A stretch of 61,607 nucleotides of DNA, from positions 1 through 61,607 of IMG/VR virus record IMGVR_UViG_3300008448_000080, one strand, 5' to 3'. The stretch comes from a virus. The translations under genes were made by a program, and so were the position numbers. Each line of letters begins with the position of its first letter. Positions within the stretch are counted from its first letter, which is position 1. Below are positions 1 to 61,607 of this stretch, in pieces. The notes beneath the pieces are model-generated. The model saw nothing but the letters and a program-made list of their open reading frames with translations, was not told where the DNA came from and made no database searches.

Positions 1-195
1 GGGGAAGGCGTGCCAACCGAAGCCCAGGGCGTCCGCCGGGGGCTTCGGAAGTTCGGGCAGGGGTTTCCCGCTCCGCGTCAGCTCCCGGTCATCGAACTGC
101 GCCAACACGCAATCCCGAAGGGCGTGGCAGGGTTGGAGCAGCGCGGACTTTCCCTGAAGATGGGCGATGGGCCCAACGTAGGTTCCGTGGCTCAC
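1..195 (-). CDS. Hypothetical phage protein, 3' end cut by window edge
   Basis: The frame starts at a GTG (195-193) that overlaps the TGA of the preceding gene as GTGA and is preceded by a GGGAG ribosome-binding site at good distance. It stays open for 65 codons to the window edge and ends ...FGWHAFP. The spacing of Cys, Asp and the Trp-His-x-Phe-Pro motif looks like a small protein family common in phages, but I cannot name a function. If the two window ends are joined, the frame adds five codons (ESSWN) and stops inside the start of the gene at 61,599. That would make a complete 70-residue protein. Confidence 0.65.
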   Translation of the reverse strand, partial: MSHGTYVGPIAHLQGKSALLQPCHALRDCVLAQFDDRELTRSGKPLPELPKPPADALGFGWHAFP

Positions 196-521
196 AGCAG
201 AATCTCCCACGTCATCTTCGCCAGGGCCTTGTGGTCCGCCAGGAAGTGCTTGCGGTCCGTGCCGGTTCCGTTCGGGAGGTAGCACAGGCCCTCCGGTGTC
301 TTCATTTCCCCGTGCGGGAGGTAGTGGACGCGGTTCCACTTCAGTTCGTCCGCGTTCCAGACCTCCGAGAAGGCGCGGCACTGGAACTTGTACGCATCGG
401 ACTCGATGGTGAAGCGGACCTTGAAGCGCATACAGCGTTCGGTGCGGTGGAAGGTGACGCCCTGGCGGGAGGTCGTGACCTTCTCCTCCAGGATTTCAAA
501 CTTGAGTTTGGGGTTGGACAT
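192..521 (-). CDS. Hypothetical protein, 109 aa
   Basis: The ATG at 521 is preceded by a strong GAGGAGG ribosome-binding site, which fixes the start although the gene overlaps the end of the upstream denV homologue by 26 bp. The product is a small mixed alpha/beta soluble protein with no membrane segment, rich in Lys, Glu and aromatic residues. I do not recognise the family. It is co-transcribed with denV and the next small gene (GTGA overlap), so it probably belongs to the early accessory cluster. Confidence 0.75.
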   Translation of the reverse strand: MSNPKLKFEILEEKVTTSRQGVTFHRTERCMRFKVRFTIESDAYKFQCRAFSEVWNADELKWNRVHYLPHGEMKTPEGLCYLPNGTGTDRKHFLADHKALAKMTWEILL

Positions 522-900
522 GGCGCAGGCCTCCTCGTTGGTTGATACGGTCGATGTTGAGTTGTTCAGCGGAGCCGTCCGGGGTCCAGTACCCGAACCA
601 GTCCGCCGGTATGCCGCTGATCAGTTCGGTCGGGTTCCCGAAGTTCACGGCGCGGCCCCGGCTCCGGCATTCCTCGCACAGTCGCAGATAGCGTTCCAGG
701 AGGTAGCCCAGCCGGGGGTAGAAGAACCGCACGTGCCCAGCTCCGAGCAGGTACTGCTGCGGGTTCCGGGGGTCTGTCGGACGTTCGCCCCGGCGGATAG
801 CGTCCCGGACCAGACCGAACACGCGGGGCAGCTCCCGGTACTCCGCCCCCAGGTGCTGATCGGACAGGCGGGACGGCTCAATCACGTTGATGCGGGTCAT
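496..900 (-). CDS. denV: Pyrimidine dimer DNA glycosylase/AP lyase (T4 endonuclease V-like)
   Basis: This 134-residue protein closely resembles T4 DenV, which is 138 residues long. It begins MTRINV, and Thr2, whose free amino group is the nucleophile in T4, is conserved. So are the segment DQHLGAEYRELPRVFG, with the catalytic Glu at position 23, and the following ILGAGHV-type strand (here LLGAGHVRFFY). The start at 900 is chosen because Thr2 must follow the initiator Met, and this ATG forms an ATGA overlap with the upstream gene. The C-terminal part is more divergent. The expected role is cutting UV-induced cyclobutane pyrimidine dimers in phage DNA. It is notable in a genome that probably carries modified thymines, because the substrate itself may be altered. 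Confidence 0.92.
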   Translation of the reverse strand: MTRINVIEPSRLSDQHLGAEYRELPRVFGLVRDAIRRGERPTDPRNPQQYLLGAGHVRFFYPRLGYLLERYLRLCEECRSRGRAVNFGNPTELISGIPADWFGYWTPDGSAEQLNIDRINQRGGLRHVQPQTQV

Positions 901-1178
901 GCTGCGCACCGGGGCAGGAAGCAACGGGTGAGCTGGCCGGTGGAGCGGTCCATATGGTTGACGATGCCCACCAAGTCATGCGCGAAGTTGAAGTCATCGG
1001 CGTCCAGGAACTTCTGGAGCTGGAGGGGGCAACCGTTAAGGTGCGTGGCCGTCACGTCCATCGCCACGCTCAGGCGGTCGAAGGGCGCGGACTGACGGGT
1101 GTAGATTGCCTCAGCGCGGTCCACGATCTTGTCGATCAGCGCGGAGTCCTCCGGGGAGGCGTTGAAGTTGATGTGCAT
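897..1178 (-). CDS. Hypothetical protein, 93 aa
   Basis: The ATG at 1178 lies behind the recurrent AGAAATGGAGC leader. A well-formed promoter sits just upstream at 1213-1242, so this is the first gene of its transcription unit. The product is a small acidic alpha-helical protein starting MHINFNASPEDSALIDKI, a beginning I associate with conserved phage hypotheticals. The function is unknown. Its stop overlaps the denV start (ATGA), which couples translation of the two genes. Confidence 0.8.
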   Translation of the reverse strand: MHINFNASPEDSALIDKIVDRAEAIYTRQSAPFDRLSVAMDVTATHLNGCPLQLQKFLDADDFNFAHDLVGIVNHMDRSTGQLTRCFLPRCAA

Positions 1179-1212
1179 AATGCAGCTCCATTTCTGTGTT
1201 TACGGTCGAAGA

Positions 1213-1242
1213 AGTATAGTGCGAGGGACCCGAAGAAGTAAA
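1213..1242 (-). promoter_or_regulatory. Sigma70-type promoter, TTTACT-18-TATACT
   Basis: On the minus strand the -35 element TTTACT (1242-1237) and the -10 element TATACT (1218-1213) are 18 bp apart. This lies in the 97-bp gap upstream of the 1,178 gene. The same pair with near-identical spacer ends occurs at 5,990, 19,315 and 22,235. Confidence 0.8.
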
Positions 1243-1275
1243 GCGGGGACAACGTCCCCGCTTCGGCGGCTCCCC

Positions 1276-1497
1276 TTATGTCTTTTCCCAGAACCAAAAA
1301 TCTTCTACAAACTTTTCAACGGTTTTGGAATCGACGGGACCTGATGACAACAAGTTTCCCGAAGTCGATATAAAGCGCAGGCGGTTCTTTGCTATTTTAA
1401 CAAATACAGGCAAGGTCTTACCGTCCCGTTGGATCAGGCCGTCTGGGGAAAGGCTTGCTGAATACTGCAAAAGGGCATCGTTGATCATAGAAGTCAT
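1276..1497 (-). CDS. Hypothetical protein, 73 aa
   Basis: The start at 1497 follows a GGAGAAATTAA ribosome-binding segment within the recurrent CAGAAATGGAG leader. The product is a small soluble protein (TLPVFVKIAKNRLRFIST in the middle, a Trp-rich end) with a base composition slightly less GC-rich than its neighbours. No family is recognised. It forms a one-gene unit between two copies of the repeated promoter/leader, which suggests an early accessory gene. Confidence 0.7.
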   Translation of the reverse strand: MTSMINDALLQYSASLSPDGLIQRDGKTLPVFVKIAKNRLRFISTSGNLLSSGPVDSKTVEKFVEDFWFWEKT

Positions 1498-1518
1498 TTA
1501 ATTTCTCCATTTCTGTTC

Positions 1519-1547
1519 CGGTCAGTGCGACCGTGTAAAGAAGTATA
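1519..1547 (-). promoter_or_regulatory. -10 element TATACT with leader hairpin CGGTC/GACCG
   Basis: The minus strand has TATACT at 1547-1542 in the shared context GGCACTATACTTCT, but no good -35 at 17-18 bp. The transcript would begin with a hairpin whose arms are CGGTC and GACCG (1533-1529 and 1523-1519) with a 5-nt loop. AGAAATGGAG and the 1,497 start codon follow. The same arms flank a different, longer loop at 22,207 and 27,332. Confidence 0.6.
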
Positions 1548-1560
1548 GTGCCAAAAGTTG

Positions 1561-1779
1561 TCAGCGGGGAGCCCCCTGTACAACTTTTTTCCATTTTCTT
1601 TCCGCTGTCCGGCTCCGGAAGGTCGTCACCGTCCTGTACTTCCCACACCGCTCACAGCATTCGTGGGACTCCCGGCCCAATCGACTTCGGGCGCTTCGGT
1701 TCCGGGAGGCATAGATCACCAGCAAGCTGTATCCGAACTCCAGCCAGCGGTGTAGGCCCAACCAGCACAAGAGCTTCAC
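1561..1779 (-). CDS. Small zinc-ribbon-like protein, 72 aa
   Basis: A GTG at 1779-1777 overlaps the TGA of the upstream fusion gene (GTGA) and gives a protein starting MKLLCWLGLHRW. Longer in-frame starts would lie deep inside the upstream coding sequence. It contains a hydrophobic stretch (LEFGYSLLVIYA) and a Cys-Cys-x-x-Cys motif (ECCERCGK) near residues 44-49. The MKLLC.LGLHRW...C..CG pattern is seen in many small phage proteins of unknown role, possibly metal-binding. Confidence 0.7.
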   Translation of the reverse strand: MKLLCWLGLHRWLEFGYSLLVIYASRNRSARSRLGRESHECCERCGKYRTVTTFRSRTAERKWKKVVQGAPR

Positions 1780-2414
1780 GGCAACTTGAAGCGGTCCCGG
1801 CACGGAGCGCACACGCCCCTGATCAGCCGTCCGCTCCACTCCCCGCACAACTCGCAATCCCCGGGCTTCCCCGGCGGGAGTTCCGCAGCGGCCTTCCGAA
1901 TGTTGTCCACGGCGCGGTCCAGGCCCGCCCTCCGATAGTACCCCTCAAGAATGGGCACGTCAAAGTTCGCCCCCTGGCTCCAGACCCGCTCCAACTTCGG
2001 GAGGTTCTTCACCCAAGCAGCCAACTCCAGCAGCGCAGAGCGGAGGGGCACCGGGTTCTTCAGCTCCAGGCCTCCCCGCTCCCGCCACCAGTGTGCGGTC
2101 GCAGCATCGACTTCTCCGCCCAACAACACCGAGCTGTGGAGGTCAATATCACGGCTCATCCCGTCCGGGTCCGTCAGCCCGTTCACGCTGTTGAAGGCCA
2201 CGGCCCCCAGTTGGATCACGGCGGCGTTCGGTCCCGTCCCCATCGTCTCCAAGTCAATCATCAAGCTGTCATACACCACGGTGTTCATCTTCTGCTCCTT
2301 TTTGTACAAATGCCGGCAACAAGCCATATGGGGTTTGCCGTCCGCTCCCACGTGGAGTCGGAAGGCGTTGAGGGGCATTCCGGCGCGGCACCCGTCACAT
2401 TGGTTGATCATCAC
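1776..2414 (-). CDS. Fusion: zinc ribbon + truncated DEDD 3'-5' exonuclease + TraR/DksA-like zinc finger
   Basis: The frame is 212 residues and starts at a GTG overlapping the upstream stop. Residues 1-42 look like a stand-alone phage zinc ribbon (CDGCRAGMPL...ACCRH). Residues 43-165 match DnaQ-like exonucleases of the Rv2179c/exonuclease VIII type: DLETMGTGPNAAVIQLGAVA carries the D54xE56 metal ligands and GANFDVPIL carries D152. The third exonuclease motif is absent. The frame runs instead into AVDNIRKAAAELPPGKPGDC, CELC (187) and CAPC (202), which resembles small TraR/DksA zinc-finger proteins. An AAAGGAG site and ATG at 2288 allow the exonuclease part to be made alone. With motif III missing, activity is doubtful. 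An in-frame deletion joining two genes is the simplest explanation. Confidence 0.75.
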   Translation of the reverse strand: MMINQCDGCRAGMPLNAFRLHVGADGKPHMACCRHLYKKEQKMNTVVYDSLMIDLETMGTGPNAAVIQLGAVAFNSVNGLTDPDGMSRDIDLHSSVLLGGEVDAATAHWWRERGGLELKNPVPLRSALLELAAWVKNLPKLERVWSQGANFDVPILEGYYRRAGLDRAVDNIRKAAAELPPGKPGDCELCGEWSGRLIRGVCAPCRDRFKLP

Positions 2415-2641
2415 AGCGGTTCTCCCCGGCGGAGTCGGTCCACCGCTTCCTTGCCCAAGGACTTCTCCAGCGCATCCCAGTCCCCGGCGGCGTTCCCCGG
2501 GGCGGTAGGGTCGATGCCAGCGGCCCGCTCCCGGGACTCCACCACCGCCTGCACGAAGGACTGGTGGAAGATGGCGAAGGCCAACCGCCGGAGCGGTCCC
2601 CGGGCGTCCTCCGGGAAGTCCCGCAGCGGGTCCTCAATCAT
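2411..2641 (-). CDS. Hypothetical protein, 76 aa
   Basis: The product starts MIEDPLRDFPEDARGPLRRL and is helical and charged, with no recognised domain. The ATG at 2641 overlaps the end of the preceding gene by 8 bp. The stop overlaps the start of the exonuclease fusion, so the three are translationally coupled. Longer versions of the frame are shadows of the upstream gene. Confidence 0.7.
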   Translation of the reverse strand: MIEDPLRDFPEDARGPLRRLAFAIFHQSFVQAVVESRERAAGIDPTAPGNAAGDWDALEKSLGKEAVDRLRRGEPL

Positions 2642-2936
2642 CGAACTTCCCGGCAGCGGTCTGGCGCTGAATCTCCGCGAAGTGTCGCAGGAAGCGGGCA
2701 CGGCGGAACTCCAGTTGCTTCTCCACGGTATGGCCGGACAAGTGCTCATCCGCCACGTGACGCCCATAGGGGCTGTCCAGGAAGTTGCGCACCTCCTCCG
2801 GCTTCGCGTCCGGGACGGCGGAGGCAATCGCGTGGAAGGCGCGGTGCCATTCCTTCTCCGCTCCTTCGCTCCCCTTCTTCAGCGCCACGGTCCCGAAGAA
2901 GCCGTGAAACACGTTGTTGGATGGGATGGCGGTCAC
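2634..2936 (-). CDS. Hypothetical protein, 100 aa
   Basis: The gene starts at GTG 2936 in a GTGA overlap with the upstream stop and reads MTAIPSNNVFHGFFGTVAL. The middle of the protein (DSPYGRHVADEHL, RRARFLRHFAEIQ) is helical and rich in His and Arg. I do not recognise the family. The tight overlaps on both sides place it within one operon running from about 5.5 kb to 1.6 kb. Confidence 0.72.
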   Translation of the reverse strand: MTAIPSNNVFHGFFGTVALKKGSEGAEKEWHRAFHAIASAVPDAKPEEVRNFLDSPYGRHVADEHLSGHTVEKQLEFRRARFLRHFAEIQRQTAAGKFDD

Positions 2937-3409
2937 AGTTGTGCTCCGTGGAGTGCGCCCACCTTCTCGTTGATCCACTGGACCTCCTTCTGGGTGAGCT
3001 GTTGTTGATGATCGACCAGCCACTGCATGCGGCGGACGGCTTCGACCTCCGTGGAGGTCAGGACGTTGAGGTGATGGGCAAGGCGCTTCAGCTTCGCGGG
3101 CAGGTCCTTCGCCAGGGCCTTGAGCAAGTGGCACTCCTCCTGGAAGGCGCGGAGGGCGTCCCGGGACGCGGCCCCGGGGTCCTGCGGTTCGTTGTACTTT
3201 TCGCCCAGGTACTCCGCGCACGCGGCTCCGGCGGCAGCAATCATCTTCAACAGGTGGTCGGTTCCCGAAGCCACCCCCGGGTCGATGTCGTTGCTGGCCT
3301 TCAGACCGGGTTGACGCAGGGACTTCATCTGCACCGTGATCACGTACTTGCGCCAGTCCTCCTCCGAGCGGCCCAGGCGCACCGTCACTCCGTTGATCGT
3401 GGTGCTCAT
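2933..3409 (-). CDS. Hypothetical protein, 158 aa
   Basis: This soluble, mainly helical protein starts MSTTINGVTVRLGRSEEDW. A long amphipathic C-terminal half (AFQEECHLLKALAKDLPAKL onward) suggests a helical bundle. No catalytic motif is visible. The start at 3409 gives a 4-bp overlap with the MazG-like gene upstream, and the stop overlaps the next GTG, so it sits in a coupled operon. Confidence 0.75.
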   Translation of the reverse strand: MSTTINGVTVRLGRSEEDWRKYVITVQMKSLRQPGLKASNDIDPGVASGTDHLLKMIAAAGAACAEYLGEKYNEPQDPGAASRDALRAFQEECHLLKALAKDLPAKLKRLAHHLNVLTSTEVEAVRRMQWLVDHQQQLTQKEVQWINEKVGALHGAQL

Positions 3410-3744
3410 GCCGCGTCCCCTTCAACGTGCTGGAAGTCCCCGGTGGCGGACTTCGCCCAGACGCGGGAGCGGTTCACCGCCATCTTGTAGTTGATAGCGG
3501 TCTGGAGGTCCACGCCCAGCTTTTCGCAAACCTGGAACAGCATCACGCCCACGTCCGCGCACTCCTTCCGGATAGCGTCCAGGGCGGTCGGTTCGATGTC
3601 CGAGACTTCGAGACGGGCGTGAGCGGCCAGGCCACTGACCAGCTCCGCCACTTCCTTGTTCATACGTGCCGCAATCACCGCCGGGTGAGAAGGCCCGAAG
3701 GTCCCCTCAGCCCAGGCGGTGATACTTTGTTGTGTTTCCATCAT
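3406..3744 (-). CDS. MazG-like nucleotide pyrophosphohydrolase
   Basis: The 112-residue protein has the phage all-alpha NTP pyrophosphatase layout: SITAWAEGTFGPSHP, then MNKEVAELV, then ECADVGVMLFQVCEKLGVDL with the EExxD-type metal-binding helices, and an end NRSRVW...TGDFQHVEG. Family members hydrolyse dNTPs or NTPs to NMP plus PPi. The start at the ATGATG of 3744 is supported by CGGAG upstream and an ATGA overlap; the longer frame is not needed. In this genome it probably helps redirect deoxynucleotide pools together with the dCMP deaminase and HD nucleotidase. A MazZ-type role is unlikely because I see no PurZ. Confidence 0.82.
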   Translation of the reverse strand: MMETQQSITAWAEGTFGPSHPAVIAARMNKEVAELVSGLAAHARLEVSDIEPTALDAIRKECADVGVMLFQVCEKLGVDLQTAINYKMAVNRSRVWAKSATGDFQHVEGDAA

Positions 3745-3998
3745 GGTGTCGTTCTCCGTTGTTGGCAGATCAGCTGATTGAAGTTGTCCACGCGGCACTC
3801 CAGCCGGTCGAATGTCGCGGGAAGGTTGTTGGAAGCCCGGACGCCCCGGACTTCCTTCACGCGGACCGGCGGGGCCAGTCGCGCAGAATAGGTGCCGACT
3901 GCCGCAGCGCGGAGCGTATCCTGGGCGGTATATCGTCCGGGCTCCGCAAATGCGGCGGAGCTGGCGAGAATCAGCAGGGCGATGGACAGGCGGTTCAT
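3741..3998 (-). CDS. Small exported protein with signal peptide
   Basis: The 85-residue product begins MNRLSIALLILASSAAFAEP, a clear Sec signal peptide with an AFA cleavage motif near residue 18. The mature part has two Cys (LECRVD and LICQQRR) that could form a disulfide in the periplasm. No family is recognised. It is translationally coupled (ATGA) to the MazG-like gene. A periplasmic early protein could modify the host envelope or superinfection, but that is speculation. Confidence 0.75.
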   Translation of the reverse strand: MNRLSIALLILASSAAFAEPGRYTAQDTLRAAAVGTYSARLAPPVRVKEVRGVRASNNLPATFDRLECRVDNFNQLICQQRRTTP

Positions 3999-4002
3999 GA
4001 TC

Positions 4003-4350
4003 TCAGTGCTTCACGGAGATAGCGGCCTGAAGGAGGTCCGCCAGGTTGGGCGCTTCGCCCGTCTCCTCCGGTTCGTTGCGCTTCAGGAAGGCGCACTGGT
4101 GGTCCCGGAGGTAAGTGGCATCCAGCTCCCACTGGCCCAGCTCCGCACCCGGGAGCCCGGAGGCTTCGAGGAGCGTGCCCCAGGCGTTCTTCAGCAGCTC
4201 CGCGTACTCCCGGCCCATGCCTTCGAGACGGTCCTGAAACTCCTTCTGGAGGGCTTCGCGGCGGGCGTGCGCTTCGAGGTGGAGTTGGTGAACGGTGCGG
4301 GCGGCTTCGAGGGCGTCCCCGCGCAGGTTGATGGTTTGGTTCTTGATCAC
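4003..4350 (-). CDS. Hypothetical coiled-coil protein, 115 aa
   Basis: The gene starts at GTG 4350 in a GTGA overlap with the ATPase gene. The N-terminal two thirds are a continuous charged helix (AARTVHQLHLEAHARREALQ and onward) with heptad-like hydrophobic spacing, and the C-terminus is ordinary. No known domain is seen. Coupling to the GHKL ATPase suggests the two act together, but this is only positional. Confidence 0.72.
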   Translation of the reverse strand: MIKNQTINLRGDALEAARTVHQLHLEAHARREALQKEFQDRLEGMGREYAELLKNAWGTLLEASGLPGAELGQWELDATYLRDHQCAFLKRNEPEETGEAPNLADLLQAAISVKH

Positions 4351-5528
4351 AGGGGTTCTCCGGTCAGTTGTTCGCCCAAGGACACGATGGCGTCCATCAG
4401 GAAGTTTTGCATGCTGCGCTCACAATCGCGCAGGTGGTGACGGAGGTGAAGGAACTCCTCAATCAGGGTCCCTGCCAGCATCTTCGTCCCCATCATCAGC
4501 ACCCGCTTGCTGACATAGATCGTCTCCTCATGGGCACGGCCCAGGACTTCTTCGCCCAGGAACTCGCTGACCACAATCGGGTAGTCCGCCACGGGATAGC
4601 CGATGCGTGCGCAGAAGTCCTTGGCGCGGTCCAAGCGTGCCTGCTCCAGGCGGGGGAGTTCCACCGGCGCGGTTTCGTGGAGCTGGTCCCGCATCCAGAT
4701 GCGGCAGGACTCCATCGCACTGCGGCTCAGTGACGGGTCGAAGGCCCGGGCAAGCCGGGACACGGTGCCCAAGAAGGTCTTGCTGGGCAGTACCCCGTCG
4801 AAGCTGAGGGCGTGCTCATAGGACCCTTGCGGAGCCGTCACGGCGCGGTGGATCACGTTCGCGTCCTCCGCTTCCATCAGCGCACGCTTCACGGCGGTGT
4901 CGATGTCCCAGCTGTACTTGATCGTGCGGTCCTCCGTCAGGTCCACCTTCTTCTGGATGTTGTAGGTGAACATCGAAGGGGAGCTGAGGCGGTAGGCACG
5001 CACCCCGCGATAGTACACGAAGTTGGAGCGGCCAGGGTGGACCTTCACGCCTTCATGGACCAGGAACGGCTCCGTGTTCAGTACCGTCTCCGAGCGGTTG
5101 GACCACGCATCCATGAAGCGGTCCCCGCTCACCACAATCATAGTCTCCCCGGCGGCGGGCTCCGGCACTTCGGAAGTCTCGAAGGCTTCCCCCGCTTCGT
5201 CCAGGCAGTTGCAGTAGAGTTCGCGGAAGGCTTGCCACATCTCCCAAGTCTTGCCCAGCTCAGTCGTGAAGCCCAGGCGCTTCGCGTTCATCGTCACGAA
5301 CTCGAAGTTGTCCACGCGGACCTTCTCCCGCTTCACCCCGAAGTGCATGGGCTTCGTCCCGGCGTAGATGGAGATGGTGCAGCCTTCGCGGAGGAGGATG
5401 GCAATGGCGTACTTCAGGCCCGTGCCGAAGAAGCCGATGGCCCCGGCGTTCTCCTTCGAGGACACCCCGAAGGTGGTGATGCTTTTCGGGTCGATGACGC
5501 CCTTGTTGCGGAATACAATGTTGGTCAT
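4347..5528 (-). CDS. GHKL/HSP90-type ATP-binding protein with C-terminal EEFxHL motif
   Basis: The 393-residue protein starts MTNIVFRNKGVIDPKSITTF behind the AGAAATGGAGC leader, which excludes the longer upstream frame. The segment NAGAIGFFGTGLKYAIAILL resembles the lid and G2 glycine motif of GHKL ATPases (histidine kinase, MutL, gyrase, HSP90 fold). The C-terminal region carries IEEFLHLRHHLRDCERSMQN, a HExxH-like arrangement followed by D-C-x-R that recurs in phage proteins annotated only as ATP-binding. No kinase or topoisomerase partner domain is visible. Its role is unknown; chaperone, MORC-like or anti-defence functions are possible. Confidence 0.75.
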   Translation of the reverse strand: MTNIVFRNKGVIDPKSITTFGVSSKENAGAIGFFGTGLKYAIAILLREGCTISIYAGTKPMHFGVKREKVRVDNFEFVTMNAKRLGFTTELGKTWEMWQAFRELYCNCLDEAGEAFETSEVPEPAAGETMIVVSGDRFMDAWSNRSETVLNTEPFLVHEGVKVHPGRSNFVYYRGVRAYRLSSPSMFTYNIQKKVDLTEDRTIKYSWDIDTAVKRALMEAEDANVIHRAVTAPQGSYEHALSFDGVLPSKTFLGTVSRLARAFDPSLSRSAMESCRIWMRDQLHETAPVELPRLEQARLDRAKDFCARIGYPVADYPIVVSEFLGEEVLGRAHEETIYVSKRVLMMGTKMLAGTLIEEFLHLRHHLRDCERSMQNFLMDAIVSLGEQLTGEPL

Positions 5529-5565
5529 GTTGAGCTCCATTTCTGAGGTTGATGAAAATTGATGA

Positions 5566-5787
5566 TCACTGGACCCAAACGCGGTCGAAGCGTTCGGGGA
5601 GTTTGTTGCAGCTTCCGGTCTTGCCGTCCGCGTACACGACACGCACGCATTCACCGGAGGCGTTGCTGACTTCGACTTCGGGCATGTTCGCAAAGTCCCA
5701 CGCCACGTAGAAGATCGCAGCCAGGATGATCAGGCCCAGGAATCCCTTGAGCAAGAACTCAGCAAAGTTCATCAGCATCCCACGCAT
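5566..5787 (-). CDS. Small single-pass membrane protein, 73 aa
   Basis: The most likely start is ATG 5787 (MRGMLMNFAEFLL), but 5778 or 5772 are possible. Residues about 9-31 form a transmembrane helix (LLKGFLGLIILAAIFYVAW). The C-terminal tail reads VSNASGECVRVVYADGKTG, then SC and PERFDRVWVQ. That two-Cys tail ending in a VWVQ-type motif is common in small phage proteins of unknown role. It overlaps the end of the gene upstream by 29 bp. Confidence 0.65.
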   Translation of the reverse strand: MRGMLMNFAEFLLKGFLGLIILAAIFYVAWDFANMPEVEVSNASGECVRVVYADGKTGSCNKLPERFDRVWVQ

Positions 5788-5971
5788 GGCCCCGAAGGCG
5801 GTTGACCTCGAACTCGAAGCGGAGCGGAAAAGCCTGCGTGAGCCATCGCGCAACGTCCCGTGGTTGGAGGTTGCCGGGGAGAGGATTGCCCGTAATGCGT
5901 TGATGCGCTTTTTGAAGTTCGTCATGTGTCAGCTCCTGTCCAAGGTTGAAGATCGGTTTCTGGTCGGTCAA
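5759..5971 (-). CDS. Hypothetical protein, TTG start, 70 aa
   Basis: An AGGAGG site at 5976-5981 is followed after 5 nt by TTG (5971-5969), giving MTDQKPIFNLGQELTHDELQ. The promoter at 5990-6019 lies directly upstream, so longer frames would start before the transcript. The middle (KAHQRITGNPLPGNLQPRDV) is helical and conserved-looking. The function is unknown. Confidence 0.68.
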   Translation of the reverse strand: MTDQKPIFNLGQELTHDELQKAHQRITGNPLPGNLQPRDVARWLTQAFPLRFEFEVNRLRGHAWDADELC

Positions 5972-5989
5972 AATGACCTCCTGCGAAGA

Positions 5990-6019
5990 AGTATAGTGCC
6001 ATTCACCCGAAGAAGTAAA
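5990..6019 (-). promoter_or_regulatory. Sigma70-type promoter, TTTACT-18-TATACT
   Basis: The minus strand shows TTTACT (6019-6014), an 18-bp spacer beginning TCTTCGGG and ending GGCAC, and TATACT (5995-5990). It drives the TTG-start gene at 5,971 and the operon down to about 1.3 kb. The extended similarity to the other copies goes well beyond the hexamers. Confidence 0.82.
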
Positions 6020-6035
6020 CTGGCAACGAAAATAA

Positions 6036-6248
6036 TTACACGCCCAGGGCCATCCGGATTTCCCGGCGGACCTGAAGGCGGGCGTTGAGGGCGGCGCGAT
6101 GATCGGAGGAGGAGACGGAGCAGGTGACCATACAGGACTTGCCACGCACTACAAAGCGGACCTTGTAGTGGCGGCGTCCCTTCTCCACCGTGTGTACAAT
6201 CCCGGCTTCCTTCAGCTCCTTCACGGTGGCGTCCAAGGTCGTGCTCAC
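6036..6248 (-). CDS. Small HicA-like/phage basic protein, 70 aa
   Basis: GTG 6248 is preceded by GAGGAG and starts MSTTLDATVKELKEAGI. The sequence (HTVEKGRRHYKVRFVVRGK, then SSSDHRAALNARLQVRR) has the beta-hairpin/His layout of small phage proteins related in shape to HicA RNA-binding toxins. No HicB-like partner is adjacent, so a toxin role is not claimed. It ends the primase operon 17 bp before a promoter. Confidence 0.65.
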   Translation of the reverse strand: MSTTLDATVKELKEAGIVHTVEKGRRHYKVRFVVRGKSCMVTCSVSSSDHRAALNARLQVRREIRMALGV

Positions 6249-6258
6249 GCGGGGCTCC

Positions 6259-8709
6259 TCAGAACGGGGGTGCGTTCTTCTTGTTGGGCTGATGCGGCTC
6301 CAGTTCGTTCTGCTGGGCCTCCACCTTGGGCCACTGGAACGGTCCGCCCATGTTCCGGTCCCAGAACTCCCGGACCTCCGACAGGGAGGGTAGGTGGTAC
6401 ACATACACCCGCTTCTTGATCAGGACCTCGAAGCCGTGCTCATTGATCCAGGGCACGTCCATCATCTCCTGACGTGAGAGGAGCTTGTTGGGCGGGAAGG
6501 CCCGGGACATGAACTTGCCGAAGCCGGTGAGGGACATCCGGAAGTTGCGGCCCTGGTCTTTCAGGTCGTTGATGTAGTCCTGGTACAGGCTTTCCTTCAC
6601 CACGCGGCCCTTCCAGTCCTGGTCGGTCTTGAGCATCCGGCCTTCCCACAGCTTTTCGTACATCCACTGCGTCTCCGGGGCCATGCTCATAATCTTCTGG
6701 TCCTGCAGGGCGTCCGTCTGGGGGACCTGGCGAACCTCGAAGGCGCTCAGGTCATAGGTCATCAGGTAGTGCAGCAAGTTCTCTAACCCGCCATCGTCCA
6801 GTTCGTCCTTGATGCGCTTGAAATAGCCGTGATCTTGCTTCTTCCCGTCCCCCACCTCCATGACAAAGAACCGGCGTTCATCCAGGCCAGCGGGCACCAC
6901 CCAGTCCTCGTTGGACGCCAGAATCAAGTGGACGTAGTTGGGCGCGGCTTCCGCGTCCACGCCCTTGCCTTCGATGACCAGGTGCTCCTCCGTGATCAGG
7001 GTCTTGAGCACTGACTCGTGCTTCTTGTCCCCGGCGAAGAATGCCTCATCACCGAACAGCAGGACCGTGTCCCGGAGGTGGGCGTTGAAGGAGCCCACGA
7101 GGTGCTTCGAGTCCGACACCTGCAGGTAATGACGCCCAAACATCGCACCGAGAATCTTGGCAAAGAAGGACTTGCCCGTGCCCCGCTTCCCGCGAAGAAC
7201 CACGGCCACTTCCCCGGGTCCGTCCGGGTGCTGAATCATTCGAGCCATCCAGCCCACAAGGTACTGGAAGTGCTCCGGGTTCCCGGAGCAGACGTTGTCG
7301 CGCACGTGGAGCAGAAAGGACTCGTGCTTGCTCCCCGGGAGGGAGTTGCACGCGAAGCCCCGCCAGAGGTTGTAGGCGTCCTCCGTCTCCCGGCCCGGGG
7401 CGAACAGGATTGTCTCATATTGGCGGCGCTTCGGGTGATCAATCCAGAAGGCTCCTGCGGCCTTCTCGATGGGCTGACCGTTGTCCGAGTGCCCAACCAC
7501 TACCTTGATGTGGCGGTAGCGGTTCCGGAAGTCCTCGAAGGACTGCTTGCTGATCTTGGTCCGGTTCAGGGACAGGTCCATCACCTCCGAGATAATGCGG
7601 CACTTGCCCCCGATGTCGCTGATCACGGCGTGCTTCTCGTTGAGCATCCGCAGCATGGGGTCAACGGCCTCCTCCTGCGCACGTTCGATCTGGCGCAGTG
7701 CATAGCCCTCCCAGTTCGGTTTATCGCGCACGCTGGTGGCGATTTCGTTGGAGCCGGTGATCACCGCAAATATCATCTCCGGCGGTACGTCCGCCCGGAC
7801 CAGATCACAGCAAACTCTGAACAGGGCTTCGGAGCGGGAGGCGTACTTGGTGGGGTCCAGCGGGTCCTGCCCAGTAGCAATCAGCGCCAGCGTGTGGTCA
7901 CTGATCGCCTTGTTGTGTTCCTGGGCCCATTCCTTCAGTTCGTCCGTCCCGATGTCCGGGACGTTGCCCGTGATCTTCACCTTCGGACGGCCTCCGCCCG
8001 CCAGCCCCTGCTCAGACATCTGAACACGGGGGGCGGGGGTGAATTGTTCAATCGGGTAACTGACGTTGTTCCACTCGATCAGGACGGCCAGCGCGGGCCA
8101 ACGGCCCTTCTTGCGCTTCTTGAGCGTGGGCATGTTGATCGTGCCCGGGAGGCGCATGATGCGGTCCACGTTGTGGCAGTGGTCCGCCTGAAACACCTTC
8201 TCCAGCTGGATGTTGTACGCTTCCAGCTCCTGGGCCTTGGCAATGCTGCCGTTGATCTCCAACTTCTCCGAAGGCGACAGCCTCCAAAAGCCCTGAAAGC
8301 CACCGCCGGAGTCCACGATGGCCGTGGGCTTGGGGGTGTAGTTCTGAAGCATCTTCAGGGCGCGTGTTCGCTCCTCCTCGATTTCCTCCCCGGCACGCGG
8401 GTCGATGTCCACGTGGAGCCATTCGAGTCGGGCGATGTCCTCCTTGGAGGCTTTCACGTCCATTGCCCGTCGAACCGGGTTGACGTGGAAGTACACGTTG
8501 CGCTTGCCCTGTTGTTCCTCAATCCACTCAGCGGCCTTCTGCCACTTGTCGGGGGTGAATGTCAGGGTTTCGGTCTTGCCGTCCGGGATGATCGCAGTGA
8601 GAACCCAAGGCCCCTCCGGGCACCACTTCTTCAAGAAGCTGATTGCAGCCTTCGTGTCGTGTTCCGGGAGGGGGCGGGGTTTCGTGAATTCTTCACCAAA
8701 ACGATTCAT
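6259..8709 (-). CDS. DNA primase-helicase (RepB-like primase + SF3-type helicase)
   Basis: The 816-residue replication protein starts at ATG 8709 in an ATGA overlap. The N-terminal third has primase signatures of the RepB/archaeo-eukaryotic type: EWLHVDIDPRAGEE (metal-binding DxD), PTAIVDSGGGFQGFWRL and NVDRIMRLPGTINMP. The C-terminal half is a D5/SF3-like helicase: Walker A GKRGTGKSFFAKIL, Walker B LLFGDEAFFAGD, sensor LILASNEDWVVPAGLDERRF with an Arg finger. It should lay primers and unwind DNA at the fork for the family A polymerase. Its position among polymerase, nuclease and helicase genes supports this. Confidence 0.9.
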   Translation of the reverse strand: MNRFGEEFTKPRPLPEHDTKAAISFLKKWCPEGPWVLTAIIPDGKTETLTFTPDKWQKAAEWIEEQQGKRNVYFHVNPVRRAMDVKASKEDIARLEWLHVDIDPRAGEEIEEERTRALKMLQNYTPKPTAIVDSGGGFQGFWRLSPSEKLEINGSIAKAQELEAYNIQLEKVFQADHCHNVDRIMRLPGTINMPTLKKRKKGRWPALAVLIEWNNVSYPIEQFTPAPRVQMSEQGLAGGGRPKVKITGNVPDIGTDELKEWAQEHNKAISDHTLALIATGQDPLDPTKYASRSEALFRVCCDLVRADVPPEMIFAVITGSNEIATSVRDKPNWEGYALRQIERAQEEAVDPMLRMLNEKHAVISDIGGKCRIISEVMDLSLNRTKISKQSFEDFRNRYRHIKVVVGHSDNGQPIEKAAGAFWIDHPKRRQYETILFAPGRETEDAYNLWRGFACNSLPGSKHESFLLHVRDNVCSGNPEHFQYLVGWMARMIQHPDGPGEVAVVLRGKRGTGKSFFAKILGAMFGRHYLQVSDSKHLVGSFNAHLRDTVLLFGDEAFFAGDKKHESVLKTLITEEHLVIEGKGVDAEAAPNYVHLILASNEDWVVPAGLDERRFFVMEVGDGKKQDHGYFKRIKDELDDGGLENLLHYLMTYDLSAFEVRQVPQTDALQDQKIMSMAPETQWMYEKLWEGRMLKTDQDWKGRVVKESLYQDYINDLKDQGRNFRMSLTGFGKFMSRAFPPNKLLSRQEMMDVPWINEHGFEVLIKKRVYVYHLPSLSEVREFWDRNMGGPFQWPKVEAQQNELEPHQPNKKNAPPF

Positions 8710-9038
8710 GCCTGGGTCTCCCAATAGCCCTTCAGGCGGTCAATGGAGGCTTCGCCCAACTCCATCTTCATGACCCACAGGCGGGTCATCCCGATAGCGG
8801 CTGCGACTTCCCGCTGAGTCATACCGGCGCGGCGGCGGCGCAGCAGGCAGACTTCGTGCGGCTTCATATGTCCCGCGTTGTAGTGCGGTACGTCCTCCGG
8901 GCGTTCGTCCGTCTCCCAGGCCCGGTAGGTGTCCACGTGCACTCCGTAGCGGGCAGCGGCCTGCAACTGGTTCTCCGCCTTGCGGCGGCGCTCCAGCAGT
9001 AGGCTTTCGCCCCGGGTCGGTTTCAGTTCAGCAGCCAT
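8706..9038 (-). CDS. XRE-like transcriptional regulator with two HTH regions
   Basis: The 110-residue basic protein starts at ATG 9038 behind GAGGAG. Residues about 14-45 (RRRKAENQLQAAARYGVHVD) and 68-100 (RRRRAGMTQREVAAAIGMTR) each look like a Cro/XRE helix-turn-helix, the second being the better match. It precedes the primase with an ATGA overlap. It may control early or replication genes, and the repeated promoters are possible targets, but no operator is assigned. Confidence 0.78.
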   Translation of the reverse strand: MAAELKPTRGESLLLERRRKAENQLQAAARYGVHVDTYRAWETDERPEDVPHYNAGHMKPHEVCLLRRRRAGMTQREVAAAIGMTRLWVMKMELGEASIDRLKGYWETQA

Positions 9039-9421
9039 GTACAAATCTCCTCAGTTTTGGGCTTGCGGGTCCATCGGGCCACGCATGCCGCGTAAAGTTT
9101 CTGTTGTTCGACTTGCCCAAGGACACCGGCGGCAACCGCCCCGTCGAACAACAACCATTCATTCTCCCCCACCTTCAGAAGGAGGAAGGCCCGCCCACCG
9201 GCGTGCCTTCGCTTCGTGAGCCAGACTTTTTGCTGTTGAGTGAAGTGGTCCACGCGGAGCGGTCCGCCCATCGGGGGCCACCGCTCCGCGTACTTCAATT
9301 CAATCCAGCCCCCGGTGTAGTTCACATCCGGGGTTCCGGGCACGATGGGGTTCTCAACCCGTACCGGGTCCAGCTTCTTCAGCATCGGTCGGATTGCGTC
9401 CCACATCGCGGCTTCAGACAT
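9023..9421 (-). CDS. VRR-NUC-like PD-(D/E)XK nuclease
   Basis: The 132-residue protein carries the nuclease core NPIVPGTPDVNYTGGWIELK: PD at residues 31-32, then the E-x-K pair in WIELKYAE. A following Gln-rich helix (FTQQQKVWLTK) is typical of VRR-NUC and phage Holliday-junction or flap nucleases. It overlaps the HTH gene by 16 bp and the deaminase by 8 bp. The likely role is processing recombination or replication intermediates. Confidence 0.83.
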   Translation of the reverse strand: MSEAAMWDAIRPMLKKLDPVRVENPIVPGTPDVNYTGGWIELKYAERWPPMGGPLRVDHFTQQQKVWLTKRRHAGGRAFLLLKVGENEWLLFDGAVAAGVLGQVEQQKLYAACVARWTRKPKTEEICTWLLN

Positions 9422-9878
9422 CTGCCCAGCTCACTTTCACGTTGTAGCGGCGGGCGATTTCCAACGATTGGTCAATCAACCCATTCCACTGGTCCACCCA
9501 CTTCGGGTCCCGGCCCTCGAATTGGATGGGCGGGAACACGACACGGGTCACTCCGGCCTTCGCGGCAGCTTCCAAGCAGTTCGGGCAGCAGGGAAAAGAA
9601 GTATAGAACGTGAACCTCTGTGCAGTCTCCCCCTCAAGGAACTTCAGCGCGTTGATTTCAGCGTGAACCACGTGTTGGTACTTGTACTCACGATCAGCGT
9701 ACAGCTCCGGGTGATCATCGTGCCCCGGCGGGAAGCCGTTGAACCCGGTGGACGCCACGGAGTTGTTTGGACGGACCAGGACGGCCCCCACCTTCGTGGA
9801 CGGGTCCTTGCTCCAAGTGGCCACTTCCTTCGCCAGCGCGATGTAGCGGCGGTCCCACTTCGCTTGGCGCGTGCTCAC
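9414..9878 (-). CDS. dCMP deaminase
   Basis: The 154-residue protein has the zinc deaminase motifs HAEIN (catalytic Glu, residues 73-77) and PCCPNC (zinc ligands, about 96-101), plus the N-terminal STKVGAVLVRPNNSVASTGF block of deoxycytidylate deaminases. It converts dCMP to dUMP, the substrate of the thymidylate-synthase-like enzyme encoded further along the module. It therefore probably feeds 5-hydroxymethyl-dUMP synthesis. The start at 9878 overlaps the methyltransferase stop. Confidence 0.92.
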   Translation of the reverse strand: MSTRQAKWDRRYIALAKEVATWSKDPSTKVGAVLVRPNNSVASTGFNGFPPGHDDHPELYADREYKYQHVVHAEINALKFLEGETAQRFTFYTSFPCCPNCLEAAAKAGVTRVVFPPIQFEGRDPKWVDQWNGLIDQSLEIARRYNVKVSWADV

Positions 9879-10717
9879 AGCAACTCCTTCTTAAGGGTTT
9901 GTATGCGATCAGGAACCAATTCGGAATACTCCGGATTCAATTCAATTATCAGTGAATCCCTGCCCAAGGCTTCTGCCACTCCTGCGACAGTGCCGGAGCC
10001 CCCAAAGGGGTCCAAGATAATTCCTCCTTTTGGACTACCTGCAAGGATTGCCGGAAGGACTAGCCCGGCGGGGAATGTTGCAAAATGACCTCCCTTGTAG
10101 GGCTTGGCAGCCAATTCCCAAACGCTTCTGCGGTTTCTTCTTGAAACCCCATTGCGAGCAGGCTCCTGAAAGGCATCATAGTCAAAATAGTACCGCTCCG
10201 ACTTGCTGAACATGAAAAGATACTCATGAGCTTTTGTTGCGCGGTCTTTGACACTTTCCGGCATAGGGTTGGGCTTGGACCAGATTATGTCTTGTCTAAG
10301 ATACCAACCATCGTCAGATAGGGCCAGGGCCAGGCGCCAAGGTATGCCCAGCAGTTCCTTCGGCTTCGCTGTTGGGTCAGTGGGCCTCACCCAATCTTTT
10401 TGTAGGGCAGAGGCTCGCAACGTCTGTTGTTTTAAGCCCTGTGTTGCCCCGTGACCTTTTCTTCCAGCAGCGTTGTAGCTGTCTGCTATGTTGAGCCACA
10501 AAGTTCCGGCGGGCTTTAATACCCGGCGGACTTCGCGGAAAACTTCAACCATGCCCGCCACGTACTCCTCACGGTTTGTTTCCAGTCCCATTTGACGGTC
10601 ATTTCCGTAGTCTCTCAACCCAAAGTAGGGGGGAGAGGTAACGACGCAATCCACGTGATTGTCGGGAACGGTTTTCAGAATGTCCCTACAGTCCCCGATC
10701 AGCAGAGAATAGCTCAT
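9875..10717 (-). CDS. DNA methyltransferase (TSPPY, N4-cytosine/N6-adenine type)
   Basis: The 280-residue enzyme starts MSYSLLIGDCRDIL at ATG 10717 (GAAGGG upstream, ATGA overlap). The catalytic motif TSPPYFGLRDYG (about residues 27-38) precedes the SAM-binding motif LDPFGGSGTVAGVAEALGR near the C-terminus, which is the beta-class order; TSPPY is typical of N4-cytosine enzymes. No partner restriction gene is present, so it is probably a protective orphan methyltransferase. Its DNA is visibly richer in A and T than its neighbours, which suggests recent acquisition. Confidence 0.88.
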   Translation of the reverse strand: MSYSLLIGDCRDILKTVPDNHVDCVVTSPPYFGLRDYGNDRQMGLETNREEYVAGMVEVFREVRRVLKPAGTLWLNIADSYNAAGRKGHGATQGLKQQTLRASALQKDWVRPTDPTAKPKELLGIPWRLALALSDDGWYLRQDIIWSKPNPMPESVKDRATKAHEYLFMFSKSERYYFDYDAFQEPARNGVSRRNRRSVWELAAKPYKGGHFATFPAGLVLPAILAGSPKGGIILDPFGGSGTVAGVAEALGRDSLIIELNPEYSELVPDRIQTLKKELL

Positions 10718-10911
10718 ATCAAGCCCTTCTCGTTGGCAATCCACTCCGTCACCGTCAGGGTCACCGACTTCGGACCCTTCACCACGTTGCGGACCTGTGA
10801 CTTGGGCATCCAGATTTCGGCCTCACCCCCGTGGTCGATCAGCAGGGCCTTCTCCGTCTCCCGCTTCACCACGCACTCGATTTCTACGGTGTTCTCGTTG
10901 CTAGTTCTCAT
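10714..10911 (-). CDS. Hypothetical small beta-rich protein, 65 aa
   Basis: The 65-residue product (ETEKALLIDHGGEAEIWMPK in the middle, VTLTVTEWIANEKG near the end) has alternating hydrophobic residues that suggest a small beta barrel. Such single-domain proteins are common in phages, but no function is established that I know of. It overlaps the GIY-YIG gene and the methyltransferase by 4 bp each. Confidence 0.72.
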   Translation of the reverse strand: MRTSNENTVEIECVVKRETEKALLIDHGGEAEIWMPKSQVRNVVKGPKSVTLTVTEWIANEKGLI

Positions 10912-11456
10912 TTAACGCTCCTTCTAAGTCTTGCTGTTTCAAGTTTTGCCAGCATCCGCTGGCGGTATTCGGGGTCAGCCCACTGTCGCTGTGCGCTTTC
11001 GCGGCGCTTCTCCCGATAGGCGTCTGAGTTGTAACCCGCATTGGGGTCCTTCCTCAGTCGCTTATGGGTTTCACTTTGTTTCTGACGGTACTCCGGTTGA
11101 TTGAATCCTGACCCGGGGTCTGCCCAGACGGACTTCCGGGCGGCGCTCAAGACACCCCGTGTTTCTTCCGAAGGTACAATGCCCTCACCCCCAGCGGTCA
11201 GGTTGTACCCGTGAGGGTCCATGGTCCCTCGTTCCCGGATGTGATGGGCCTCCCGTTCATTCAACATCTCCGTACAACATACCTCAATCACCTCGAAGCG
11301 GAAGGCCCCCACCCCGTGCTTACCCAAGGCGGCGTTCAGCTTTGGGCAACTGGAGCCCAAGCGGTGATCGTTCCACCGCTTCTCAATGTTCCGAGATTGC
11401 CCCACGTAGGCTTTCCCGGAATCACGGTGGGTGATCAGGTAGATGCCGCAGGTCAT
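10908..11456 (-). CDS. GIY-YIG homing endonuclease with NUMOD3-type repeats
   Basis: The 182-residue protein has the GIY...YVG core (CGIYLITHRDSGKAYVGQS) and the Arg/His helix NIEKRWNDHR. The catalytic Glu lies in LNEREAHHIRERG, followed by PHGYNLTAGGEG. The C-terminal half has short NUMOD3-like DNA-binding repeats (AARKSVWADPGSG, RQKQSETHKRL, REKRRESAQRQ). It is free-standing and overlaps the polymerase stop by 4 bp. No intron is seen in the polymerase frame. It belongs with the GIY-YIG genes at 43.7 and 54.3 kb. Confidence 0.9.
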   Translation of the reverse strand: MTCGIYLITHRDSGKAYVGQSRNIEKRWNDHRLGSSCPKLNAALGKHGVGAFRFEVIEVCCTEMLNEREAHHIRERGTMDPHGYNLTAGGEGIVPSEETRGVLSAARKSVWADPGSGFNQPEYRQKQSETHKRLRKDPNAGYNSDAYREKRRESAQRQWADPEYRQRMLAKLETARLRRSVK

Positions 11457-13426
11457 CCCTCAAACCCCATGGAATGTCCCCAGCTTCTCCCCACCTCCAC
11501 GTCAACTTTTGAAGGAAGTTCGAGGGGCGTGCAGGTACGCATGATGTGGGCGGCTTGTTCGGCTTCCTCCTTCGACTTCACGCTGAATGCGATCTCATCG
11601 TGGACCTGAATGATGATGTCGAACCCGGCGGCATCGCAGGCCACCATTGCCATCTTCGTCTGATCAGCGGAGGAGCCCTGGATCAGGCGGTTCAGGCCCT
11701 TGTGCGTCCAGTCGAAGTTCCCGTCATTGTCCTTCGGGAAGCGGCAGCGGCGTCCGGAGACGGTGACGATGTGGCCCACGGCCTTCGCACGGGCTTCGCA
11801 AGCCTTCGCCAGCTTCTTGATGAAGGGCACCTTGCGGTCGAACGTGTCCAGGAGGGCCTGACCCTCCGGCCCAGCGGCTTCCCACCGGCGGGCTCCCTGC
11901 TCCGCCAACCGGATACCCTCCGGGCTGTTCGCGTCGAAGGTCTGGCCCCGGGGTCCGCGCACCGCCATCATCGTGGGCAGGCCCAGCTTCCGGCACATCT
12001 TCGCCCCGCCCATACCGTAGGACAGGCCCAGGTAAATCTCCTTGGCGTCCTTGCGCTTGATGCCGGCCATATCCGCCATCATCTGGTGGTTGTCAGTCGT
12101 GGGGTCATCCCGGTAGCGGTCCCGGGCTTCAATCGCCTTCTCCCAGGCGTTCTGCCCAATCAGGTCCCGGGCCAGCGCGGCATAGTGCACCGCCATCCGG
12201 GGCTCCTGCTGCGAATAGTCGTTGGACGCCCACATCTCACCCTCCTCCGGGAGGTAGATGGCACGCCACATCGTTGCGAACTCATCGCGGGCGGGCTGCT
12301 GCTGGAGGTTCGGGTGCTCGCAGGACAACCGGCCATAAGCGGCCCCGGCGGTCCCGTCTGCCTCATCGTCCTTTTGACGGCGGAGTTGGTTGAAGGTACA
12401 GTGGAGCCGTCCGTTGATCAGGTGGTCCCGGACGGACTGCCCGAAGGTCGTGCGCAGCTTGTTCACCTTCCGGGCACGTTCCAGGGCATGGGCCACCGGG
12501 TGGTCGATGCCCGCCAGCAGTTCCTTGTCGATGTTGGGCTTGCCCTGGGAGGTCTTTTTGAGCTTGATGCCAATATATTCAAGGGCGGGCGCAATCGTCT
12601 CCGGCTTCCAGACATCGCCCACGTTCACGCGAACTCCGGTGTGGTGATGAACCGCCTTCAGGGCTTCCGTCTCCTGGGCCAGCGCCCACTTCTCAATCAT
12701 GTCCAGTCGGTCCAGGTCAATCCGGACGCCCCGGCGGCGCAGCTTCGTCAGCACCGGGAGCAGGCGGGACTCCAGGTCATAGACGCCCCAAAGGTTCTGC
12801 TCATCAATCTCCCGCTCCTGACGGCGGAGGATGTTCAGCGGCAGGCGGGTGTCCTCCTCCGCGTAGGGCCCAACGAACCGGGCGGGCAGCTTCCACATGT
12901 CCTTCTTCGGGTCAATCTTGTAGTCCAGCGCGGCTTCCTTGAGCAGCTGCTCATTCTTGCCGTCGAAGCCCCAACGGGAGGCAATCGACTGCATGCTGTA
13001 GCTGTCATACAACTCGCAAATCAGCGGGTCCGCAATCTGGATGTCCCGGAAGAAGCGGGCGGACTTGTACTCAATGCCGTCCCCGGCCAGGTAGTCCAAG
13101 TCATACGGGAGGTTGGCCCCCACGATGTCGCCCTTGAACACGGCGGCTTGATCGCGGAGGTAGCGCAGCACTTGATCCACGGGGAGGTTGTCCCCGCCTT
13201 CGTGTCGCATCGGCAGGTAGAACCCCGGCCCGTCCTCAATCGTGAAGCTCACCCCGGTGATGTAGCTGTTCGGGCGGCGTCCCGCTCCGGGTCCGAGTTT
13301 GCGCAGGTCCGGGTCCCGGGTTTCGCAGTCCACGGCGATGCGCTTGGCGTCCGCCCAAGAGGGCAGCGTGTTCAGCTCCGGCGGCTTCCAGTTGCTGTGG
13401 GCGGTCATGAACAGAGGTTGTTGCAT
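11453..13426 (-). CDS. DNA polymerase, family A with 3'-5' exonuclease
   Basis: The 657-residue replicative polymerase starts at ATG 13426, seven bases after AGGAGG, in preference to the TTG just before it. Exonuclease motifs are AVDCETRD (about 32-39), GANLPYDLDYL (104-114) and YAEEDT. Polymerase motif A is NDYSQQEPRM (about 403), motif B is RKDAKEIYLGLSYG (about 459) and motif C is IQVHDEIAF (about 608). The O-helix position equivalent to E. coli Phe762 is Tyr, as in T7. No 5'-nuclease domain is present. The enzyme must copy a probably hypermodified template, and the GIY-YIG gene directly follows it. Confidence 0.96.
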   Translation of the reverse strand: MQQPLFMTAHSNWKPPELNTLPSWADAKRIAVDCETRDPDLRKLGPGAGRRPNSYITGVSFTIEDGPGFYLPMRHEGGDNLPVDQVLRYLRDQAAVFKGDIVGANLPYDLDYLAGDGIEYKSARFFRDIQIADPLICELYDSYSMQSIASRWGFDGKNEQLLKEAALDYKIDPKKDMWKLPARFVGPYAEEDTRLPLNILRRQEREIDEQNLWGVYDLESRLLPVLTKLRRRGVRIDLDRLDMIEKWALAQETEALKAVHHHTGVRVNVGDVWKPETIAPALEYIGIKLKKTSQGKPNIDKELLAGIDHPVAHALERARKVNKLRTTFGQSVRDHLINGRLHCTFNQLRRQKDDEADGTAGAAYGRLSCEHPNLQQQPARDEFATMWRAIYLPEEGEMWASNDYSQQEPRMAVHYAALARDLIGQNAWEKAIEARDRYRDDPTTDNHQMMADMAGIKRKDAKEIYLGLSYGMGGAKMCRKLGLPTMMAVRGPRGQTFDANSPEGIRLAEQGARRWEAAGPEGQALLDTFDRKVPFIKKLAKACEARAKAVGHIVTVSGRRCRFPKDNDGNFDWTHKGLNRLIQGSSADQTKMAMVACDAAGFDIIIQVHDEIAFSVKSKEEAEQAAHIMRTCTPLELPSKVDVEVGRSWGHSMGFEG

Positions 13427-13809
13427 CAACGGACCTCCTCGATCATCTCACGCAGCAGTTCGAGGGCGCGGGTCAGCTCCGGGTCCGCTTCCCAGAACGT
13501 CAGGATGCGCACGAACTCCGCTTCATTGGTGGTCAGTCCGTTCGACTCCACGAAGTCCTCGAAGCTGAGGACCATCGGAGCCGTCCGGGGCGGCAGGTAG
13601 CCGTTGCGGTGAAGGTCCTGAACCTTCTCCACGTAGTGCACCGCCTTCTCCAGGTCCTGAAGCGGGCTTTCATGCTTCTTGCGGTTGCGCGTTGCGTACT
13701 TGGTCGCACAACCTTCGGTGTAGCGGAGCCCGTTCAGCTCCACGTAGTCCCAGTGTTGGACCTTCGAGCGGTAATGGTCACCGCCCACTTGTTTTTCGTT
13801 CACGTTCAT
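13426..13809 (-). CDS. DUF3310 family protein
   Basis: The 127-residue protein has the family core KQVGGDHYRSKVQHWDYV, then EGCATKYATRNRKK and DLEKAVHYVEKV, at residues about 6-65. This domain occurs in many phages, often near nucleotide-metabolism and replication genes; its biochemical role is not settled as far as I know. The C-terminal half (residues 75-127) is lineage-specific. The stop shares bases with the polymerase start, indicating coupling. Confidence 0.88.
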   Translation of the reverse strand: MNVNEKQVGGDHYRSKVQHWDYVELNGLRYTEGCATKYATRNRKKHESPLQDLEKAVHYVEKVQDLHRNGYLPPRTAPMVLSFEDFVESNGLTTNEAEFVRILTFWEADPELTRALELLREMIEEVR

Positions 13810-14005
13810 CGTTCAGCTCCTTGGTAAGTTCTCGAACCCGGCGGACTTGGGCCTGGTACAGGTAGGCCAGCGGCCCTCCGTCCGGGCTCATCAGGTATTT
13901 GTGCGCCTTGAGCAGGTGGTCCGCAAGGTCCTCCACCCGCTCATGGGCGCAGTAGCTCAGGCAGGGGTCCTCCGCCCAATCACGCTCCAGCTTGCGCAAG
14001 TCCAT
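13778..14005 (-). CDS. Hypothetical helical protein, 75 aa
   Basis: The protein starts MDLRKLERDWAEDPCLSYCA and ends with a charged helix (RRVRELTKELNDERERK). It overlaps the HD gene by 26 bp and the DUF3310 gene by 32 bp, which is unusually dense even for this genome. Two Cys in PCLSYC could bind metal. The function is unknown. Confidence 0.62.
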   Translation of the reverse strand: MDLRKLERDWAEDPCLSYCAHERVEDLADHLLKAHKYLMSPDGGPLAYLYQAQVRRVRELTKELNDERERKTSGR

Positions 14006-14612
14006 CGGCAACTTCCTCGAAGAAGTCGGACAGGCGCTTGTGAGGGGCGTTGCGCAATGCTGCGTAGAGCTGCGCGGCAATCGCGGGCAGGCTACCCTCC
14101 AGCTGGCGCTTCTCCGTCACCTTCTCGCATGCGCGGCGCATCGGCGTGACGGCGGCGTTGCCCAGGGCTTCTTCCTCCCGGCACCACAGCCACAGTTCGA
14201 GGGTGTCCACGGCCTTCAACCACGCTTGTTCGAGTTCCGTGAGTTCCGGGAACAGGCCCAGGCGCTTCAGCAGCTCCGTCTCCGCCCGCTCATAGACTTC
14301 GCCCAGCTCCGTGTTGTCCCACTTCGCGGGGGCGGGTACGTCCCCCAACCAGCGTTCCGCCACGTCATGCCACTGGACGGCCTTGATCAGCTTCAGGGAG
14401 GGCTTCGGGTGAAGCAACAGCAGGAGGCTCACCGCCCCGTAGCTGTGTTGGGCGATGTTGTACTGACCGTGGTGAGGGACGATATGACACCGGCGGACGG
14501 TCCCGGCTTCCCGGGTAGCTGCGAGGCGCGTCAGAAGCGGGCGCTGAACCCGCTCCCGGGCAGCTTCCGCTTCCACTTCCTCGTCACGGATTCTGGATGC
14601 TATGCTGCCCAT
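13980..14612 (-). CDS. HD-domain 5'-deoxynucleotidase (YfbR-like)
   Basis: The 210-residue protein starts at ATG 14612, correctly spaced from AGGAG; the GTG at 14618 is too close to that site. The metal motif set is present: CHIVPHHGQYNIAQHSYGA (first His) and KAVQWHDVAERWLGDVPAP (HD pair, about residue 83), with the distal Asp in KAVDTLELWLW. YfbR-type enzymes hydrolyse deoxynucleoside monophosphates. In modified-base phages such enzymes help remove the competing canonical nucleotide. It sits immediately after the hydroxymethylase gene. Confidence 0.82.
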   Translation of the reverse strand: MGSIASRIRDEEVEAEAARERVQRPLLTRLAATREAGTVRRCHIVPHHGQYNIAQHSYGAVSLLLLLHPKPSLKLIKAVQWHDVAERWLGDVPAPAKWDNTELGEVYERAETELLKRLGLFPELTELEQAWLKAVDTLELWLWCREEEALGNAAVTPMRRACEKVTEKRQLEGSLPAIAAQLYAALRNAPHKRLSDFFEEVADGLAQAGA

Positions 14613-14614
14613 GA

Positions 14615-15667
14615 TCACGCTCCTGTACCGTAGTCCACGCCATCGTCCTGCGCACGGGCCTTGCGGGCTTCGTGCGCGGCGCGGCGGCGCTCAATCCACT
14701 CGATTGCGGCCAACCTCCAATCGGAAGCGGCCACCCGTCCGAGGGCGTCCATTGCCCCGTCGAAGTCCTTGGCCTTGTAGGCGGCGTGAGCCTGAGACAT
14801 CGGGATGGCCACCTTGCGGAAGAAGGGGTCACGGAAGCCCAAGGCATCCGGCTCCTCCATGAACATCTTCAGCTCCGCGTCCCACTCCTCCCGGGGCAAC
14901 GACATCAGCGGGAAGGGCTCCACCGCTTCGGCAGCATACGGGTCCGGGGTGGGCGCTCCGGTCAGGGGGTCCGGGGCGTAGTCTGCCAACGGGGAAACCT
15001 TCGCCAGCACGTCCTTGTAGGCGTGAAAGTTCGCGGACACTTGACGGTACACGCCCTGCGGGACGCCCACGGAGCGGGCCACGTACTCGTGGAGGTAGCT
15101 GAAGTGCACGGCGTTGGCACCGTAGGCTCCCCACACCAGATCGTTCGAGCGGTTGGTGACCATCATGTCCAGGCGTCCGTCCGATGAGACTTGAAACACG
15201 GCCTGAAGGTTGCACGGGAGGTCCTTGCCAGAGCGGCCCAAGTCAGCATCCGCGTCCCACATCGACAGGACCTGGCGGCGGTCATCCGGGTTCGCCTTCA
15301 GGGCGTTGATGATCTTGGGCAATTGGTCATCGAAGAAGAAGTTGCGCCAGCGGAAGCCGTAAGCCCCGTGGAACACCTTGCCATCGTCCGAGTAGGTGCG
15401 CATGCGCTCCACGTAGCGGGCCACGAACTCCACATCACGGCGTCCCGCCAGCATCCAGAGGCTTTCCACCAGGTGGAAGAACGGGTTGCAATCCCGCTCC
15501 GCCCAGAACATCACCCGCTCCGCAGGGCGGAGGTACACCGTGGTCACCGGCTCCGGGAACATGCGCACGGGACCGTTGCGGCTTTCACGCTCCACGCCTT
15601 CGTTGTTGAGCTGATACAAGGCTTCGGGAAGGGCCTGTTGTACGTTGCGTGCTTTGATGACTTTCAT
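14615..15667 (-). CDS. Thymidylate synthase-like dUMP hydroxymethylase
   Basis: The 350-residue protein has the thymidylate-synthase fold: Cys nucleophile in KDLPCNLQAVFQV, phosphate-binding DDRRQVLSMWD, and the substrate loop NRSNDLVWGAYGANAVHFSY. The residue after the catalytic Cys is Asn rather than the His of true thymidylate synthase, as in hydroxymethylases. An Asn in the substrate loop favours dUMP over dCMP. The predicted product is 5-hydroxymethyl-dUMP, the precursor for DNA containing 5-hydroxymethyluracil. It is the last gene of the modification cassette and overlaps its neighbour with ATGA. Confidence 0.85.
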   Translation of the reverse strand: MKVIKARNVQQALPEALYQLNNEGVERESRNGPVRMFPEPVTTVYLRPAERVMFWAERDCNPFFHLVESLWMLAGRRDVEFVARYVERMRTYSDDGKVFHGAYGFRWRNFFFDDQLPKIINALKANPDDRRQVLSMWDADADLGRSGKDLPCNLQAVFQVSSDGRLDMMVTNRSNDLVWGAYGANAVHFSYLHEYVARSVGVPQGVYRQVSANFHAYKDVLAKVSPLADYAPDPLTGAPTPDPYAAEAVEPFPLMSLPREEWDAELKMFMEEPDALGFRDPFFRKVAIPMSQAHAAYKAKDFDGAMDALGRVAASDWRLAAIEWIERRRAAHEARKARAQDDGVDYGTGA

Positions 15668-16224
15668 TTCGCTTCCTTGAAGGACAAGCCCAGGCGGGCG
15701 TTCAGGTCTTTGATCGGCAGGGCGGGCAAGTACCGGCCTGTGTCGGTTTGTTGAAACTGCTTCACGAAGGGTTCGACCTCCGGCCAGACTTCGATCAGCT
15801 TCTTGACCGTGGTCACGCTGCCCAGGATGGCTTGGGCGGAGGACTTCGCACCGGACTTCTCCAGGCTCAGGGCGTCCTTTGCCTTGCGGAAGGCGGCGTG
15901 ACGAACGGACAACGGGTGCTTGTCGTCATAGACCCGGGCGGCGTTGGCTTGGTGGGCGCAGGACAGCATCCGGTTCTCACCGAAGTACACGCGGGTGAAG
16001 TCTCCCCCGAAGGACACGCACACGTCATCGTCCACGGGAAGGAAGCCGGAGGGCAGGGCCTTCATTTTCTTCTGAACGTCCTCCGGGTACAGGTCCTGGT
16101 ACACGGCGTCACCCAGGGCGAACCATTCCTTGTCCAGTGCCTTTTCGCGTTCATCGAAGGCGTGCGAGAGGAGGCTGCTGATCACAGTCTCCTTGATGTA
16201 GTTGCTCAAGCGTACAGTTGCCAT
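15664..16224 (-). CDS. Nmad5-like protein (nucleotide modification-associated domain)
   Basis: The 186-residue protein starts MATVRLSNYIKETVISSLLS behind GGGAG. Its length, the N-terminal helix followed by DAVYQDLYPEDVQKKMKALP and PSGFLPVDDDVCVSFGG, and its place inside a hypermodification cassette match the Nmad5 family defined from such cassettes. No catalytic residues are established for the family that I know of. It overlaps the hydroxymethylase start by 4 bp, so it is probably needed in the same pathway, perhaps in control or nucleotide handling. Confidence 0.68.
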   Translation of the reverse strand: MATVRLSNYIKETVISSLLSHAFDEREKALDKEWFALGDAVYQDLYPEDVQKKMKALPSGFLPVDDDVCVSFGGDFTRVYFGENRMLSCAHQANAARVYDDKHPLSVRHAAFRKAKDALSLEKSGAKSSAQAILGSVTTVKKLIEVWPEVEPFVKQFQQTDTGRYLPALPIKDLNARLGLSFKEAK

Positions 16225-16237
16225 TTCAATTCTCCCG

Positions 16238-17194
16238 TTAAATCTTGGTTGCCTTGCGCCAGTCATACTTGCTGCGCATCTTGCCTTCGCCCAGCTTCAC
16301 CCGTTCGTACTTGTCGAACTCGCAAAGGCAGTGCTCAATGTCGCGCATCTCGAAGCGGGGGAACGTATCCTCACCACCATCCAGACGCGGCCCGAAGGTC
16401 TGCGTGAATCCCGGCTCCGCCCAGTCGTTCAGATCGTTCATCAAGTCGAACATCTCCCGGTTGGTCACTTCCGGCTTCGGCTTCGCTCCGAGGTCCCGCC
16501 CGTGGAGGCGGTTCAGCCCCCGAATAGCTCCCGGACCGGCGTTGGCCCATGAGTAAATGTCCGGGGCTTCGTTCAGGTAGCGGGTGTGGCGGAGGTCCGT
16601 GACCACTTCATAGGCCATGAACGGTCCCCAACCGATGTAGCGGGGCTCCTGAAACACCTTCCAGACCTGCTCCAGGGAGGCTTGGCGCTTGCCTTCAAGG
16701 ACTTCCACGAAGGCGGCACGGTCCTCCCACAGACGCCCAATCACGATTTCCGCGATGTAGCGGTGCTTGCTCCAGCTGTACCACTCCTTGGACTGATCGG
16801 ACTCCGCCCTGATCATGTACGCTCCGGTGTACACCTTGTCCCCGAAGGATGCCTTGGCTGCGAGGACTTCCGAGACGTTCGAGGGCGTGAAGTCCTCGTG
16901 GCTGGGCCAGGCCCCGGGCGCTTCGATCAACGTGGCCAGGGTATCGGGCCAATTGATATAGCGGGCCAACGCCAGCATGAGCCAAAGGTGTTCGTGTCCG
17001 GCGTAAGGCTTGCGGATGTTCTCCTCAATCCAGATCGTCACGGTGTCCAGTTCGCGGAACACGTTGCAGAAGCGGCCCCCGGCCAGGATGGGGTCAGCCG
17101 TCCAGGGTCCGGGTTGACCGGCCTTGCGCTTCAGGTAGATGTCGTGCCGCTCCTTGATGAAGGCGGCGAACTCGTCAATGCGAGGAGTTGTCAT
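16238..17194 (-). CDS. 5-hmdU DNA kinase helical-domain protein
   Basis: The 318-residue, mostly helical protein starts MTTPRIDEFAAFIKERHDIY. The N-terminal block (AGQPGPWTADPIL, then GGRFCNVFRELDTVTIWIEE) is characteristic of the HMUDK_hel family, which is either fused to or encoded beside the P-loop 5-hmdU DNA kinase; here the kinase is the adjacent upstream gene. The middle (EPRYIGWGPFMAYEVVTDLR, then ANAGPGAIRGLNRLHGR) resembles a helix-hairpin-helix glycosylase-like DNA-binding fold. It probably binds and presents 5-hydroxymethyluracil in duplex DNA to the kinase. The longer upstream frame is shadow. Confidence 0.8.
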   Translation of the reverse strand: MTTPRIDEFAAFIKERHDIYLKRKAGQPGPWTADPILAGGRFCNVFRELDTVTIWIEENIRKPYAGHEHLWLMLALARYINWPDTLATLIEAPGAWPSHEDFTPSNVSEVLAAKASFGDKVYTGAYMIRAESDQSKEWYSWSKHRYIAEIVIGRLWEDRAAFVEVLEGKRQASLEQVWKVFQEPRYIGWGPFMAYEVVTDLRHTRYLNEAPDIYSWANAGPGAIRGLNRLHGRDLGAKPKPEVTNREMFDLMNDLNDWAEPGFTQTFGPRLDGGEDTFPRFEMRDIEHCLCEFDKYERVKLGEGKMRSKYDWRKATKI

Positions 17195-17207
17195 GATGGT
17201 CAATTCC

Positions 17208-17762
17208 TCAGATGATTGCGAGAAGGGCGGCGCGGGCGTCCTGCCACGGAAGGTCCAGCACGGTTTCCTTGTCGGCCAGGGCCTTGTCGCGGACCCGGGC
17301 GATGGTGCGGTGCTTGTCAGCCACCTGGTCCTCCTTGATGGGCTTGCCTCCGTTGCGCACCTGGATGCGTTCAAGGCAGGTCTGGAGCGGAGTGTCCAGG
17401 AATGCCCAAGTCATCCCTCCGTTGGCTTTCGACCACTCCTGCCACGGTCCGTAGATGGTACTGACCACCACGCCCTCGAACAGGACGGCCTTCACCTCCG
17501 GGTCCTTGCCCACGAACTCAACCACGGCCTTCGCGGCGGCTTGGGTCTTGATGCGGTCCAGGCCAGCGGTGGTAGAACCGGCGGCGGCGGGCGTGTAGTC
17601 CCCGATGATGGCGATGCCGCCGGGGCAGTAGGTGACCGGGATGGGCTTGTGGAGTTCGCCCATGTTCACGTTCGAGACGCGGCACAGGGGGTCGGTTGCG
17701 AGGCTTCGCAACAGGGTAGTCTTGCCGGAGCCGTTACAGCCCCGCACGTTGATGTATTTCAT
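17208..17762 (-). CDS. 5-hydroxymethyluracil DNA kinase (P-loop, 5-HMUDK)
   Basis: The 184-residue P-loop kinase starts MKYINVRGCNGSGKTTLLRS, so the Walker A motif lies at residues 8-16. VKAVLFEGVVVSTIYGPWQE gives the Walker B/substrate region and MTWAFLDTPLQTCLERIQVR the lid/base. This architecture matches kinases that phosphorylate or pyrophosphorylate the hydroxymethyl group of 5-hmU within phage DNA. The start at 17762 follows the CAGAAACGGAG leader and a strong hairpin at 17,791-17,812. Neighbours on both sides are hypermodification genes. Confidence 0.85.
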   Translation of the reverse strand: MKYINVRGCNGSGKTTLLRSLATDPLCRVSNVNMGELHKPIPVTYCPGGIAIIGDYTPAAAGSTTAGLDRIKTQAAAKAVVEFVGKDPEVKAVLFEGVVVSTIYGPWQEWSKANGGMTWAFLDTPLQTCLERIQVRNGGKPIKEDQVADKHRTIARVRDKALADKETVLDLPWQDARAALLAII

Positions 17763-17790
17763 CTTGGTTCTCCGTTTCTGAGTTGAATGT

Positions 17791-17812
17791 GGGCGGAGCC
17801 GGAGCCCCGCCC
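17791..17812 (-). terminator. GC-rich hairpin (attenuator-like) before 5-HMUDK
   Basis: The minus-strand RNA would form GGGCGG(G)GC-UCCG-GC(U)CCGCCC with no U-tract after it. It lies between the radical SAM stop and the kinase leader. A hairpin differing by one loop base occurs at 45,450-45,471. It probably partly terminates or stabilises the upstream message. Confidence 0.55.
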
Positions 17813-17819
17813 GGGGGAC

Positions 17820-19286
17820 TTACTGCTGGACCACCACCTTGATGGCTTCCAGCTTCTTCTTGATGCGGTCAGGCTGATCAGCGTCAGGCCCAGCCACGTA
17901 CTTGAAGTCAGGGGCGCGAAGGGCGCGGGCGGCTCCGAACACTTCCGAGCCGCAACGGCCCTTCAGCTTGTCTTCCGGTTTCGCATCGTCCGGTGCGCAA
18001 TACAAACAGCCCGAAGGGGCGCAGGCTTTCACCTCCTCGAAGTTCTCTGACAGGTCCTTCCGCGTGAACATCGGAACCTTCTGGCCGTGGCACTGATCGG
18101 CGGTCGTGAACTGACGGCCCACGCTTTGCCAACCACCTCCGCCTTCGCCCTTCGCGTACTCATAGCACGTGGCGTAAGTCATGCCCAGTTCGGTGGCCCA
18201 CTTCTGGTACATCGCATGAGCCTCCAAGCGGTAGGCTTGGGCAATCGTGCGCTGCGCACCGGCCTGGTTCTCCGTGAACAGGGCTTGGAACTTCCCGGCC
18301 CGCTCCGCTCCGAACCGCTTGTGAAGGCGCTCCACCATCGCGGGAGCCCAGCTGTAACCGGCCTCCACGAACTTGACGATGACGTGGTTGTTGCCGACTT
18401 CCGCCAGACGCTCAAACAACCGGCGGATGTCCTCGTGGGAGGTAATCCCGGGCACCACCGGATTCACCTGAATCGAAGTGTAGATGCCTTGGTTGCGCAG
18501 CTCACGGATTTCGTCCAGGTGCGCCTGAAGGGAGATAGCCCCGGGCGACAACTTGTGCCAGTCCGCATCGTTGCCCGTGTTCAAGGACTTCTGGGCATAG
18601 CTGAAGGGGTTTTGCTTCAGAAGGTCGAAGGCCCAATCAGGGTAGTGGAGGCGGGACAGGAAGAACACCGGCAGGCCCAAGCGCACGAACTCCTCCGCAC
18701 CGCGTTGGGTGTTGTGGTACACCTCCTCAATCGGCAGGAACGGGTCCGTGAAGCTGGAGAAGTAACCGGCGGCGGAGGTGTGGACCTTGGACAGCTGGTT
18801 GCGGACCTGCTCCCCGTAGTTCATCGGCACGCTGATCAGGCCAGAGCCCCGATAACCCCGGAACCCGCTGTTGACATAGCAGAAGGCGCAACCCACGGTG
18901 CAATACCCGCCATAAGGCTCCGTCAGGATAGCTTCCGAGAAGCAAGGACGCGGACGGCTCCCCTGCTTGTCGTTGTGCTTGTCCTGGTACCAACCTTGCA
19001 GCGGCTTCGCGTTCGGAATGCGCAGGTGCGGCACGTAGGTCTTGTCATTGAATCCGAGGTACACCTTGACCTCCTTCTTGGACTCATCGGGGGCGTTGCG
19101 GACCATGCCAACCTTCGCCATGCGGAACTTCGCACGCATGCCGGTCAGCGGGTCATCCTCCTCCTCGATTGGGCCCAGGAACTCACGCTGGTTCGGGTCC
19201 GGGCGCATGAAATACTTGTAAGCCTCCTGGGCTTCTTCGCCTGTGTTCTCCTCCAGCCATTTGCTGTGGTCGTGTTCGCTTTGCAT
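17820..19286 (-). CDS. Radical SAM enzyme of thymidine hypermodification
   Basis: The 488-residue protein starts MQSEHDHSKWLEENTGEEAQ at ATG 19286, 20-odd bases downstream of a promoter. The cluster motif GYCTVGCAFCYVNSG is CxxxCxxC, supplying the three Cys ligands of the 4Fe-4S cluster. Later Cys groups (KACAPSGCLYCAPDD near the C-terminus) may bind further iron or zinc. In phage M6 the equivalent enzyme isomerises N-alpha-glycinyl-thymidine to its C-alpha-linked form in DNA. The same role is inferred here from the surrounding transferase, PLP enzyme and kinase genes. Confidence 0.82.
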   Translation of the reverse strand: MQSEHDHSKWLEENTGEEAQEAYKYFMRPDPNQREFLGPIEEEDDPLTGMRAKFRMAKVGMVRNAPDESKKEVKVYLGFNDKTYVPHLRIPNAKPLQGWYQDKHNDKQGSRPRPCFSEAILTEPYGGYCTVGCAFCYVNSGFRGYRGSGLISVPMNYGEQVRNQLSKVHTSAAGYFSSFTDPFLPIEEVYHNTQRGAEEFVRLGLPVFFLSRLHYPDWAFDLLKQNPFSYAQKSLNTGNDADWHKLSPGAISLQAHLDEIRELRNQGIYTSIQVNPVVPGITSHEDIRRLFERLAEVGNNHVIVKFVEAGYSWAPAMVERLHKRFGAERAGKFQALFTENQAGAQRTIAQAYRLEAHAMYQKWATELGMTYATCYEYAKGEGGGGWQSVGRQFTTADQCHGQKVPMFTRKDLSENFEEVKACAPSGCLYCAPDDAKPEDKLKGRCGSEVFGAARALRAPDFKYVAGPDADQPDRIKKKLEAIKVVVQQ

Positions 19287-19314
19287 CGTCTGATTCTCCG
19301 GTAGTGTGTGAAAA

Positions 19315-19343
19315 AGTATAGGGGGTGAGGGGGAAGAAGTAAA
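19315..19343 (-). promoter_or_regulatory. Sigma70-type promoter, TTTACT-17-TATACT
   Basis: TTTACT (19343-19338) and TATACT (19320-19315) are 17 bp apart on the minus strand. The copy gives a very short leader before the radical SAM gene with CCGGAG as ribosome-binding site. It splits the hypermodification cassette into two transcription units. Confidence 0.78.
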
Positions 19344-19352
19344 GTGAACCAA

Positions 19353-19511
19353 TCATTTATCGTTTGGCTCCTCCCGCTTCTTCCGCCAGCGTTCTTTGGC
19401 GGCTTCGGACATCTTCCGCCGGTGCTCCTCCGTGAACACGCGGCCCTTCATGCGTTCGGAGTGCTCCCGGCGCTGGGCTTCGTCCCGGGGGCGTCCCTTC
19501 GGATAGCCCAT
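19353..19511 (-). CDS. Orphan NUMOD3-like DNA-binding fragment, 52 aa
   Basis: The small basic protein MGYPKGRPRDEAQRREHSER continues with MKGRVFTEEHRRKMSEAAKE, the repeat typical of the C-terminal NUMOD3 part of GIY-YIG homing endonucleases. No catalytic domain is attached. It starts 4 bp after the PLP-enzyme stop and ends just before a promoter. It may be a remnant of a homing endonuclease or a stand-alone DNA-binding peptide. A similar block occurs in the 43.7-kb GIY-YIG gene (RFTEEHRLKLSQAAKARPAM). Confidence 0.7.
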   Translation of the reverse strand: MGYPKGRPRDEAQRREHSERMKGRVFTEEHRRKMSEAAKERWRKKREEPNDK

Positions 19512-19515
19512 GGCG

Positions 19516-20355
19516 TCAGTCCCCAATGTTCCAGAACACGATGGGCTTGTGAGCCAACGGCTCCAAGTTCTCCGGCTGTTGAAGCCAGTTCCACGCCTTC
19601 TGGTCATAGTAGGGGTTGCACGGGAACGGAACGGACACGCTGCTGGGCGCGGCGTCAGCGTAGTTGTAGCCCTCATCCACGAAGCGGACCCGCTCCGTCA
19701 GCTGAATCCCGGCGGCACGTTCGATGTATGCGCGGGTGGAGTCCTGACTGCGGGAGTACCCCATGTTGAGAATGACGTCATACCCGTCCAGGATACCGGC
19801 CTGCTTGAAGCCCAGGAGGACCCCGGCGGCAACCGTCCCGGAGCTGATGGACAGAATCAGGGTGCCTTCGCCCGGGAGGTCCGGGGCGGTGCGCAGGGCT
19901 TCTGCGGCGTTCTCCGTGATCGACTCCGGCAGCTTCAGGGCGTTGGGCATCAGGTAGCCGTTCTGGTAGCCCTCCATCAGGCGCTTGCGCGCTCCGTGGT
20001 ACAGGACTGCGGAGCGGCCCGCCGGAAGGTCCACCAGGTCCGCTCCGAGCTGGCGGGCACGCTGCTGCTGAATGCGCGGGGCGTCCGCGTTCCCGTCCTT
20101 CTTGTAGCGGGGCCAGAAGTCCACGCACTTGCGTCCGAGGTGGTTGCAAACGTAGGCCACCGCGTGTCCGGCCTTCGAGTGGTACGTGTCCAGGACCCCG
20201 ATGACCTGCTCAGGGCGGTTCTTGATATGGGCCACCACCCCGCGTATCTTGCTGAAGGACGGACCGGGCAGCGGGGCGCAAAGGTCCTCACGCTTGACGA
20301 TGACGGAGACGCCCCGGAGGTCGTGGACTTCGAGCGGTGTGTTGTTGACGATCAT
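19516..20355 (-). CDS. PLP-dependent enzyme of thymidine hypermodification
   Basis: The 279-residue protein starts [40 protein letters not shown] contains the likely Schiff-base Lys (SKIRG, about residue 36) of fold-type II PLP enzymes such as D-cysteine desulfhydrase. [20 protein letters not shown] is the Gly/Ser-rich phosphate-binding loop. In M6-type pathways a PLP enzyme decarboxylates the amino acid already attached to the thymine, giving an aminoethyl group. The ATG at 20355 overlaps the transferase stop (ATGA). The long N-terminal extension in this frame is shadow. Confidence 0.8.
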
Positions 20356-21230
20356 GATTGCTCCTTGGGCATGTGGTGGAGGAAGGCGCGGGCGGCGGGG
20401 CACGAAGCGGCCCAGGGTTCGAGTCCGGTGTTGATCTCCCGGATGTCGTTCCAGATCGGGTAGTGACCATTCATGTGCGACTTCCACTTGCACAGAACCG
20501 TCTCCACCTCCTGGATGTTGATTGGGCGGTCGGACAGGGGCGGGGCTTCGAGGTCCCGGAAGTGCCCAATCAGGTACTCCGCCACCCCGTTCAGGATGAC
20601 CTCCCGCTTGGGCTTCGCGTTCTCCGGGTACTTGTGGCCCTGACGGAGCTGCCACAGCACCATCGCGGCCTTCTCCGGGTCCTTGAACATGAACACGGCG
20701 GCGTTGTCGAAGTCCACCGGGACCTCCATCACGCGGTCCATCATGTCCGCAATCTTGAACCCAATCCATGGTCCGAAGCCGTTGTGCTCCTGAGCACGCT
20801 GCGAGACGGTCCGGAAGGGCAGGCGCTCATCCTCCGTTGCCCTTGCGCCCACGTACAGGGCGAAGTTCTCCGGGCGGTCCCCGTACCGCTTCTGGAGGGA
20901 CGATACAGAGTTGACCGCAATTGCTGCGCGGAAGTGGCGGCGCTCATGTCCCCGTGGCCATCGTCCGCCCACGGGGGTTTCGTTCGCGTTCTCCGCTGCG
21001 ATCATCATCCAGTGCCAGAACTCCTCCCCCTCCTTCTCGCTGAGGAAGGACGCAACGGCGGCGCTGTAGTAACACCAATATGCGACCATCCAGCGGCAGA
21101 GCTGGGGGATGGAGAAGTCACCGGCCTTCTCCGCCTTCACCAAGGCGATGTAAATGGGGTCCAGGTCCCCGGAGGTGATCAGTTGTCGCCCAAAGGACTC
21201 GATGTCCAGGCGTGGGTAGTTTCTGCTCAT
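20352..21230 (-). CDS. Amino acid:DNA transferase (AADT/aGPT-Pplase2-like)
   Basis: The 292-residue helical protein has the N-terminal block [17 protein letters not shown] and [20 protein letters not shown], then [17 protein letters not shown] and [18 protein letters not shown], which match the glycosylase-like alpha-glutamyl/putrescinyl thymine transferase family. Such enzymes displace the (pyro)phosphate on 5-phosphomethyl-dU in DNA with an amine or amino acid, glycine in M6. It is the first gene of the cassette's upstream half. The ribosome-binding site before ATG 21230 is weak. Confidence 0.82.
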
Positions 21231-21240
21231 TGTACAAGTC

Positions 21241-21504
21241 TCACAAGAATGATTTGCTAATTTTCCCGCTCAGGTCCTTCAGGATTTCCCAATCTGAGAA
21301 TTGGGCACTGAAGGAAGGACTCATGCGGACTTCTTTGTTCACATGAATACGGGAGTGGACGGTGAGCCACTTGCTGTCCCCGTCCTCCGTGATCACAACG
21401 TGAATCCAGGGCGGGAGCTTTGAGGGCTCCATCCTGTACCCACGTTCTGCCGGATACTCAACCCGGCAGAGCAGGTAGTCATAGGTGCGCTCAACAGCGG
21501 CCAT
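21241..21504 (-). CDS. Hypothetical protein, 87 aa
   Basis: The product starts [23 protein letters not shown] 21504 is favoured over GTG 21510 because GAGG lies at better distance. Alternating hydrophobic residues ([20 protein letters not shown]) suggest a beta-sheet protein. The C-terminal part is less GC-rich. No family is recognised. It lies between the DUF3489-like protein and the transferase and is probably co-transcribed from the 22.2-kb promoter. Confidence 0.7.
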
Positions 21505-21511
21505 AGCCACC

Positions 21512-22177
21512 TCAGACTTCGAGGCGTGCTTGACGTGCGTCAGCCTTGGCTTTGCCCTTCAGGGGCGTGTGGGCGGGGATGCCCTTTGTACCGGCGGGGA
21601 GGACGATGACGAAGCGTTCAGTGCCTTCTTCATCGAACACAGAGCGGACACCATAGCCCTTGAGCTTCATGTCCCAACCGAAGCCGGAGCGCACGGTGGC
21701 TTCGGTCCAGGGCTTGTTACCGCCGGACAGGGCGGCAACCAGTTCGTCCATCGTGGCTCCGCCTTCGCGGGACAGGACATCCAGCAGGAGGGCTTGCTTG
21801 GAGCCTTCGCGGCAGGGCAGAGGGGCGAAGCCGGGGGCGGCAAGGTTGGTGCCACGGGACTTGGCGGGCTTTTTCACGGGGGTTTCCTTCTTCGAGGGAG
21901 CCAGCAGAGCCGTTGCCCAGTTCGAGGACGCAACCGGAGCGGTCACCACTTCTTCGACTTCTTCAACAACCTTGTCAGCTGCGGTTTCGACCGGGAGCTG
22001 TTGGAGCAACTTCCAGGTACGGCTGACAGCGGACTTCTTGTCAGCGAAGCGGGCCACCGGCTTGCCGGTGTTCAGGGCTTCGGAGACGGCGTTGAACAAT
22101 TCAACCAAAGCGGAGCCAGACAGGTTGTTCAGGGCGGCTTCGGTGTAGCTGGCGTTGTTGAAAGTGATCGTGGTCAT
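21512..22177 (-). CDS. DUF3489-like HTH protein
   Basis: The 221-residue protein starts MTTITFNNASYTEAALNNLS. The C-terminal third (GSKQALLLDVLSREGGATMD, then WTEATVRSGFGWDMKLKGYG) matches the winged-helix-like DUF3489 domain. The middle is a Lys/Pro/Ala-rich linker. The start at 22177 is set by the GGAGCTCATC leader. As first gene behind the strongest copy of the leader hairpin, it is likely abundant. A DNA-binding role at the head of the hypermodification operon is plausible and otherwise unproven. Confidence 0.75.
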   Translation of the reverse strand: MTTITFNNASYTEAALNNLSGSALVELFNAVSEALNTGKPVARFADKKSAVSRTWKLLQQLPVETAADKVVEEVEEVVTAPVASSNWATALLAPSKKETPVKKPAKSRGTNLAAPGFAPLPCREGSKQALLLDVLSREGGATMDELVAALSGGNKPWTEATVRSGFGWDMKLKGYGVRSVFDEEGTERFVIVLPAGTKGIPAHTPLKGKAKADARQARLEV

Positions 22178-22206
22178 GATGAGCTCCATTTCTGAGGGTT
22201 GAGTTC

Positions 22207-22264
22207 CGGTCCGTTTCGTTCGACCGTGAGAAGAAGTATAGTGCCATTCTTGCGAAAAAGTAAA
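22207..22264 (-). promoter_or_regulatory. Promoter TTTACT-18-TATACT with hairpin leader
   Basis: TTTACT lies at 22264-22259 and TATACT at 22240-22235, 18 bp apart. The leader then forms CGGTC-GAACGAAACG-GACCG (22226-22207) before CAGAAATGGAGC and the ATG at 22177. The copy at 27,332-27,364 is almost identical in this leader. The cluster lies in a 147-bp gap that holds nothing else I recognise. Confidence 0.82.
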
Positions 22265-22324
22265 GTGGACGGCAAAATAATTTCTGGCTCACGGTCGAAC
22301 CAGGCCCCGGAGGGCCTTCAGGCG

Positions 22325-24196
22325 TCACTCACACTCACGGCGTCCCGTGGCGGGGTCGATGCGACACTGGCTGGCGGGTTCTTCGGTCTGGGCTTCCCCG
22401 GCCTCCGCGTCCTCACTGCCATCATCGTTCACCACCAGGATGCCGGAGCGTTTGCCGCCCAAGCGGAAGGTGGTGCAGCCCTTCGCTCCGCCTTCCCAGG
22501 CGCTCACGTACACGTTCTTGAAGTCCTCCCAGGTGATGTCGGAGGGCACGTTGCAGGTCTTGCTCACGGCGGAGTCCACGCGTTGCGCGGCGGTCGTGAG
22601 AGCGGCCACGTGTTCCTGGACCGTGACGCGGGAGCAGGCCTTGCCGCGAACTCCGAACACGCGGGCACCGTAGTCCTCCACCGTCTCCACGCGGGGTCCG
22701 CTGAACTCCACCACCGTGCGGTCGAAGGAGTATGCGAACACTGGCTCAATGCCGGAGGAGACGTTGTCAGCGCACAAACTGATCGTGCCGGTCGGTGCGA
22801 TGGAGGTCAGGTGCGAGTTCCGGATGCCGTGTTGGGCGATGGCCTCACGCACGTCCTCCCGGAGGGTCTTGATGAACGCACCCTGCAGGTACTTCTCCTT
22901 GTCGAACATCGGGAAGGAGCCCTTGACCTTGGCGATGTGGGCGCTGGCCAGGTAGGACTCATCACGCAACGTGTCGAGCACTTCAGCCTCAAAGCGGAGG
23001 AAGCCGGGGGAACCGTACAGGTGGCCCAGGGCTTCGGCAGCGTTGGCCAGGCCGGTAATGCCCAGGCCCATGCGGCGCTTGTCGTGGGCTTCCTTCTTCT
23101 GCTGCGGGAGCGGATAGATGGCGCGGTCAACCACGTTGTCCATAGCACGAACCACGTGTGGGATGTCCTCCTTGTACTGCTCCCAGTCGAAGGCGAACTT
23201 GCCGGAGCCGTCCTTGACAACGTACTTGGCCAGGTTGAAGGAGCCCAAGAGGCACGCACCGTAGGGCGGGAGCGGTTGCTCACCGCAGGGGTTCGTGGCG
23301 GCAATCGTCTCGCAGTACCACAAGTTGTTCATGCGGTTGATCGCGTCGATGAACAGCACCCCGGGTTCCGCCCAATCCCAGGTTCCGCGCATGATCGACT
23401 CCCACAGGGCGCGGGCGTCCACTTCGCGGTACACGCGGCCATCGAACCGGAGCGGGAAGGACTTGCCAGCGGCAACGCACTCCATGAACTCATCGGTGAT
23501 CGCCACGGAGACGTTGAAGCCGGTCAGCTTCAGGGTACTCTGCAGGGAGAAGATCATTTGCTGCTTCTGCGGGCCTTCCGGCATTGCGGCCACCATGTCC
23601 CAGAGCGGCTGAACGTCCCGGGCGGGTTGCTTCGCGTGAATGAACTCCTCAATGTCGGGATGGTCCACGCGGAGGACCCCCATTTGTGCACCCCGGCGGT
23701 GACCCGAAGAAGCCACGCAGCGGCAGATCGCGTCGAAGATGTGCATGAAGGAGACGGGACCGGAGGAGTGCGAGTGGAGCTTGCGAATCAAGTCACCACG
23801 CGGACGGAGGGTGCTGAAGTCATAGCCGATACCCCCGCCCATACGCATCGTTGCGGCGGCTTCGGCAGCGCGGGCCATGATGTGGCCGTCACCGTCCACG
23901 AAGCTGTCATTGATCGTGCCGCTGACATAGCAGTTGTACGGGGTCACTTGACGGGTGGAGCCCATCGCGGATTGAATGCGGCCCGCCGGGAGGAAGCGCA
24001 TGTTGAGCAGGGCGTCCCGGAAGTCCGCAAAGTGGCGGTCATCGTCCTTCAGGGAGGCGGCAATGCGGTTCATCGCTTCGCGGAAGGCTTCGCCCTCCCC
24101 GCGATACTTCTGGGCGTGTAATTCTTGTGAGTAGGGGACTTGTGGACCGTGCATGTTGCGCTTCTCCGGGTTGAGTTGTTGAAAAGTTCGTATCAT
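22325..24196 (-). CDS. nrdJ: Adenosylcobalamin-dependent (class II) ribonucleotide reductase
   Basis: The 623-residue enzyme shows MRMGGGIGYDFSTLRPRGD, the catalytic loop NPCGEQPLPPYGACLLGSFN (Cys and Glu of the active site), and the radical-site loop SIAPTGTISLCADN. The N-terminal Cys in TPYNCYVSGT and a short tail CRIDPATGRRECE with two Cys fit the redox relay. Full length and absence of an R2 gene favour class II. It reduces ribonucleotides independently of oxygen using host B12, supplying the phage dNTP pool. The start at 24196 follows AGGAG. Confidence 0.92.
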   Translation of the reverse strand: MIRTFQQLNPEKRNMHGPQVPYSQELHAQKYRGEGEAFREAMNRIAASLKDDDRHFADFRDALLNMRFLPAGRIQSAMGSTRQVTPYNCYVSGTINDSFVDGDGHIMARAAEAAATMRMGGGIGYDFSTLRPRGDLIRKLHSHSSGPVSFMHIFDAICRCVASSGHRRGAQMGVLRVDHPDIEEFIHAKQPARDVQPLWDMVAAMPEGPQKQQMIFSLQSTLKLTGFNVSVAITDEFMECVAAGKSFPLRFDGRVYREVDARALWESIMRGTWDWAEPGVLFIDAINRMNNLWYCETIAATNPCGEQPLPPYGACLLGSFNLAKYVVKDGSGKFAFDWEQYKEDIPHVVRAMDNVVDRAIYPLPQQKKEAHDKRRMGLGITGLANAAEALGHLYGSPGFLRFEAEVLDTLRDESYLASAHIAKVKGSFPMFDKEKYLQGAFIKTLREDVREAIAQHGIRNSHLTSIAPTGTISLCADNVSSGIEPVFAYSFDRTVVEFSGPRVETVEDYGARVFGVRGKACSRVTVQEHVAALTTAAQRVDSAVSKTCNVPSDITWEDFKNVYVSAWEGGAKGCTTFRLGGKRSGILVVNDDGSEDAEAGEAQTEEPASQCRIDPATGRRECE

Positions 24197-24218
24197 ATCG
24201 CTGCTCCTGTGTTTTGGG

Positions 24219-25421
24219 CTACATCATCACCACGTCAATCCGTTCGGCAGCGCGGGTGATTGCGGTGTACAACCACTGGCGGCGGTCCTTCCCGTACCAC
24301 TCGTCAAACAGCAGGACGTTGTTCCATTGGGAGCCCTGGGACTTGTGAACCGTGAGGGCGTACCCATAGTCAAACTCCTCCGCCTCCTTCTTCTCCCAAT
24401 ACTCCGGCTGATTGCCGTGGAAGTAGTGAGGGTGGGCGGTGAGTTCCACGCGGGTCCCTTCATCGCTTTCGACCTCCATGATCACGTAGTCCCCGTCAAA
24501 GATGGAATCAGTGCGGGACTTCCAGAGCTGACCGTTGAGCAGGCCCATCTCATGGTTGTTGCGAAGGCACACCAGCTTGTCCCCGGCTTGCGGCAGGGCG
24601 TTCGTCCGCCCAAGGAGTTCCCGGGCACGGTTGTTGCTGCTGATTCTCGTGGCGTTCCTGCCAACCAGGAGCTGGTCCGTGGACAGGACTACCTCCCGGA
24701 GTTCTTCGCGTGGCAGGTGCTGGTAGGGCACCACGCGGCTGTCCCCGTAGGAACCCGGGCGGAGGGCACGGCCTTCGCGGACCTCCTGCGACATCCAGAT
24801 GATCGGGTTGTCCCGGGCTTGCCGGTGAATCTCCGTCAGGAGGAGGTCCGGGGCCTGGTCGAAGAAGGACGCCCCGCGAACCGGCGGGAGCTGGCACGGG
24901 TCGCCCAGGGCAAGGATTGGGCAACCGAAGCTGAGCAGGTCCTCCCCCATCTGGGTGTCAATCATCGAATACTCATCCACCACCAGGAGCGCAGCGCCCA
25001 ACAAGGGGCTTTCCGAGTTCAGCTGGAACGTGGGGCGGGCCAGGTTGGTTTTCTCCGCCAGGATAGCGGCCTCAACCTTCTCGATCATGACCTTGGGCAA
25101 CGGGTTGTGCGTGAGCAGCTTCGCCCGCTCCGCTTCGAGGTCCTTCAGGCGCTGCTGGGACTTGTCCTTGGGCGTGTAGATCAGCTTGTGTATCGTGCTC
25201 ACGTTGGTCGCTCCGGACTTCGAGAGGACGTGCGCGGCCTTGCCGGTGTAGGCGGCGAAGTACACGGGACCGTTGACTGTCGCGGCCAGGTGCTTCGCCA
25301 GCGTGGTCTTGCCGGTTCCGGCGTACCCGGCCAGCTGGAACACGGGCTTGTCCTTTGTCTTCAACCAACGCCCAACACGGTCCAGGGCGGAGGCTTGCTG
25401 AGGACTCCAATTTGTTGACAT
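24219..25421 (-). CDS. SF1B DNA helicase (RecD/Dda-like)
   Basis: The 400-residue helicase has Walker A AGYAGTGKTTLAKHL (residues about 31-45), Walker B ALLVVDEYSMIDTQM, motif III LALGDPCQLPPVRG, motif V ALTVHKSQGSQWNNVLL and motif VI YTAITRAAERIDVV. This order and the pin/SH3-like insertion region match Dda/RecD2-type 5'-3' helicases used in phage replication or recombination. ATG 25421 follows CAGAAACGGAG, and a strong terminator lies immediately upstream. Confidence 0.92.
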   Translation of the reverse strand: MSTNWSPQQASALDRVGRWLKTKDKPVFQLAGYAGTGKTTLAKHLAATVNGPVYFAAYTGKAAHVLSKSGATNVSTIHKLIYTPKDKSQQRLKDLEAERAKLLTHNPLPKVMIEKVEAAILAEKTNLARPTFQLNSESPLLGAALLVVDEYSMIDTQMGEDLLSFGCPILALGDPCQLPPVRGASFFDQAPDLLLTEIHRQARDNPIIWMSQEVREGRALRPGSYGDSRVVPYQHLPREELREVVLSTDQLLVGRNATRISSNNRARELLGRTNALPQAGDKLVCLRNNHEMGLLNGQLWKSRTDSIFDGDYVIMEVESDEGTRVELTAHPHYFHGNQPEYWEKKEAEEFDYGYALTVHKSQGSQWNNVLLFDEWYGKDRRQWLYTAITRAAERIDVVMM

Positions 25422-25441
25422 ATGTTTCTCCGTTTCTGATG

Positions 25442-25469
25442 AAAAAGAAGGGGACCCGAAGGCCCCCTT
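25442..25469 (-). terminator. Rho-independent terminator
   Basis: The minus-strand RNA forms AAGGGG(G)CC-UUCG-GG(U)CCCCUU followed by CUUUUUC. It ends the transcript of the 25.5-kb gene just before the helicase leader, so reduced helicase expression relative to the ssDNA-binding candidate is expected. Confidence 0.82.
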
Positions 25470-25513
25470 GAAAGAACCCGGGCAGGGAGGACCCCCGTGG
25501 CAACTGCTCAGTC

Positions 25514-26356
25514 TCAGAACACGGGCTTGCCGCCAGCGGCTCCCTGCGCACCTTCGTCAGCGGAGCCGGGGGCCTGCGACTCATAGGCAGCGCGGGCCTT
25601 GCCGCCTTCGATCAGGGTCTTGATCGCCACGGCGGATTGGAACAGCGGGTCATTGGGGAGCAGGCGGGCTTCGATGGCGTTGGAGCCGTCGAATGCGATG
25701 TCCCAGTTGAAGAACTGACCCTTGTTGTTCTTCTCCGACAAGGTCTTGAGGCGGTACTTGTGGGCGAACAGCGGAGCCGGGATGCGGCGTCCATCCGGCA
25801 GCGGCAGCTGGATGGTCTTGGCCTTGGTCATCCAGCCCTTGTACTTCTTGATCTTCGAGGAGGAGAAGGCCAGGACGGCTTGCGACACGTTCTCATCGTT
25901 GTCGATGGCGACACCGTACACGTAGAACGTCTCAATCAGCTCGTTGCCGTCCGGGGTCTTGTAGTCACCGAAGGGTTGGTTGGCCACGCAGTTGCGGACC
26001 AGATCGCTGGAGGGCTCGTGGATGCCCACGAAACCACCGCCCGCGTCACGGGGCTTCCATTCCACGTACACGTGCTGAGTCGTGGCCGGGACGAAGGCAA
26101 TGCCGGTCTTGCCTTCAAAGATTTCACCCGTCACGGTGTTCAGAATCATGCCCTGACGCAAGGCATCGTTGTCCTGCAGCTGCGGGCTGAGGGCCTGCAG
26201 AATCTGAAGGAACGGGATGCTGTAGTCATCGCTGGTCTGGTTCTCGAAACCCGCACCGGCGTAATCGGCATATGCGCCATACTCCGCCACGGCGGTGTTT
26301 TGGTTCGCAACTGCGACTTCGGTGCTTGCTGCTTCGGTTTTCTTGCTGGTAGCCAT
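25514..26356 (-). CDS. Putative phage ssDNA-binding or recombination protein
   Basis: The 280-residue acidic protein has a low-complexity N-terminus (MATSKKTEAASTEVAVANQN) and then DDYSIPFLQILQALSPQLQD and GKTGIAFVPATTQHVYVEWK. Related phage proteins with this 'PF/RLLQALSP...G...I.FVP' pattern sit beside helicase genes and are often only annotated as hypothetical. The terminator after it and AGGAG before it suggest high expression, as for an ssDNA-binding protein. The Gly/Ala-rich acidic C-terminus ending KPVF weakly resembles SSB tails. The function is inference. Confidence 0.6.
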   Translation of the reverse strand: MATSKKTEAASTEVAVANQNTAVAEYGAYADYAGAGFENQTSDDYSIPFLQILQALSPQLQDNDALRQGMILNTVTGEIFEGKTGIAFVPATTQHVYVEWKPRDAGGGFVGIHEPSSDLVRNCVANQPFGDYKTPDGNELIETFYVYGVAIDNDENVSQAVLAFSSSKIKKYKGWMTKAKTIQLPLPDGRRIPAPLFAHKYRLKTLSEKNNKGQFFNWDIAFDGSNAIEARLLPNDPLFQSAVAIKTLIEGGKARAAYESQAPGSADEGAQGAAGGKPVF

Positions 26357-26461
26357 TTGGAAATACTCCTGTTGAAATGAGCGGGATGTTTAGCGGCCCC
26401 CGGTCGAATAGCCGTTGCTGTCTTTCCAGCAGTCGCCCATACCCAGGGCTGGGGAATCTGG
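26357..26461 (-). other. 105-bp intergenic gap, small hairpin only
   Basis: The gap between two genes contains a minor stem UGCUG-GAAAGA-CAGCA on the minus strand and the AGGAG site of the 26,356 gene. I see no promoter of the repeated type and no convincing small frame. Confidence 0.4.
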
Positions 26462-27010
26462 TCAGACCTCGATCTTGGCGATGCGTTGGCGGTGGACGCC
26501 AAACAGGTCCAGGGGGAGTTCTTCGCCTTCGCGCAGCTTCTCACGAACAAAGGCTGCGAGAGTGGAGGGGTGCACGTTGGCGACATCGTCCACCTCGAAG
26601 TCGCCTTGAAGGCGGTGGTGAAGTTCCTCCGCCTTCGCGTCCTCCCCTTTGCCGAAGGCCACGGACACGACACGCTTGATCAGGCCCGCGTGACCGTTCG
26701 CCTTGAGCCACGCGAAGGCCAGCGGGGCCTTCGCCTTCGGGATGGAGGCGCGGATGATTTCGTCAATCTTGATCTTCAGGCCGGAGGCGGTCTTGAACTC
26801 CGCCACACCCACCTGATCCATGAGTTCGGGCACCTGGCGCTCCGCGATGTCCTTCAGCTCCTCCCGGGCGGCGTTGAGTTGGGCTTCCAGCTGGGCCACC
26901 TTGGCGGCGGCGGCGGCTTGGAGTTCGGCCAGCTGAGAGAGCTGGGAGAGTTCGCCACCGTTGTCGGAAGCGGCCTGGACATAATCCAGGTAAGAGGATG
27001 CGTCATTCAT
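26462..27010 (-). CDS. Coiled-coil hypothetical protein, 182 aa
   Basis: The protein starts MNDASSYLDYVQAASDNGGE at ATG 27010; the upstream part of the frame is shadow. Residues about 24-65 form a coiled coil (ELQAAAAAKVAQLEAQLNAA and onward). The C-terminal domain contains VAEFKTASGLKIKIDEIIRA and KRVVSVAFGKGED. It is found in my memory near ssDNA-binding genes of similar phages, so a replication or recombination accessory role is plausible. It starts 4 bp after the zinc-ribbon gene. Confidence 0.7.
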   Translation of the reverse strand: MNDASSYLDYVQAASDNGGELSQLSQLAELQAAAAAKVAQLEAQLNAAREELKDIAERQVPELMDQVGVAEFKTASGLKIKIDEIIRASIPKAKAPLAFAWLKANGHAGLIKRVVSVAFGKGEDAKAEELHHRLQGDFEVDDVANVHPSTLAAFVREKLREGEELPLDLFGVHRQRIAKIEV

Positions 27011-27014
27011 GAGT

Positions 27015-27305
27015 TCAATCTCCGGAGTCGATTTGGTAGCTGTGGCCGCAATGCTTGCAGGTGTAGTCGGTGAGGCACCGGCCCGCGTTCCGGGAGACGT
27101 ATTCATGAGTGCAAGGCGTTCCGTCATCGCGGAGGACGGATTGGCCGGTGGGGCGTCCGTACATCGTTTGGCCACCGCAGTTGTGGCAGGGGAGGGTGTC
27201 CGTGTCGGAGTCATAGCCAGCAATCACTGACTTGTACTTCACGTCACCGGCGGCGCGGCGTCCGGTTCCGTTACACACCGGACAGGTGCAGGGTTCACGC
27301 TTCAT
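27015..27305 (-). CDS. Zinc-ribbon protein, 96 aa
   Basis: MKREPCTCPVCNGTGRRAAG is followed by TLPCHNCGGQTMYG and YTCKHCGHSYQIDSGD, giving three CxxC motifs with DnaJ-like CxxCxG spacing and at least one complete zinc site. The start at 27305 is fixed by the CAGAAATGGAGCCTCA leader directly behind the 27.36-kb promoter. It is probably a small nucleic-acid or protein-binding early factor. Confidence 0.8.
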   Translation of the reverse strand: MKREPCTCPVCNGTGRRAAGDVKYKSVIAGYDSDTDTLPCHNCGGQTMYGRPTGQSVLRDDGTPCTHEYVSRNAGRCLTDYTCKHCGHSYQIDSGD

Positions 27306-27331
27306 TGAGGCTCCATTTCTGTTCAAGGTTC

Positions 27332-27387
27332 CGGTCCATTTCGTTCGACCGTGAGAGAAGTATAGTGCGAAAAAGTATAGAAGAAAA
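27332..27387 (-). promoter_or_regulatory. Promoter TATACT (doubled) with hairpin leader
   Basis: TATACT occurs twice (27364-27359 and 27379-27374); the first has a weak -35, TTTTCT, at 17 bp. The leader forms CGGTC-GAACGAAATG-GACCG (27351-27332), nearly identical to the 22.2-kb leader, then AGAAATGGAGC. Confidence 0.68.
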
Positions 27388-27393
27388 CCCTCA

Positions 27394-27738
27394 TCAACCG
27401 AATAGATTTTGGGCCACCACCGCGATGTAGCGTTGGTCCTTCCCGCTCCACTGAAGCAAGGACACGCGGCCCTCGTTGAAGTCCGCTGCGAGGGCGACAG
27501 ACAGCCCAATCAGGACCGGGTTGCCCACCAAGAGCAGGTGGTCCCCGTCCCGGTAGTCCTTCAGCTTCTCCCGCAACTCCGCAATCACCGGCTCCGGGCG
27601 GAAGGGCGCGGCAGTAGGGCTCAGCAGGTAAGTGAGCTCACCGAACTCCGCTGCCGGTTCGAGGTCAAACTTGGGCTCAAACTTCTGTTTGTCCCGGTCC
27701 CAGCGATGCTGGTTTTGTACAACAAATACACGATTCAT
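27394..27738 (-). CDS. Hypothetical protein, 114 aa
   Basis: The product starts MNRVFVVQNQHRWDRDKQKF in an ATGA overlap with the SNF2-like gene. The middle (YRDGDHLLLVGNPVLIGLSV) and the end (LLQWSGKDQRYIAVVAQNLF) are a recognisable conserved phage protein of unknown function. Coupling to the ATPase upstream suggests a common task in DNA transactions. Confidence 0.75.
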   Translation of the reverse strand: MNRVFVVQNQHRWDRDKQKFEPKFDLEPAAEFGELTYLLSPTAAPFRPEPVIAELREKLKDYRDGDHLLLVGNPVLIGLSVALAADFNEGRVSLLQWSGKDQRYIAVVAQNLFG

Positions 27739-29429
27739 AACCATTCCTTCAGGCGGTCGCCAGTAATCTGGGACGCCACGTTGAACTTGTTTCTCAAGGA
27801 CTCCACAACCTTTTCGTCCACCGAGTCCTCAGCAACCAAGTCGATGTACAGCACCGGGTTGTCCTGACCGATACGGTGGGCACGATCTTCCGATTGTAGG
27901 CGATCGATCAACTTGAAGCTGTTGGAGTAATAAATGACGGTCTTGGCGGCGGTGAGCGTCAGGCCCGTAGCACCGGCGGCGGGGTTGCCCACGAACACCT
28001 TGGCCTGCTCCTCCGGCGGGATAGCCTCCCGCCCAGTCACCTGCGCCCCTTCGTACAGCGTGCGCTCCCCTTGGAACAGGGCCTTGGCCTCCGCCCGCTC
28101 GTCGTCATTCACCAGTCCGTCATACCGCACGGCGCGGATGCCCCGGGCGCGGAGGGCTTCGAGGATGAGCGTGATGTCCATCTGGAACCGGGCCCAGACA
28201 ATCACCTTGTGCTGGGACTCCTCGATCAGCTCCACCAACATGTCCAGGCGGCGGTTCGGTCCGGGTATCGTGTACAGCGGCTCCTTCTCATCGTCCGTGG
28301 GGATGTACCCGCAAGTGATCTGCTGAAGGCGGAGGAGCCGGGTGATTGCGAGGGCGGCAATCACGGGCGTGGTGCCTTCGAGGTTCAGGGCGTCCGCTCC
28401 CCCGCAATCGGGGCAGGGGTAGATGAAGCCGTCAACCTCCACTTCCTTCCGTCCGTGGCACGTGGGGCAGACCTCCTCCCCGGGCGGGAGTTCGAGGGCT
28501 TGCGCTTCCTTCTCCAGTCCGCCCGTCTCCAGCCAGACGATGAACTCATCACGCATCTGGCGGTACAACTTGCCCTGCTCCGGGGTCATCGGGAAGAACC
28601 GCTTGTTGTACAGCTTGGGCGGGAGGTCCAGCACGTCATCCTTCGTCACGCGGGAGGAGACGGGCTGCAGGAGGGCGTTGAGCTGATCCAGGCGGCGATA
28701 GCCCACCAGCACGTCATACTCCCGGCCCGTGTTCTGCTTTGTCTTCGGGTCATAGGCGGTAGGGTTCCAACCCTTCTTCCAGATGCCAAAGTGGGTCTTG
28801 AACTCCGTGAAGGTGCCCAAGCCGTTCTCCTTCCAGTACCCCTCGTGCAGGAACTTGATCTGGGTGTAGGCGTCGAACGGACCCTGCGCAATCGGGGTCC
28901 CCGTGAGGACCCGGCGGAAGGGCGCATATTTGGCGGACTTGAGGATGGACTTCGTGCGGTCCGCGTCCGGGCTTTTGATGTAGTGGGCCTCATCCAGGAC
29001 GTACAGCAGGCGGCGCTTGTCGAAGAAGTCGATCAACGCACGCTTCCCGGTAGCCGTCATGAATGCGTCATAGCTGATCGTCAGCCACGCGAAGCCCTTG
29101 TGCTCGATGACCGCCTTGACGGCCTGCTTGTGCCACTTCGTATCGGCCCGGGGGGACTGGTAGTGGAAGGCGCGAACGTGCCCAATCACATCGTCCGGCA
29201 CGTGGTCCGGGATTTCCTTCTCAGTCCAGTTGCGGTGCACCCCGTTCGGGGCCACGATGAGAACCCCGTCAATCAGGCCCCGGTTCCAGAGCCAGCAGGC
29301 GGTGTCGATGGTCAGCTTGGACTTGCCGGTGCCCTGTTCCCAGAAGATGGCGCGGGCTTCTTCCTCCCGGCTGCGGTCCCATTCGTCCTTCTGATGGCCG
29401 AAGGGGGTGGTTTTGAACTGATAATCCAT
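27735..29429 (-). CDS. SNF2-family DNA helicase/ATPase
   Basis: The 564-residue SF2 protein has motif I FWEQGTGKSKLTIDTA, motif II LLYVLDEAHYIKS, motif III RVLTGTPIAQGP, and motifs V-VI AAGATGLTLTAAKTVIYYS and SEDRAHRIGQ. A CPTC...CPDC zinc knuckle is inserted near residues 340-360. Phage SNF2-like proteins are thought to remodel protein-DNA complexes during replication or recombination. It is the first gene downstream of twin region A, so it opens the replication module. Confidence 0.92.
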   Translation of the reverse strand: MDYQFKTTPFGHQKDEWDRSREEEARAIFWEQGTGKSKLTIDTACWLWNRGLIDGVLIVAPNGVHRNWTEKEIPDHVPDDVIGHVRAFHYQSPRADTKWHKQAVKAVIEHKGFAWLTISYDAFMTATGKRALIDFFDKRRLLYVLDEAHYIKSPDADRTKSILKSAKYAPFRRVLTGTPIAQGPFDAYTQIKFLHEGYWKENGLGTFTEFKTHFGIWKKGWNPTAYDPKTKQNTGREYDVLVGYRRLDQLNALLQPVSSRVTKDDVLDLPPKLYNKRFFPMTPEQGKLYRQMRDEFIVWLETGGLEKEAQALELPPGEEVCPTCHGRKEVEVDGFIYPCPDCGGADALNLEGTTPVIAALAITRLLRLQQITCGYIPTDDEKEPLYTIPGPNRRLDMLVELIEESQHKVIVWARFQMDITLILEALRARGIRAVRYDGLVNDDERAEAKALFQGERTLYEGAQVTGREAIPPEEQAKVFVGNPAAGATGLTLTAAKTVIYYSNSFKLIDRLQSEDRAHRIGQDNPVLYIDLVAEDSVDEKVVESLRNKFNVASQITGDRLKEWL

Positions 29430-29830
29430 GTGTGAGGCTCCTTTTCTATGATCACAGCGAAGTTTAGCCCGGAACTGGCCCAGAAGGGAACCCGAACACG
29501 TGCGCTTGACTTAGTGGGTTTCTACTTGACTTCGGGACCCGAAGAAGTATAGAACCCAAGTACATGTCTAAGCCCCACATTTATATGGGTTTTCTTATCT
29601 TTTATTATTATTATTACTTAACTTACTTAACTTACTTACCTTCATTCCCCGGGAGCCGTTCTGGGCTGTCCCGCCGGTTCTATCGGGCGAACTGAAAAAG
29701 AAGTGGAGTAAGTCAAGTAAGTCAAGCGCACCGTGCCGAAGTTCCACCCCCGTATGGGTTTAATGTGCGCTTGGGTTCTATACTTCTTCGGGCACGAAGT
29801 CAAGTAGGGCGGCGCGAAGTCAAGCGCAGC
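29430..29830. promoter_or_regulatory. Twin intergenic region A: inverted repeats around AT-rich core
   Basis: This 401-bp gene-free region is homologous to 58,620-59,113. In order on the plus strand it has GCGCTTGACTT (29,503), CTACTTGACTTC, GAAGAAGTATAGAACCCAAG (29,541), an AT-rich core with TTATTATTATTATT and ACTTAACTTACTTAACTTAC (29,590-29,638), a conserved block TTCCCCGGGAGCCG/TTCTGGGCTGTC (29,645-29,670), AGTAAGTCAAGTAAGTCAAG (29,708), and an inverted copy GCTTGGGTTCTATACTTCTT to GAAGTCAAGTAG (29,768-29,807). TATACT/TTGACT hexamers occur on both strands. The role may be replication origin, module promoter or recombination site; none is proven. Confidence 0.7.
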
Positions 29831-30196
29831 TCAGTGGGTCACCTTCTTCGCCCACTCCACCACACCCATGACGATCAGTGAGAACAGCCCCGTGACGAAG
29901 ATGCCGGTGAGGACCAGCATGCCCTTCTTCTTGATCTCCTCCCCGGACTCCCGCCAGGCCCGGAGGTGCTGGAAGTCTCGCTGCATCGCAATCGGGTCGG
30001 AGGAGTCCACGCCCATCTGGAGGAGGGTCTGGCGGACGGCTTCGGCCACCAGCTTTGTGATTTCCTCGTGATTGAGGCTCACCTTCTCAGCAGCGGCGGT
30101 TGCGGCCTTCTCTGCTGCTTCTTCAACTTCAGCCTTCGCGGCGCGGGTAGCGGCACTGATGGCCAATTGTTCGATTTCAGCAGCAGTCAGTGCCAT
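29831..30196 (-). CDS. Small membrane protein (DUF6127-like), 121 aa
   Basis: The N-terminal 60 residues are an Ala/Glu-rich helix (AATRAAKAEVEEAAEKAATA). The conserved phage segment DSSDPIAMQRDFQHLRAWRE follows, then a transmembrane helix near the C-terminus (MLVLTGIFVTGLFSLIVMGV). Such proteins occur at the ends of tail gene clusters; the function is unknown, with an accessory or lysis-related role possible. It is the last gene of the morphogenesis module. Confidence 0.75.
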   Translation of the reverse strand: MALTAAEIEQLAISAATRAAKAEVEEAAEKAATAAAEKVSLNHEEITKLVAEAVRQTLLQMGVDSSDPIAMQRDFQHLRAWRESGEEIKKKGMLVLTGIFVTGLFSLIVMGVVEWAKKVTH

Positions 30197-30277
30197 GATT
30201 TCATCCTCCGGGGGCGGTGTTGTTCGTCAAATAGTGCGTATTGTATCGTGGTTGGGTAGGGGAGGGCAAATTGTTGA

Positions 30278-31720
30278 TCAACCCGCTCCGATCATTGACC
30301 AATTCAGTATCCGGGACACAGACCCGCTCGTGACTTGGGCCTCCAGGATATAGCCAGCCCCGGGGTTGTAGGCCACGGACAGGCCCGTGATCTGATTGAC
30401 CACCGTGTGAATCCCTCCGTTCGGGTCACATACAAATACCGCAGCCCCGCCCAAGCTGTTGTCCCGGAAGCGGAGGATGCCGCTGGTGGCGGTGCTTCCC
30501 GCCAGTTGCACGGGAGTATTCAGGGCGGTCAACGTGATCGACTGACCTTGGTAGATCATCCCGCCGGTCAAGCTGGGGTTCGACTTCGCAGCAGCGTCCG
30601 TGATGCCGTACCCGGACAATGTCGTGGGCTTCGAGGACAACCCAGAGAAGGGAATGTCAATATTGGCGGAACCGTCGAAGGACACCCCGGCGATGTTTCG
30701 GGCGGTCGCCAGCTTGGTGGCTGTGGATGCGTTGCCCTCGAAGCCGGGGGCCTTCACGCTTCCCCGCACTTCGATGTTCCCGGCGGTAGAACCCATGGTG
30801 ATCACGGGGAGCCCAGGGTCATCGTTGTTGTTCCAGGAACCCACGTACACATACAGCACGTTCTGAACCGTGCCTTGGAATGAGGTGTAGGACGAAGGCT
30901 TGATGCGTCCCAGAATGGAATTGGCGTTGCCCCCGGACACGTTCATGCGCCACGTTATTTCCTTCCCGGCAGCGGCTCCCGTGGCCGTGTCCCAGATGTT
31001 GAAGGCGTTGTCCAAGCGGAGGGCGTTGACTAGGGTGCCCAAGGTCGTGAGGTTCGTGGAACCGGCCCACGTACTCAAGGCGGTGTTCTCCACGTTGCTC
31101 AGGCCCACGGCGGCTTTGTTCAGCGTCTGCCAGGACTTGTCGCCCCTCCAGTATTGCGCAGTGGTTCCGGCGGTGATGCCGGGTTCCTTCGCGGACCATG
31201 CCGATTGGGCTGCGTCGGAGGGGATGGAGTACCCGGCGGAGTAGCTGATTGCAATAGTGCCGGAGGACGTGACGGGAGAGCCCGAAACAGACAGCCCTGT
31301 AGGTACGGACACCCCCACTGACGTAACAGTGCCTGCGGTGGAACTCGTGCCAGCGCCAATGGCCGTTCGGAAGGCGGCTGCGTCCAGGGCGCTGACGGTG
31401 TTGTCGGCGTTGAATCGCGGGAAGCGGACGGCCCCCGGGTTGGTGATCGTGAACAGGTTACTGCCCAGGGTCGTTGCGCCCAGGTTCGTCCGGGCGGTCC
31501 CGGCGTTCGCAACGTCAGACAGGTTGTTGGCTGACTTGAGATAACCCACCAAGGCCCCGCTCACCGCATCGGCCAGAACGGAGAAGGGCAGGCGCAGCAG
31601 TCCTCCCGTCTCCGAGTTGCGAATCAGCAGCGTGTCGTTGGGCGTGATGTCCACCAGTACGGCTTCGGGGTCATCCGTAAAGCGTTTCAACAACGCAATG
31701 TCAAAAATCGGGTCTGCCAT
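30278..31720 (-). CDS. Tail fibre protein
   Basis: The 480-residue protein has classic tail-fibre repeats: SANNLSDVANAGTARTNLGA, TLSGYGITDAAAKS, NKAAVGLSNVENTALS and KLATARNIAGVSFDGSANID, which also occur in lambda Stf/T4-like side fibres. The N-terminus (MADPIFDIALLKRFTDDPEA) probably attaches to the tail tip. The C-terminal domain is unrecognised and would carry receptor binding. No chaperone gene is evident next to it. A hairpin separates it from the tailspike gene. Confidence 0.85.
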   Translation of the reverse strand: MADPIFDIALLKRFTDDPEAVLVDITPNDTLLIRNSETGGLLRLPFSVLADAVSGALVGYLKSANNLSDVANAGTARTNLGATTLGSNLFTITNPGAVRFPRFNADNTVSALDAAAFRTAIGAGTSSTAGTVTSVGVSVPTGLSVSGSPVTSSGTIAISYSAGYSIPSDAAQSAWSAKEPGITAGTTAQYWRGDKSWQTLNKAAVGLSNVENTALSTWAGSTNLTTLGTLVNALRLDNAFNIWDTATGAAAGKEITWRMNVSGGNANSILGRIKPSSYTSFQGTVQNVLYVYVGSWNNNDDPGLPVITMGSTAGNIEVRGSVKAPGFEGNASTATKLATARNIAGVSFDGSANIDIPFSGLSSKPTTLSGYGITDAAAKSNPSLTGGMIYQGQSITLTALNTPVQLAGSTATSGILRFRDNSLGGAAVFVCDPNGGIHTVVNQITGLSVAYNPGAGYILEAQVTSGSVSRILNWSMIGAG

Positions 31721-31736
31721 TATGTCCTCCAGAAGG

Positions 31737-31760
31737 AAGGCCCCGGGCGTCCGGGGCCTT
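31737..31760 (-). terminator. Strong hairpin between tailspike and fibre genes
   Basis: A perfect stem AAGGCCCC(G)G/C(C)GGGGCCTT with a 4-nt loop lies 5 bp after the tailspike stop, followed on the minus strand by CCTTC instead of a T-run. It probably acts as a partial terminator or mRNA stabiliser. Confidence 0.6.
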
Positions 31761-31765
31761 CTTCA

Positions 31766-34700
31766 TTACGCTTCGATGATTTCCAGCACCGGGGAACTTC
31801 CGGCCTCAATTACCCGGAGGAGCGGAACAGCGGCCCCCTCCACCAAGTTGCCAGCCGTGGACGATACCCCGAAGGTGTCCCCGAAGGCAAGGGAGGCGGA
31901 GCCCTCGAACTTCAACTGCTGGGTCATGAATTGACCGTCCTTCTGAACCCGTCCGAAGCGGCCCGGGGCGATGTTCTCCAGGGCGATGCCGGCCACCAGC
32001 ACGCGGGCATCCGCGTTGGTAGCCTTCCGGCAGAGACGGCGGGAACCGTCGAAGGATACGGCCTGACCCTTCAGGACCACAGCGTTGCTGTTATTCTGCA
32101 GCTTCAACTCCCGGTCCAGCTGGTACACCTTGGCCACCCCGTCATACGGGTTCAGCTCCGAGAAGGCCCGCCCAGCACCATCGTTCAGCAACGTGTTCAG
32201 AGTGCTGACGATCGTGGCGTTCGATTGTCCCGTGAAGTTCTGATTCAACGTGAGGGTCTTGGTCACAGCTCCTCCGTCGAACACGATGTTCAGAACCTTG
32301 TTCACGCTGGTGCAGTCGCCCAAGCGGGTTCCGAGGTCGATGCCTGCGAATCCGTTGTAACAGCTGATCGCGTGAGCACTCCATACCCGGGCGGCGTAGC
32401 CGGAGCCCCCATATTGATACTCGGGGGACACGCCGAACAACGGTGCCGCAGCGGAACCGGACACCGTCACCGAGCTTCCCACGGCATCCAAGCTGCGCAA
32501 CTCCAGCACGTTTGCGTAGTTGTAGGCGTCCCAGGCCACGGGGGAAGAACTGGAGATGAACACTTCTGTTTCCGAGTTCATGTTGCCCCGGTAGTTGTAG
32601 GGTTGGTTGGACAGCATCGGCAGAGGGGAGAAGTTCAACCGCCCCTCCACGTGCGAACCCTTGATCACCAAACGGTCCGGGGTTCCGGAGCCCAGGCACT
32701 GGATGACCAGGGCGCTTCCGGAGGTGGTCGTGCAAATACTCTGGGACTGGTCCAACTCTACGTGCACAGGCTCCGCAAAATCACGATGAGTGTGGAAGTA
32801 GAAGGGACTGGTGCGGCTGATCCACTGAGTGCGGCGGCTGATGATCGTCTGACCGCTGTGCGTACCACAACCCCAGGCGTGTTCCGAACCCCATACAGCA
32901 GCGGGGTCCCCACCATTGGCGATTTGGTAGGCGCGGGCCTCCTCGTTGCCGAGGTGTTCCACGTAGCAATCCTCAGTCTCCTGATAGGCCCGGAGCCCGG
33001 AGGGTCCACTGTCCGAGTGGATTGGGTAGCGCATATTCTGGCAAGTCACCTTCACGTTCCGGACGCGGCCCGTGCCGTTCCAGTACCAAGTCTGGTGGTT
33101 CGGGATTTCGCTCACGGGGGTGCTGGCGGGCATATAGCCCTTGAACCAGATTTGGTCCCGTTGGCCAATGCCCACCACGTCAACGAAGTCCGGGAACCAG
33201 GTGTCCAGGTCCGTGTAGATGCCCTCATACACCTTGTACAGCACCCGCTTGTTAGTGTCGCTTCCTCCGCCTTCGGCAGCGATAGCTGCGGCCAGGGTCG
33301 TGTAGTTCCCGGTGCCGTCCGGTTTGACGGTGATGGTCTTGATGTACGTGAAGGCGTTGGACGAAACCGGGGTGTACAAGCCTTGACGGAACGTCAGCGC
33401 CATGTCCGCCAGCGAATAGCCCAAGGACCCGGGCGTGTTGTGCGTCCCACCCACGGACTCGAACACCAGCTGCATGCCCGCGTAGGTCACCCAACCTTCC
33501 GTGGTCCGGGCTCCGCTGGTGGACACTTGAACGAACGGGCGCAGGTGGGTTTCCGTACCGTCGAAGCGGTACGTGAATTCAGCCAGGAACGTGTTTTTGT
33601 CCAACTTGCGGAAGCTGGAAGTGCGAGCAGCCTGAGTCAGAATGCTGCCCACGTACTTCGAGAGGTTCCCGCCCAACCCGGTCGTGTCGGTGATGTCGTC
33701 AGACGTGCGCAGCAGGACGTAGATGCGAACTTGGGCACCCTTGTACTTGGCCACGTGAGCCACGGGGAATTTGAATGCGCAGTAGGTCGTCAGGCCGGAG
33801 GACCCCGCTGGAATCGTGAAGCCCCAACCACCGTCCCGGGAGGTTGCCCCGTTGAACGTCTCCGTCAGCGTCTCCGAGTAGTCATACAGGTCCCCGGACG
33901 TGACCTTGTTCTCCAGCAGGCGGCGATGAATCACCGCTTCGTTCTGCTCCAAGTCCTTGAGCTTGTAGCTGACCGTCACGGGGCTGTAGTACCCAGCGTT
34001 GGTAGCCGTGCGGCCTCCAATTTGGATGTACAAACCCACGTACTCCGTCAGGGCTCCTTGAATCACGTAGTCCCCACGAATCCGAATGCGCGTGGTGCTC
34101 ATTTGCTCCACGATCAAGGACCCCGAAACAGCCATGCCCGTCTCGTTCGCCCCGTCCAGGAAGCCGTTGATGTTTACCCAAAACGGAGCAGTGCTGTAAA
34201 AGTTGGCCGGGCATTCAACTTCCAGCTCCAACTCAACCGTCGAACCTTCGCTGAGGCGTTCAAGGTGGAGGGGGAGTTGATACACGATGTAACTGTTCAC
34301 GCCAGTCGAACCTTCGGGGATATTGATCAGCCCAGAAGTAAGGTTCACGGAGGCTCCGTTGAAGGCTTGCCCGTAGCCGTCGAAGATCGGAAGATCACCC
34401 ACTGGGGTCAGCCCATAACCCGCCAGACGTGCCGTGTAGAAGTCCATCACATCCGTGAAGCCCCGGGCGTCCATCGGTACGATGAATTGACCCACGGCAG
34501 ACCAACTCAGGGTGCTGGCCAGGGCTCCGGTGGAGTTCTTCTGGAGGTACATGCTCACGGTTCCTTCGCTGCCCGAAGCCAGGTAGTCAGCCGTGAGCAG
34601 GTAGGAGGTGCTGCTGATTTTCGTGATCAACTTGTTCGTCACGGTTCCGATAGTTCCCGTGGCGTCCACTTGCAGGAACCAATCCGGACCGTCCCCCGCA

Positions 34701-35950
34701 ACGTCATCCAGAGCGTTCGCGGAGGTCTTGAGCGGGATGACGATTTTGAACGGACGGCCCGCGAAGTTGGCGCGGTCCTCATAACTGAAGTCCCACAACC
34801 AAGCGATGTAGCTTTGGTTGCCGGTCTGGCCCGCCGGAATGCGCAAGCCCCCGGTAACGCTCAATTGATCGGTGCCCACGACAGCGGAGCCGTTCCAGAA
34901 CTCACCCCCGTTGAATACTTGACCGTTGAAGTCAGCGTCAAGCTGAATCTTGGGCCAGCTTTCGTTGAAGCGGGAGAAGTCGCGCCAGAACTCCAGCGCA
35001 TCCACGTCAGACAGAATCGTGCCCAGGTTCGATTGAACCGCGTCCCGGAAGCCGAAGTCATCCTGCGCCATCATGAACAGCCCAGGGCTCCACACGTTCA
35101 GCGTCTCCGCTTGAACACCACCGCCCTTTTGGAAGTAGGCGGTCAGGCGGGTTTCCGTACCGTCCGGGGTGTAGTCCCAATAAAACACCCAGTGAGTGGC
35201 GTCAATTTGCTTGAAGTACGGAGTGGAGGAGGTCGCCACCAACGCATCTTTTTGTACCGCCACGCCCCAACCAGAGCCCACGAAGTTCGCAGAGGTCTTG
35301 AGTGGGACGTAGAAGCGCACCGGACGCCCCGCCAGGTTCGCACGGTCCGCGTCCGTGAAGGCGAAGTCCATGCGCAAGTACGTGCTGGTGCCCGAAGAAC
35401 CCGCCGGAATGCGGAAGCCTCCGGAGGCACCGTTGGCCCCCACGGTCGTGGTGCCGTCCCAGAACTCTGCCCCGTTGAACAGTTCCACCGAGTAGTCCCG
35501 GGCGCGGGACATCCGAGCTTGTTGAGTCTGGGTGTCCCAATCCAGAGCGGTGACGGACCCGGCGGAAGGGTACGTGGCCACCAATGTGGAAACGGTCCCG
35601 GCGTTCACGCGGCGGTATTCATAGGCAGCGATGTCTCCGGAGCCCTGCACCTTGAAATAGGCCCCGTCAGCCACGGCAGCACGCCCAGTCGGTTCGTCCG
35701 GGTACATGCCAGCGCCGATGATTGCGGCGTCCCGGGCGGCTTCCGCAGCGGTCTTGGCGGCAATGGACGCGGTGAGGTTTTGCTGAACCGTCCCGGTCAT
35801 CGACTCCGCGTCACTGATGAACTTGGGCAGACTCTTGACCGGGGTTCCTCCGCTGGTCACGTAGCCGTCTTGAGTGTTGACAAAGTTGTCAATGCGCTCC
35901 TCGTTCTGCTTGAATCGGGTCAGGCCTTGATCGACTGGAAGTTGAGACAT
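31766..35950 (-). CDS. Tailspike/receptor-binding protein with beta-helix domain
   Basis: The protein has 1394 residues. Residues 1-150 are an attachment region (DQGLTRFKQNEERIDNFVNT and a helical AAEAARDAA segment). Four related domains follow at about 155-300, 346-500, 529-660 and 697-835, each with an FNG...IPAGSSG..TY start and a GRPVR.YVPLKTS-type strand. Residues about 865-1180 start KTITVKPDGTGNYTTLAAAI, a pectin-lyase/methylesterase-type right-handed beta-helix, which often degrades capsule or LPS. The C-terminus is a small globular head. It starts at ATG 35950 behind CGGAGAAAC. Confidence 0.85.
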   Translation of the reverse strand: MSQLPVDQGLTRFKQNEERIDNFVNTQDGYVTSGGTPVKSLPKFISDAESMTGTVQQNLTASIAAKTAAEAARDAAIIGAGMYPDEPTGRAAVADGAYFKVQGSGDIAAYEYRRVNAGTVSTLVATYPSAGSVTALDWDTQTQQARMSRARDYSVELFNGAEFWDGTTTVGANGASGGFRIPAGSSGTSTYLRMDFAFTDADRANLAGRPVRFYVPLKTSANFVGSGWGVAVQKDALVATSSTPYFKQIDATHWVFYWDYTPDGTETRLTAYFQKGGGVQAETLNVWSPGLFMMAQDDFGFRDAVQSNLGTILSDVDALEFWRDFSRFNESWPKIQLDADFNGQVFNGGEFWNGSAVVGTDQLSVTGGLRIPAGQTGNQSYIAWLWDFSYEDRANFAGRPFKIVIPLKTSANALDDVAGDGPDWFLQVDATGTIGTVTNKLITKISSTSYLLTADYLASGSEGTVSMYLQKNSTGALASTLSWSAVGQFIVPMDARGFTDVMDFYTARLAGYGLTPVGDLPIFDGYGQAFNGASVNLTSGLINIPEGSTGVNSYIVYQLPLHLERLSEGSTVELELEVECPANFYSTAPFWVNINGFLDGANETGMAVSGSLIVEQMSTTRIRIRGDYVIQGALTEYVGLYIQIGGRTATNAGYYSPVTVSYKLKDLEQNEAVIHRRLLENKVTSGDLYDYSETLTETFNGATSRDGGWGFTIPAGSSGLTTYCAFKFPVAHVAKYKGAQVRIYVLLRTSDDITDTTGLGGNLSKYVGSILTQAARTSSFRKLDKNTFLAEFTYRFDGTETHLRPFVQVSTSGARTTEGWVTYAGMQLVFESVGGTHNTPGSLGYSLADMALTFRQGLYTPVSSNAFTYIKTITVKPDGTGNYTTLAAAIAAEGGGSDTNKRVLYKVYEGIYTDLDTWFPDFVDVVGIGQRDQIWFKGYMPASTPVSEIPNHQTWYWNGTGRVRNVKVTCQNMRYPIHSDSGPSGLRAYQETEDCYVEHLGNEEARAYQIANGGDPAAVWGSEHAWGCGTHSGQTIISRRTQWISRTSPFYFHTHRDFAEPVHVELDQSQSICTTTSGSALVIQCLGSGTPDRLVIKGSHVEGRLNFSPLPMLSNQPYNYRGNMNSETEVFISSSSPVAWDAYNYANVLELRSLDAVGSSVTVSGSAAAPLFGVSPEYQYGGSGYAARVWSAHAISCYNGFAGIDLGTRLGDCTSVNKVLNIVFDGGAVTKTLTLNQNFTGQSNATIVSTLNTLLNDGAGRAFSELNPYDGVAKVYQLDRELKLQNNSNAVVLKGQAVSFDGSRRLCRKATNADARVLVAGIALENIAPGRFGRVQKDGQFMTQQLKFEGSASLAFGDTFGVSSTAGNLVEGAAVPLLRVIEAGSSPVLEIIEA

Positions 35951-35962
35951 TTTGTTTCTCCG

Positions 35963-38900
35963 TTAAATGGTGGGTTGTCCGTACTCGTTGACCAACCCGT
36001 TGATGTAGTCCTGGTCCTGGCCATAGTAGCGGCTGTCATAGTTCACAGCCCGAACGGTGCTGGTGAAGTTTGATTGCTGCTCCTTCTCCACAATCAGGAA
36101 GGCACTGCCCCGTGGCTCATTGTTGCCAATAAGTATAAAGGAGGTGCGAGCAAAAAGCCCGTCCTCAAGTGCCAACGGCAGACGCGGAGCCTGGGACAGG
36201 AGCACGTGAAAATCATCGCTCCCCCGGACGGCGGGGATGCTTTCCACCGTTCCGTCAGGCAACTGAAGGAACATGTTGTATTGGACCCCGGTGGTGAACG
36301 TCAGGGGTTGGCTCACCTCAATCTCCAACAGGTTCTGGCTGATCACCTCCCCGTCCTGGGTTCCGGTTCGGGTATTGTCCGCCACCAGAATCCGGTCATG
36401 CGTCACCAACAGGTCCGCTTCCTGCGTGGCGGTGAACTCCGTGATGGTGTTCTGGTAGCGGATTTTGTTCCAAGCCCGCCACGCGTGGAAGTAGGCCTGA
36501 AGCCCGTTGCGCACGCCCAGGGTTTCGATTTCCTGCGGGTTGAAGGCGCTCCGGTCCTCCGGGATGTAGTAGGTGATCAGGGCGTCATCGTCCGGGGAGA
36601 CGTAGCTGAGGCTGACCCCGTCAAAGTTGTTCTGGTTCCCGAAGCGGACCGTGCGGACTTCGGAGCCGGGGAGCTTGTTGCGGTGATTGAACAGCAGCAA
36701 GCTGTCCTCCGTCTCCTTCTCGAAGTTCAGCTTGATCACGGAGCCCCTGCGGTAGGCCACGCAGAAGCAGGCGTTGGAGACGGCTTGGGCAGTCTCCTCG
36801 AAGCTGAGGTTGTCCGCGTCGAACGTGTAGCAGAACTCCGCCGGAAGGTCACTGCCGAAGTAGTCGCGCACGGACTCCACCGAGTCATAGATGCTGTTCA
36901 GGTCCAGCTCCGCGTCTGGGCGGTTGCCCAAGTACGGGTCCCGGGCGATGAACGTCAGGATGTCGTCAGCGCGGTTCGTGGCATACAGCGTGGTGGTGGA
37001 GTAGCGGGACGTGACCCGGACGTTGCTGACCGTGAAGGGTCCGGGGTTCGTCTGACGGACGAACAGAAGCCCAGCCACGCTGCTTCCGGAGTTGATCGTC
37101 AGCGTCACGGAGCCCGTCCCCGGGGTGACGGAAGCGGGACCCGCACGCCATGCCGCCGGGTCATAGAACCCGATTTCAATTGGCACGTTGGAGGCGGAGC
37201 TGATCGTGTACTCCACCGTGATCGTTCCGCCCCCGGCCACGATCTGGAAGAACGGAACCAGGACCCCATACTGCGGATTGGGCCCAGACACTTCGATGGC
37301 GGAGGCTCCCTGAGTCAGCACGGCTCCTCCGTACCCGGCCCAGCCCTCCTCCGCGATGCTCATGGAGTAGCGGATGTTGGGCCTGATCGGGATTTTCCGA
37401 GTGACCGACATGTTCAGCTTCCGCTCCTTCAGCGCCAGGGCTCCGGCGGTAGCGTAGGTGACGGATTGGACCGTGGTCACGTTGCCGAAGTTGGTCACGT
37501 TGATAGGGGCGAAGGCGTACACGTCACGCCACTTGATCTCATCGACCACGGAGCCCTCATATGCCAGGTCCGCGTTCGTCACGCGGCGTGCCCTTACGCG
37601 CACGCGGCCCGGTAGGCTCACACCTACGTCCAGGGTGACTGCCCGCGTGCTGCGGTACGTGGCGGAACCCTCCACCGTGGCCTGGGCGGTCTGAACCGCT
37701 CCGCGCACGGAGCCGTCCGCGTTGATCGGGGTGATCTCCAGCTCCAGGGTAACGTCGAACCGCACCTGGTTCTTGCCGTCATCCTTGTACAAGCCGTTGG
37801 TTGCAACGAAGTTGGTCACCACGCGGTCGGTATTGGTCTTGTCCAGAATGAACGGCCCAACCCACTTCGAGCCCGTAGTGGACAACGTGGGGCTCAGGTT
37901 CGGGGAAGTCGTGAGCGTGGACCAGTTCCCGTTCACCGCAGCGGGGTTGGACAGCGTGATTTCCGTGTCCGCCACGGCCAGCACGGTGTACGTTCCGTTC
38001 AGGTTGTAGAGTTCCGCCCCGCTGGACAGGCGAATGCCCACGGAAGCGGACGCCCCGCTGGTCACGGTATTCCACTGCGGATTGATCGCTGCCGGGTTCG
38101 ACAGGACCACGCGGCAATAGTAGGTCGTGGCGGAGGTTTCCGGGTCCACCACGGTGATCAGGTTCTTGGACGCGATGGTGTACACCCCGGACAGGTCCGA
38201 AGTGGAGGACCAGAAGCCGTCCGGGTCCGTGGTCGTGAAGGTCGCACCCGTCAGCTGAATCTCCGCTCCGGTGGCGTACTCCGAAGGCAGGGTGCTGTTC
38301 GGAATCACGAAGCGGAAGGACCCGTCATTGTACGCAAACAGGGTCTTGGTCTGACTGATGTAGTCCTGGTACACCGCAGCACCGCTGATCGTGAGGGAGT
38401 CCCCGGAGGCAAACTTGTCCGTGAAATCAAATGCCGAGGTCTTGACCAGGTTGGGCGTTTGGAAGTATATGTTGTTGGTGGCGCGGATGAACTGATCATT
38501 GGGCGGACGAAGGACCTGACCGTTGACTGCGTTCGAGCGGGCCACGTCATACACGGGCTTGTTGATTGCGGTTCCGATGCGCAACTGCGGGGCGTCTCCG
38601 GAGTTCGGGGAGGTGTTGGGCCCATAGACCTCCACGGACGTTCCCGGAATGTCCAGCGCCAGCGTGTTATCGTCCCGGATGTCCTCGATTTCATAGGTTC
38701 CCCGCCCAATACACATGTACGCATATTCCACTTCCTCGTGGTTGCTGTACACTTTGTACGGGACGGACAAGAGGTCAGGGGTAGATCGAACCGTGCCGAA
38801 GATGTCCGGAATGCGGGACAGCGGGCGGGGCTTGTTCGTTCGGTCGGACAACTCGTTGTTCGGGGATTGGTTCTGCGTGTTGCGCAGGGTTGGGTTGGGC

Positions 38901-39211
38901 GGCTTCACCAGAGCCGGGAGGACCACGGCGGCAACCACCACCACGGCCACCACGGCGATGATGATGGTCACGGGGTCCGCCGGGTACACCACCACGTAGA
39001 ACGGCCCCTGGAGTTCTCCCAGGCGCTCAATCCCGTGTTCGTCCCCGGGCGTAACGTCCGTGGCGGAACTCACGTGCTCGTGATAGATGCGGGCGGAGGA
39101 CGGCCATTCATCAAACTCCCCCAACAGGAAGTCCCGCACGTCCTCAACCTCGTGCTGCGTCCAGGTGTCCGGCTCCAAAGGGTTTCGGGCCAGTGTAACT
39201 CGTTTCAGCAT
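35963..39211 (-). CDS. Tail tip/host specificity protein J-like
   Basis: The 1082-residue protein has a hydrophobic segment at residues 80-102 (VTIIIAVVAVVVVAAVVLPA), then NKPRPLSRIPDIFGTVRSTP, which is typical of TipJ/central tail proteins. The region around SIYDSVESVRDYFGSDLPAE and FCVAYRRGSVIKLNFEKETE matches the phage-tail module that builds the tip baseplate hub. It overlaps the NlpC/P60-like gene by 7 bp, as lambda K-I-J order would predict. It probably forms the distal tail tip and transmits the receptor signal. Confidence 0.85.
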   Translation of the reverse strand: MLKRVTLARNPLEPDTWTQHEVEDVRDFLLGEFDEWPSSARIYHEHVSSATDVTPGDEHGIERLGELQGPFYVVVYPADPVTIIIAVVAVVVVAAVVLPALVKPPNPTLRNTQNQSPNNELSDRTNKPRPLSRIPDIFGTVRSTPDLLSVPYKVYSNHEEVEYAYMCIGRGTYEIEDIRDDNTLALDIPGTSVEVYGPNTSPNSGDAPQLRIGTAINKPVYDVARSNAVNGQVLRPPNDQFIRATNNIYFQTPNLVKTSAFDFTDKFASGDSLTISGAAVYQDYISQTKTLFAYNDGSFRFVIPNSTLPSEYATGAEIQLTGATFTTTDPDGFWSSTSDLSGVYTIASKNLITVVDPETSATTYYCRVVLSNPAAINPQWNTVTSGASASVGIRLSSGAELYNLNGTYTVLAVADTEITLSNPAAVNGNWSTLTTSPNLSPTLSTTGSKWVGPFILDKTNTDRVVTNFVATNGLYKDDGKNQVRFDVTLELEITPINADGSVRGAVQTAQATVEGSATYRSTRAVTLDVGVSLPGRVRVRARRVTNADLAYEGSVVDEIKWRDVYAFAPINVTNFGNVTTVQSVTYATAGALALKERKLNMSVTRKIPIRPNIRYSMSIAEEGWAGYGGAVLTQGASAIEVSGPNPQYGVLVPFFQIVAGGGTITVEYTISSASNVPIEIGFYDPAAWRAGPASVTPGTGSVTLTINSGSSVAGLLFVRQTNPGPFTVSNVRVTSRYSTTTLYATNRADDILTFIARDPYLGNRPDAELDLNSIYDSVESVRDYFGSDLPAEFCYTFDADNLSFEETAQAVSNACFCVAYRRGSVIKLNFEKETEDSLLLFNHRNKLPGSEVRTVRFGNQNNFDGVSLSYVSPDDDALITYYIPEDRSAFNPQEIETLGVRNGLQAYFHAWRAWNKIRYQNTITEFTATQEADLLVTHDRILVADNTRTGTQDGEVISQNLLEIEVSQPLTFTTGVQYNMFLQLPDGTVESIPAVRGSDDFHVLLSQAPRLPLALEDGLFARTSFILIGNNEPRGSAFLIVEKEQQSNFTSTVRAVNYDSRYYGQDQDYINGLVNEYGQPTI

Positions 39212-39564
39212 GTGTAATACCCCAGCTTGTTGAACCCCCGGGTGGCGACATCAACGGGCAAGCACTCCACCCCCAACTCGTGGATGTGGATGATTCTCCC
39301 GCGAATGTACACCCCCGCGTGGGGTACGCTTTTGTGGCGCTGCATCAGGACCAAACACGGGCTGACCGGCGCGGCCAACTTCTTGAACTTGCGGCGCAGC
39401 GCGGGGTCGGTTCGGCGGTCCTTCGGCGGGCGCAGGAATCCTTCCAACTCCGTCTCGATGTTTTGACCAGTCAGGTGCTTCCAGACCTCACAAACAAAGT
39501 GGGCGCAGTTGTAGTTCTGACGATTGTATCGCCTGTAGAAGAAGTCATCAAGCCCCGCAACCAT
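39205..39564 (-). CDS. NlpC/P60-like tail tip protease
   Basis: The 119-residue protein contains the papain-like Cys site RQNYNCAHFVCEVWKHLTG (Cys about 20) and the His in KSVPHAGVYIRGRIIHIHEL, the layout of the C-terminal domain of lambda gpK and other tail tip hydrolases. It is shorter than gpK and lacks the Mov34/JAB domain. The role would be local peptidoglycan cutting or tip assembly. Position between DUF1833-like and J genes fits. Confidence 0.8.
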   Translation of the reverse strand: MVAGLDDFFYRRYNRQNYNCAHFVCEVWKHLTGQNIETELEGFLRPPKDRRTDPALRRKFKKLAAPVSPCLVLMQRHKSVPHAGVYIRGRIIHIHELGVECLPVDVATRGFNKLGYYTC

Positions 39565-40064
39565 TACAAGAACCCCCGCAACATCGGGAACCGCTCCAGG
39601 CGGTACACCTCCCCGGTCTTGTTGATGTTCAAGGAGGGAGCCTTGGCGGTGAAGCTGGCCCCCTCCCGATTGAAGGCGAATGACTCCACCTCCAGGACGA
39701 TAGGCCCAAACAACGGCGCAGTCAAGTCATCAGACCTGTACGTGCGATACACCACCCGGGGCTTCTCCGAGAAGCCCGCAGCGGTAGCCACCGCATCCAG
39801 CTCCTTCGGGAGGACTTCGCCCAAGTCACCGAGGGTGAACGTGAAGGACTGATCCAGGTCATCCTTCTGTCCGTTGTTCTCGATGCGCAGGGGGTAATAG
39901 TCGAACGTGGCCTGGGCTCCCGTCTCCAACGTGACCGTGACCCCGTTCACCGCGTTCCTGACAATCCGATAGGTCTGTGTGAAGTCGCTGTGGCTGATTT
40001 CCATCAACTCCAGCTGTACCACGGAGGACTTCGAGCGCAGGAAGAACTCGCTGTATGCACTCAT
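39564..40064 (-). CDS. DUF1833-like minor tail protein
   Basis: The 166-residue protein starts MSAYSEFFLRSKSSVVQLEL in an ATGA overlap. The pattern of an N-terminal helix, the LMEISHSDF strand, YRIVRNAVNGVTVTLE and FDYYPLRIENNGQKDDLDQS is that of the DUF1833 tail family found between tape measure and NlpC/P60 genes. It probably forms part of the tip complex, like lambda gpL. Confidence 0.75.
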   Translation of the reverse strand: MSAYSEFFLRSKSSVVQLELMEISHSDFTQTYRIVRNAVNGVTVTLETGAQATFDYYPLRIENNGQKDDLDQSFTFTLGDLGEVLPKELDAVATAAGFSEKPRVVYRTYRSDDLTAPLFGPIVLEVESFAFNREGASFTAKAPSLNINKTGEVYRLERFPMLRGFL

Positions 40065-40552
40065 AGCCCAATCCCCGGCAACGTCACGTTCACTTCCGTG
40101 TTCAGCATATCTTCCCAAACCGGGAAGGCGGTTTGCCAGTTAAATCCGAACTCACTGATCATAGCAGCCTCCAAGGCTTCTTGCGCGTCATCGGTCACAA
40201 TCGGATAGGCTTCCAATTCAGCCGTCACCCCGTAGTAGTGGCCCCGTTGTTCCGCCAATCGAACGGTCCCCGGCGTGAAGTATGCCTTGTGCTCCGTGGG
40301 CGTGGCATCGTCAATCACCAGGTCAATCAAGAACGGCTCCGAGCCCCGCTTGAGCAGGGAGCTGTAGAACTGCCTGAAATAGTTGTAGTCAGTTCGGTCA
40401 AAGGCCCAACGAACGGACACCTTGGCCGTCCCGCCAATCTTGTCGCGGCGGAACCGAGACGCCCCGCCATCCAACTTGATGGCGATGACTTCCGCCGGGT
40501 CCTCCATCATGTACCCCGTAGCCTCCGGGGGGATAGCAAACTTGTACATCAA
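40061..40552 (-). CDS. Minor tail protein, 163 aa
   Basis: The protein starts MMYKFAIPPEATGYMMEDPA; GGASRFRRDKIGGTAKVSVR and FYSSLLKRGSEPFLIDLVID suggest a beta-sandwich tail component comparable in place to lambda gpM. It lies directly after the tape measure with a 4-bp overlap. The function is inferred from position and fold-like pattern, not from a clear motif. Confidence 0.7.
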   Translation of the reverse strand: MMYKFAIPPEATGYMMEDPAEVIAIKLDGGASRFRRDKIGGTAKVSVRWAFDRTDYNYFRQFYSSLLKRGSEPFLIDLVIDDATPTEHKAYFTPGTVRLAEQRGHYYGVTAELEAYPIVTDDAQEALEAAMISEFGFNWQTAFPVWEDMLNTEVNVTLPGIGL

Positions 40553-43500
40553 CGTCTCCTTTGGATCAGGGTGCTGCGCCCAAGGGACTTCGACACGCTG
40601 GAGTTCGGGTTGCTGATCTCAGCGGAGATGACCGCTGGGGATTCTGTGCGCACCGCGTTCTTCGCTTCGTCCCGGGCGATGATACGGATTTGGTTGGCAT
40701 CCAGCTGCTGCACCTCGAAGTCCTTGCTGGTGCCGTAGTTCTGGATGTTGACCTGAACCCCAGAAGGTGCGGCGGAGGAGCCCGCCACCACGCTTCCCCG
40801 GTTCATCGCTTCGAGCAGCGGACGGTTGGCGGAGGTCGCTTGGGCGTTCATCACGAACTCCCGCCCGTGAACTACGCCAGCCACTTGATTCACACCACCG
40901 TCTCCGGTGTAGCCCCCCTCCTTGAACCCGGCCATGGAAGCCAGGGCCAGGGACTCACTCAGGGCGGTCGTTGCCGTGATGCCGGCCATAGCAGGCACCG
41001 AGTTCGCACCGAAGCTGGCCAGCGATACCATCGCAGCGGCGGGCGCATAGGCTGCTGCCAGGGCGGAGCCCGTAGCCACGCCCATGGCCACCGTAGTGGC
41101 GGCGGACGCGGCCCCGATACTTTGACCAATCGCAGCGTTGACCAGCCACTGAATCCCCAGCTTGACCAAGGCGCTGATCAACCCCGCCACGGCTTCCTTC
41201 GCCACGTTCTGTAGGGCGCTGCCCAGGTCCTCCGAGTACACGATGGCGCGGCCCACGGAGTTGGCGAAGCCGTCCGTGAAGGACTGGAAGAAGTTGCCCA
41301 TGGCTTGCGATGCTCCGGCCTCGAAGGTCGTGAAGCCTTCGGAGACGCGGGCCAGGGAAGCCAATTGCATATCGGCCCAGGAGCCGGTCCCCAGGTTCAG
41401 GCGGGTGTTTGCGGCTTGGACTTCGAGCTGAATGAGCTGTTGGGCCAGGGCGGTCGCTTGCATCACGCGCATCTGGTTCGCAGTCTGCTCACTGATCATG
41501 TCCGCCTGACGGAGCTGGTTGATGCGCTGGAAGGTCTGGCGGTACTTCTCCACCAGTGCGTCCTGGGCTTGCGAGGTCCCGGCGAACAGCTCCTGATTGG
41601 AACCGACAACCTGTGCGTTGACCTGCTGCTGAGTCAACATCCCGTCCTTCAGGAGTTGGTTCAGGGCCTTCAGCTCAACTTCGTACTCCTTCATGGGCCC
41701 AATCGCGGCCTCATAGATGCGGTTGCGGGCTTCGGCCACCTTCGTTTCGTTCTGGATGAGGCTCAGGCGCTCCCGGAGCTGCGTCAACTCCCGCTCCGTC
41801 ATGTTCACGCCCTGGCCTCGCAGGTCCTTCTGGATGGCCATCATTTGCGTTTCGATTTCCCGGGCGTCCGCAGTCAATCCCAGCAGGCGTTGCTGATCGT
41901 CCAGCTCCCGGTTCACGGCTCCGAGCGGGTCCAGCTGATCGCGGAGCTGCTGATTCATCAGTGCGATGACCTCGTTGGCGCGGGTCCGAGTGATCAGGCC
42001 TGCGGCAACGGACTTGTTCAGGATGTCGGTGGACTTCCGGACCTCCTCCTGAGCGGCCCACACTTGATCGTACTTGCCCACGACACCGGCCAGCTCATCT
42101 TTCATCTTCTTGAGCTTGTCCGGGTCAATCATCGGAGCCGTCCGCGTACCGGCCTGGGATAGGTCCACGGCGGGCGCGGCTTTCGTGCGCTCCTTCGCAA
42201 TCTCCTGGGCGCGGGTGGTAATCCCAGCCAGGGCTTCCGTGGCAAAGTTCGAGCCGTTCCAGCCCGTCATGAACGCATCACCCAAGTCGGTTCCGAGCTT
42301 CGCGGCGGCTCCGGCGTTCTCGTTGGTCAGCTTCAAGTCCACGGCGGCAATCTTGCCCAAGCCCGCGAACTCCGTGATGCTGCTCAGGAGTTCCCCGGCG
42401 GCGTTCACGAAGGTTCCAATTTTGTCCAGCACCACGTTCAGGCCCTGGGTCACCAGGTCCCCAATCACGGCGGGAAGGGTCTTGAACAAGGCCACGATGA
42501 CGTTGAAGGCTCCGGACCAGAAGCCCACGACACCGTCCACGTAGCGGGCGACAGCGCGGAGGACCCCGATGAAGCTGATGTCAATCTCACCGACAACGTC
42601 CTGAACCAGTCGCACCAGAGGTCCGAAGGTCTGTTGGGCCCATTCCCAGATGCGTCCGAAGGTAGCCCCGATGACCTCACCGACTGCGCGCATCATGTCG
42701 CCCAGGGTCGTGATGTCGTCCACCCCCATGTTGATTTCGTCCCGGAACAGCGTCAGGGCGGTGATCGCGGCGGTGACCACGACAACCAGGAACCCGATGG
42801 GGTTGGCCATGATCGCGGCGGTGAGTCGGTTCACGGAAGCCGTGATCAGGTTCACAAGGGCGGGGATACCCACCCAGATGCCGAAGGCGACAGCAACCGA
42901 AGTCACCACCTTGGCAATCGTGTCCAGGTTCTGCGCAAGGAACATAAGCCCCCTGGACAGTACCCCAGAGATGCCGCTTGCGGTGTCCAGACGGCCCACG
43001 AAGTCAATCACGTTGTTCTTCAGGACTTGGAAGGACTGTGAGATGGTCGGAACGGACTTGCCAAACTTGTCGGCCAGTTCGGTCTTGGCGTTCCGGAAGG
43101 CGCGCATCACCACGTCAGCCGTGATCTTGCCGTCCTCACCCATCTTCTTCAGTTCGCCCCGCGTGACCTTCAGTTCCTTGGCGATGACGTCAGCCACCAC
43201 CGGGAGCTGTTCCAGCACACTTCGGAGTTCGTCCCCGGACAATCGACCGGAGGCAAGGCCCTGAGACAGCTGGATCATCGCGGCCTGGGCTTCCGTAGCG
43301 GACGCCCCGGACAGGCTCACGGCCTGGTTCAAGGACTTCGTGAAGTCGATGACCTCCTGCTGACTGACGCCCAACTCCTTCGCGGCCAACGCCATCCGGC
43401 TGTACATCTCAACCGTCCCCTCCAGGGAGGAGCGGGTGGAGTTCGAGACGCCCAACAATTGTTGATACACGGCACCCAGCTTCTGCCCCTCCAGGCCGGT

Positions 43501-43713
43501 GGCCCGGAGTCGGTTCTGCAGGTTGGTGTAGGTGTCCAGGAGTCGGACGATTTCACGCACGGAGACGGCGGCGGCGATACCCGCCAACGCTCGTTTCAGG
43601 AAGTCCACCCCACCGGAGGCGGTCCTTGCCGTGCTCCCGATGTCCTGAAGATTTCGTTGGACAACCCGGGAGCCACGCTCAGTGATTACAATGTCGATTC
43701 TTTCGGACGCCAC
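40549..43713 (-). CDS. Tape measure protein
   Basis: The 1054-residue protein begins with the tape-measure N-terminal domain: LQDIGSTARTASGGVDFLKR, LRATGLEGQKLGAVYQQLLG, RSVLEQLPVVADVIAKELKV and ITADVVMRAFRNAKTELADK. Hydrophobic segments follow near residues 265-320 and in the C-terminal Ala/Gly-rich part (SIGAASAATTVAMGVATGSA). Long helical coiled-coil stretches fill the middle. It sets tail length and is ejected during infection. Its size predicts a long flexible tail. Confidence 0.92.
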   Translation of the reverse strand: MASERIDIVITERGSRVVQRNLQDIGSTARTASGGVDFLKRALAGIAAAVSVREIVRLLDTYTNLQNRLRATGLEGQKLGAVYQQLLGVSNSTRSSLEGTVEMYSRMALAAKELGVSQQEVIDFTKSLNQAVSLSGASATEAQAAMIQLSQGLASGRLSGDELRSVLEQLPVVADVIAKELKVTRGELKKMGEDGKITADVVMRAFRNAKTELADKFGKSVPTISQSFQVLKNNVIDFVGRLDTASGISGVLSRGLMFLAQNLDTIAKVVTSVAVAFGIWVGIPALVNLITASVNRLTAAIMANPIGFLVVVVTAAITALTLFRDEINMGVDDITTLGDMMRAVGEVIGATFGRIWEWAQQTFGPLVRLVQDVVGEIDISFIGVLRAVARYVDGVVGFWSGAFNVIVALFKTLPAVIGDLVTQGLNVVLDKIGTFVNAAGELLSSITEFAGLGKIAAVDLKLTNENAGAAAKLGTDLGDAFMTGWNGSNFATEALAGITTRAQEIAKERTKAAPAVDLSQAGTRTAPMIDPDKLKKMKDELAGVVGKYDQVWAAQEEVRKSTDILNKSVAAGLITRTRANEVIALMNQQLRDQLDPLGAVNRELDDQQRLLGLTADAREIETQMMAIQKDLRGQGVNMTERELTQLRERLSLIQNETKVAEARNRIYEAAIGPMKEYEVELKALNQLLKDGMLTQQQVNAQVVGSNQELFAGTSQAQDALVEKYRQTFQRINQLRQADMISEQTANQMRVMQATALAQQLIQLEVQAANTRLNLGTGSWADMQLASLARVSEGFTTFEAGASQAMGNFFQSFTDGFANSVGRAIVYSEDLGSALQNVAKEAVAGLISALVKLGIQWLVNAAIGQSIGAASAATTVAMGVATGSALAAAYAPAAAMVSLASFGANSVPAMAGITATTALSESLALASMAGFKEGGYTGDGGVNQVAGVVHGREFVMNAQATSANRPLLEAMNRGSVVAGSSAAPSGVQVNIQNYGTSKDFEVQQLDANQIRIIARDEAKNAVRTESPAVISAEISNPNSSVSKSLGRSTLIQRRR

Positions 43714-43714
43714 G

Positions 43715-44251
43715 TCACACCTCCTGCTGGCGGTCGCGCATCAGCTTCTTTTCACGGAGCTTCTGCTTGGTTTCTTCTGAGTGCGTCCAACCCGTTCGGG
43801 CCTTCAACTTCTCCCGGGTCGCTTCGCTCATGGCGGGTCTTGCCTTTGCCGCCTGAGACAACTTCAATCGGTGTTCTTCCGTGAAGCGTTGACCCTTCTT
43901 GGCGTCAGAGACTTTCTGGCGGTACTCCTCCGTGCGGTCCCAGGCACTCATCTTCGTCCGGGCAGCTTCCGAAGGCTCCGTGCCCCCGATACCGCCCCCG
44001 TTGAGGTTATACCCAGCCGGGTCCTTGGTGTCGAAGGCTTCGATGATTTTCTGTTCCATGAAGAAACAGAAGGAGCGGGAGGCTTGGAGCAGAAGGGTCA
44101 GGGCGGGTGTACCGTACTTGCGGATGGCCTTGCCCACGGGGAGGTCCCCCCGGGCGTGCTGCTGAAGTCGAACGGAAGGTTGCGAGGACACCCCCACGTA
44201 CTTCTTCCCGTTCGGGAACTCCAAGCAGTAAACAAAAGCCGCATCAGCCAT
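43715..44251 (-). CDS. GIY-YIG homing endonuclease (tail cluster)
   Basis: The 178-residue protein has a GIY-like core (VYCLEFPNGKKYVGVSSQPS), the catalytic Glu in FFMEQKIIEAFDTKDPAGYN, and NUMOD3-type repeats in the second half (KGQRFTEEHRLKLSQAAKAR, then GWTHSEETKQKLREK). It is free-standing between the gp10-like gene and the tape measure, with 1-3 bp spacing on each side and no evidence of an intron. The NUMOD3 region resembles the orphan fragment at 19.4 kb. Confidence 0.88.
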   Translation of the reverse strand: MADAAFVYCLEFPNGKKYVGVSSQPSVRLQQHARGDLPVGKAIRKYGTPALTLLLQASRSFCFFMEQKIIEAFDTKDPAGYNLNGGGIGGTEPSEAARTKMSAWDRTEEYRQKVSDAKKGQRFTEEHRLKLSQAAKARPAMSEATREKLKARTGWTHSEETKQKLREKKLMRDRQQEV

Positions 44252-44254
44252 GAT

Positions 44255-44689
44255 TTAGTCCCCAACTACCCTTCCAAACTGGACAACTTGCGCTGCCTCC
44301 ATAACCGCTTGCTCAACAAAGTTGGCCGGGGCTTGGGCGGAGTAACCGTCATTCAACCGCTGGATGTAGGGCAAATTGTTTGTGATGTGTATAGATTCAC
44401 CGCTATTGTACCCTGAGATGACATTTTCTCCTTGGTCAATCGCGGCTTGCGTGTTCGCCCCGGCGGTGCTTCCGGCTTCTCCGGGGGCGTAAGCATCAAC
44501 CACCCCGCTGTTCGGGGAGTTGATTTGTACAATCCAATTAGAACGGGCACGCCCAGTATCCACCGGGGTGCCCGTCACTACGGCTTGGTCAGCGGCAAGC
44601 GCCACCTTGCGCACAAGTCGGTCCGTATTCTCCGCCACGGCCCGTCCCCGGACTGTGATGCGGCGGCTGAAATCATTTAGACTGGGCAC
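44255..44689 (-). CDS. HK97 gp10-like neck/tail protein
   Basis: The protein has 144 residues from GTG 44689, which has GGAG at 9 bases; the longer frame would overlap the chaperone heavily. The pattern MPSLNDFSRRITVRGRAVAE, GTPVDTGRARSNWIVQINSP and ITNNLPYIQRLNDGYSAQAP is the gp10-like family involved in head-tail joining or tail completion. Its location between the tail chaperone and the tape measure is unusual, since such genes normally lie before the tail terminator. Confidence 0.8.
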   Translation of the reverse strand: MPSLNDFSRRITVRGRAVAENTDRLVRKVALAADQAVVTGTPVDTGRARSNWIVQINSPNSGVVDAYAPGEAGSTAGANTQAAIDQGENVISGYNSGESIHITNNLPYIQRLNDGYSAQAPANFVEQAVMEAAQVVQFGRVVGD

Positions 44690-45421
44690 GGGCGGCGCTC
44701 CATTCAAGGTACTTGTGATCAAGGAGCTGAACAAAGTACAAAAAGTCCTCCCTCAGCTCCCCGTCCACTCCGTTGATCTCACAATACTCCAGCATTGCCA
44801 TCATCGGAATAGGACCCAAACCCATGCCCACAGACCTACATGACGTCAGCTCCAAGAATCCGATGTAAAACAGCTCCAGTCCAAGGTACAACTCCGGGGC
44901 GTTTTGAATACGGTCCGGGATTTTCTGCCCGAACCGCATGCACTGCTCAATGATCTTCCGTTCTACTGGGCCTTGTTCCCAGCCGTAGCGGAGGACCTCC
45001 CAGAGTTTCCCAAGTCCGCCTCCCGCACTTCTTCCCGGAACAGGGCCACGTTGGCGGCTTGTTCGCGGAGGTCGTTGAACAGGTCCGGCAAGTCCTCGAA
45101 CACCTGCAGCACGTTCTCCTTCTTGAACTCCAGCGGCTTGCCGTCCGGGCCTTCCACGTTGATCCAATCCAGCACCACCGTTTCCGCGAACACTTCCTTG
45201 TACAGGCGGTCAGCGGTCGTGTTCTCCATCATGCCGGTCTGGATGGCCTTGCGGTAGGGGCGGGTGGCCTTCTCCAGGGCCTTCGAGAAGGCGGTGTTTT
45301 TGCCACCAGATCGTGCGATCTTGATGCGAATGGGTTGGCCCGCGTCCGTCTGGCCATACTCCAGCCACACGCCATCGGTTTCCAGGGCTTCGTTCGTCTT
45401 GAATTGTTTGTACAGGCTCAT
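44673..45421 (-). CDS. Tail assembly chaperone GT (-1 frameshift product)
   Basis: Ribosomes that slip back one base on GGGAAAC (45,011-45,005) leave the G frame after residue 139 and continue as LWEVLRYGWEQGPVERKIIE to the stop at 44,673. The predicted product is about 249 residues. The added T-like domain (ELYLGLELFYIGFLELTSCR) is a helical segment expected to contact tail tube subunits while G-like domains coat the tape measure, as in lambda. The zero-frame reading stops at 44,963. Confidence 0.85.
44963..45421 (-). CDS. Tail assembly chaperone G
   Basis: The 152-residue zero-frame product starts MSLYKQFKTNEALETDGVWL and contains RIKIARSGGKNTAFSKALEK and ETVVLDWINVEGPDGKPLEF, a pattern seen in the DUF7217/gpG-like chaperones of siphoviruses. 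It ends EADLGNSGRSSATAGNKAQ, with the slippery codons at LGN. It lies between the major tail protein and tape measure regions, as expected. GGAG stands 9-10 bases before the ATG. Confidence 0.83.
   Translation of the reverse strand: MSLYKQFKTNEALETDGVWLEYGQTDAGQPIRIKIARSGGKNTAFSKALEKATRPYRKAIQTGMMENTTADRLYKEVFAETVVLDWINVEGPDGKPLEFKKENVLQVFEDLPDLFNDLREQAANVALFREEVREADLGNSGRSSATAGNKAQ
45005..45011 (-). other. Programmed -1 frameshift site GGGAAAC
   Basis: On the minus strand the zero-frame codons TTG GGA AAC contain the X-XXY-YYZ heptamer G-GGA-AAC. The -1 frame is open from well before this point to 44,673. A GC-rich stretch follows (CTCTGGGAGGTCCTCCGC), which can form a small GGAGGTCC-type stem that may stimulate slippage. 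Confidence 0.85.
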
Positions 45422-45449
45422 TCTCTGTTTCTCCGGTAATGGGTAGGAC

Positions 45450-45471
45450 GGGCGGAGCCGAAGCCCCGCCC
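45450..45471 (-). terminator. GC-rich hairpin between major tail protein and chaperone
   Basis: The minus-strand RNA forms GGGCGG(G)GC-UUCG-GC(U)CCGCCC, without a U-run, just after the major tail protein stop. It is the expected place for an attenuator that lowers chaperone expression. The sequence repeats the 17,791 hairpin except for one loop base. Confidence 0.6.
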
Positions 45472-45478
45472 ACGCTGA

Positions 45479-47014
45479 TTATACGTCAGCAGCGTTCGGA
45501 AGGTAAGGGAATTCATTCAGCAACAGCGTGTAGCCAAACGAACTCTCAGCAGCTTCCACCGTCAAGGGCAGCGTGATCGGGCTGTCCTGCTCCACGCTCA
45601 GGCGTCCATCGCCCAAGGAGATGAGCGGAACGTCCAGCACCAGGCCCGCGTTCGCCTTCACCACTGCAAGGTCCAGGGCCACGTCCGAGTTGTTGCGGAC
45701 GGCTTGGACGGCGGCGATGTCCGCGAAGTAGGCGGTGATGTTGCCGCCCACCTCGAAGGTGCCCACCGATACGTCGAAGGCTCCGAGCACAGCAACCGCC
45801 TTGTCTGGGCTGACGTTGTTGTTGATCGTCACTTCGAGTTCGGTCATGAAGGCGAACAGCGGAGCGGGGTTGGTGTCCCCGGCGGTGACCAGGTGCAGCT
45901 TGATGCGGCTGAAGTCCGAGGAGGTATTGAATGCCGGGGCATCCACGTTCTCCGGACGGCCCCCGGCCTTCACTCCGGTCGTGCCGTCACGTTGTTCGTG
46001 ATCCACGGCCACGAAGGACAGATCAGCGGTGATCTTGTCGGCCTGCTTGATCGACAGGGCCAACTCGTTGGGCACAGCACCAATCAGGTACTCCGACATC
46101 ACGCCATTCGCATCACTGCCCAGGGTACGCTCCAGCTGATAGCTGCGGCGGGTGATCAGGGCGGGGTCCTTCTCGTTGCGCAGGACGTTGCCGAAGAACA
46201 ACTGGATGGTCTTGCCGGTGCCCGTCTCGTTCACCATCGTGGAGGCGGTCTTGTCAAATTCCAGGTAGGTCGCTGCGATGGCGCGGATGCGGGCAAAGCC
46301 GTTGTTGGCAGCGGTGGTGAACTTCGTTGCGGCTCCGTCACCCCCGATGAACACCCACTCACCCACGATCAGGCCCAAGGTCGTCAGGTCCTTCGTCCCG
46401 GAGACGCGAACCAGGCGCGGATAACTGGCAGTGGACACGTCGATGTTGAACTCAGCGGAACCGAGTTGCACACCAACCTTCTGAACCTTCGCGGCAGCGG
46501 TCGGAGTCTCATCCACCGAAGTCTGGGTCACCACCACGGTCGTGCCGGTGGAGCTGGCCACGTTCTTCAGACCGTTGTTGGCGGACTGCGAGAAGCCCGA
46601 CATCAGCGCAAGGTCCCCGGCCACGAACGAAGTGCCCAGCGTACCGGAGCCCAGCGTGTAGGTCTTGGTGCTGCCCACGATACCCGTGAAGGGGATGGCC
46701 GTGCCGTTCAGCGGGAGGTTGGTCACCTTCTCACGCATCGCGGCGAAGAAGAAGCCCTGCAGGAGGCGGGTCAGGTTGTTCTGAGTCAGGTCCTGAACGA
46801 AGCCCCCGGAGGCGTCCAGGTCCGTGATCACGCCCTTCTTGCGCTGGCGGGAGGCGTTGATGGGGTTGCGGGCCATCAACGTGGTCTGACCACCAAAATC
46901 CTTGTAGCTGTTGGGCTCCAGCGGATGCCAGACGGGGGAAGCGGGCAGGGTCTTGATCGCGGACTCCTCCGCGAAGCGCAAGCCGGTTACATTCGAGTCA
47001 ATTTTGTTCGCCAT
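45479..47014 (-). CDS. Major tail (tube) protein
   Basis: The 511-residue protein starts MANKIDSNVTGLRFAEESAI. The core (SNSYKDFGG-like segment, GVITDLDASGGFVQDLTQNN, then RNEKDPALITRRSYQLERTL and NELALSIKQADKITADLSFV) matches large phage tail tube proteins that contain an extra Ig-like insertion, here about residues 110-270. Its size, own GGAG site, and flanking tail terminator and chaperone genes support the call. A hairpin follows it, consistent with high expression. Confidence 0.87.
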   Translation of the reverse strand: MANKIDSNVTGLRFAEESAIKTLPASPVWHPLEPNSYKDFGGQTTLMARNPINASRQRKKGVITDLDASGGFVQDLTQNNLTRLLQGFFFAAMREKVTNLPLNGTAIPFTGIVGSTKTYTLGSGTLGTSFVAGDLALMSGFSQSANNGLKNVASSTGTTVVVTQTSVDETPTAAAKVQKVGVQLGSAEFNIDVSTASYPRLVRVSGTKDLTTLGLIVGEWVFIGGDGAATKFTTAANNGFARIRAIAATYLEFDKTASTMVNETGTGKTIQLFFGNVLRNEKDPALITRRSYQLERTLGSDANGVMSEYLIGAVPNELALSIKQADKITADLSFVAVDHEQRDGTTGVKAGGRPENVDAPAFNTSSDFSRIKLHLVTAGDTNPAPLFAFMTELEVTINNNVSPDKAVAVLGAFDVSVGTFEVGGNITAYFADIAAVQAVRNNSDVALDLAVVKANAGLVLDVPLISLGDGRLSVEQDSPITLPLTVEAAESSFGYTLLLNEFPYLPNAADV

Positions 47015-47046
47015 GATATTCTCCAGTTAAAGGGCGGTTGAGGTTC

Positions 47047-47499
47047 TCATCGAACCTCCTCATATTCAAACTCCACAACCAGGTTCATCTGGAACCACTC
47101 CGTGTCCGGTCCCACTTCCTGTAGGCGGGCGTTGCGGAACCAAATGCCACTGTTTGTGCTTCGCCCTTCAAAGGCGTCCCGGGCGATTATCCCGAGTTTT
47201 TCAGCAAGAAGCAAGCCACCTCCGTTCGAGAGGGGCGTGAATACTTGTACAGTGACCAATCCGGGACGGAGGAACCGGCGGTGGCCCACGGTCCCGAACG
47301 TGGCCTGCTTCGAGGTAGCGTGGCGCACGATGATGCGTGCCCAAGGCTTCGAGGCTTCCGGGGGCGTCTGTGAATCGACCCCGGGCCATTCCACGCGGAC
47401 GGGCGCTGAGTCGTTGAGCGCGGGCGTCTGGGCGGTCCAGTAGGCGTGAAACAGCCCAAGGATTTCGTCCCGGGCGCTGTCAAAGGTCGGAAGGCTCAT
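47047..47499 (-). CDS. Tail terminator protein
   Basis: The 150-residue protein starts MSLPTFDSARDEILGLFHAY. KPWARIIVRHATSKQATFGT and RPGLVTVQVFTPLSNGGGLL, ending in WFQMNLVVEFEYEEVR, is the alpha/beta pattern of gpU/DUF4128-like terminators, which cap the tail tube. It is placed directly before the major tail protein. Confidence 0.8.
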   Translation of the reverse strand: MSLPTFDSARDEILGLFHAYWTAQTPALNDSAPVRVEWPGVDSQTPPEASKPWARIIVRHATSKQATFGTVGHRRFLRPGLVTVQVFTPLSNGGGLLLAEKLGIIARDAFEGRSTNSGIWFRNARLQEVGPDTEWFQMNLVVEFEYEEVR

Positions 47500-47864
47500 T
47501 GGCGCACCTGCAATTCATACATGATGGCTTGTCCGTTCGGGTTGAGCGGCTTGATCGTGACGATCTTCCACTGCTCCGTTCCCCGTAGCACAAGCCCGTC
47601 GATGTCCGGGGGAGCGGTCAGGCCGGAAGCGGGCATGAACACCCGTTGATCTCCGGCCCGGACGCTGTCCCCGTCCACGTACTTTTGTTCATAGTCAAGG
47701 AACACGGCCACGGGCGTCTGGTCCAGGGGGACGTTGCCCCCGGGCTTCCACGGCTTGTTCGGGTCCGTGCCTTCGACCGGCGTGAAGGTGCGCAACGTGA
47801 CGGTCTGTCCGTTCTTCGTGATCAGCTTCTTCGCCAGCGCAATAGCGGAGTCAAACCGTGCCAT
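47496..47864 (-). CDS. Head closure/head-tail connector protein
   Basis: The 122-residue beta-rich protein (TVTLRTFTPVEGTDPNKPWK, VAVFLDYEQKYVDGDSVRAG, EQWKIVTIKPLNPNGQAIMY) resembles SPP1 gp16/lambda FII-type connectors that close the head. It lies between the DnaT-like connector gene and the tail terminator, as expected for this function. Confidence 0.75.
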   Translation of the reverse strand: MARFDSAIALAKKLITKNGQTVTLRTFTPVEGTDPNKPWKPGGNVPLDQTPVAVFLDYEQKYVDGDSVRAGDQRVFMPASGLTAPPDIDGLVLRGTEQWKIVTIKPLNPNGQAIMYELQVRQ

Positions 47865-47868
47865 GTCC

Positions 47869-48387
47869 TCAGCCCCTCAGAACGGTTCCGCCGGAGCGGG
47901 TCAGGCCAGCCTTGATCAGGCGTTGGTCCGCTGCCGGGTACTTGGGCATCACGAACACGGAACCACCCACGAAGGTGACGGACTCCGAGATGGGCCCAAC
48001 CGTCTCCGACTTCGAGGCAACAGCGGCTCCGGTGGCGTTCCGCTCCGGGTCCGGGTTCAGCACGGCGGAGAGGGCACGCAGGGCGTACTCTGCCGTGGCT
48101 TCCTCCACTTCTCCGGGCACTCCGTTGATCGGGTAGTCATCCCGGTCCCATGCGTCATAGCGGGGCCACTCCGTGGATTGATTGCGGCCTTGGAGGCGCT
48201 TGCCCACGAAGTTGAACCGCTGGTCCAGGTAGTCCGTGGCGCGGATAATCGCGGACTCAATCTGCGGGTCCGTAAAGGAGGCGAAGGCGTTGCCCCGGTC
48301 AGTGTGATAGGACTTGAACTCAGCCAGCGTGATGTAGGCGTTTGCCCCCACCACGGAGCCGTTCGCGTCCTGGATGGTCAAAGCCAT
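47869..48387 (-). CDS. DnaT-like head-tail connector (adaptor)
   Basis: The 172-residue protein starts MALTIQDANGSVVGANAYIT, with the helical core IESAIIRATDYLDQRFNFVG, LQGRNQSTEWPRYDAWDRDD and VEEATAEYALRALSAVLNPD. This is the phage protein family labelled 'DnaT-like ssDNA-binding' in databases, but in this neighbourhood it acts as head completion/adaptor protein (gp15/gp6-like). ATG 48387 overlaps the holin stop (TAATG). Confidence 0.78.
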   Translation of the reverse strand: MALTIQDANGSVVGANAYITLAEFKSYHTDRGNAFASFTDPQIESAIIRATDYLDQRFNFVGKRLQGRNQSTEWPRYDAWDRDDYPINGVPGEVEEATAEYALRALSAVLNPDPERNATGAAVASKSETVGPISESVTFVGGSVFVMPKYPAADQRLIKAGLTRSGGTVLRG

Positions 48388-48593
48388 TACGGGTTCCCCT
48401 TCTTGCCATTCTGATTCAATAGACGGCCAACGATGATCGCCACGGCCAACCACTTCACCCAGCCTTCGGGCAAGTAGGTCTGGACGGCGGGCAGGTATTC
48501 ATATGCGAGGTCCAGGAGGGCCAGCGCGGCGGCAAGTTGGACGCTCATCCACTTCCAGGCGTCCTTCCAGTTGTCAACAAGCACTTGTTTCAT
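48387..48593 (-). CDS. Holin-like membrane protein
   Basis: The 68-residue protein starts MKQVLVDNWKDAWKWMSVQL. Two hydrophobic helices (LAAALALLDLAYEYL and WVKWLAVAIIVGRLL) are separated by a short loop and followed by a basic tail NQNGKKGNP, a class II holin layout. It overlaps the endolysin stop by 4 bp and follows the spanins, forming a lysis cassette placed unusually between head and connector genes. Confidence 0.8.
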   Translation of the reverse strand: MKQVLVDNWKDAWKWMSVQLAAALALLDLAYEYLPAVQTYLPEGWVKWLAVAIIVGRLLNQNGKKGNP

Positions 48594-48976
48594 GCCGGAT
48601 ACTCCTTGTGGGGCAGTTGAAAGTGCGGACCGTCCTTGAACGTCCGCCAGTCTCCGCCCCATTCCAGCGGGACGCCCAACTCAGAGGCGGCTTGCTTCAT
48701 GGCGGCGGCAATCTTGTGGTACAGGGGCCAGTCCCAACGGACGGAGCCGGAGACGTATGCGCCCAAGTCCACGGCGTGCCCCGTCAGGTGACGGCTGTTC
48801 ATGGTCTGGGAGGCTCCCGCCTTCACCAGTTGTTCCTGGCGGGACTTCGAGCGGACGCCCTCCAGCACCGCGAAGTCCACGGTGGGGATCTCAATCGCCC
48901 GCTTCACGACACGCACCAGGTCCGGGTGCACTCCGCTCAGGCGGTCCAGGGACTTCTTGCTCAGGACGAACATCAT
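48590..48976 (-). CDS. M15-family endolysin (L-Ala-D-Glu/D-Ala peptidase type)
   Basis: The 128-residue protein has the zinc motif SRHLTGHAVDLGAYV (His and Asp ligands) and the C-terminal EWGGDWRTFKDGPHFQLP with the third His, as in T5 endolysin-like VanY/M15 peptidases. It has no signal peptide and depends on the holin. Start ATG 48976 follows AAGGAG and overlaps the Rz stop. Confidence 0.9.
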   Translation of the reverse strand: MMFVLSKKSLDRLSGVHPDLVRVVKRAIEIPTVDFAVLEGVRSKSRQEQLVKAGASQTMNSRHLTGHAVDLGAYVSGSVRWDWPLYHKIAAAMKQAASELGVPLEWGGDWRTFKDGPHFQLPHKEYPA

Positions 48977-49503
48977 TCAGCTCCTTGGCTTCCGCAGAGC
49001 GTCACTGCGCTGCGGGCCCAGTCTTGGAGGGCTCCGAGTTTCCGGATGGCGCGGTCACCGTCAGCGGCGATGGACCAGAGAGCTGCTGCAGTCTCTGGCG
49101 CAAGTTCGGCTGTTCGGGTTCCATCAGCTCCGGCGGCGGGTCCTCCAGGTAAATCGGGTGCGGTTGTACCACAAGTGGTGACTTGGAGGCGCAACCGCTG
49201 ATTGCCAGCGCGAAGGTCAGCAACAGTGCGCGCATCCCGTTCCCGGGCTTCCGCGTTCGAGCGGGCGAACTCCGCCCGAAGGTCTGCGACACGTTGCTCA
49301 TGGGCCTTCTCCTGTTCACGGTTCTTCTCGTTCGATTCATTGAGCTGAGTCAGCAGCTGGTGCTCACGCTCCGCTGCTTTCCCTGCTGCTTTCCCCGTTC
49401 CGTGCATATAACCCCCCAGGGCCACCGCTGCGAGCAGCAGGACGCCCAGGAGAATCGTCAGCGCGTGACGCTGTAGCGTGCTCAGAACGGGTAGGGGGAA
49501 CAT
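48973..49503 (-). CDS. Rz: i-spanin (Rz)
   Basis: The 176-residue protein has an N-terminal signal-anchor (HALTILLGVLLLAAVALGGY, residues about 13-32). A long periplasmic coiled coil follows (LLTQLNESNEKNREQEKAHE and RVADLRAEFARSNAEARERD), then a Gly/Pro linker. This is the inner-membrane half of the two-component spanin that fuses the membranes at lysis. The Rz1 gene is nested in another frame. Confidence 0.88.
   Translation of the reverse strand: MFPLPVLSTLQRHALTILLGVLLLAAVALGGYMHGTGKAAGKAAEREHQLLTQLNESNEKNREQEKAHEQRVADLRAEFARSNAEARERDARTVADLRAGNQRLRLQVTTCGTTAPDLPGGPAAGADGTRTAELAPETAAALWSIAADGDRAIRKLGALQDWARSAVTLCGSQGAE
49002..49235 (-). CDS. Rz1: o-spanin lipoprotein (Rz1), nested in Rz
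   Basis: Inside Rz, in an alternative frame, ATG 49235 gives a 77-residue protein with signal MRALLLTFALAISGC, in which the lipobox AISGC sets Cys15 as the lipidation site. The mature part is Pro-rich (PHPIYLEDPPPELMEPEQP), typical of outer-membrane spanins. It is fully embedded in Rz as in lambda. Confidence 0.87.
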   Translation of the reverse strand: MRALLLTFALAISGCASKSPLVVQPHPIYLEDPPPELMEPEQPNLRQRLQQLSGPSPLTVTAPSGNSEPSKTGPAAQ

Positions 49504-49504
49504 T

Positions 49505-49669
49505 TCAGACTCCGCCCTTGTCGCTGCCCTTGATCGGAGCGGTCGGACCCTTGGGCGCGGGCTTGCGGGTTGCCCCGTTCACCACGTTCTTGTTCGAGGG
49601 ACCGGAGCGGGCGGACTTCGAGGCGGAAGTCATCTTGGCTGCGGTGGCGGCGGTAGTTCCTTGTTTCAT
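49505..49669 (-). CDS. Small basic Ser/Lys-rich protein, 54 aa
   Basis: ATG 49669 has GAAGGAG at good distance and reads MKQGTTAATAAKMTSASKSA, ending KGSDKGGV with a TGA two bases before the Rz start. It is strongly basic, with Lys, Ser, Thr and Pro dominating and no hydrophobic segment. The function is unknown. With the similarly basic gene at 49,695 it might bind DNA in the head or act as a decoration or internal protein. Confidence 0.65.
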   Translation of the reverse strand: MKQGTTAATAAKMTSASKSARSGPSNKNVVNGATRKPAPKGPTAPIKGSDKGGV

Positions 49670-49694
49670 GATCGGCTCCTTCAGAGTGGTTGGG

Positions 49695-49874
49695 TCATTT
49701 CTTCTTCGCAGCGGGCTTCTTGTTGGGCATTGCCCGCTTCAGAAGCCCTGATTTGGCGTCCGCCTTGTTGAACTCCTTGGCCACTTTGACCGGCACGCCA
49801 ACCTTCTTGGCGAACTTGGGGTCATGAGCGGCAGCAGCCATCAAGCGGGCCTGCTTCCCGGTCTTACTGGGCAT
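49695..49874 (-). CDS. Small Lys-rich phage protein, 59 aa
   Basis: MPSKTGKQARLMAAAAHDPK continues with KVGVPVKVAKEFNKADAKSG and a poly-Lys end, a motif set (GKQ.R.M.AAAH...GVP..VA.EF..AD) common to many phage genomes. Its role is unknown, and it is often found in head gene clusters. The start overlaps the end of the upstream gene by 11 bp. Confidence 0.78.
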   Translation of the reverse strand: MPSKTGKQARLMAAAAHDPKFAKKVGVPVKVAKEFNKADAKSGLLKRAMPNKKPAAKKK

Positions 49875-50442
49875 TTGCGTTCTCCTTCGCCTTCTCCCGG
49901 GTCCAACCCGGGGCCACGGCTTCGACTTCGGCACGGGTGATGCCGGTCGAACCGTAGAGCTGGCCCACGGCGGTCATCGCGGGCTTGCCTTCGCGGGTCC
50001 AGTGGGAGTCCTGAACCGGGTCCAGGGACAGGACAGCCTTCTGGAGCTTCGTGTTCAGCTCCGGCGCTTGTCCGTCCCCTTGGGGTTCCAGTCCTCCGGC
50101 TTCGTTGCCGGTGTCACCTGGAGCTGCTGTGCCGAGGTCATCCTTGGGCTGCTCACCGGACGGAGCCCCTGCCCCTTCGGGCTGTAGGTCGCTGAGAACC
50201 GTTTGGGCCCCTGTCTCTTGAATATCACGCTGGCCATCGGTTTTCTCCTTGAGGGCTTCATGTCCTTCCGGGTAGGCTTCCCAGTTCCGCTCCAAGAAGC
50301 GGGCGTGGAGGGCCATCTGCTCAAACGGGGCAACGATCTGACACTTGCCGAGTTGGAAGCGGTAGGGCTGACTGCCCAAGTTGATCGTTTTCCCGGCCAG
50401 AGGACCCGTGAGGACAAAGGTGGTTTGGATGATGCTCGACAT
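49864..50442 (-). CDS. Head-cluster protein with disordered linker, 192 aa
   Basis: The N-terminal 60 residues (TTFVLTGPLAGKTINLGSQP onward) look like a small beta domain. The middle is Gly/Glu/Pro-rich and probably disordered. The C-terminal 45 residues (KPAMTAVGQLYGSTGITRAE) form a helical domain with TREEVE-like spacing. It lies between a capsid-associated gene and small basic genes. It may be a structural or decoration protein; no family is recognised with confidence. Confidence 0.65.
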   Translation of the reverse strand: MSSIIQTTFVLTGPLAGKTINLGSQPYRFQLGKCQIVAPFEQMALHARFLERNWEAYPEGHEALKEKTDGQRDIQETGAQTVLSDLQPEGAGAPSGEQPKDDLGTAAPGDTGNEAGGLEPQGDGQAPELNTKLQKAVLSLDPVQDSHWTREGKPAMTAVGQLYGSTGITRAEVEAVAPGWTREKAKENANAQ

Positions 50443-50466
50443 TTATGGCTCCAGTTCTGTTGAGGA

Positions 50467-51045
50467 TTAGGCTTGGATGACGGCGGCGCGGGAGACGGGC
50501 ACCACAGCGGCGTCAGCCGGGAGGATAACCGACAAGGCGTCACCGGAGGCCCCACCGTCAACAATCGTGCCCACCAAAGCAGCCACCGAGGACTTGCCCA
50601 GGGGAGGCGTGATGTACACTTCCACCTGCTTATCGCCCAAGGCATCGGCGGTTCCGGCGATGGTCAGGGTGTTCGAGGTCGTGTTGTAGGCGGCGTTGGC
50701 GATGAGCGGGAGGGCGTTCAGCGCGGTCGCAAGGGCGGCACCGATTTCGTCCATGGTGTTGGTCGTGGCGTCCGCAGTCACACTGGCGGTAGCGGGAGAC
50801 GTTCCGCCCGTTCCGAAGCCGGACAGGATGGTGACGTCAAACTTCCAACCAGCCCAATCAGAGGCGGCGGTGATTTCAGTGGCGGTCCCGTCCGTGGTCC
50901 AGGCAGCACCGTCACCATCGTACTTCGCGGCAGCAATCTGCTTCGCAGTGGTGGCATCGGCGGCAAACACAACTTGGGCGTCCACTCCGTTCGGGAGGGT
51001 ATGACCGGACTTGGTGCGGTCAAGGGTTACAAGGTAAGCGGGCAT
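50467..51045 (-). CDS. Putative head decoration/structural protein, 192 aa
   Basis: The protein starts MPAYLVTLDRTKSGHTLPNG at ATG 51045 behind TGGAG. It is Ala/Thr-rich and beta-predicted (TLTIAGTADALGDKQVEVYI, GTIVDGGASGDALSVILPAD), with a repeating TATSVTADATTNTM-type segment. It follows the major capsid gene after a strong terminator, a typical place for a decoration or head-stabilising protein. This is positional inference. Confidence 0.62.
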   Translation of the reverse strand: MPAYLVTLDRTKSGHTLPNGVDAQVVFAADATTAKQIAAAKYDGDGAAWTTDGTATEITAASDWAGWKFDVTILSGFGTGGTSPATASVTADATTNTMDEIGAALATALNALPLIANAAYNTTSNTLTIAGTADALGDKQVEVYITPPLGKSSVAALVGTIVDGGASGDALSVILPADAAVVPVSRAAVIQA

Positions 51046-51077
51046 GATGAATTCTCCAGGATGTTGAGGCAACTAGC

Positions 51078-51113
51078 AAAAAGGGCGGACGGGCCTGTGT
51101 GACCTGTCCGCCC
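51078..51113 (-). terminator. Rho-independent terminator after major capsid gene
   Basis: The minus-strand RNA forms GGGCGGAC...GUCCGCCC with an 8-bp perfect stem and a 15-nt loop, followed by UUUUUGC. A second GC stem (GCCCUCC-CUCC-GGAGGGC) lies just before it. It separates abundant capsid message from the downstream head genes. Confidence 0.9.
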
Positions 51114-51155
51114 TCCGGGTACGGCTCCCGCCCTCCGGAGGGAGGGCGTGCGGCA

Positions 51156-52088
51156 TCAGTTGGTGATACCGTCCGCAGCTGCCAGGCCCTTCTCGCTGAA
51201 CAGGGCCAGGCCGGAGTACCACTTGACGCGCCAGATGTGCTCGTCCTTGTCCTCCGCTTCACCCACGTCCACCACCTGGATACCGGCGGCGGTTGCAGCG
51301 GTCAGGCCCGCGATACCGTGAGTGCGCGAACCATCATCCAGCGTACCCGCGAAGATGGTGGTGCAGCCAGCGGTGCCGCCCTTGGTCTGGTTGACCGGGA
51401 TGTAGTCGTTGCGGAAGATCGGAGTTGCGCTGTAGGCGGGAACTTCCGCACCGCTGGGCAGCTCAACCACTTCGTTCACCGAGGCACCGCCCAGGGCACG
51501 CAGCAGGGCTTTGTAGCTGCGCAGGGTACGGGCGGGCATCGTGATGTAGTCCACCATGCCGTCCTTGTCGGTCACCAGGTCCATCAGCTCATCCAGGATG
51601 GCGAAGGACAAGGCGGAGCCGGTTGCACCCGTTGCGGCCTTCTGACCGGAAGCGCAGAGCTGGATCAGGCCTGCGATTTCGTTGTCAGCGCCAGAGCCGT
51701 TGATCAGCATGTCCTGGAACTTGCGGCCAGCGGACTTCGCCTTGGATGCAATCTGGACAGCGGTTTGGTCGTTGCCGTCACCGGAGCGGGTAGCCTGGAT
51801 CAGGCCATTCACTTCGGCATCACCCATGATCGTGGTCAGGTTCGAGTTGACCTTGGTGAAGGTCGCAGCACCCTTACCAGCGCCAGCGCCAGAGAAGGTA
51901 GTGCCGACACCCGACACGATCACATCGCCCAGGGCGTTTTCGCGGTTGTATGCGAGGCTGTTGCCTTCGATGCCGTCGAAGGGGAGGACATCGAACATGC
52001 GGTTGACGGTGATGATGTTCTCGATCACACCGGCAACAAGTTCGTCTTGCGCCAGCTTGGCGCTTTCAGCTAGGGTAACAGAAGCCAT
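51156..52088 (-). CDS. Major capsid protein
   Basis: The 310-residue protein starts MASVTLAESAKLAQDELVAG. ENIITVNRMFDVLPFDGIEG and NSNLTTIMGDAEVNGLIQAT, then KSAGRKFQDMLINGSGADNE and SFAILDELMDLVTDKDGMVD, match HK97-fold capsid proteins of the group without a large delta domain. Its own promoter, a long leader, a preceding scaffold gene and a strong terminator after it all fit a highly expressed capsid gene. Confidence 0.9.
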   Translation of the reverse strand: MASVTLAESAKLAQDELVAGVIENIITVNRMFDVLPFDGIEGNSLAYNRENALGDVIVSGVGTTFSGAGAGKGAATFTKVNSNLTTIMGDAEVNGLIQATRSGDGNDQTAVQIASKAKSAGRKFQDMLINGSGADNEIAGLIQLCASGQKAATGATGSALSFAILDELMDLVTDKDGMVDYITMPARTLRSYKALLRALGGASVNEVVELPSGAEVPAYSATPIFRNDYIPVNQTKGGTAGCTTIFAGTLDDGSRTHGIAGLTAATAAGIQVVDVGEAEDKDEHIWRVKWYSGLALFSEKGLAAADGITN

Positions 52089-52215
52089 GATGGTTCTCCA
52101 AAAAGGGTTGTTGATTCAGTAGGTTTTCAGCCTTGTCCCGCATCACGCGGAGTCCGCTGCGGCCCCGGAATCACTCCTGTTGGCCCTCGCATTGGCATTT
52201 CACCAAAGTGTTCGC

Positions 52216-52221
52216 AGTATA
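52216..52221 (-). promoter_or_regulatory. Putative capsid promoter (-10 TATACT)
   Basis: TATACT on the minus strand lies in the 189-bp gap before the capsid gene, directly after the scaffold terminator hairpin and about 120 bases before the capsid start. No good -35 is visible (TTCCCT at 17-18 bp), so it may need an activator. Confidence 0.55.
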
Positions 52222-52239
52222 GCTCCATTTTGCTGAGAA

Positions 52240-52271
52240 GGGAAGCCGGGGCGAATTGTACCCGACTTCCC
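52240..52271 (-). terminator. Terminator-like hairpin after scaffold gene
   Basis: An 11-bp stem GGGAAG(U)CGGG/CCCGGCUUCCC with one G-U pair and a 10-nt loop lies 6 bp after the scaffold stop. It lacks a U-run. With the -10 element just downstream it would separate scaffold and capsid expression. Confidence 0.65.
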
Positions 52272-52277
52272 GACATC

Positions 52278-53051
52278 TCAGCGTCCGCGTGCGCGGAACT
52301 GGCCCTTGTTCAGACCGGCAGCGATTTTCTCGTTGGCGGTCATCACCTTCCCGGGCGTGCGCGGGGGCGTCGAACCGGAGCGGGGCGGCATACCACCGCC
52401 AGCGGGCGCTTCGGACTCGAACAAGCGGCCAAACTTCTCATTGGCCTTCATCTCAGCCACCAGCTCCTTGATCGACATGGGACTGCCTGTGTGACCATAA
52501 CGGACTTCCCCGTTGGGGTCCATCACGTACACCTTGAATTGACCGTCCTCCTCAACAACCTTAACTTGGTTCTTGACAAAAGGCAGGAGGAGTTCCGGGA
52601 CGCCCTTCATTTCAGCCACGGCGGCGGTTGCCGAGTTCTCCACCAGCAGCCCATACAGTTGGTTCTGAAGGGCTTGACTGCGCTGAGTGTGTTTCTCGAT
52701 GTCTTTGGTGTGGGCCTGGGCCATAGCTGCTTTGACCCCTTCGATCTGCTTGGCCACATCGGCCCCGGGGGTGCCCTTAGCAGCTTCCAATTCAGCCAGT
52801 TTTGCTTCAAAGGCTTCCCGAATAGCTTTGGGGTGGTTGCCCCAGTCCGCAAGGGGGGTCAGGTCAATATGCTTGTTCTTGAGACCTTGTCGCATTTCCT
52901 TCAAATTGCGACTCAGGCCGGTGACGGCCTCAGCAACACCCTTGTAGGTTTCGTTGACGACAAACTTGCCATCTTCGCCTTGGGTGTACAGGCCCCGGAA
53001 TTGTTCGGGGACTTTGTCGATGCTTTCGACCGGAGTGAATTCAAATTCCAT
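52278..53051 (-). CDS. Scaffold protein
   Basis: The 257-residue acidic, helical protein contains GNHPKAIREAFEAKLAELEA and a long central coiled coil. The C-terminal basic region (SGSTPPRTPGKVMTANEKIA, then GLNKGQFRARGR) is suited to bind capsid subunits. It lies immediately upstream of the capsid gene, the standard scaffold position. It has its own promoter at 53,113-53,141. Confidence 0.82.
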   Translation of the reverse strand: MEFEFTPVESIDKVPEQFRGLYTQGEDGKFVVNETYKGVAEAVTGLSRNLKEMRQGLKNKHIDLTPLADWGNHPKAIREAFEAKLAELEAAKGTPGADVAKQIEGVKAAMAQAHTKDIEKHTQRSQALQNQLYGLLVENSATAAVAEMKGVPELLLPFVKNQVKVVEEDGQFKVYVMDPNGEVRYGHTGSPMSIKELVAEMKANEKFGRLFESEAPAGGGMPPRSGSTPPRTPGKVMTANEKIAAGLNKGQFRARGR

Positions 53052-53112
53052 GATGTATTTTCCTCGTGTGTCAGCGGTTCACCCGCCAGTGTTGTGCGTC
53101 ACGCACGGTCAT

Positions 53113-53141
53113 ATTGTACCGTCAGAACTTTTCAGGGTCAA
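53113..53141 (-). promoter_or_regulatory. Sigma70-type promoter, TTGACC-17-TACAAT
   Basis: TTGACC (53141-53136) lies in the last codons of the minor head gene and TACAAT (53118-53113) is 17 bp downstream on the minus strand. It is close to consensus and would drive scaffold and capsid genes. It differs from the repeated early-type promoters. Confidence 0.78.
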
Positions 53142-54333
53142 GGCCCGCCTTCCGGAAGGCTTCCGGCTTCGTTGCTGCCAGCTGTTCCAGGGTCAGCTCC
53201 GTCCCGTTCCGGTCCACGAACTGGTCCACGTTCAACCCGCCCTTGCGGAACAAGGCCCCCTTGGTCTTGCCCAGGACCTCATCCTGGAAGGAGGCGGACT
53301 GACGGCCCAAGAAGTCCTGATATGTTGTGGCGGCGGGAACCCGGCCCACGTTCCGCTCCGCCCACTCCTTGCGAACGTCCTGGATGGACTTCCCTTGGGC
53401 CTTCGCTTCTGCGCGGAAGTCGATTTCACGCTTGTCCCGGGTCCGGGTATCCGTCACGGTGGGGCGGTTGCCCAGAAGCCCGACCCCGTCGATGTACGCC
53501 ACCATCACCGAGCGGCAGTTGATATGGGCGGGGGGCTTCGCGTTCGCGGGCGTGAGCGGCGGGACTCCTTCGGGCAGCGGGTTGTCGCCCACGGGGGCTC
53601 CGTGACCGTCCCGGGCGCGGCAAACAGCAGAGGTCCGCCCGTCCAGCGTGGAGGTCCAGATGCGGGCCTGTATCACGTCACTGTTCGCGTCCCAGACGTA
53701 GTTGCGAGCCGTGTTGGACACGTGGTTCACGGCGGTCCGGACGATGGCCTGGGCGTCCCGGCGGGTCATCGACAGGATGCCGTCCGCGTAGTTGTTCTTG
53801 CGAGTGCCCACGACACGGCGCACGATGTCGTCAATGGGCTCCCCCTGCGTCATCCCCAGCTGAAGGGCTTGTACAAGTCGTTGCTGATCGACCTGCTCCA
53901 GGGTCTGGAACCACTCCTTGAGCAAGCGGCCCTGGAACGGTTGCGAGGAGACGATGGCGCGGAGCTGATCAGCGGCCACGGCGGCGAAGCTGATTTCAAT
54001 CGGCAGGGAGGACTCCAGCACGGAGACTTCCCGGGCTCCTTCCATCGTGGACAGCGTGCCGAGCTCGGTGCGGACCGTCTCCCGGTACTCCGCCAGCGCC
54101 ACTGCGCGGGCGTCCTTCACGTCCGCCAGCAGGGCCTTCCAGCGGTCCCCGGTGAAGTCCATGGGCTTGCCCTCGAACTTGGCCAGGCGGGCCTTCAACT
54201 TCTCCGTCAGGTCCGCGTCCGCCTTCTCCAGGAGCTTGGCGATGCGCTTGTTCAACCCGGCGGAGTACCGGCGCAGGCCAATTTGGTGGCGCAGCGCGGC
54301 GTCCCTGTATTGTTCGTTACTGGTCATTGGCAT
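53122..54333 (-). CDS. Minor head protein (SPP1 gp7/Mu F-like)
   Basis: The 403-residue protein has the Mu-F domain core RRDAQAIVRTAVNHVSNTAR, DVIQARIWTSTLDGRTSAVC (RT..C), RARDGHGAPVG and PPAHINCRSVMVAYIDG, with the conserved Cys and H-x-x-C that can bind metal. The N-terminal 200 residues are helical. It enters the procapsid with the portal and influences DNA ejection. Usually this gene follows the portal directly; here a GIY-YIG gene lies between. Confidence 0.88.
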   Translation of the reverse strand: MPMTSNEQYRDAALRHQIGLRRYSAGLNKRIAKLLEKADADLTEKLKARLAKFEGKPMDFTGDRWKALLADVKDARAVALAEYRETVRTELGTLSTMEGAREVSVLESSLPIEISFAAVAADQLRAIVSSQPFQGRLLKEWFQTLEQVDQQRLVQALQLGMTQGEPIDDIVRRVVGTRKNNYADGILSMTRRDAQAIVRTAVNHVSNTARNYVWDANSDVIQARIWTSTLDGRTSAVCRARDGHGAPVGDNPLPEGVPPLTPANAKPPAHINCRSVMVAYIDGVGLLGNRPTVTDTRTRDKREIDFRAEAKAQGKSIQDVRKEWAERNVGRVPAATTYQDFLGRQSASFQDEVLGKTKGALFRKGGLNVDQFVDRNGTELTLEQLAATKPEAFRKAGLDPEKF

Positions 54334-54913
54334 GATTCATCCTTTTCTTGATGGCGTCCCAACCCAATCCAGTTTCCCGCATAGCCCCGTGAATGGAAGG
54401 ATACAAAACCCCATCAATCACTACGGGCTTGGCGTTCACGGGCAGCTTCCCCAGCTTTGCCTGCGCCATCTTCGCACGTGCCTCCGTGGTTATGACCCGG
54501 CCCTTGCACTTCTCCGAGAATCGCTGGCGGGCTTCTGGTTTCCACTTGGTGCCCAGGACCTTCTGACGCTGGCGCTCCCGGGACTCCGGAGGCATCCGAT
54601 ACCCGGGTGTGCCTTCGCCCCCGTCCGTCAAGTTGTAGCCGTGTGGCTTCTGGGTTCCAAATGCCTTGATGGCTTTGCGTTCGAGGTCGCAGAGGTAGTC
54701 CCAGTCATCGGCAATGACCAGGACCTCCAACTGCGCCTGTCCCGGGTACTTGTTCAAGGCGTGGTGGAGCAGGGAACCTCCCCGGGGCTTTTCCCGCTTC
54801 AGGCGGGCGGCTTCTGCGCAGTGGTCCTTGAACCGACTTTTGGCCTGCTGCGTTGTGATGCCCAGGTAGGCTTTGCCGTTTGGGAAGGATACCCGGTACA
54901 AGCAACCCATCAC
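54317..54913 (-). CDS. GIY-YIG homing endonuclease (head cluster)
   Basis: The 198-residue protein has the core GCLYRVSFPNGKAYLGITTQ, helix SRFKDHCAEAARLKREKPRG, catalytic Glu in LCDLERKAIKAFGTQKPHGY and NLTDGGEGTPG. NUMOD3-like repeats and a C-terminal helix-turn-helix (LYPSIHGAMRETGLGWDAIK), a NUMOD1-like module, give target recognition. It overlaps the portal stop (4 bp) and the minor head start (17 bp). It is free-standing. Confidence 0.9.
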   Translation of the reverse strand: MMGCLYRVSFPNGKAYLGITTQQAKSRFKDHCAEAARLKREKPRGGSLLHHALNKYPGQAQLEVLVIADDWDYLCDLERKAIKAFGTQKPHGYNLTDGGEGTPGYRMPPESRERQRQKVLGTKWKPEARQRFSEKCKGRVITTEARAKMAQAKLGKLPVNAKPVVIDGVLYPSIHGAMRETGLGWDAIKKRMNHANDQ

Positions 54914-56478
54914 TCACCCCCGCCGGTGGCGGCGTCCACCTTCGCCTGTTGGGCCGCAATCTCCTCCTCCGATGCTCCCTCAGCCTTCAAGCGGTCCAGC
55001 TCCGCCCGTTCCGCGTCCCCTGGGCGGTCGCCCCCGGTCTTGTCCCCGGGATTGAGGTCCAAGCCAGCAGCGCCCATGGCTTGGCTGGTTTCCTCCATGA
55101 GTTCTTCCCAATCTGCCTCCTCATCGAAGTCCTCCGACAGGACGCCACGCATGCGCAGGGCTTCGAGGAAGGACTTGCGGCTGATGTCGCGCTTGTCGCG
55201 GGCGGCTTGGAGGGTCTGGAGGCCAACTTGGTCCTTCTCCTCCACTTGGAAGGTCTTGACCAACTCGATGCTTCCGCCTTCAGTGCCCAGGCGCATCCAT
55301 TCAGCGGTAATGCCCAAGGCTTGCTCCACCGCGTCCTCGAACACGCCCACCATCGCTGCGAGGTCGTTGGAGGCTTCGGCACTGTCCAAGGCGCGGGCGG
55401 TAGCGGTCGTGCCGCCGGGGCGCTTCTTCAGGAACTCCGCCCCGTACCCGGCCATTTGCGTTTCAAGGTCGTGCAGGTCATCGCGTCCGGACTTGATCGC
55501 GGCCCCGGTGTGCTCCACGTAGTAGAACCGGCCCTGGGCGTCCGGATTGTACAGCACCTTGTTCGGCCCAATCACCACCGGGTCCGAGTCCTCCCCGGAC
55601 GCCCCGGAGCACGCCAGCAGCGGGAAGCGGGTGACGGTGAGGATGTGGCGCTGGTCGGAGGTCGATTGCCAGTGAGCCACGTTCAGGTGAGCCAGGTCCA
55701 TCAGCGGGGGCTTCCCGTACATGAAGCCGTCCCGTTGGGCGTAGAACGTGACCAGCGGGATGTAGGTCAGGCCGGTCGCCCACTCATCGACCACGGCCCA
55801 GGCCTCCTTCCCGTTCTGGGCCTTCACCATTTCCCAGAGTTGTACAACCCCGGGCTCCATGACCCTGATGCGTTGCTTCTCCGTCTCCGCGAAGCCGTCC
55901 TGCTCCGTGTACGTCTCCATGATGCGGACGTGCTGGAGGACTTCCACGCCCTGAATCACCTCCGAGCGGGCGAACAGCACGCACTCCGGCTTGATCATCA
56001 CCCAGTACGGGCGCAGGCCTTCCCGGCGGTCATCCGCCAGAGTGCGCGGGCCTCCGCCTTCGACCGGGGCGGGGCGGGGGAAGTCGATGAGGACGTGTGC
56101 GAAGGCTTTGGCCATGCCCTCCCGGAACCAACGGCGACAGAACACCGCGATGTCGTTGCCTTGGAGGTCCACGTCATCCAGCACCGTGTTCTCCATCACC
56201 TCCGGCACGTCCTCCATCTTCACTTCTTCGCTGAAGGGCTTGCCGCTGAGGGTGTCCAACGTCTGGCTCACCATGTTCAGGAGGACGGCGGCGCTCAGGC
56301 GCTCCTCATAGCCCTTGTCCGTCTCCTCCGAGTGGCGGGGCAGGTACGTCTCCCCGGCGGCGCGCATGGTTTCGGTTCCGCCCAGGAGGGCTTCCATCAG
56401 GTGCCAGCGTGGCGACATCGCGTCATAGGCGGCGGAGGTCGTGGCGGGGCTTTTCGGGTCTTTCGCTTGCTGGCTCAT
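54910..56478 (-). CDS. Portal protein (DUF4055-like)
   Basis: The 522-residue protein has AAYDAMSPRWHLMEALLGGT, YLPRHSEETDKGYEERLSAA and TLDTLSGKPFSEE near the N-terminus, then PYWVMIKPECVLFARSEVIQ and LTYIPLVTFYAQRDGFMYGK, the pattern of the DUF4055 portal family. The acidic, helical C-terminus (ASEEEIAAQQAKVDAATGGG) is typical. Twelve copies would form the DNA entry vertex. A GC hairpin precedes its leader. Confidence 0.88.
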   Translation of the reverse strand: MSQQAKDPKSPATTSAAYDAMSPRWHLMEALLGGTETMRAAGETYLPRHSEETDKGYEERLSAAVLLNMVSQTLDTLSGKPFSEEVKMEDVPEVMENTVLDDVDLQGNDIAVFCRRWFREGMAKAFAHVLIDFPRPAPVEGGGPRTLADDRREGLRPYWVMIKPECVLFARSEVIQGVEVLQHVRIMETYTEQDGFAETEKQRIRVMEPGVVQLWEMVKAQNGKEAWAVVDEWATGLTYIPLVTFYAQRDGFMYGKPPLMDLAHLNVAHWQSTSDQRHILTVTRFPLLACSGASGEDSDPVVIGPNKVLYNPDAQGRFYYVEHTGAAIKSGRDDLHDLETQMAGYGAEFLKKRPGGTTATARALDSAEASNDLAAMVGVFEDAVEQALGITAEWMRLGTEGGSIELVKTFQVEEKDQVGLQTLQAARDKRDISRKSFLEALRMRGVLSEDFDEEADWEELMEETSQAMGAAGLDLNPGDKTGGDRPGDAERAELDRLKAEGASEEEIAAQQAKVDAATGGGE

Positions 56479-56511
56479 GTGTGTATCTCCTTCAACAATT
56501 TCAGTATTTTC

Positions 56512-56532
56512 GCCCCGGGAAGGCCCCGGGGC
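56512..56532 (-). terminator. GC hairpin between terminase and portal
   Basis: Stem GCCCCGGG/CCCGGGGC with a 5-nt loop on the minus strand, followed by GAAAAUACUG. It has no U-run, so it is probably a weak attenuator or an RNA-stabilising element. Confidence 0.5.
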
Positions 56533-56538
56533 AAATGG

Positions 56539-58086
56539 TTACATGTCGGACTGCTTAACGCCACGCAGCTTCTTGCGTACACGGTAGCGGATGGCGTCCC
56601 CGATGTGGTCCTCAGCGTCCGTGTCCACGTCATCCAGGTTCTTGTCGTCCCGGGGGAGCACTGGCAGGGTTTCGAGGGTTTGGTGACACCAGTCGAAGAT
56701 GAACAGCCCCGGCGTCTCCCGAAGTCCGCCCCCGGGCGGAGGGCAGGCCCCCTTCAACATCTTGCGTATCTGCTCCCAACCCTGCTTCCGGCTTCCCGGC
56801 CCCTTGTCGGCGGGCGTCCAGCGGCATCCCCGCTTCTCCATGTCCACCGCGATGCTGTTGCCGTTCTCCACGTCGAAGATGGAGCTGTCAGCGGGGCCTG
56901 GGCGAACCTTGGCGGTGATGTCCCAATCGTCCTCCCGGTCCCGGATACCCTGCCCCACGTCCGTTGCGAGCATCCGGACGCCCTCGTTGCGGCTCCCGTT
57001 CCACCCGTACCACTCCTGGATCAGGTACAGGTCCCCGCGCACACGTCCGTAGGTGCGGCCCTGGTACTCGAAGGGCTCCCCGTTCGACTCCGCCCACCAC
57101 AGCGCGGCGAAGGGCTTGGAGCTGCCCCAGTCGAAGCTGCGGTCAATCTTCCACCGCTTCGGAATGAGGTGGAGCGGGACGGCGGGAACCACGTGCACGT
57201 TGGTCCGCCAGATGTCATCGAACATGCCCCCGGCGATGATGTCCCAGGAGCCATGGAGCCATGCTGCGAGTTCGGACGGGTTCCGAGCAGCGGCCCTGAT
57301 CTTGCTGATGTACTCCGGGTCAGCGTGGAGCAGGATTTGGTTCTCATAGATCGAACCGTGAATGGCGACACGCGGCGGCTCCCGTTCGCCTTCGCGCATG
57401 GAGTCACGGATGACGATGCCCCGGGAGTGGGGGAGGCGGAACCGGGACTTGACCCAGTTGTGCCCCGGCCCATAGGGGTTCGTGGTGGAGCGGTAGCAGC
57501 GGGGCATTCCCGGCTTCGTGGAGCGGCAGCACGACATCATCACCGTGTAGCACTTGTCATCCGGCCAGTTGCACAGCTCCTCCCAACCAATCCACGGATA
57601 GGCGTGGCCGTGGTAGTTCCAATAATCGTCTTGGGACTTCATATGGCGCAGCAGCAACTCCTCCCCTGAAGGGAAGGTCCACTTGTGCTCCACCTTGTTG
57701 TAGCGGGCTCCGGGGAAAATCTTGCGGAACCACTTGGTGGTCTTGTTGATCACGTCCGACAACTGCGGGTACGTCTGACGGAACAGGATGCCCCGCCATT
57801 CGCTCCCGTAGCCCTTCCCCACGTGCTGGAGGAAGTCCATGAGCAAGCAGTCGGTCTTGCCTGGGCCACGGGTCCCTTCATACAGGACCTCGAAGATGGG
57901 ATGAGCCTGAAGGAAGGCCAGCTGGGAGCCGTACTGCGGACACCACGTGGCCTCCATCTCCTTGCCCGTCACCGGGTCCCGGTAGAACCCGCGCAACTCC
58001 CCGGTTTCGACCTCCCGCCACTCGATGGGATACCCTGGGCGAACGGCCAGCGCCACCGCGTTGGAAATAGCGTTGGTGGTGTTCAC
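56539..58086 (-). CDS. terL: Terminase large subunit
   Basis: The 515-residue packaging motor starts at GTG 58086 (GTGA overlap). ATPase motifs are Walker A YEGTRGPGKTDCLLMDF and Walker B/catalytic Glu in YPWIGWEELCNWP. The nuclease domain has RSFDWGSSKPFAALWW (Asp), a central DVENGNSIAVDM region, and the last Asp in AEDHIGDAIRYRV. It cuts and pumps concatemeric DNA into proheads. The Gly-x-x-Gly-Pro-Gly-Lys-Thr loop is a variant of the usual Walker A. Confidence 0.93.
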   Translation of the reverse strand: MNTTNAISNAVALAVRPGYPIEWREVETGELRGFYRDPVTGKEMEATWCPQYGSQLAFLQAHPIFEVLYEGTRGPGKTDCLLMDFLQHVGKGYGSEWRGILFRQTYPQLSDVINKTTKWFRKIFPGARYNKVEHKWTFPSGEELLLRHMKSQDDYWNYHGHAYPWIGWEELCNWPDDKCYTVMMSCCRSTKPGMPRCYRSTTNPYGPGHNWVKSRFRLPHSRGIVIRDSMREGEREPPRVAIHGSIYENQILLHADPEYISKIRAAARNPSELAAWLHGSWDIIAGGMFDDIWRTNVHVVPAVPLHLIPKRWKIDRSFDWGSSKPFAALWWAESNGEPFEYQGRTYGRVRGDLYLIQEWYGWNGSRNEGVRMLATDVGQGIRDREDDWDITAKVRPGPADSSIFDVENGNSIAVDMEKRGCRWTPADKGPGSRKQGWEQIRKMLKGACPPPGGGLRETPGLFIFDWCHQTLETLPVLPRDDKNLDDVDTDAEDHIGDAIRYRVRKKLRGVKQSDM

Positions 58087-58619
58087 TTCGTACCCTCCGG
58101 GCGTCCGGTGGTGCCCTTGGCCATAGCCCCGAACTGCTCCTGCCAATCGTCAATCGTGGCCGGAGCGGCGGGGATGATCAGCACGCCCCCGTTGCCCATG
58201 TCATAGGCTCCGGACTCCTTCCCGGGCTCCCGGAACTCTGCGGAGCGGGCCTTGAGCAGCTGCGACAACAAGCCGTCGCTGTAAATGCGCTCATAAGCAA
58301 TGATCTCATCCTTGAACTTCCCGCCCACGATAGGCTTCTGTACCCCGTTCACTGCCCGCTCAATCGCGGCCTTGATCAGGACCTCATCCGTGTGACGACA
58401 TTTGGCCTGCTGCACGGCCTCCTCAAATTCAGGGTCCTTCTTCCGGGCGTCCGCAATCGCGGTGTCTGAGACCCCTACCAATTCAGCGGACAGGCTCATC
58501 AGCCCGGACTTGCGAAGTTCATACAAATAGCGCAGCTTGATCTCCTCCGTGACCTTCACGGGAGGCTTGCGCCAATCCGGCTCCCTCACTGCGGGTGGTT
58601 TCGATTTGTTGGCGGACAT
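58083..58619 (-). CDS. terS: Terminase small subunit
   Basis: The 178-residue protein starts MSANKSKPPAVREPDWRKPP at ATG 58619 behind GGAGGGCG. A helix-turn-helix (LMSLSAELVGVSDTAIADAR) lies in the first half and helices for oligomerisation follow (EFEEAVQQAKCRHTDEVLIK). It overlaps terL by 4 bp and is the first gene of the morphogenesis module. Confidence 0.85.
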   Translation of the reverse strand: MSANKSKPPAVREPDWRKPPVKVTEEIKLRYLYELRKSGLMSLSAELVGVSDTAIADARKKDPEFEEAVQQAKCRHTDEVLIKAAIERAVNGVQKPIVGGKFKDEIIAYERIYSDGLLSQLLKARSAEFREPGKESGAYDMGNGGVLIIPAAPATIDDWQEQFGAMAKGTTGRPEGTK

Positions 58620-59113
58620 CACGCCCTCCTTTGACAATGGTTCAACGTCCCGGGGCATCACGCCCAAGGAACTTGTCACGGAGTATAGCGGTTGAGGGTG
58701 ATTTCGACAAGGTCGCCCCCGCCCGCGAAGTCAGGACCACGGCCCAACCAACTTCCGCCCAACAGATCGTGTGCGCTTGGGTTGCGCTTCAGTTTCCACC
58801 GTTCTACTTGACTTCCCACACGAAGAAGTATAGAACCCAAGTACAGCCCTAAGTCCCAGTAAATAAAGGCTTTTCTTATCTTTTATTATTATTATTACTT
58901 AACTTACTTAACTTACTTGGGATAGTTCCCCGGGAGCCGTTCTGGGCTGTCGGTCCGCGTTTGTCGGGCGAATTGAAAAATAACCCAAGTAACCCAAGTA
59001 AGTCAAGCGCAGATTGCGTAACCTCCAGCCCCGCTTGAGTTTCCTGGCAACTCCACACTATACTTTATCCCAAGTAATTGCGAGGTGAAGTCAAGTAACC
59101 CAAGCGCACTGAT
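58620..59113. promoter_or_regulatory. Twin intergenic region B: inverted repeats around AT-rich core
   Basis: This gene-free region is homologous to 29,430-29,830 and shares the same order of elements: GTGCGCTTGGGTTGCGCTTC (58,771), TTCTACTTGACTTC, CGAAGAAGTATAGAACCCAA (58,821), AT-rich core (58,871-58,918), TTCCCCGGGAGCCG/TTCTGGGCTGTC (58,926-58,951), AAGTAAGTCAAGCGCA (58,996) and a diverged inverted copy CTATACTT...GAAGTCAAGTAACCCAAGCG (59,058-59,107). Its left end holds the terminase promoter. No coding frame or tRNA is recognised in it. Confidence 0.7.
58682..58710 (-). promoter_or_regulatory. Terminase promoter, TTGTCG-17-TATACT
   Basis: TTGTCG (58710-58705) and TATACT (58687-58682) are 17 bp apart on the minus strand, 60-odd bases before the terS start. 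It is the only clear promoter for the packaging genes. Confidence 0.75.
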
Positions 59114-59429
59114 TCAGCGCACCCCAACCAAGATAGAAGGCGGCAGCAGCAGGGTCCCTTCGGAGGGCTTCCAGAGGTGAAGGCAGAAGGGGTGGTTGTT
59201 CACGTAGTCGGAGCGGGGCGGGTGGAATTGCACCACGGCGTCCTCCTCCGTCCAGAACAGGTCCTTGACTGCGCACATTTCGTCCCAGGTGGGGCAGCGG
59301 TCCTTGCGGGAGACTGACACGTGTTCCCAACCTCCCTGATCGGAGGCGATGGCGAACAGCCGGGGTTTGCCCGGGGTCTTCAGCAATAGCTCGAAGGCTC
59401 CGTTGTTGCCGAAGGACGGGGAAGCTCAT
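59114..59429 (-). pseudogene. Conserved phage protein with frameshift near start
   Basis: From 59,386 the frame gives TPGKPRLFAIASDQGGWEHV, RCPTWDEMCAVKDLFWTEED and PPRSDYVNNHPFCLHLWKP, a protein family common in phages. The upstream bases in this frame read PSFGNNGAFELLLK, which belongs to the family, but no ATG, GTG or TTG precedes that segment. An ATG at 59429 (ATGA overlap, GAAGGGG before it) lies in another frame. Removing one base from the G run at 59,418-59,421 (CCCC on the coding strand) would join them as MSFPSFGNNGAFELLLK. Either a real frameshift, a sequencing indel, or initiation at TTG 59386. Confidence 0.65.
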
Positions 59430-59587
59430 GACGCGCACCCCTTCACGATAGCCGTGAGCATCACCGCCCAAAACAGCGCAACGGCTCCGAGCACGCGGAG
59501 GAGTTCCCAGTTGAAGCCGGGGGCGGGGCGGTTCGGGCAGTCACGGCCTTGTCGGCAGTTGTGATTGCAGCATTGTTTCTTGTTCAT
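59426..59587 (-). CDS. Small Cys-rich membrane protein, 53 aa
   Basis: MNKKQCCNHNCRQGRDCPNR gives four Cys and an RDCP.RP motif at the N-terminus. A transmembrane helix (LLRVLGAVALFWAVMLTAIV) lies near the C-terminus. The start overlaps the upstream stop (ATGA). Similar Cys-rich plus TM miniproteins are common in phages and of unknown function. Confidence 0.72.
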   Translation of the reverse strand: MNKKQCCNHNCRQGRDCPNRPAPGFNWELLRVLGAVALFWAVMLTAIVKGCAS

Positions 59588-60000
59588 ACAACCCTCGTCA
59601 CGTTCAGCACCTTGCGTTCCCACCACGTGGCCCACTCCTCCGTCCAGGAGGTCAGCGCACGGTCGAACTCCGCGTGGATGTGCTTCCAATCGTCCGGGTG
59701 AATGCGGCGCACGCGGTAATACTCCAGGTGCTCCGCCCGCCAACCCAGGGTCGTTTCCACGTACTCCCCGGACACCGGGAGGAAGTTGACATAATGCAGA
59801 ATCGGGTCCCCGTTGTCGATGTAGATCACCTCGATCACTTCGTGGCCGGGGTGGTCGTGGGCGTACTGCACCGCGTTCTCGAAGCAGCGGAAGTTGAATA
59901 CACCCTTCACCCCCTTGGGCTTGATCAGCTCATAGCGGGTCCGGACGAACCGGCACAGCCGTTCATGAATGCGCTTTTGGGCGCTTGCTTTGCTCAGCAT
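59584..60000 (-). CDS. Hypothetical protein, 138 aa
   Basis: The product starts MLSKASAQKRIHERLCRFVR. It contains KGVKGVFNFRCFENAVQYAH, VIEVIYIDNGDPILHYVNFL and GWRAEHLEYYRVRRIHPDDW, an alpha/beta pattern with conserved aromatic residues. This looks like a conserved phage hypothetical. It overlaps the next gene upstream by 38 bp. The function is unknown. Confidence 0.72.
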   Translation of the reverse strand: MLSKASAQKRIHERLCRFVRTRYELIKPKGVKGVFNFRCFENAVQYAHDHPGHEVIEVIYIDNGDPILHYVNFLPVSGEYVETTLGWRAEHLEYYRVRRIHPDDWKHIHAEFDRALTSWTEEWATWWERKVLNVTRVV

Positions 60001-60445
60001 GTTTCTTGTCCTTTGCTAGTTTGATGGCTTGTTCCATATCGTTGACGGTCGCCACTTCCATCATCGCATCGTGTAGTTCCAGGAGGTCCCGGAAGGCTTG
60101 CAGCTCCGGAGCCCGAAGCGTACTGCGGCCCGTGGCCTTCAGGCGGTCCCAGACTTCTCGCAGCGCCACTTGCGACCTGATCAGGATGTCCTTGTACTCC
60201 CGCCCCCGGCCCATTGCCCAGAAGGCGTCCGCAATCGCGTGAGCGGTGATCAGCGTGGTCAGGTCCGCGAAGGAAGCCCGCCCGGTCAGCGCGGCTCCGA
60301 AGGCCAGTTGGTTCTTCAGTTGAAGGTCCACCAGGTAGCCTTCTTGGCAGCTGAGCAGGCTCACGCCTTCGGTGACGTACTCCATCGCATTCAACAGCTT
60401 CGGCTTCGGGCGGTACTTCTTGCGCGGTTTCTTGTTATTTGCCAT
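59963..60445 (-). CDS. Hypothetical helical protein, 160 aa
   Basis: A strongly basic start (MANNKKPRKKYRPKPKLLNA) is followed by an all-helical domain (LTTLITAHAIADAFWAMGRG, RAPELQAFRDLLELHDAMME). No motif is recognised. The basic tail could bind nucleic acid. It is part of the small-gene cluster at the end of the replication module. Confidence 0.7.
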   Translation of the reverse strand: MANNKKPRKKYRPKPKLLNAMEYVTEGVSLLSCQEGYLVDLQLKNQLAFGAALTGRASFADLTTLITAHAIADAFWAMGRGREYKDILIRSQVALREVWDRLKATGRSTLRAPELQAFRDLLELHDAMMEVATVNDMEQAIKLAKDKKHAEQSKRPKAHS

Positions 60446-60674
60446 TGGCCGCAGCCTCCAGTTGATTGAGGGTCGTGAGGACGGCGGCGGACTCGAAGCG
60501 GGCGCACACTTCGCAGGAGCCGTCCGGGAGTTCCTTCACGTTCAGGATTTCGCCCACGGGTCCGGTCCGGTTCAGCAGGCGTACTCCGAACCCGGCGGGC
60601 GGGGCCTTGCGCGGGAGGACCAGCGTCACCCAGTCCGCTTCCCCGCACAGGCGGCGGAGTTCCCCGGGGCTCAT
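60435..60674 (-). CDS. Hypothetical protein, 79 aa
   Basis: Starts MSPGELRRLCGEADWVTLVL in an ATGA overlap with the upstream gene. Beta-strand-like LPRKAPPAGFGVRLLNRTGP and EILNVKELPDGSCEVCARFE suggest a small beta barrel. The function is unknown. Confidence 0.68.
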   Translation of the reverse strand: MSPGELRRLCGEADWVTLVLPRKAPPAGFGVRLLNRTGPVGEILNVKELPDGSCEVCARFESAAVLTTLNQLEAAANGK

Positions 60675-60883
60675 CCCTCCCTCCGCTTCAGGCGTTGCAT
60701 AGCGTCCTCCAGGGCGTCCCGGTCATAGGTCACGCCCAGCATGTCGAACACATCCGCGCAGCCGTTGATCAGGGTTTTCCTGTAGCGGTCCTCCGTCTCG
60801 CTGAGTTCGTCCTCAATATGCTCCGTGCAATCCACGAAGTCCGGCACCGTGTTCTGAAAGCGGCAATATGACATGTTGGCCAC
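60671..60883 (-). CDS. Conserved small phage protein (MSYCRFQNT type), 70 aa
   Basis: The MSYCRFQNTVPDFVDCTEHI beginning recurs in many unrelated phages. The rest is an acidic helix pair ending RLKRREG. MANM- or MSYC- starts (60883 or 60874) are both possible. Function unknown. Confidence 0.75.
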   Translation of the reverse strand: MANMSYCRFQNTVPDFVDCTEHIEDELSETEDRYRKTLINGCADVFDMLGVTYDRDALEDAMQRLKRREG

Positions 60884-60885
60884 GG

Positions 60886-61599
60886 TCAGTCATCCCACTG
60901 TTCGGACGCGGCGGACTCCACGTCATCCGCGTCAACGTCCACTTCGAGGGAGGAGCGGCCCACGTACATCGCCATCAGCATCGCGTCGAAGCTGCCAATG
61001 ATGTCCGGGCGGGAGGACGGCGTGACATCCTTCCCGTCCAGGTGCAGAGCGTACACGGAACCCTCCTTGTTGAAGGCCAAACGATAGCGGGCACGGTACT
61101 TCTGACTGTCGCGGTCGGAGCGGCCATAACTGTCCCCGGGCTTCTCGTTCTCATCCAGGTACAGCCAGCCCCCTCCGTACTCGCTGGGCTCAAAGTAGGC
61201 GAAGAAGGCGTCAGTGCGTTCCTTGTGGAATCCCTCCCGGGCCTCCTTGACCAGGTCGCTCATCTTCACCACCGGCGGGACATCGGGCATGACCTGCTTC
61301 ACCGCCTTCTCCAGGGCCACGGTCACGGCGTCCTGATTGGCGCAGCGTACCACTTCCAGGAGGGTCTTGTTCAGGACCTGCTGGAACTTCGCCACGTCAT
61401 CCAGATTCAGCCCGTGGGGCAGAGCAGCGGCCACTTGCTCCGTCAGTTTCTTGCGGAACTCCGAACGGTAGCCGGTAGCGTCCGAGATGGCGGAGGTCAC
61501 GGCCCCCTTCAGGTGTTTGTCCAGAATGGGTCCCAGCTTCTCCGCTGACAGTGCTTCGCCCAGGGCGGCTTCGAGGTCAATGTTGATCTTCAGTTCCAT
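60886..61599 (-). CDS. Hypothetical protein, 237 aa
   Basis: The first 130 residues are helical (MELKINIDLEAALGEALSAE onward, LNKTLLEVVRCANQDAVTVA). The C-terminal half is beta-rich (GGGWLYLDENEKPGDSYGRS, YRLAFNKEGSVYALHLDGKD), ending acidic. No family is recognised. No ribosome-binding site is visible before ATG 61599 within the window. If the ends are joined, the start would overlap the end of the left-edge gene and could be reached by coupling. Confidence 0.7.
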   Translation of the reverse strand: MELKINIDLEAALGEALSAEKLGPILDKHLKGAVTSAISDATGYRSEFRKKLTEQVAAALPHGLNLDDVAKFQQVLNKTLLEVVRCANQDAVTVALEKAVKQVMPDVPPVVKMSDLVKEAREGFHKERTDAFFAYFEPSEYGGGWLYLDENEKPGDSYGRSDRDSQKYRARYRLAFNKEGSVYALHLDGKDVTPSSRPDIIGSFDAMLMAMYVGRSSLEVDVDADDVESAASEQWDD

Positions 61600-61607
61600 G
61601 ATGATTC

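Follow-up and report, generated by a model that had tools for sequence, protein, structure and literature searches.

The locus at 14615-21230 of the window (the whole 61,607-base stretch of viral DNA analysed) is very probably a thymidine-hypermodification cassette of the kind carried by Pseudomonas phage M6, with 5-aminoethyl-dU (5-NedU) as its predicted product. As the alignments of related genomes read, one of its genes, encoding the Nmad5 protein, has a body that is exchanged as a block between otherwise near-identical phages. By its sequence the source virus is a relative of M6, the record being about 80% identical to Yuavirus genomes (BL8, AN14 and M6 among them) across most of an 18-kb query stretch. 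A preliminary description of this DNA had named seven cassette genes here, and all seven are present as open genes of one direction in a single operon-like run on the minus strand, with family matches and with M6 orthologues in the same order (Table 1). The description left out the adjacent HD-domain phosphatase gene, which is likewise conserved in M6.

Table 1. Genes of the cassette and its immediate neighbours, with E-values of family matches and protein identities to M6 (reference DQ163916, a 20-kb stretch).
Position	Strand	Feature	Family matches	Identity to M6	Further features
13980..14618	-	HD-domain 5'-deoxynucleotidase-like phosphatase	YfbR-like 5e-8; PHROG 6047 2e-77	75%	H, HD, D residues present
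14615..15667	-	Thymidylate-synthase-family dUMP 5-hydroxymethylase	Pfam Thymidylat_synt 5e-20	77%	
15664..16224	-	Nmad5 protein, exchangeable cassette gene	PF18757 7e-34	44% (M6 allele)	59-62% to allele A
16238..17194	-	HMUDK helical protein (aGPT-Pplase1), partner of 5-hmdU DNA kinase	PF18723 (HMUDK_hel) 7e-55	69%	
17208..17762	-	5-hmdU DNA kinase	PF18748 (HMUDK_HMUD1) 1e-18	83%	Walker A GCNGSGKTT
17820..19286	-	Radical SAM enzyme (predicted glycyl-thymidine isomerase)	PHROG 9252 4e-284	78%	CTVGCAFC
19353..19511	-	Short basic ORF, possible homing endonuclease remnant	Longer 107-aa frame: weak PHROG homing-endonuclease match 1e-4		
19516..20355	-	PLP enzyme, PALP family (predicted decarboxylase)	PALP 3e-10; PHROG 7093 1e-128	73%	
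20352..21230	-	Amino acid:DNA transferase (AADT; predicted glycyl transfer step)	ADDT 9e-46	86%	
21241..21510	-	DUF7300 protein, neighbour conserved in M6	PF23974 4e-25	86%	

Read in the direction of transcription (21230 to 13980), the genes encode the AADT, the PLP enzyme, the short basic ORF, the radical SAM enzyme, the kinase, the helical protein, Nmad5, the hydroxymethylase and the HD phosphatase. Within the run, adjacent genes either share a few bases or are separated by no more than about 60, the sole larger spacing being the gap of about 230 bases between the PLP and radical SAM genes, which the short ORF fills. This ORF is possibly what is left of a homing endonuclease gene: a Pfam scan of 19353-19508 gave no match, and the same interval is occupied in relatives by an HNH endonuclease (PSP2) or a gene annotated as ‘endonuclease’ (PC1). 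Preferred starts were chosen from homologues for Nmad5 (16224), the helical protein (17194), the radical SAM enzyme (19286), whose open frame extends to 19352, and the PLP enzyme (20355). Judged by the curated Pfam cut-offs, six of the seven cassette proteins pass, the exception being the radical SAM enzyme (23.4 versus 29.5 bits), the identity of which is settled by PHROG 9252; Nmad5 itself belongs to its Pfam family with 118 bits against a cut-off of 27. The window contains no Rfam match at the gathering threshold, a tRNA search found none, and the DUF7300 protein next to the AADT gene has no match in IMG/VR locus L005, the closest relative found.

The preliminary description had left it to alignment whether active-site residues are missing, and the motifs examined, which were chosen from general knowledge of the families, are in place. 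Present are the catalytic cysteine and substrate loop of the hydroxymethylase (the cysteine, in DLPCNLQ, being conserved across the aligned relatives), the Walker A motif of the kinase, the CX3CX2C motif of the radical SAM enzyme, the lysine in PSFSKIRG and the SSGTVAAG glycine loop of the PLP enzyme, and the conserved stretches of the AADT and the helical protein. These motifs carry small substitutions in distant alignable relatives and are otherwise kept, while a second, C-terminal set of cysteines in the radical SAM enzyme recurs in all 14 of the aligned relatives with this gene. Among solved structures, the hydroxymethylase best matches the CMP 5-hydroxymethylase 5b6d (2e-17), and the AADT matches 25qc_A (8e-181) and the glycinyltransferase 8z2m (5e-93), the latter corresponding, as far as the alignment shows, to the sequence of PaMx11_46, to which the AADT is 52% identical. 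This match, together with ADDT family membership, places the AADT among the glycine-type transferases, with glycine as its predicted substrate. The helical, kinase, PLP and radical SAM proteins had no solved homologue by PDB sequence search at the thresholds used.

In the search against M6 homologues that the preliminary description had proposed, six of the seven cassette proteins are 69-86% identical to their counterparts and Nmad5 is the exception. With L005, Nmad5 shares 73% identity and the other cassette proteins 83-97%. Between M6 and PSP2 every cassette gene is 97-100% identical in DNA except that for Nmad5 (67%), where near-complete identity (~100%) extends over roughly the first ten codons, is followed by about 400 bases at 50-68%, and gives way at the end of the gene to two blocks with 60/60 and 50/60 identical positions. 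A wider comparison covered 17 named Yuavirus-type records (8 with allele A, 9 with allele B), hand-picked from 59 and including at least one partial wastewater genome (PSA20) and at least two records marked unverified (Pa-C, PaSz-9). The middle of Nmad5 is 55-60% identical in DNA in 72 of 72 different-allele pairs, in which the six flanking genes are 95.3-98.9% identical, and it is 93-100% identical in the 64 same-allele pairs; as the allele labels were set from the very stretch compared, what these figures really show is the lack of any pair between 60% and 93%.

Parsimony places 4 allele switches on a tree of the flanks, which is approximate, several of its inner nodes being weak. Shuffled allele labels required 5.9 switches on average and 4 or fewer in 105 of 1000 shuffles, so that allele and flanks are not clearly linked. 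The genes for Nmad5 in PSP2 and Bordetella phage CN1 share 90% DNA identity, with the other cassette genes at 77-81%, which points to transfer of Nmad5 between phage groups. Among the best 60 of 123 helical-protein matches, which count a phage twice when it has both a GenBank and a RefSeq record, 20 carry allele A and 39 carry allele B, the remaining one being Sonora (27% identity). A literature search, limited in extent and correspondingly weak as a statement, did not find exchange of Nmad5 alleles described.

The claim of the preliminary description that this gene set builds 5-NedU stands for the cassette as one of the M6 type, but Nmad5 is probably not to be counted among the building enzymes, because the cassette exists without Nmad5 and Nmad5 without the cassette. 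An essential role in the chemistry is difficult to reconcile with Rhizobium phage RHph_I65, which is given as a complete genome and has the hydroxymethylase, kinase, helical, AADT, radical SAM and PLP genes, with no Pfam Nmad5 in the genome. (A reading of RHph_I65 as lacking the PLP gene was rejected, a 47% match being found at 53.0-53.9 kb, across the start of the circular record.) Nor is there a Pfam Nmad5 in the whole record of PaMx11, which has a related cassette; both phages are among the 123 helical-protein records and were tested separately. The radical SAM gene occurs in 12 IMG/VR loci, four of which (L006, L009, L012, L015) stop before the Nmad5 slot and are not counted; EKU1 (L021), whose genes are fragmented in the record, was omitted. 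The slot is spanned in eight, and it holds Nmad5 in five (two being M6 and CN1 themselves, and with the distant protein of L014, 20% identical and over the Pfam cut-off, counted as Nmad5) and an endonuclease gene in three, of HNH type in L010 and L016 and of GIY-YIG type in L008. No Pfam Nmad5 was found in these three metagenome records, which are 56.6, 24.7 and 9.3 kb long for L010, L016 and L008, respectively, and possibly incomplete. The absence of Nmad5 from PC1, WP2, Pa-C and 185 was also considered and rejected, all four carrying the gene.

Nmad5 is also found away from the cassette. The phage genomes HK542, Alexa, Pan1 and vB_DshS-R5C all match PF18757 over the cut-off, and neither a thymidylate-synthase-family nor a helical gene was found in any of the four. 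Seven of 16 IMG/VR loci retrieved with the Nmad5 alignment lack HMUDK_hel, records which may be fragments; all 11 records without the helical gene were selected for having Nmad5. A weak 35-bit hydroxymethylase match was seen in the IMG/VR locus L036. Nmad5 is thereby neither present in every complete cassette nor confined to cassettes.

It could nevertheless be proposed that Nmad5 works in the modification machinery, for example as a DNA-binding factor that determines the choice or the number of thymines to be modified, with the two alleles giving different patterns. All of the best 60 of the 123 helical-protein matches (59 Yuavirus-type and Bordetella records and Sonora) carry Nmad5, it occupies its slot in the examined spanning cassette loci except L008, L010, L016, RHph_I65 and PaMx11, and it is called a DNA-modification gene in PMC9476957 and in passages of PMC11846954. 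Set against the full cassettes without Pfam Nmad5 in RHph_I65 and the 56.6-kb L010 contig, the related cassette of PaMx11 and the four genomes that have Nmad5 but neither a thymidylate-synthase-family gene nor one for the helical protein, this proposal appears unlikely, if worth keeping in view. The retention of Nmad5 throughout those best 60 matches argues that the protein matters where such a cassette occurs, and is compatible with its being dispensable for the chemistry yet useful to the phage. We regard Nmad5, with reasonable though not high assurance, as an accessory phage protein within the gene run that is not a step of 5-NedU chemistry and that has a body swapped between phages as one block.

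The predicted structure of Nmad5 (9 sequences; pLDDT 82.6, pTM 0.66) comprises two long helices with a beta hairpin between them, and has a confident body that corresponds approximately to the swapped part and a poorly predicted C-terminal end. A fold search of the model against the PDB gave no match (best E 1.7), and of 16 matches in a viral fold library at E<=0.001, five are named nucleotide-modification-associated and the others are unnamed, uncharacterised or numbered, so that the fold gives no function for Nmad5. Among its homologues outside the cassette, the HK542 gene lies directly after gene N and those of Pan1 and vB_DshS-R5C directly before an exonuclease gene, positions where phages place genes for early host takeover and for recombination.

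With moderate confidence, we propose that Nmad5 is a host-facing accessory protein that would have no enzyme activity. A more specific and tentative picture, which may well prove wrong, is that of a dimorphic host-facing protein in which a near-constant N-terminal tip and C-terminal tail act as anchors and the helix-hairpin-helix body is swapped. Such a block swap would be expected of a body that is sensed by host immunity or that counters it; if true, phages would pair a fixed chemical disguise of their DNA with a switchable protein. In this regard, passages of PMC11846954 report that a missense mutation in an E. coli Dhillonvirus gene called nmad5 leads to escape from Tmn immunity, that deletion of the gene gives no escape, and that its cloning failed, apparently through toxicity. 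This result serves as a lead only, because a PF18757 search of HK578, the only Dhillonvirus genome covered, gave nothing at E<=0.1. If the two proteins are related, the Yuavirus alleles would constitute a ready natural experiment. The genome comparisons thus set a gene that is annotated as one of DNA modification apart from the chemistry, and reveal two alleles of it among sequenced Pseudomonas phages.

For the cassette itself, the steps can be predicted from orthology to M6, in which the pathway reportedly proceeds by glycine addition, radical isomerisation and decarboxylation. The hydroxymethylase would form 5-hydroxymethyl-dUMP, which would be phosphorylated and then incorporated into DNA where some of the thymines would otherwise stand, and the kinase and its helical partner would phosphorylate hmdU in the DNA. 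Glycine would displace the phosphate by action of the AADT, the radical SAM enzyme would shift the bond from nitrogen to carbon, and decarboxylation by the PLP enzyme would yield 5-(2-aminoethyl)-dU. The HD phosphatase, possibly a cleaner of the dNMP pool for the modified-thymine pathway, may trim a competing nucleotide pool. The best prediction for the source virus is therefore 5-NedU at some of its thymines.

An intact cassette could also stop at an earlier intermediate (5-hmdU, N-glycyl- or C-glycyl-thymidine) if one late enzyme were inactive, which seems improbable given that the motifs checked are present, the frames are open and the radical SAM and PLP enzymes retain their similarity to M6. 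That the cassette is unused and the genome contains ordinary thymine is most improbable of all: no observation favours it, and eight adjacent genes of the cassette have open frames and have stayed conserved across long divergence.

The acetylated variant of the pathway was likewise considered. Like the M6 type, the window combines the dUMP hydroxymethylase with the 5-hmdU DNA kinase and its helical partner, and has a radical SAM and a PLP enzyme rather than those of the FAD route. Compared with the window, the Abidjanvirus PaMx11 has homologous but more distant proteins (hydroxymethylase 59%, HD phosphatase 57%, AADT 52%, helical protein 35%, kinase 26%). Over the stretch compared, neither the radical SAM nor the PLP protein has a match there, and PaMx11 carries an FAD oxidoreductase and an acetyltransferase, of which the window has no detectable counterparts. 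The preliminary description had seen no acetyltransferase gene, which is borne out by a search with PF00583 (no match at E<=1 across the 61,607-base record, with matches in 14 of 14 control genomes) and by tblastn with the PaMx11 acetyltransferase and FAD oxidoreductase (best only E 0.093). The pair of enzymes that marks the PaMx11-type acetylated pathway was thus not found in the window.

M6, in contrast, shares the gene set, order and strand of the cassette, and the PolA, RNR and dCMP deaminase of the window are also matched there. Apart from Nmad5, the differences noted lie outside the cassette: the window has a methylase and a GIY-YIG gene between dCMP deaminase and PolA that are unmatched in the 20-kb M6 stretch, and lacks an ORF found in AN14 between the HTH gene and RNR. 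Cassette order is as in the window in PSP2 and in Stenotrophomonas phage Bhz59, whereas Pam3 has the same cassette genes with the AADT moved. Passages of PMC6449724 report 5-NedU in M6 DNA, with TG or TC as the likely target of modification, and a block of 48.4% of the Type II restriction enzymes tested, because of which resistance to many nucleases may fairly be inferred for the source virus. The same seven-gene cassette has been described in the M6-like phage SN1 (PMC9476957), and a modification of M6 type is likewise deduced for phage Lydia in passages of PMC11946847. The M6-type reading of the preliminary description is hence upheld by orthology and synteny with M6, by the motifs, by searches that found no acetylation branch and by the gene list of SN1. 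Judged by its gene content, the cassette is a further case of this already known kind, and its six enzymes, 14-31% diverged from those of M6 with motifs kept, may help to map the residues that matter.

The C-terminal region of the radical SAM enzyme contains a C-x4-C-x2-C motif and one further cysteine (residues 444-469 in the 510-aa frame), and because this set is kept in 14/14 aligned relatives, the sequence suggests that the enzyme carries a second metal cluster. PHROGs and GenBank records name this enzyme 'DNA repair photolyase' and the 5-hmdU kinase 'terminase small subunit'; both names look misleading here.

Relatives recurrently carry an endonuclease gene in the gap between the PLP and radical SAM genes (annotated as HNH in PSP2, Pam3 and PAE1), whereas the window has just a short basic ORF there. 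In AN14, a gene annotated as a uracil-DNA glycosylase lies between the HTH gene and RNR, for which the window has no space, the corresponding gap being 135 bases. At phage PC1, large and small ribonucleotide reductase subunit genes are found, in contrast to a single reductase gene at the same place in WP2; this difference is a further module swap adjoining the cassette.

Coordinates of features in the window and in related records.
Record	Feature	Coordinates	Strand	Match
Window	DNA N4/N6 methylase	9875-10744	minus	PF01555 4e-50
Window	GIY-YIG endonuclease	10908-11456	minus	GIY-YIG 2e-11
Window	5-hmdU kinase	17208-17762	minus	
Window	Radical SAM enzyme	17820-19286	minus	
Window	Short basic ORF	19353-19511		
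Window	Gap between HTH gene and RNR	22190-22324		
L024	Endonuclease	5462-5842		
L047 (PC1)	Endonuclease	6582-6962		
L023	Endonuclease	8661-9020		
L054	Endonuclease	418-903		
L002 (AN14)	Annotated uracil-DNA glycosylase	12864-13370		
L047 (PC1)	Reductase subunits	589-3329		
L039	Cassette genes	4017-11877		
L014	Diverged Nmad5	8554-9051		

L039, an IMG/VR contig, encodes AADT, the kinase, the helical protein, Nmad5, the hydroxymethylase and the HD protein; no radical SAM match was found in the 17-kb stretch of it that was covered and no PLP match in its 53-kb record, and its pathway is perhaps a shorter one, ending at an earlier stage. A strongly diverged Nmad5, with ca. 20% identity to that of the window, occupies the same slot in L014, another IMG/VR locus. 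In the EKU1 record, the cassette genes are split over many pieces and frames, resembling an error-rich assembly.

Between the dCMP deaminase and PolA genes, the window carries methylase and GIY-YIG endonuclease genes, neither of which was matched in the 20-kb stretch of Pseudomonas phage M6 compared. The IMG/VR locus L010 has two distant methylases (27%) directly upstream of its own PolA.

Follow-up and report, generated by a model that had tools for sequence, protein, structure and literature searches.

The window, that is the whole stretch of 61,607 bases analysed here, is the near-complete genome of a Yuavirus-like bacterial virus (Mesyanzhinovviridae). It contains two copies, A and B, of one intergenic element, and these copies are probably replication initiation sites in some form. 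They are the best candidates for paired replication start points that also carry promoters. This reading is based on the iterons, the unwinding-type core, the twin placement, the independence of orientation, the concerted change of the two copies and their association with a PrimPol-SF3 protein. An origin-like role was one of the possibilities named in the original prediction. It has gained support from the conserved position, the AT core and the iterons, from the co-evolution of the copies and from the way the twin tracks the primase-helicase.

The nearest named relatives were Pseudomonas phages of the genus Yuavirus (MP1412, LKO4, YuA, M6) and Bordetella phages such as CN1. The DNA identity to the Yuavirus relatives was about 82–83% across 35–36% of a 24-kb query. 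The genes of the window are on the minus strand almost throughout. No tRNAs were found in the window, known RNA families gave no match, and intrinsic terminators showed no clear surplus over shuffled sequences.

Two further gene groups were observed. Thymidylate synthase-like, radical SAM, PLP-enzyme and Pam3_Gp34-family genes (14615-15667, 17820-19352, 19516-20769 and 25514-26356) suggest a thymidine hypermodification pathway like the one known from phage M6. In the stretch from the HTH/primase genes to the DNA polymerase gene, there are a DNA methyltransferase gene (9875-10744) and a homing-endonuclease-like gene (10908-11456). Each of the two was present in just one of 19 relatives, which gives them the appearance of recent insertions.

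Anatomy of the two elements

The best self-match of the window joined A and B, with 80.7% identity over 243 bp (29520-29761 / 58802-59042; E 3.9e-56). Hence, the two regions hold the same element, as had been proposed, with mismatches at about 19% of the aligned positions. Both regions had been described as gene-free. This was correct for A (29430-29830, 401 bp), the longest stretch without minus-strand ORFs, while the bounds of B had to be moved to about 58,680-59,090, with one spurious 60-aa ORF excluded. Exact blocks of 48, 26, 25 and 17 bp occur in the same order in both copies. The 26-bp block was identical as described, and the AT-rich 48-bp core, previously called nearly identical, is in fact fully identical. 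The features are as follows.

29500..29830, minus strand: element copy A, between the helicase gene (27735-29429, minus strand) and a gene at 29831-30196 (minus strand)
58770..59113, minus strand: element copy B, upstream of the terminase small and large subunit genes
29590..29637, minus strand: 48-bp core of A, identical to the core of B and the most AT-rich 50-bp site of the genome
58871..58918, minus strand: 48-bp core of B, identical to the core of A
29645..29670: GC-rich block of A (26 bp), with an exact counterpart in B; its folding was not above that of shuffles
58926..58951: GC-rich block of B (26 bp), the counterpart of that of A
29540-29564 / 58821-58845: shared 25-bp block, exact match between A and B
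29714-29730 / 58995-59011: shared 17-bp block, exact match between A and B
29677..29692, minus strand: conserved box of A, TTCGCCCGAYAAATCG in the form TTCGCCCGATAGAACC
58960..58974, minus strand: conserved box of B, TTCGCCCGACAAACG, the counterpart of the TTCGCCCGAYAAATCG box of A
29701..29730, minus strand: second iteron array of A (TGCGCTTGACTTACTTGACTTACT...), inverted with respect to the core array
58977..59011, minus strand: second iteron array of B (CCCAAGTAA), 9-bp period
29501..29560, plus strand: left inverted arm of A (TGCGCTTGACTT...GAAGAAGTATAGAACCCAAG), 85% inverted match to 29770-29828
29770..29828, minus strand: right inverted arm of A
58771..58845, plus strand: left arm of B
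59058..59109, minus strand: right arm of B (CTATACTT... AAGTCAAGTAACCCAAGCGCA)
27735..29429, minus strand: SNF2-type helicase gene downstream of A, present in all twin genomes
58083..58634, minus strand: terminase small subunit gene downstream of B (phrog_4044)
6259..8724, minus strand: candidate initiator, a PrimPol (AEP)-SF3 helicase with a winged-helix-like C-terminal domain

Read in the sense of the genes, the element begins with an outer arm with TGCGCTT, followed by a GAAGAAGTATAGA box, the array CTTGACTTACTTGACTTACTT and the conserved box TTCGCCCGAYAAATCG. The GC-rich block, a second, inverted array AAGTAAGTTAAGTAAGTTAAG, an AT-rich run of simple repeats and the right arm in the opposite orientation complete it. 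The two iteron arrays, which are inverted relative to each other, thus flank the GC-rich block, and the inner array abuts the AT-rich run, the weakest DNA of the genome. The simple repeat is (TAA)n in the window and (AAG)n or (TATC)n in relatives. In the minus-strand reading, the core of A consists of the AT-rich triplet run (TAA)n and two 9-bp repeats AAGTAAGTT. The conserved box TTCGCCCGAYAAATCG could be aligned across YuA, SN1, G003 A, G004, G005 and L025.

The repeats were restricted to the two copies: all nine occurrences of AAGTCAAG in the window were inside A or B, and the same held for AAGTAAGT (6/6) and TAATAATA (6/6). Both elements thus show several site-specific short direct repeats, as expected of an iteron-type origin. 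They also have the neighbouring AT-rich, easily melted region of an origin, with the cores of A and B being the two most AT-rich 50-bp windows of the genome (84% vs 68% for the third).

Outer arms had been reported for both regions. In A they form a true inverted repeat (60 bp, 85%, of which 23 bp are perfect), whereas in B only short pieces were found (13 bp perfect). Folding of the GC block was no better than that of mononucleotide shuffles in nine of ten copies, and a hairpin or ssi-type structure in this block was accordingly rejected; a primase hairpin is not supported.

Conservation and joint change of the copies in relatives

YuA, LKO4, M6 (G001), SN1, CN1 and several IMG/VR genomes have the element at the two corresponding places, upstream of both the helicase gene and TerS. 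A homologous element is present at these places in MP1412, too. Absence at either boundary in related phages had been named as an outcome that would speak against the proposed element; its retention in relatives speaks in its favour. In the Bradleyvirinae PaMx11 and Epa5, the twin was present at both places (76% over 370 bp and 79% over 209 bp), with a sequence quite unlike that of the nearer relatives. In these two phages, which represent two genera, copy A is inverted with respect to its gene and B is not, and the direction of the downstream genes is kept. The fixed orientation to the controlled gene that would be expected of a paired promoter or operator was thus not seen.

Twins were also found in G014 and G022–G029, whose primase-helicases are only about 45–55% identical. 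Among genomes with a full-length homologue of the primase-helicase, 20 of 27 had the twin, as did three of four with a diverged homologue; as the genomes are related, these counts are not independent. None of the nine comparison genomes with no or a very distant homologue had it (where AT sites separated by a few hundred bases matched each other in these genomes, the windows overlapped, and such hits were left out of the count). No twin was detected in G008, G009, G015, G016, G031, G032 and G033 despite their primase-helicase, where blastn may miss diverged twins.

Elanor, VBv52 and PaMx74, which have a different primase N-terminus, showed two AT outliers with shared sequence, and one copy was directly downstream of the primase gene. 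There were exactly two top AT sites in each (Elanor (W06): 22083 and 62084; VBv52 (W11): 20173 and 40503; PaMx74 (W07): 15897 and 58535), with a common inverted block around TTTCCTGG/CCAGGAAA. RDJL2 (W05) was rejected as a twin carrier: its two AT outliers are equal (6215 and 32548) but have no sequence in common. Repeats of the GCTATACA type are numerous in its second AT region (32548), which may be a single origin.

A and B were at AT rank 1 to 3 genome-wide in all 12 genomes ranked. A published analysis describes genomes of the family as circularly permuted with headful packaging (PMC11946847), and distances on a ring are therefore meaningful. The distance from A to B was 40–61% of the genome length in ten genomes, values that are not independent of each other due to the shared gene order. 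Cumulative GC skew showed no turn at A or B in ten genomes, and bidirectional firing would therefore leave no visible mark.

The two copies of a genome were more similar to each other than to those of other genomes. When A was compared with the B copies of all genomes, the closest one came from the same genome in 18 of 19 cases, and none of 100,000 permutations reached the observed total. Each genome has its own short motif, which is often exclusive to its two copies. The fraction of such 8-mers located in A or B was 9/9 for AAGTCAAG (window), 17/21 for AAGGTAAG (G005), 10/10 for AGTCAAGT (G004), 7/7 for AACCTAAG (G003), 9/9 for TTAAGCAA (G014) and 5/5 for ACTCTAGT (Epa5). This is the pattern expected of a sequence-specific protein acting on both sites, aided by gene conversion, which we infer to be the homogenising process. 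The copies of G022 were 99.5% identical over 216 bp, and those of G023 had exact common stretches of 127 and 112 bp.

The contigs of G022 and G023 begin and end inside the element (L292 start, L294 end; L295 start, L297 end). Such breaks are expected when an assembler meets near-identical twins, and they could flag twin elements in other virus groups.

The candidate initiator and the promoters

Only two proteins of the window were present in all 22 other twin genomes tested: the SNF2-type helicase and the primase-helicase. The latter matched the Pfam families RepB_primase (weakly) and DUF5906. Structurally, its AEP domain matched the S-2L PrimPol (Z 19.1) and RepB' (Z 15), and its SF3 helicase matched the NrS-1 CTR (Z 25 over 373 residues) and SaPI5 Rep (Z 18). 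A phmmer comparison with NrS-1 gave an E value of 2.6e-10. The protein thus combines an AEP domain with an SF3 helicase related to the NrS-1 CTR, as in NrS-1-type proteins, and its helicase is fused to a primase as in P4 alpha. No Pfam match to Toprim, the P4 type of primase, was found in it at E 0.1.

The C-terminal domain alone was modelled at pLDDT 93 and aligned to winged-helix DNA binders, with Z scores below the level that proves kinship. Its alignment to the P4 origin-binding domain (Z 5.7, rmsd 2.3 Å, 66 residues) was below the confidence mark of Z 8, and Foldseek alone gave no significant match for this domain. It was the least conserved domain in all 32 distant homologues (31% identity vs 64% for the helicase core), in keeping with a constantly changing DNA target of this domain. 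A small HTH protein (8706-9044) is encoded directly upstream of the primase-helicase and is an alternative candidate for binding the repeats.

The YuA GenBank record lists promoters with measured "medium activity (1000 MU)" at 489-568 and 33,014-33,160, one inside each twin element. They are at the same relative place in both, in the first repeat array in the sense of the genes, and reportedly come from a promoter-trap assay. For copy A, this promoter-bearing part of YuA corresponds to the array listed above at 29701..29730. Based on this record, the elements are likely transcribed toward their modules. In the window, a sigma-70-like site was found in B (TTGACT-18-TATTTT at 59006-58977).

Two other promoter-related candidates were discarded as hallmarks of the element. 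Convergent sigma-70 promoters in the arms (TTGACT-15/16-TATAGA) are present in the window but are not conserved in the arms of YuA or LKO4. The GAAGTATAG box, which had been counted among the ordered parts of the layout, was not specific to it. This box is one of twelve dispersed copies of a promoter-like repeat in the window (CTATACTT), eight of which are outside A and B. The YuA record labels repeats of the GAAGTATAG kind "putative sigma70 promoter requiring phage-encoded cofactor". On the plus strand, the repeat reads AAGTATAG (gene sense CTATACTTC) and was found at 1212, 1541, 5989, 9599, 19314, 22234, 27358 and 27373. It appears to head many genes, and several copies have TTTACTTCTTCGG about 17–20 nt upstream.

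Proposed replication initiation, its alternatives and known systems

We propose that A and B are two copies of one initiation element, placed near-opposite on the circularly permuted genome. The PrimPol-SF3 helicase (6259-8724) would bind the iterons via its C-terminal winged-helix domain, assemble as a hexamer, melt the AT-rich core and prime DNA synthesis. The promoter inside the element would read toward the downstream module, and the bound initiator could thereby also influence how strongly the early (helicase) and late (terminase/structural) modules are transcribed. Gene conversion and a common binding protein would keep the copies alike. Either both copies may fire, or one may be the origin and the other a required partner site (cf. 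ori and crr of P4).

The missing skew signal, the seven primase-helicase genomes with no detected twin and the low Z scores of the C-terminal domain count against this proposal. Much of the evidence also fits a purely transcriptional role, namely the promoters and the positions at the heads of modules. A and B would then be paired transcription-control regions without a role in replication, the repeats being operators of a phage regulator that coordinates the early (A) and late (B) modules and the AT-rich core a promoter UP-type or bent-DNA feature. The 1000 MU promoters of YuA, the sigma-70-like site in B, the CTATACTTC promoter-like box in the arms and the HTH gene adjoining the primase gene are all in line with this. 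However, A is flipped with respect to its gene in two genera with unchanged gene order, and the Elanor-type copy follows the primase gene instead of heading the helicase gene. Moreover, the HTH gene could be recognised in just 13 of 19 twin genomes, and none of the three Elanor-type genomes was among these. An unwinding element also explains the extreme AT content and the varying simple repeats (TAA, AAG, TATC) better than a promoter does. We consider an exclusively transcriptional role rather unlikely. What stands of the earlier suggestion of paired control regions is the promoter annotation in both YuA elements, and the element is probably both origin-like and a control region.

Within replication initiation, a narrower version has one true origin and one accessory site for looping, handcuffing or copy control, served by the same initiator. 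P4 provides the precedent with its two cis regions, in the Yuaviruses proper, the simple repeat is AAG in copy A but TATC in copy B, and the Elanor-type phages have one copy beside the initiator gene. Both copies nevertheless show the full anatomy including the AT-rich core, and they are near-identical in G022 and G023, so that this division of labour appears somewhat doubtful. Far less probable are recombination, resolution or packaging sites, with arms and repeats as targets of a recombinase or terminase and the twins as joints of module exchange. Modules do meet at the elements, B adjoins the terminase genes and the homogenised copies must recombine with each other. Yet the window proteins scanned gave no match to a recombinase family, a packaging site needs no copy at A, and recombination between direct repeats at a distance of 30 kb would split the genome into halves. 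The twin also follows the primase-helicase: genomes with a terminase homologue but without a close primase have none. Thus, nothing favours the dedicated recombination joint that the original prediction had considered, though the near-identical copies in two related genomes do show homogenisation. An assembly artefact or chance duplication, which the contigs of G022 and G023 might bring to mind as assemblers break at repeats, can practically be dismissed: the copies of the window diverge from each other, and the twin is present in the independent isolates YuA, LKO4, SN1, CN1, PaMx11 and Epa5.

Replication initiation thus remains the preferred reading. Tentatively, and with some reserve, it may be extended to the tailed-phage group as a whole (Mesyanzhinovviridae and relatives). 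This group might replicate from two near-opposite homologous origins that evolve in concert, are bound by a fast-diverging PrimPol-SF3 winged helix and double as module promoters. If true, such a pair of matched origins, twin, orientation-independent and co-evolving within the genome, would be out of the ordinary for a tailed phage. It would also offer a natural series for studying the joint change of specificity of an initiator and its sites. Coupling of promoter and origin would link replication to module expression, and the exact sequences are available. Yuavirus-type Pseudomonas phages are often isolated, and their replication start appears undescribed. Literature searches found no published description of the twin element or of an origin in such phages, and neither an origin nor an intergenic element is mentioned in a review of the family from 2025.

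The proposed arrangement has features in common with several known systems, each of which differs from it in other respects. P4 needs two separate initiator-bound cis regions, ori and crr, with short repeats in both and AT-rich DNA at ori; its alpha protein consists of a primase, an SF3 helicase and a C-terminal winged helix. Likewise, the same repeats are found here in two separate regions, A and B, and a primase-SF3 protein with a C-terminus predicted to be winged-helix-like is encoded. Unlike here, the primase of alpha is of the bacterial type (Toprim) and not an AEP, and the repeat sequences differ. The regions described here are near-opposite in a 60-kb tailed-phage genome and show concerted evolution. 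Winged-helix SF3 initiators occur in both P4 and pRN1; the P4 protein attaches to repeats of the origin, opens the DNA and makes primers (PMC4234260).

The NrS-1 primase-polymerase is the closest solved homologue of the C-terminal half of the primase-helicase. Its genome contains two copies of an 8-nt recognition site, one per strand, which are proposed origins (PMC7102993). These two single 8-mers are together at the genome centre, whereas each site here is a 330-bp element with iterons and AT-rich DNA, and a new fold has been reported for the NrS-1 Tail domain.

SaPI replicons have a self-loading SF3 initiator as well (the structural match with Z 18). The SaPI ori has iterons around an AT-rich stretch, with element-specific sequences. 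In contrast to the window, there is one origin per island, no twin arrangement and another host group. RSF1010 oriV is similar in its RepB'-type primase domain (weak Pfam match to RepB_primase; structure Z 15), its iterons and its AT-rich region. Its functions are split over RepA, RepB' and RepC, and it uses ssi hairpins, whereas no hairpin above shuffles was seen here.

The pRN1 protein ORF904 resembles the candidate initiator in joining an AEP domain to an SF3 helicase and a C-terminal winged helix, the last of which is predicted in the candidate. Unlike A and B, the pRN1 origin is a single stem-loop without iterons. It closely follows the initiator gene (PMC4234260), and one copy of the element has a comparable place in Elanor, VBv52 and PaMx74.
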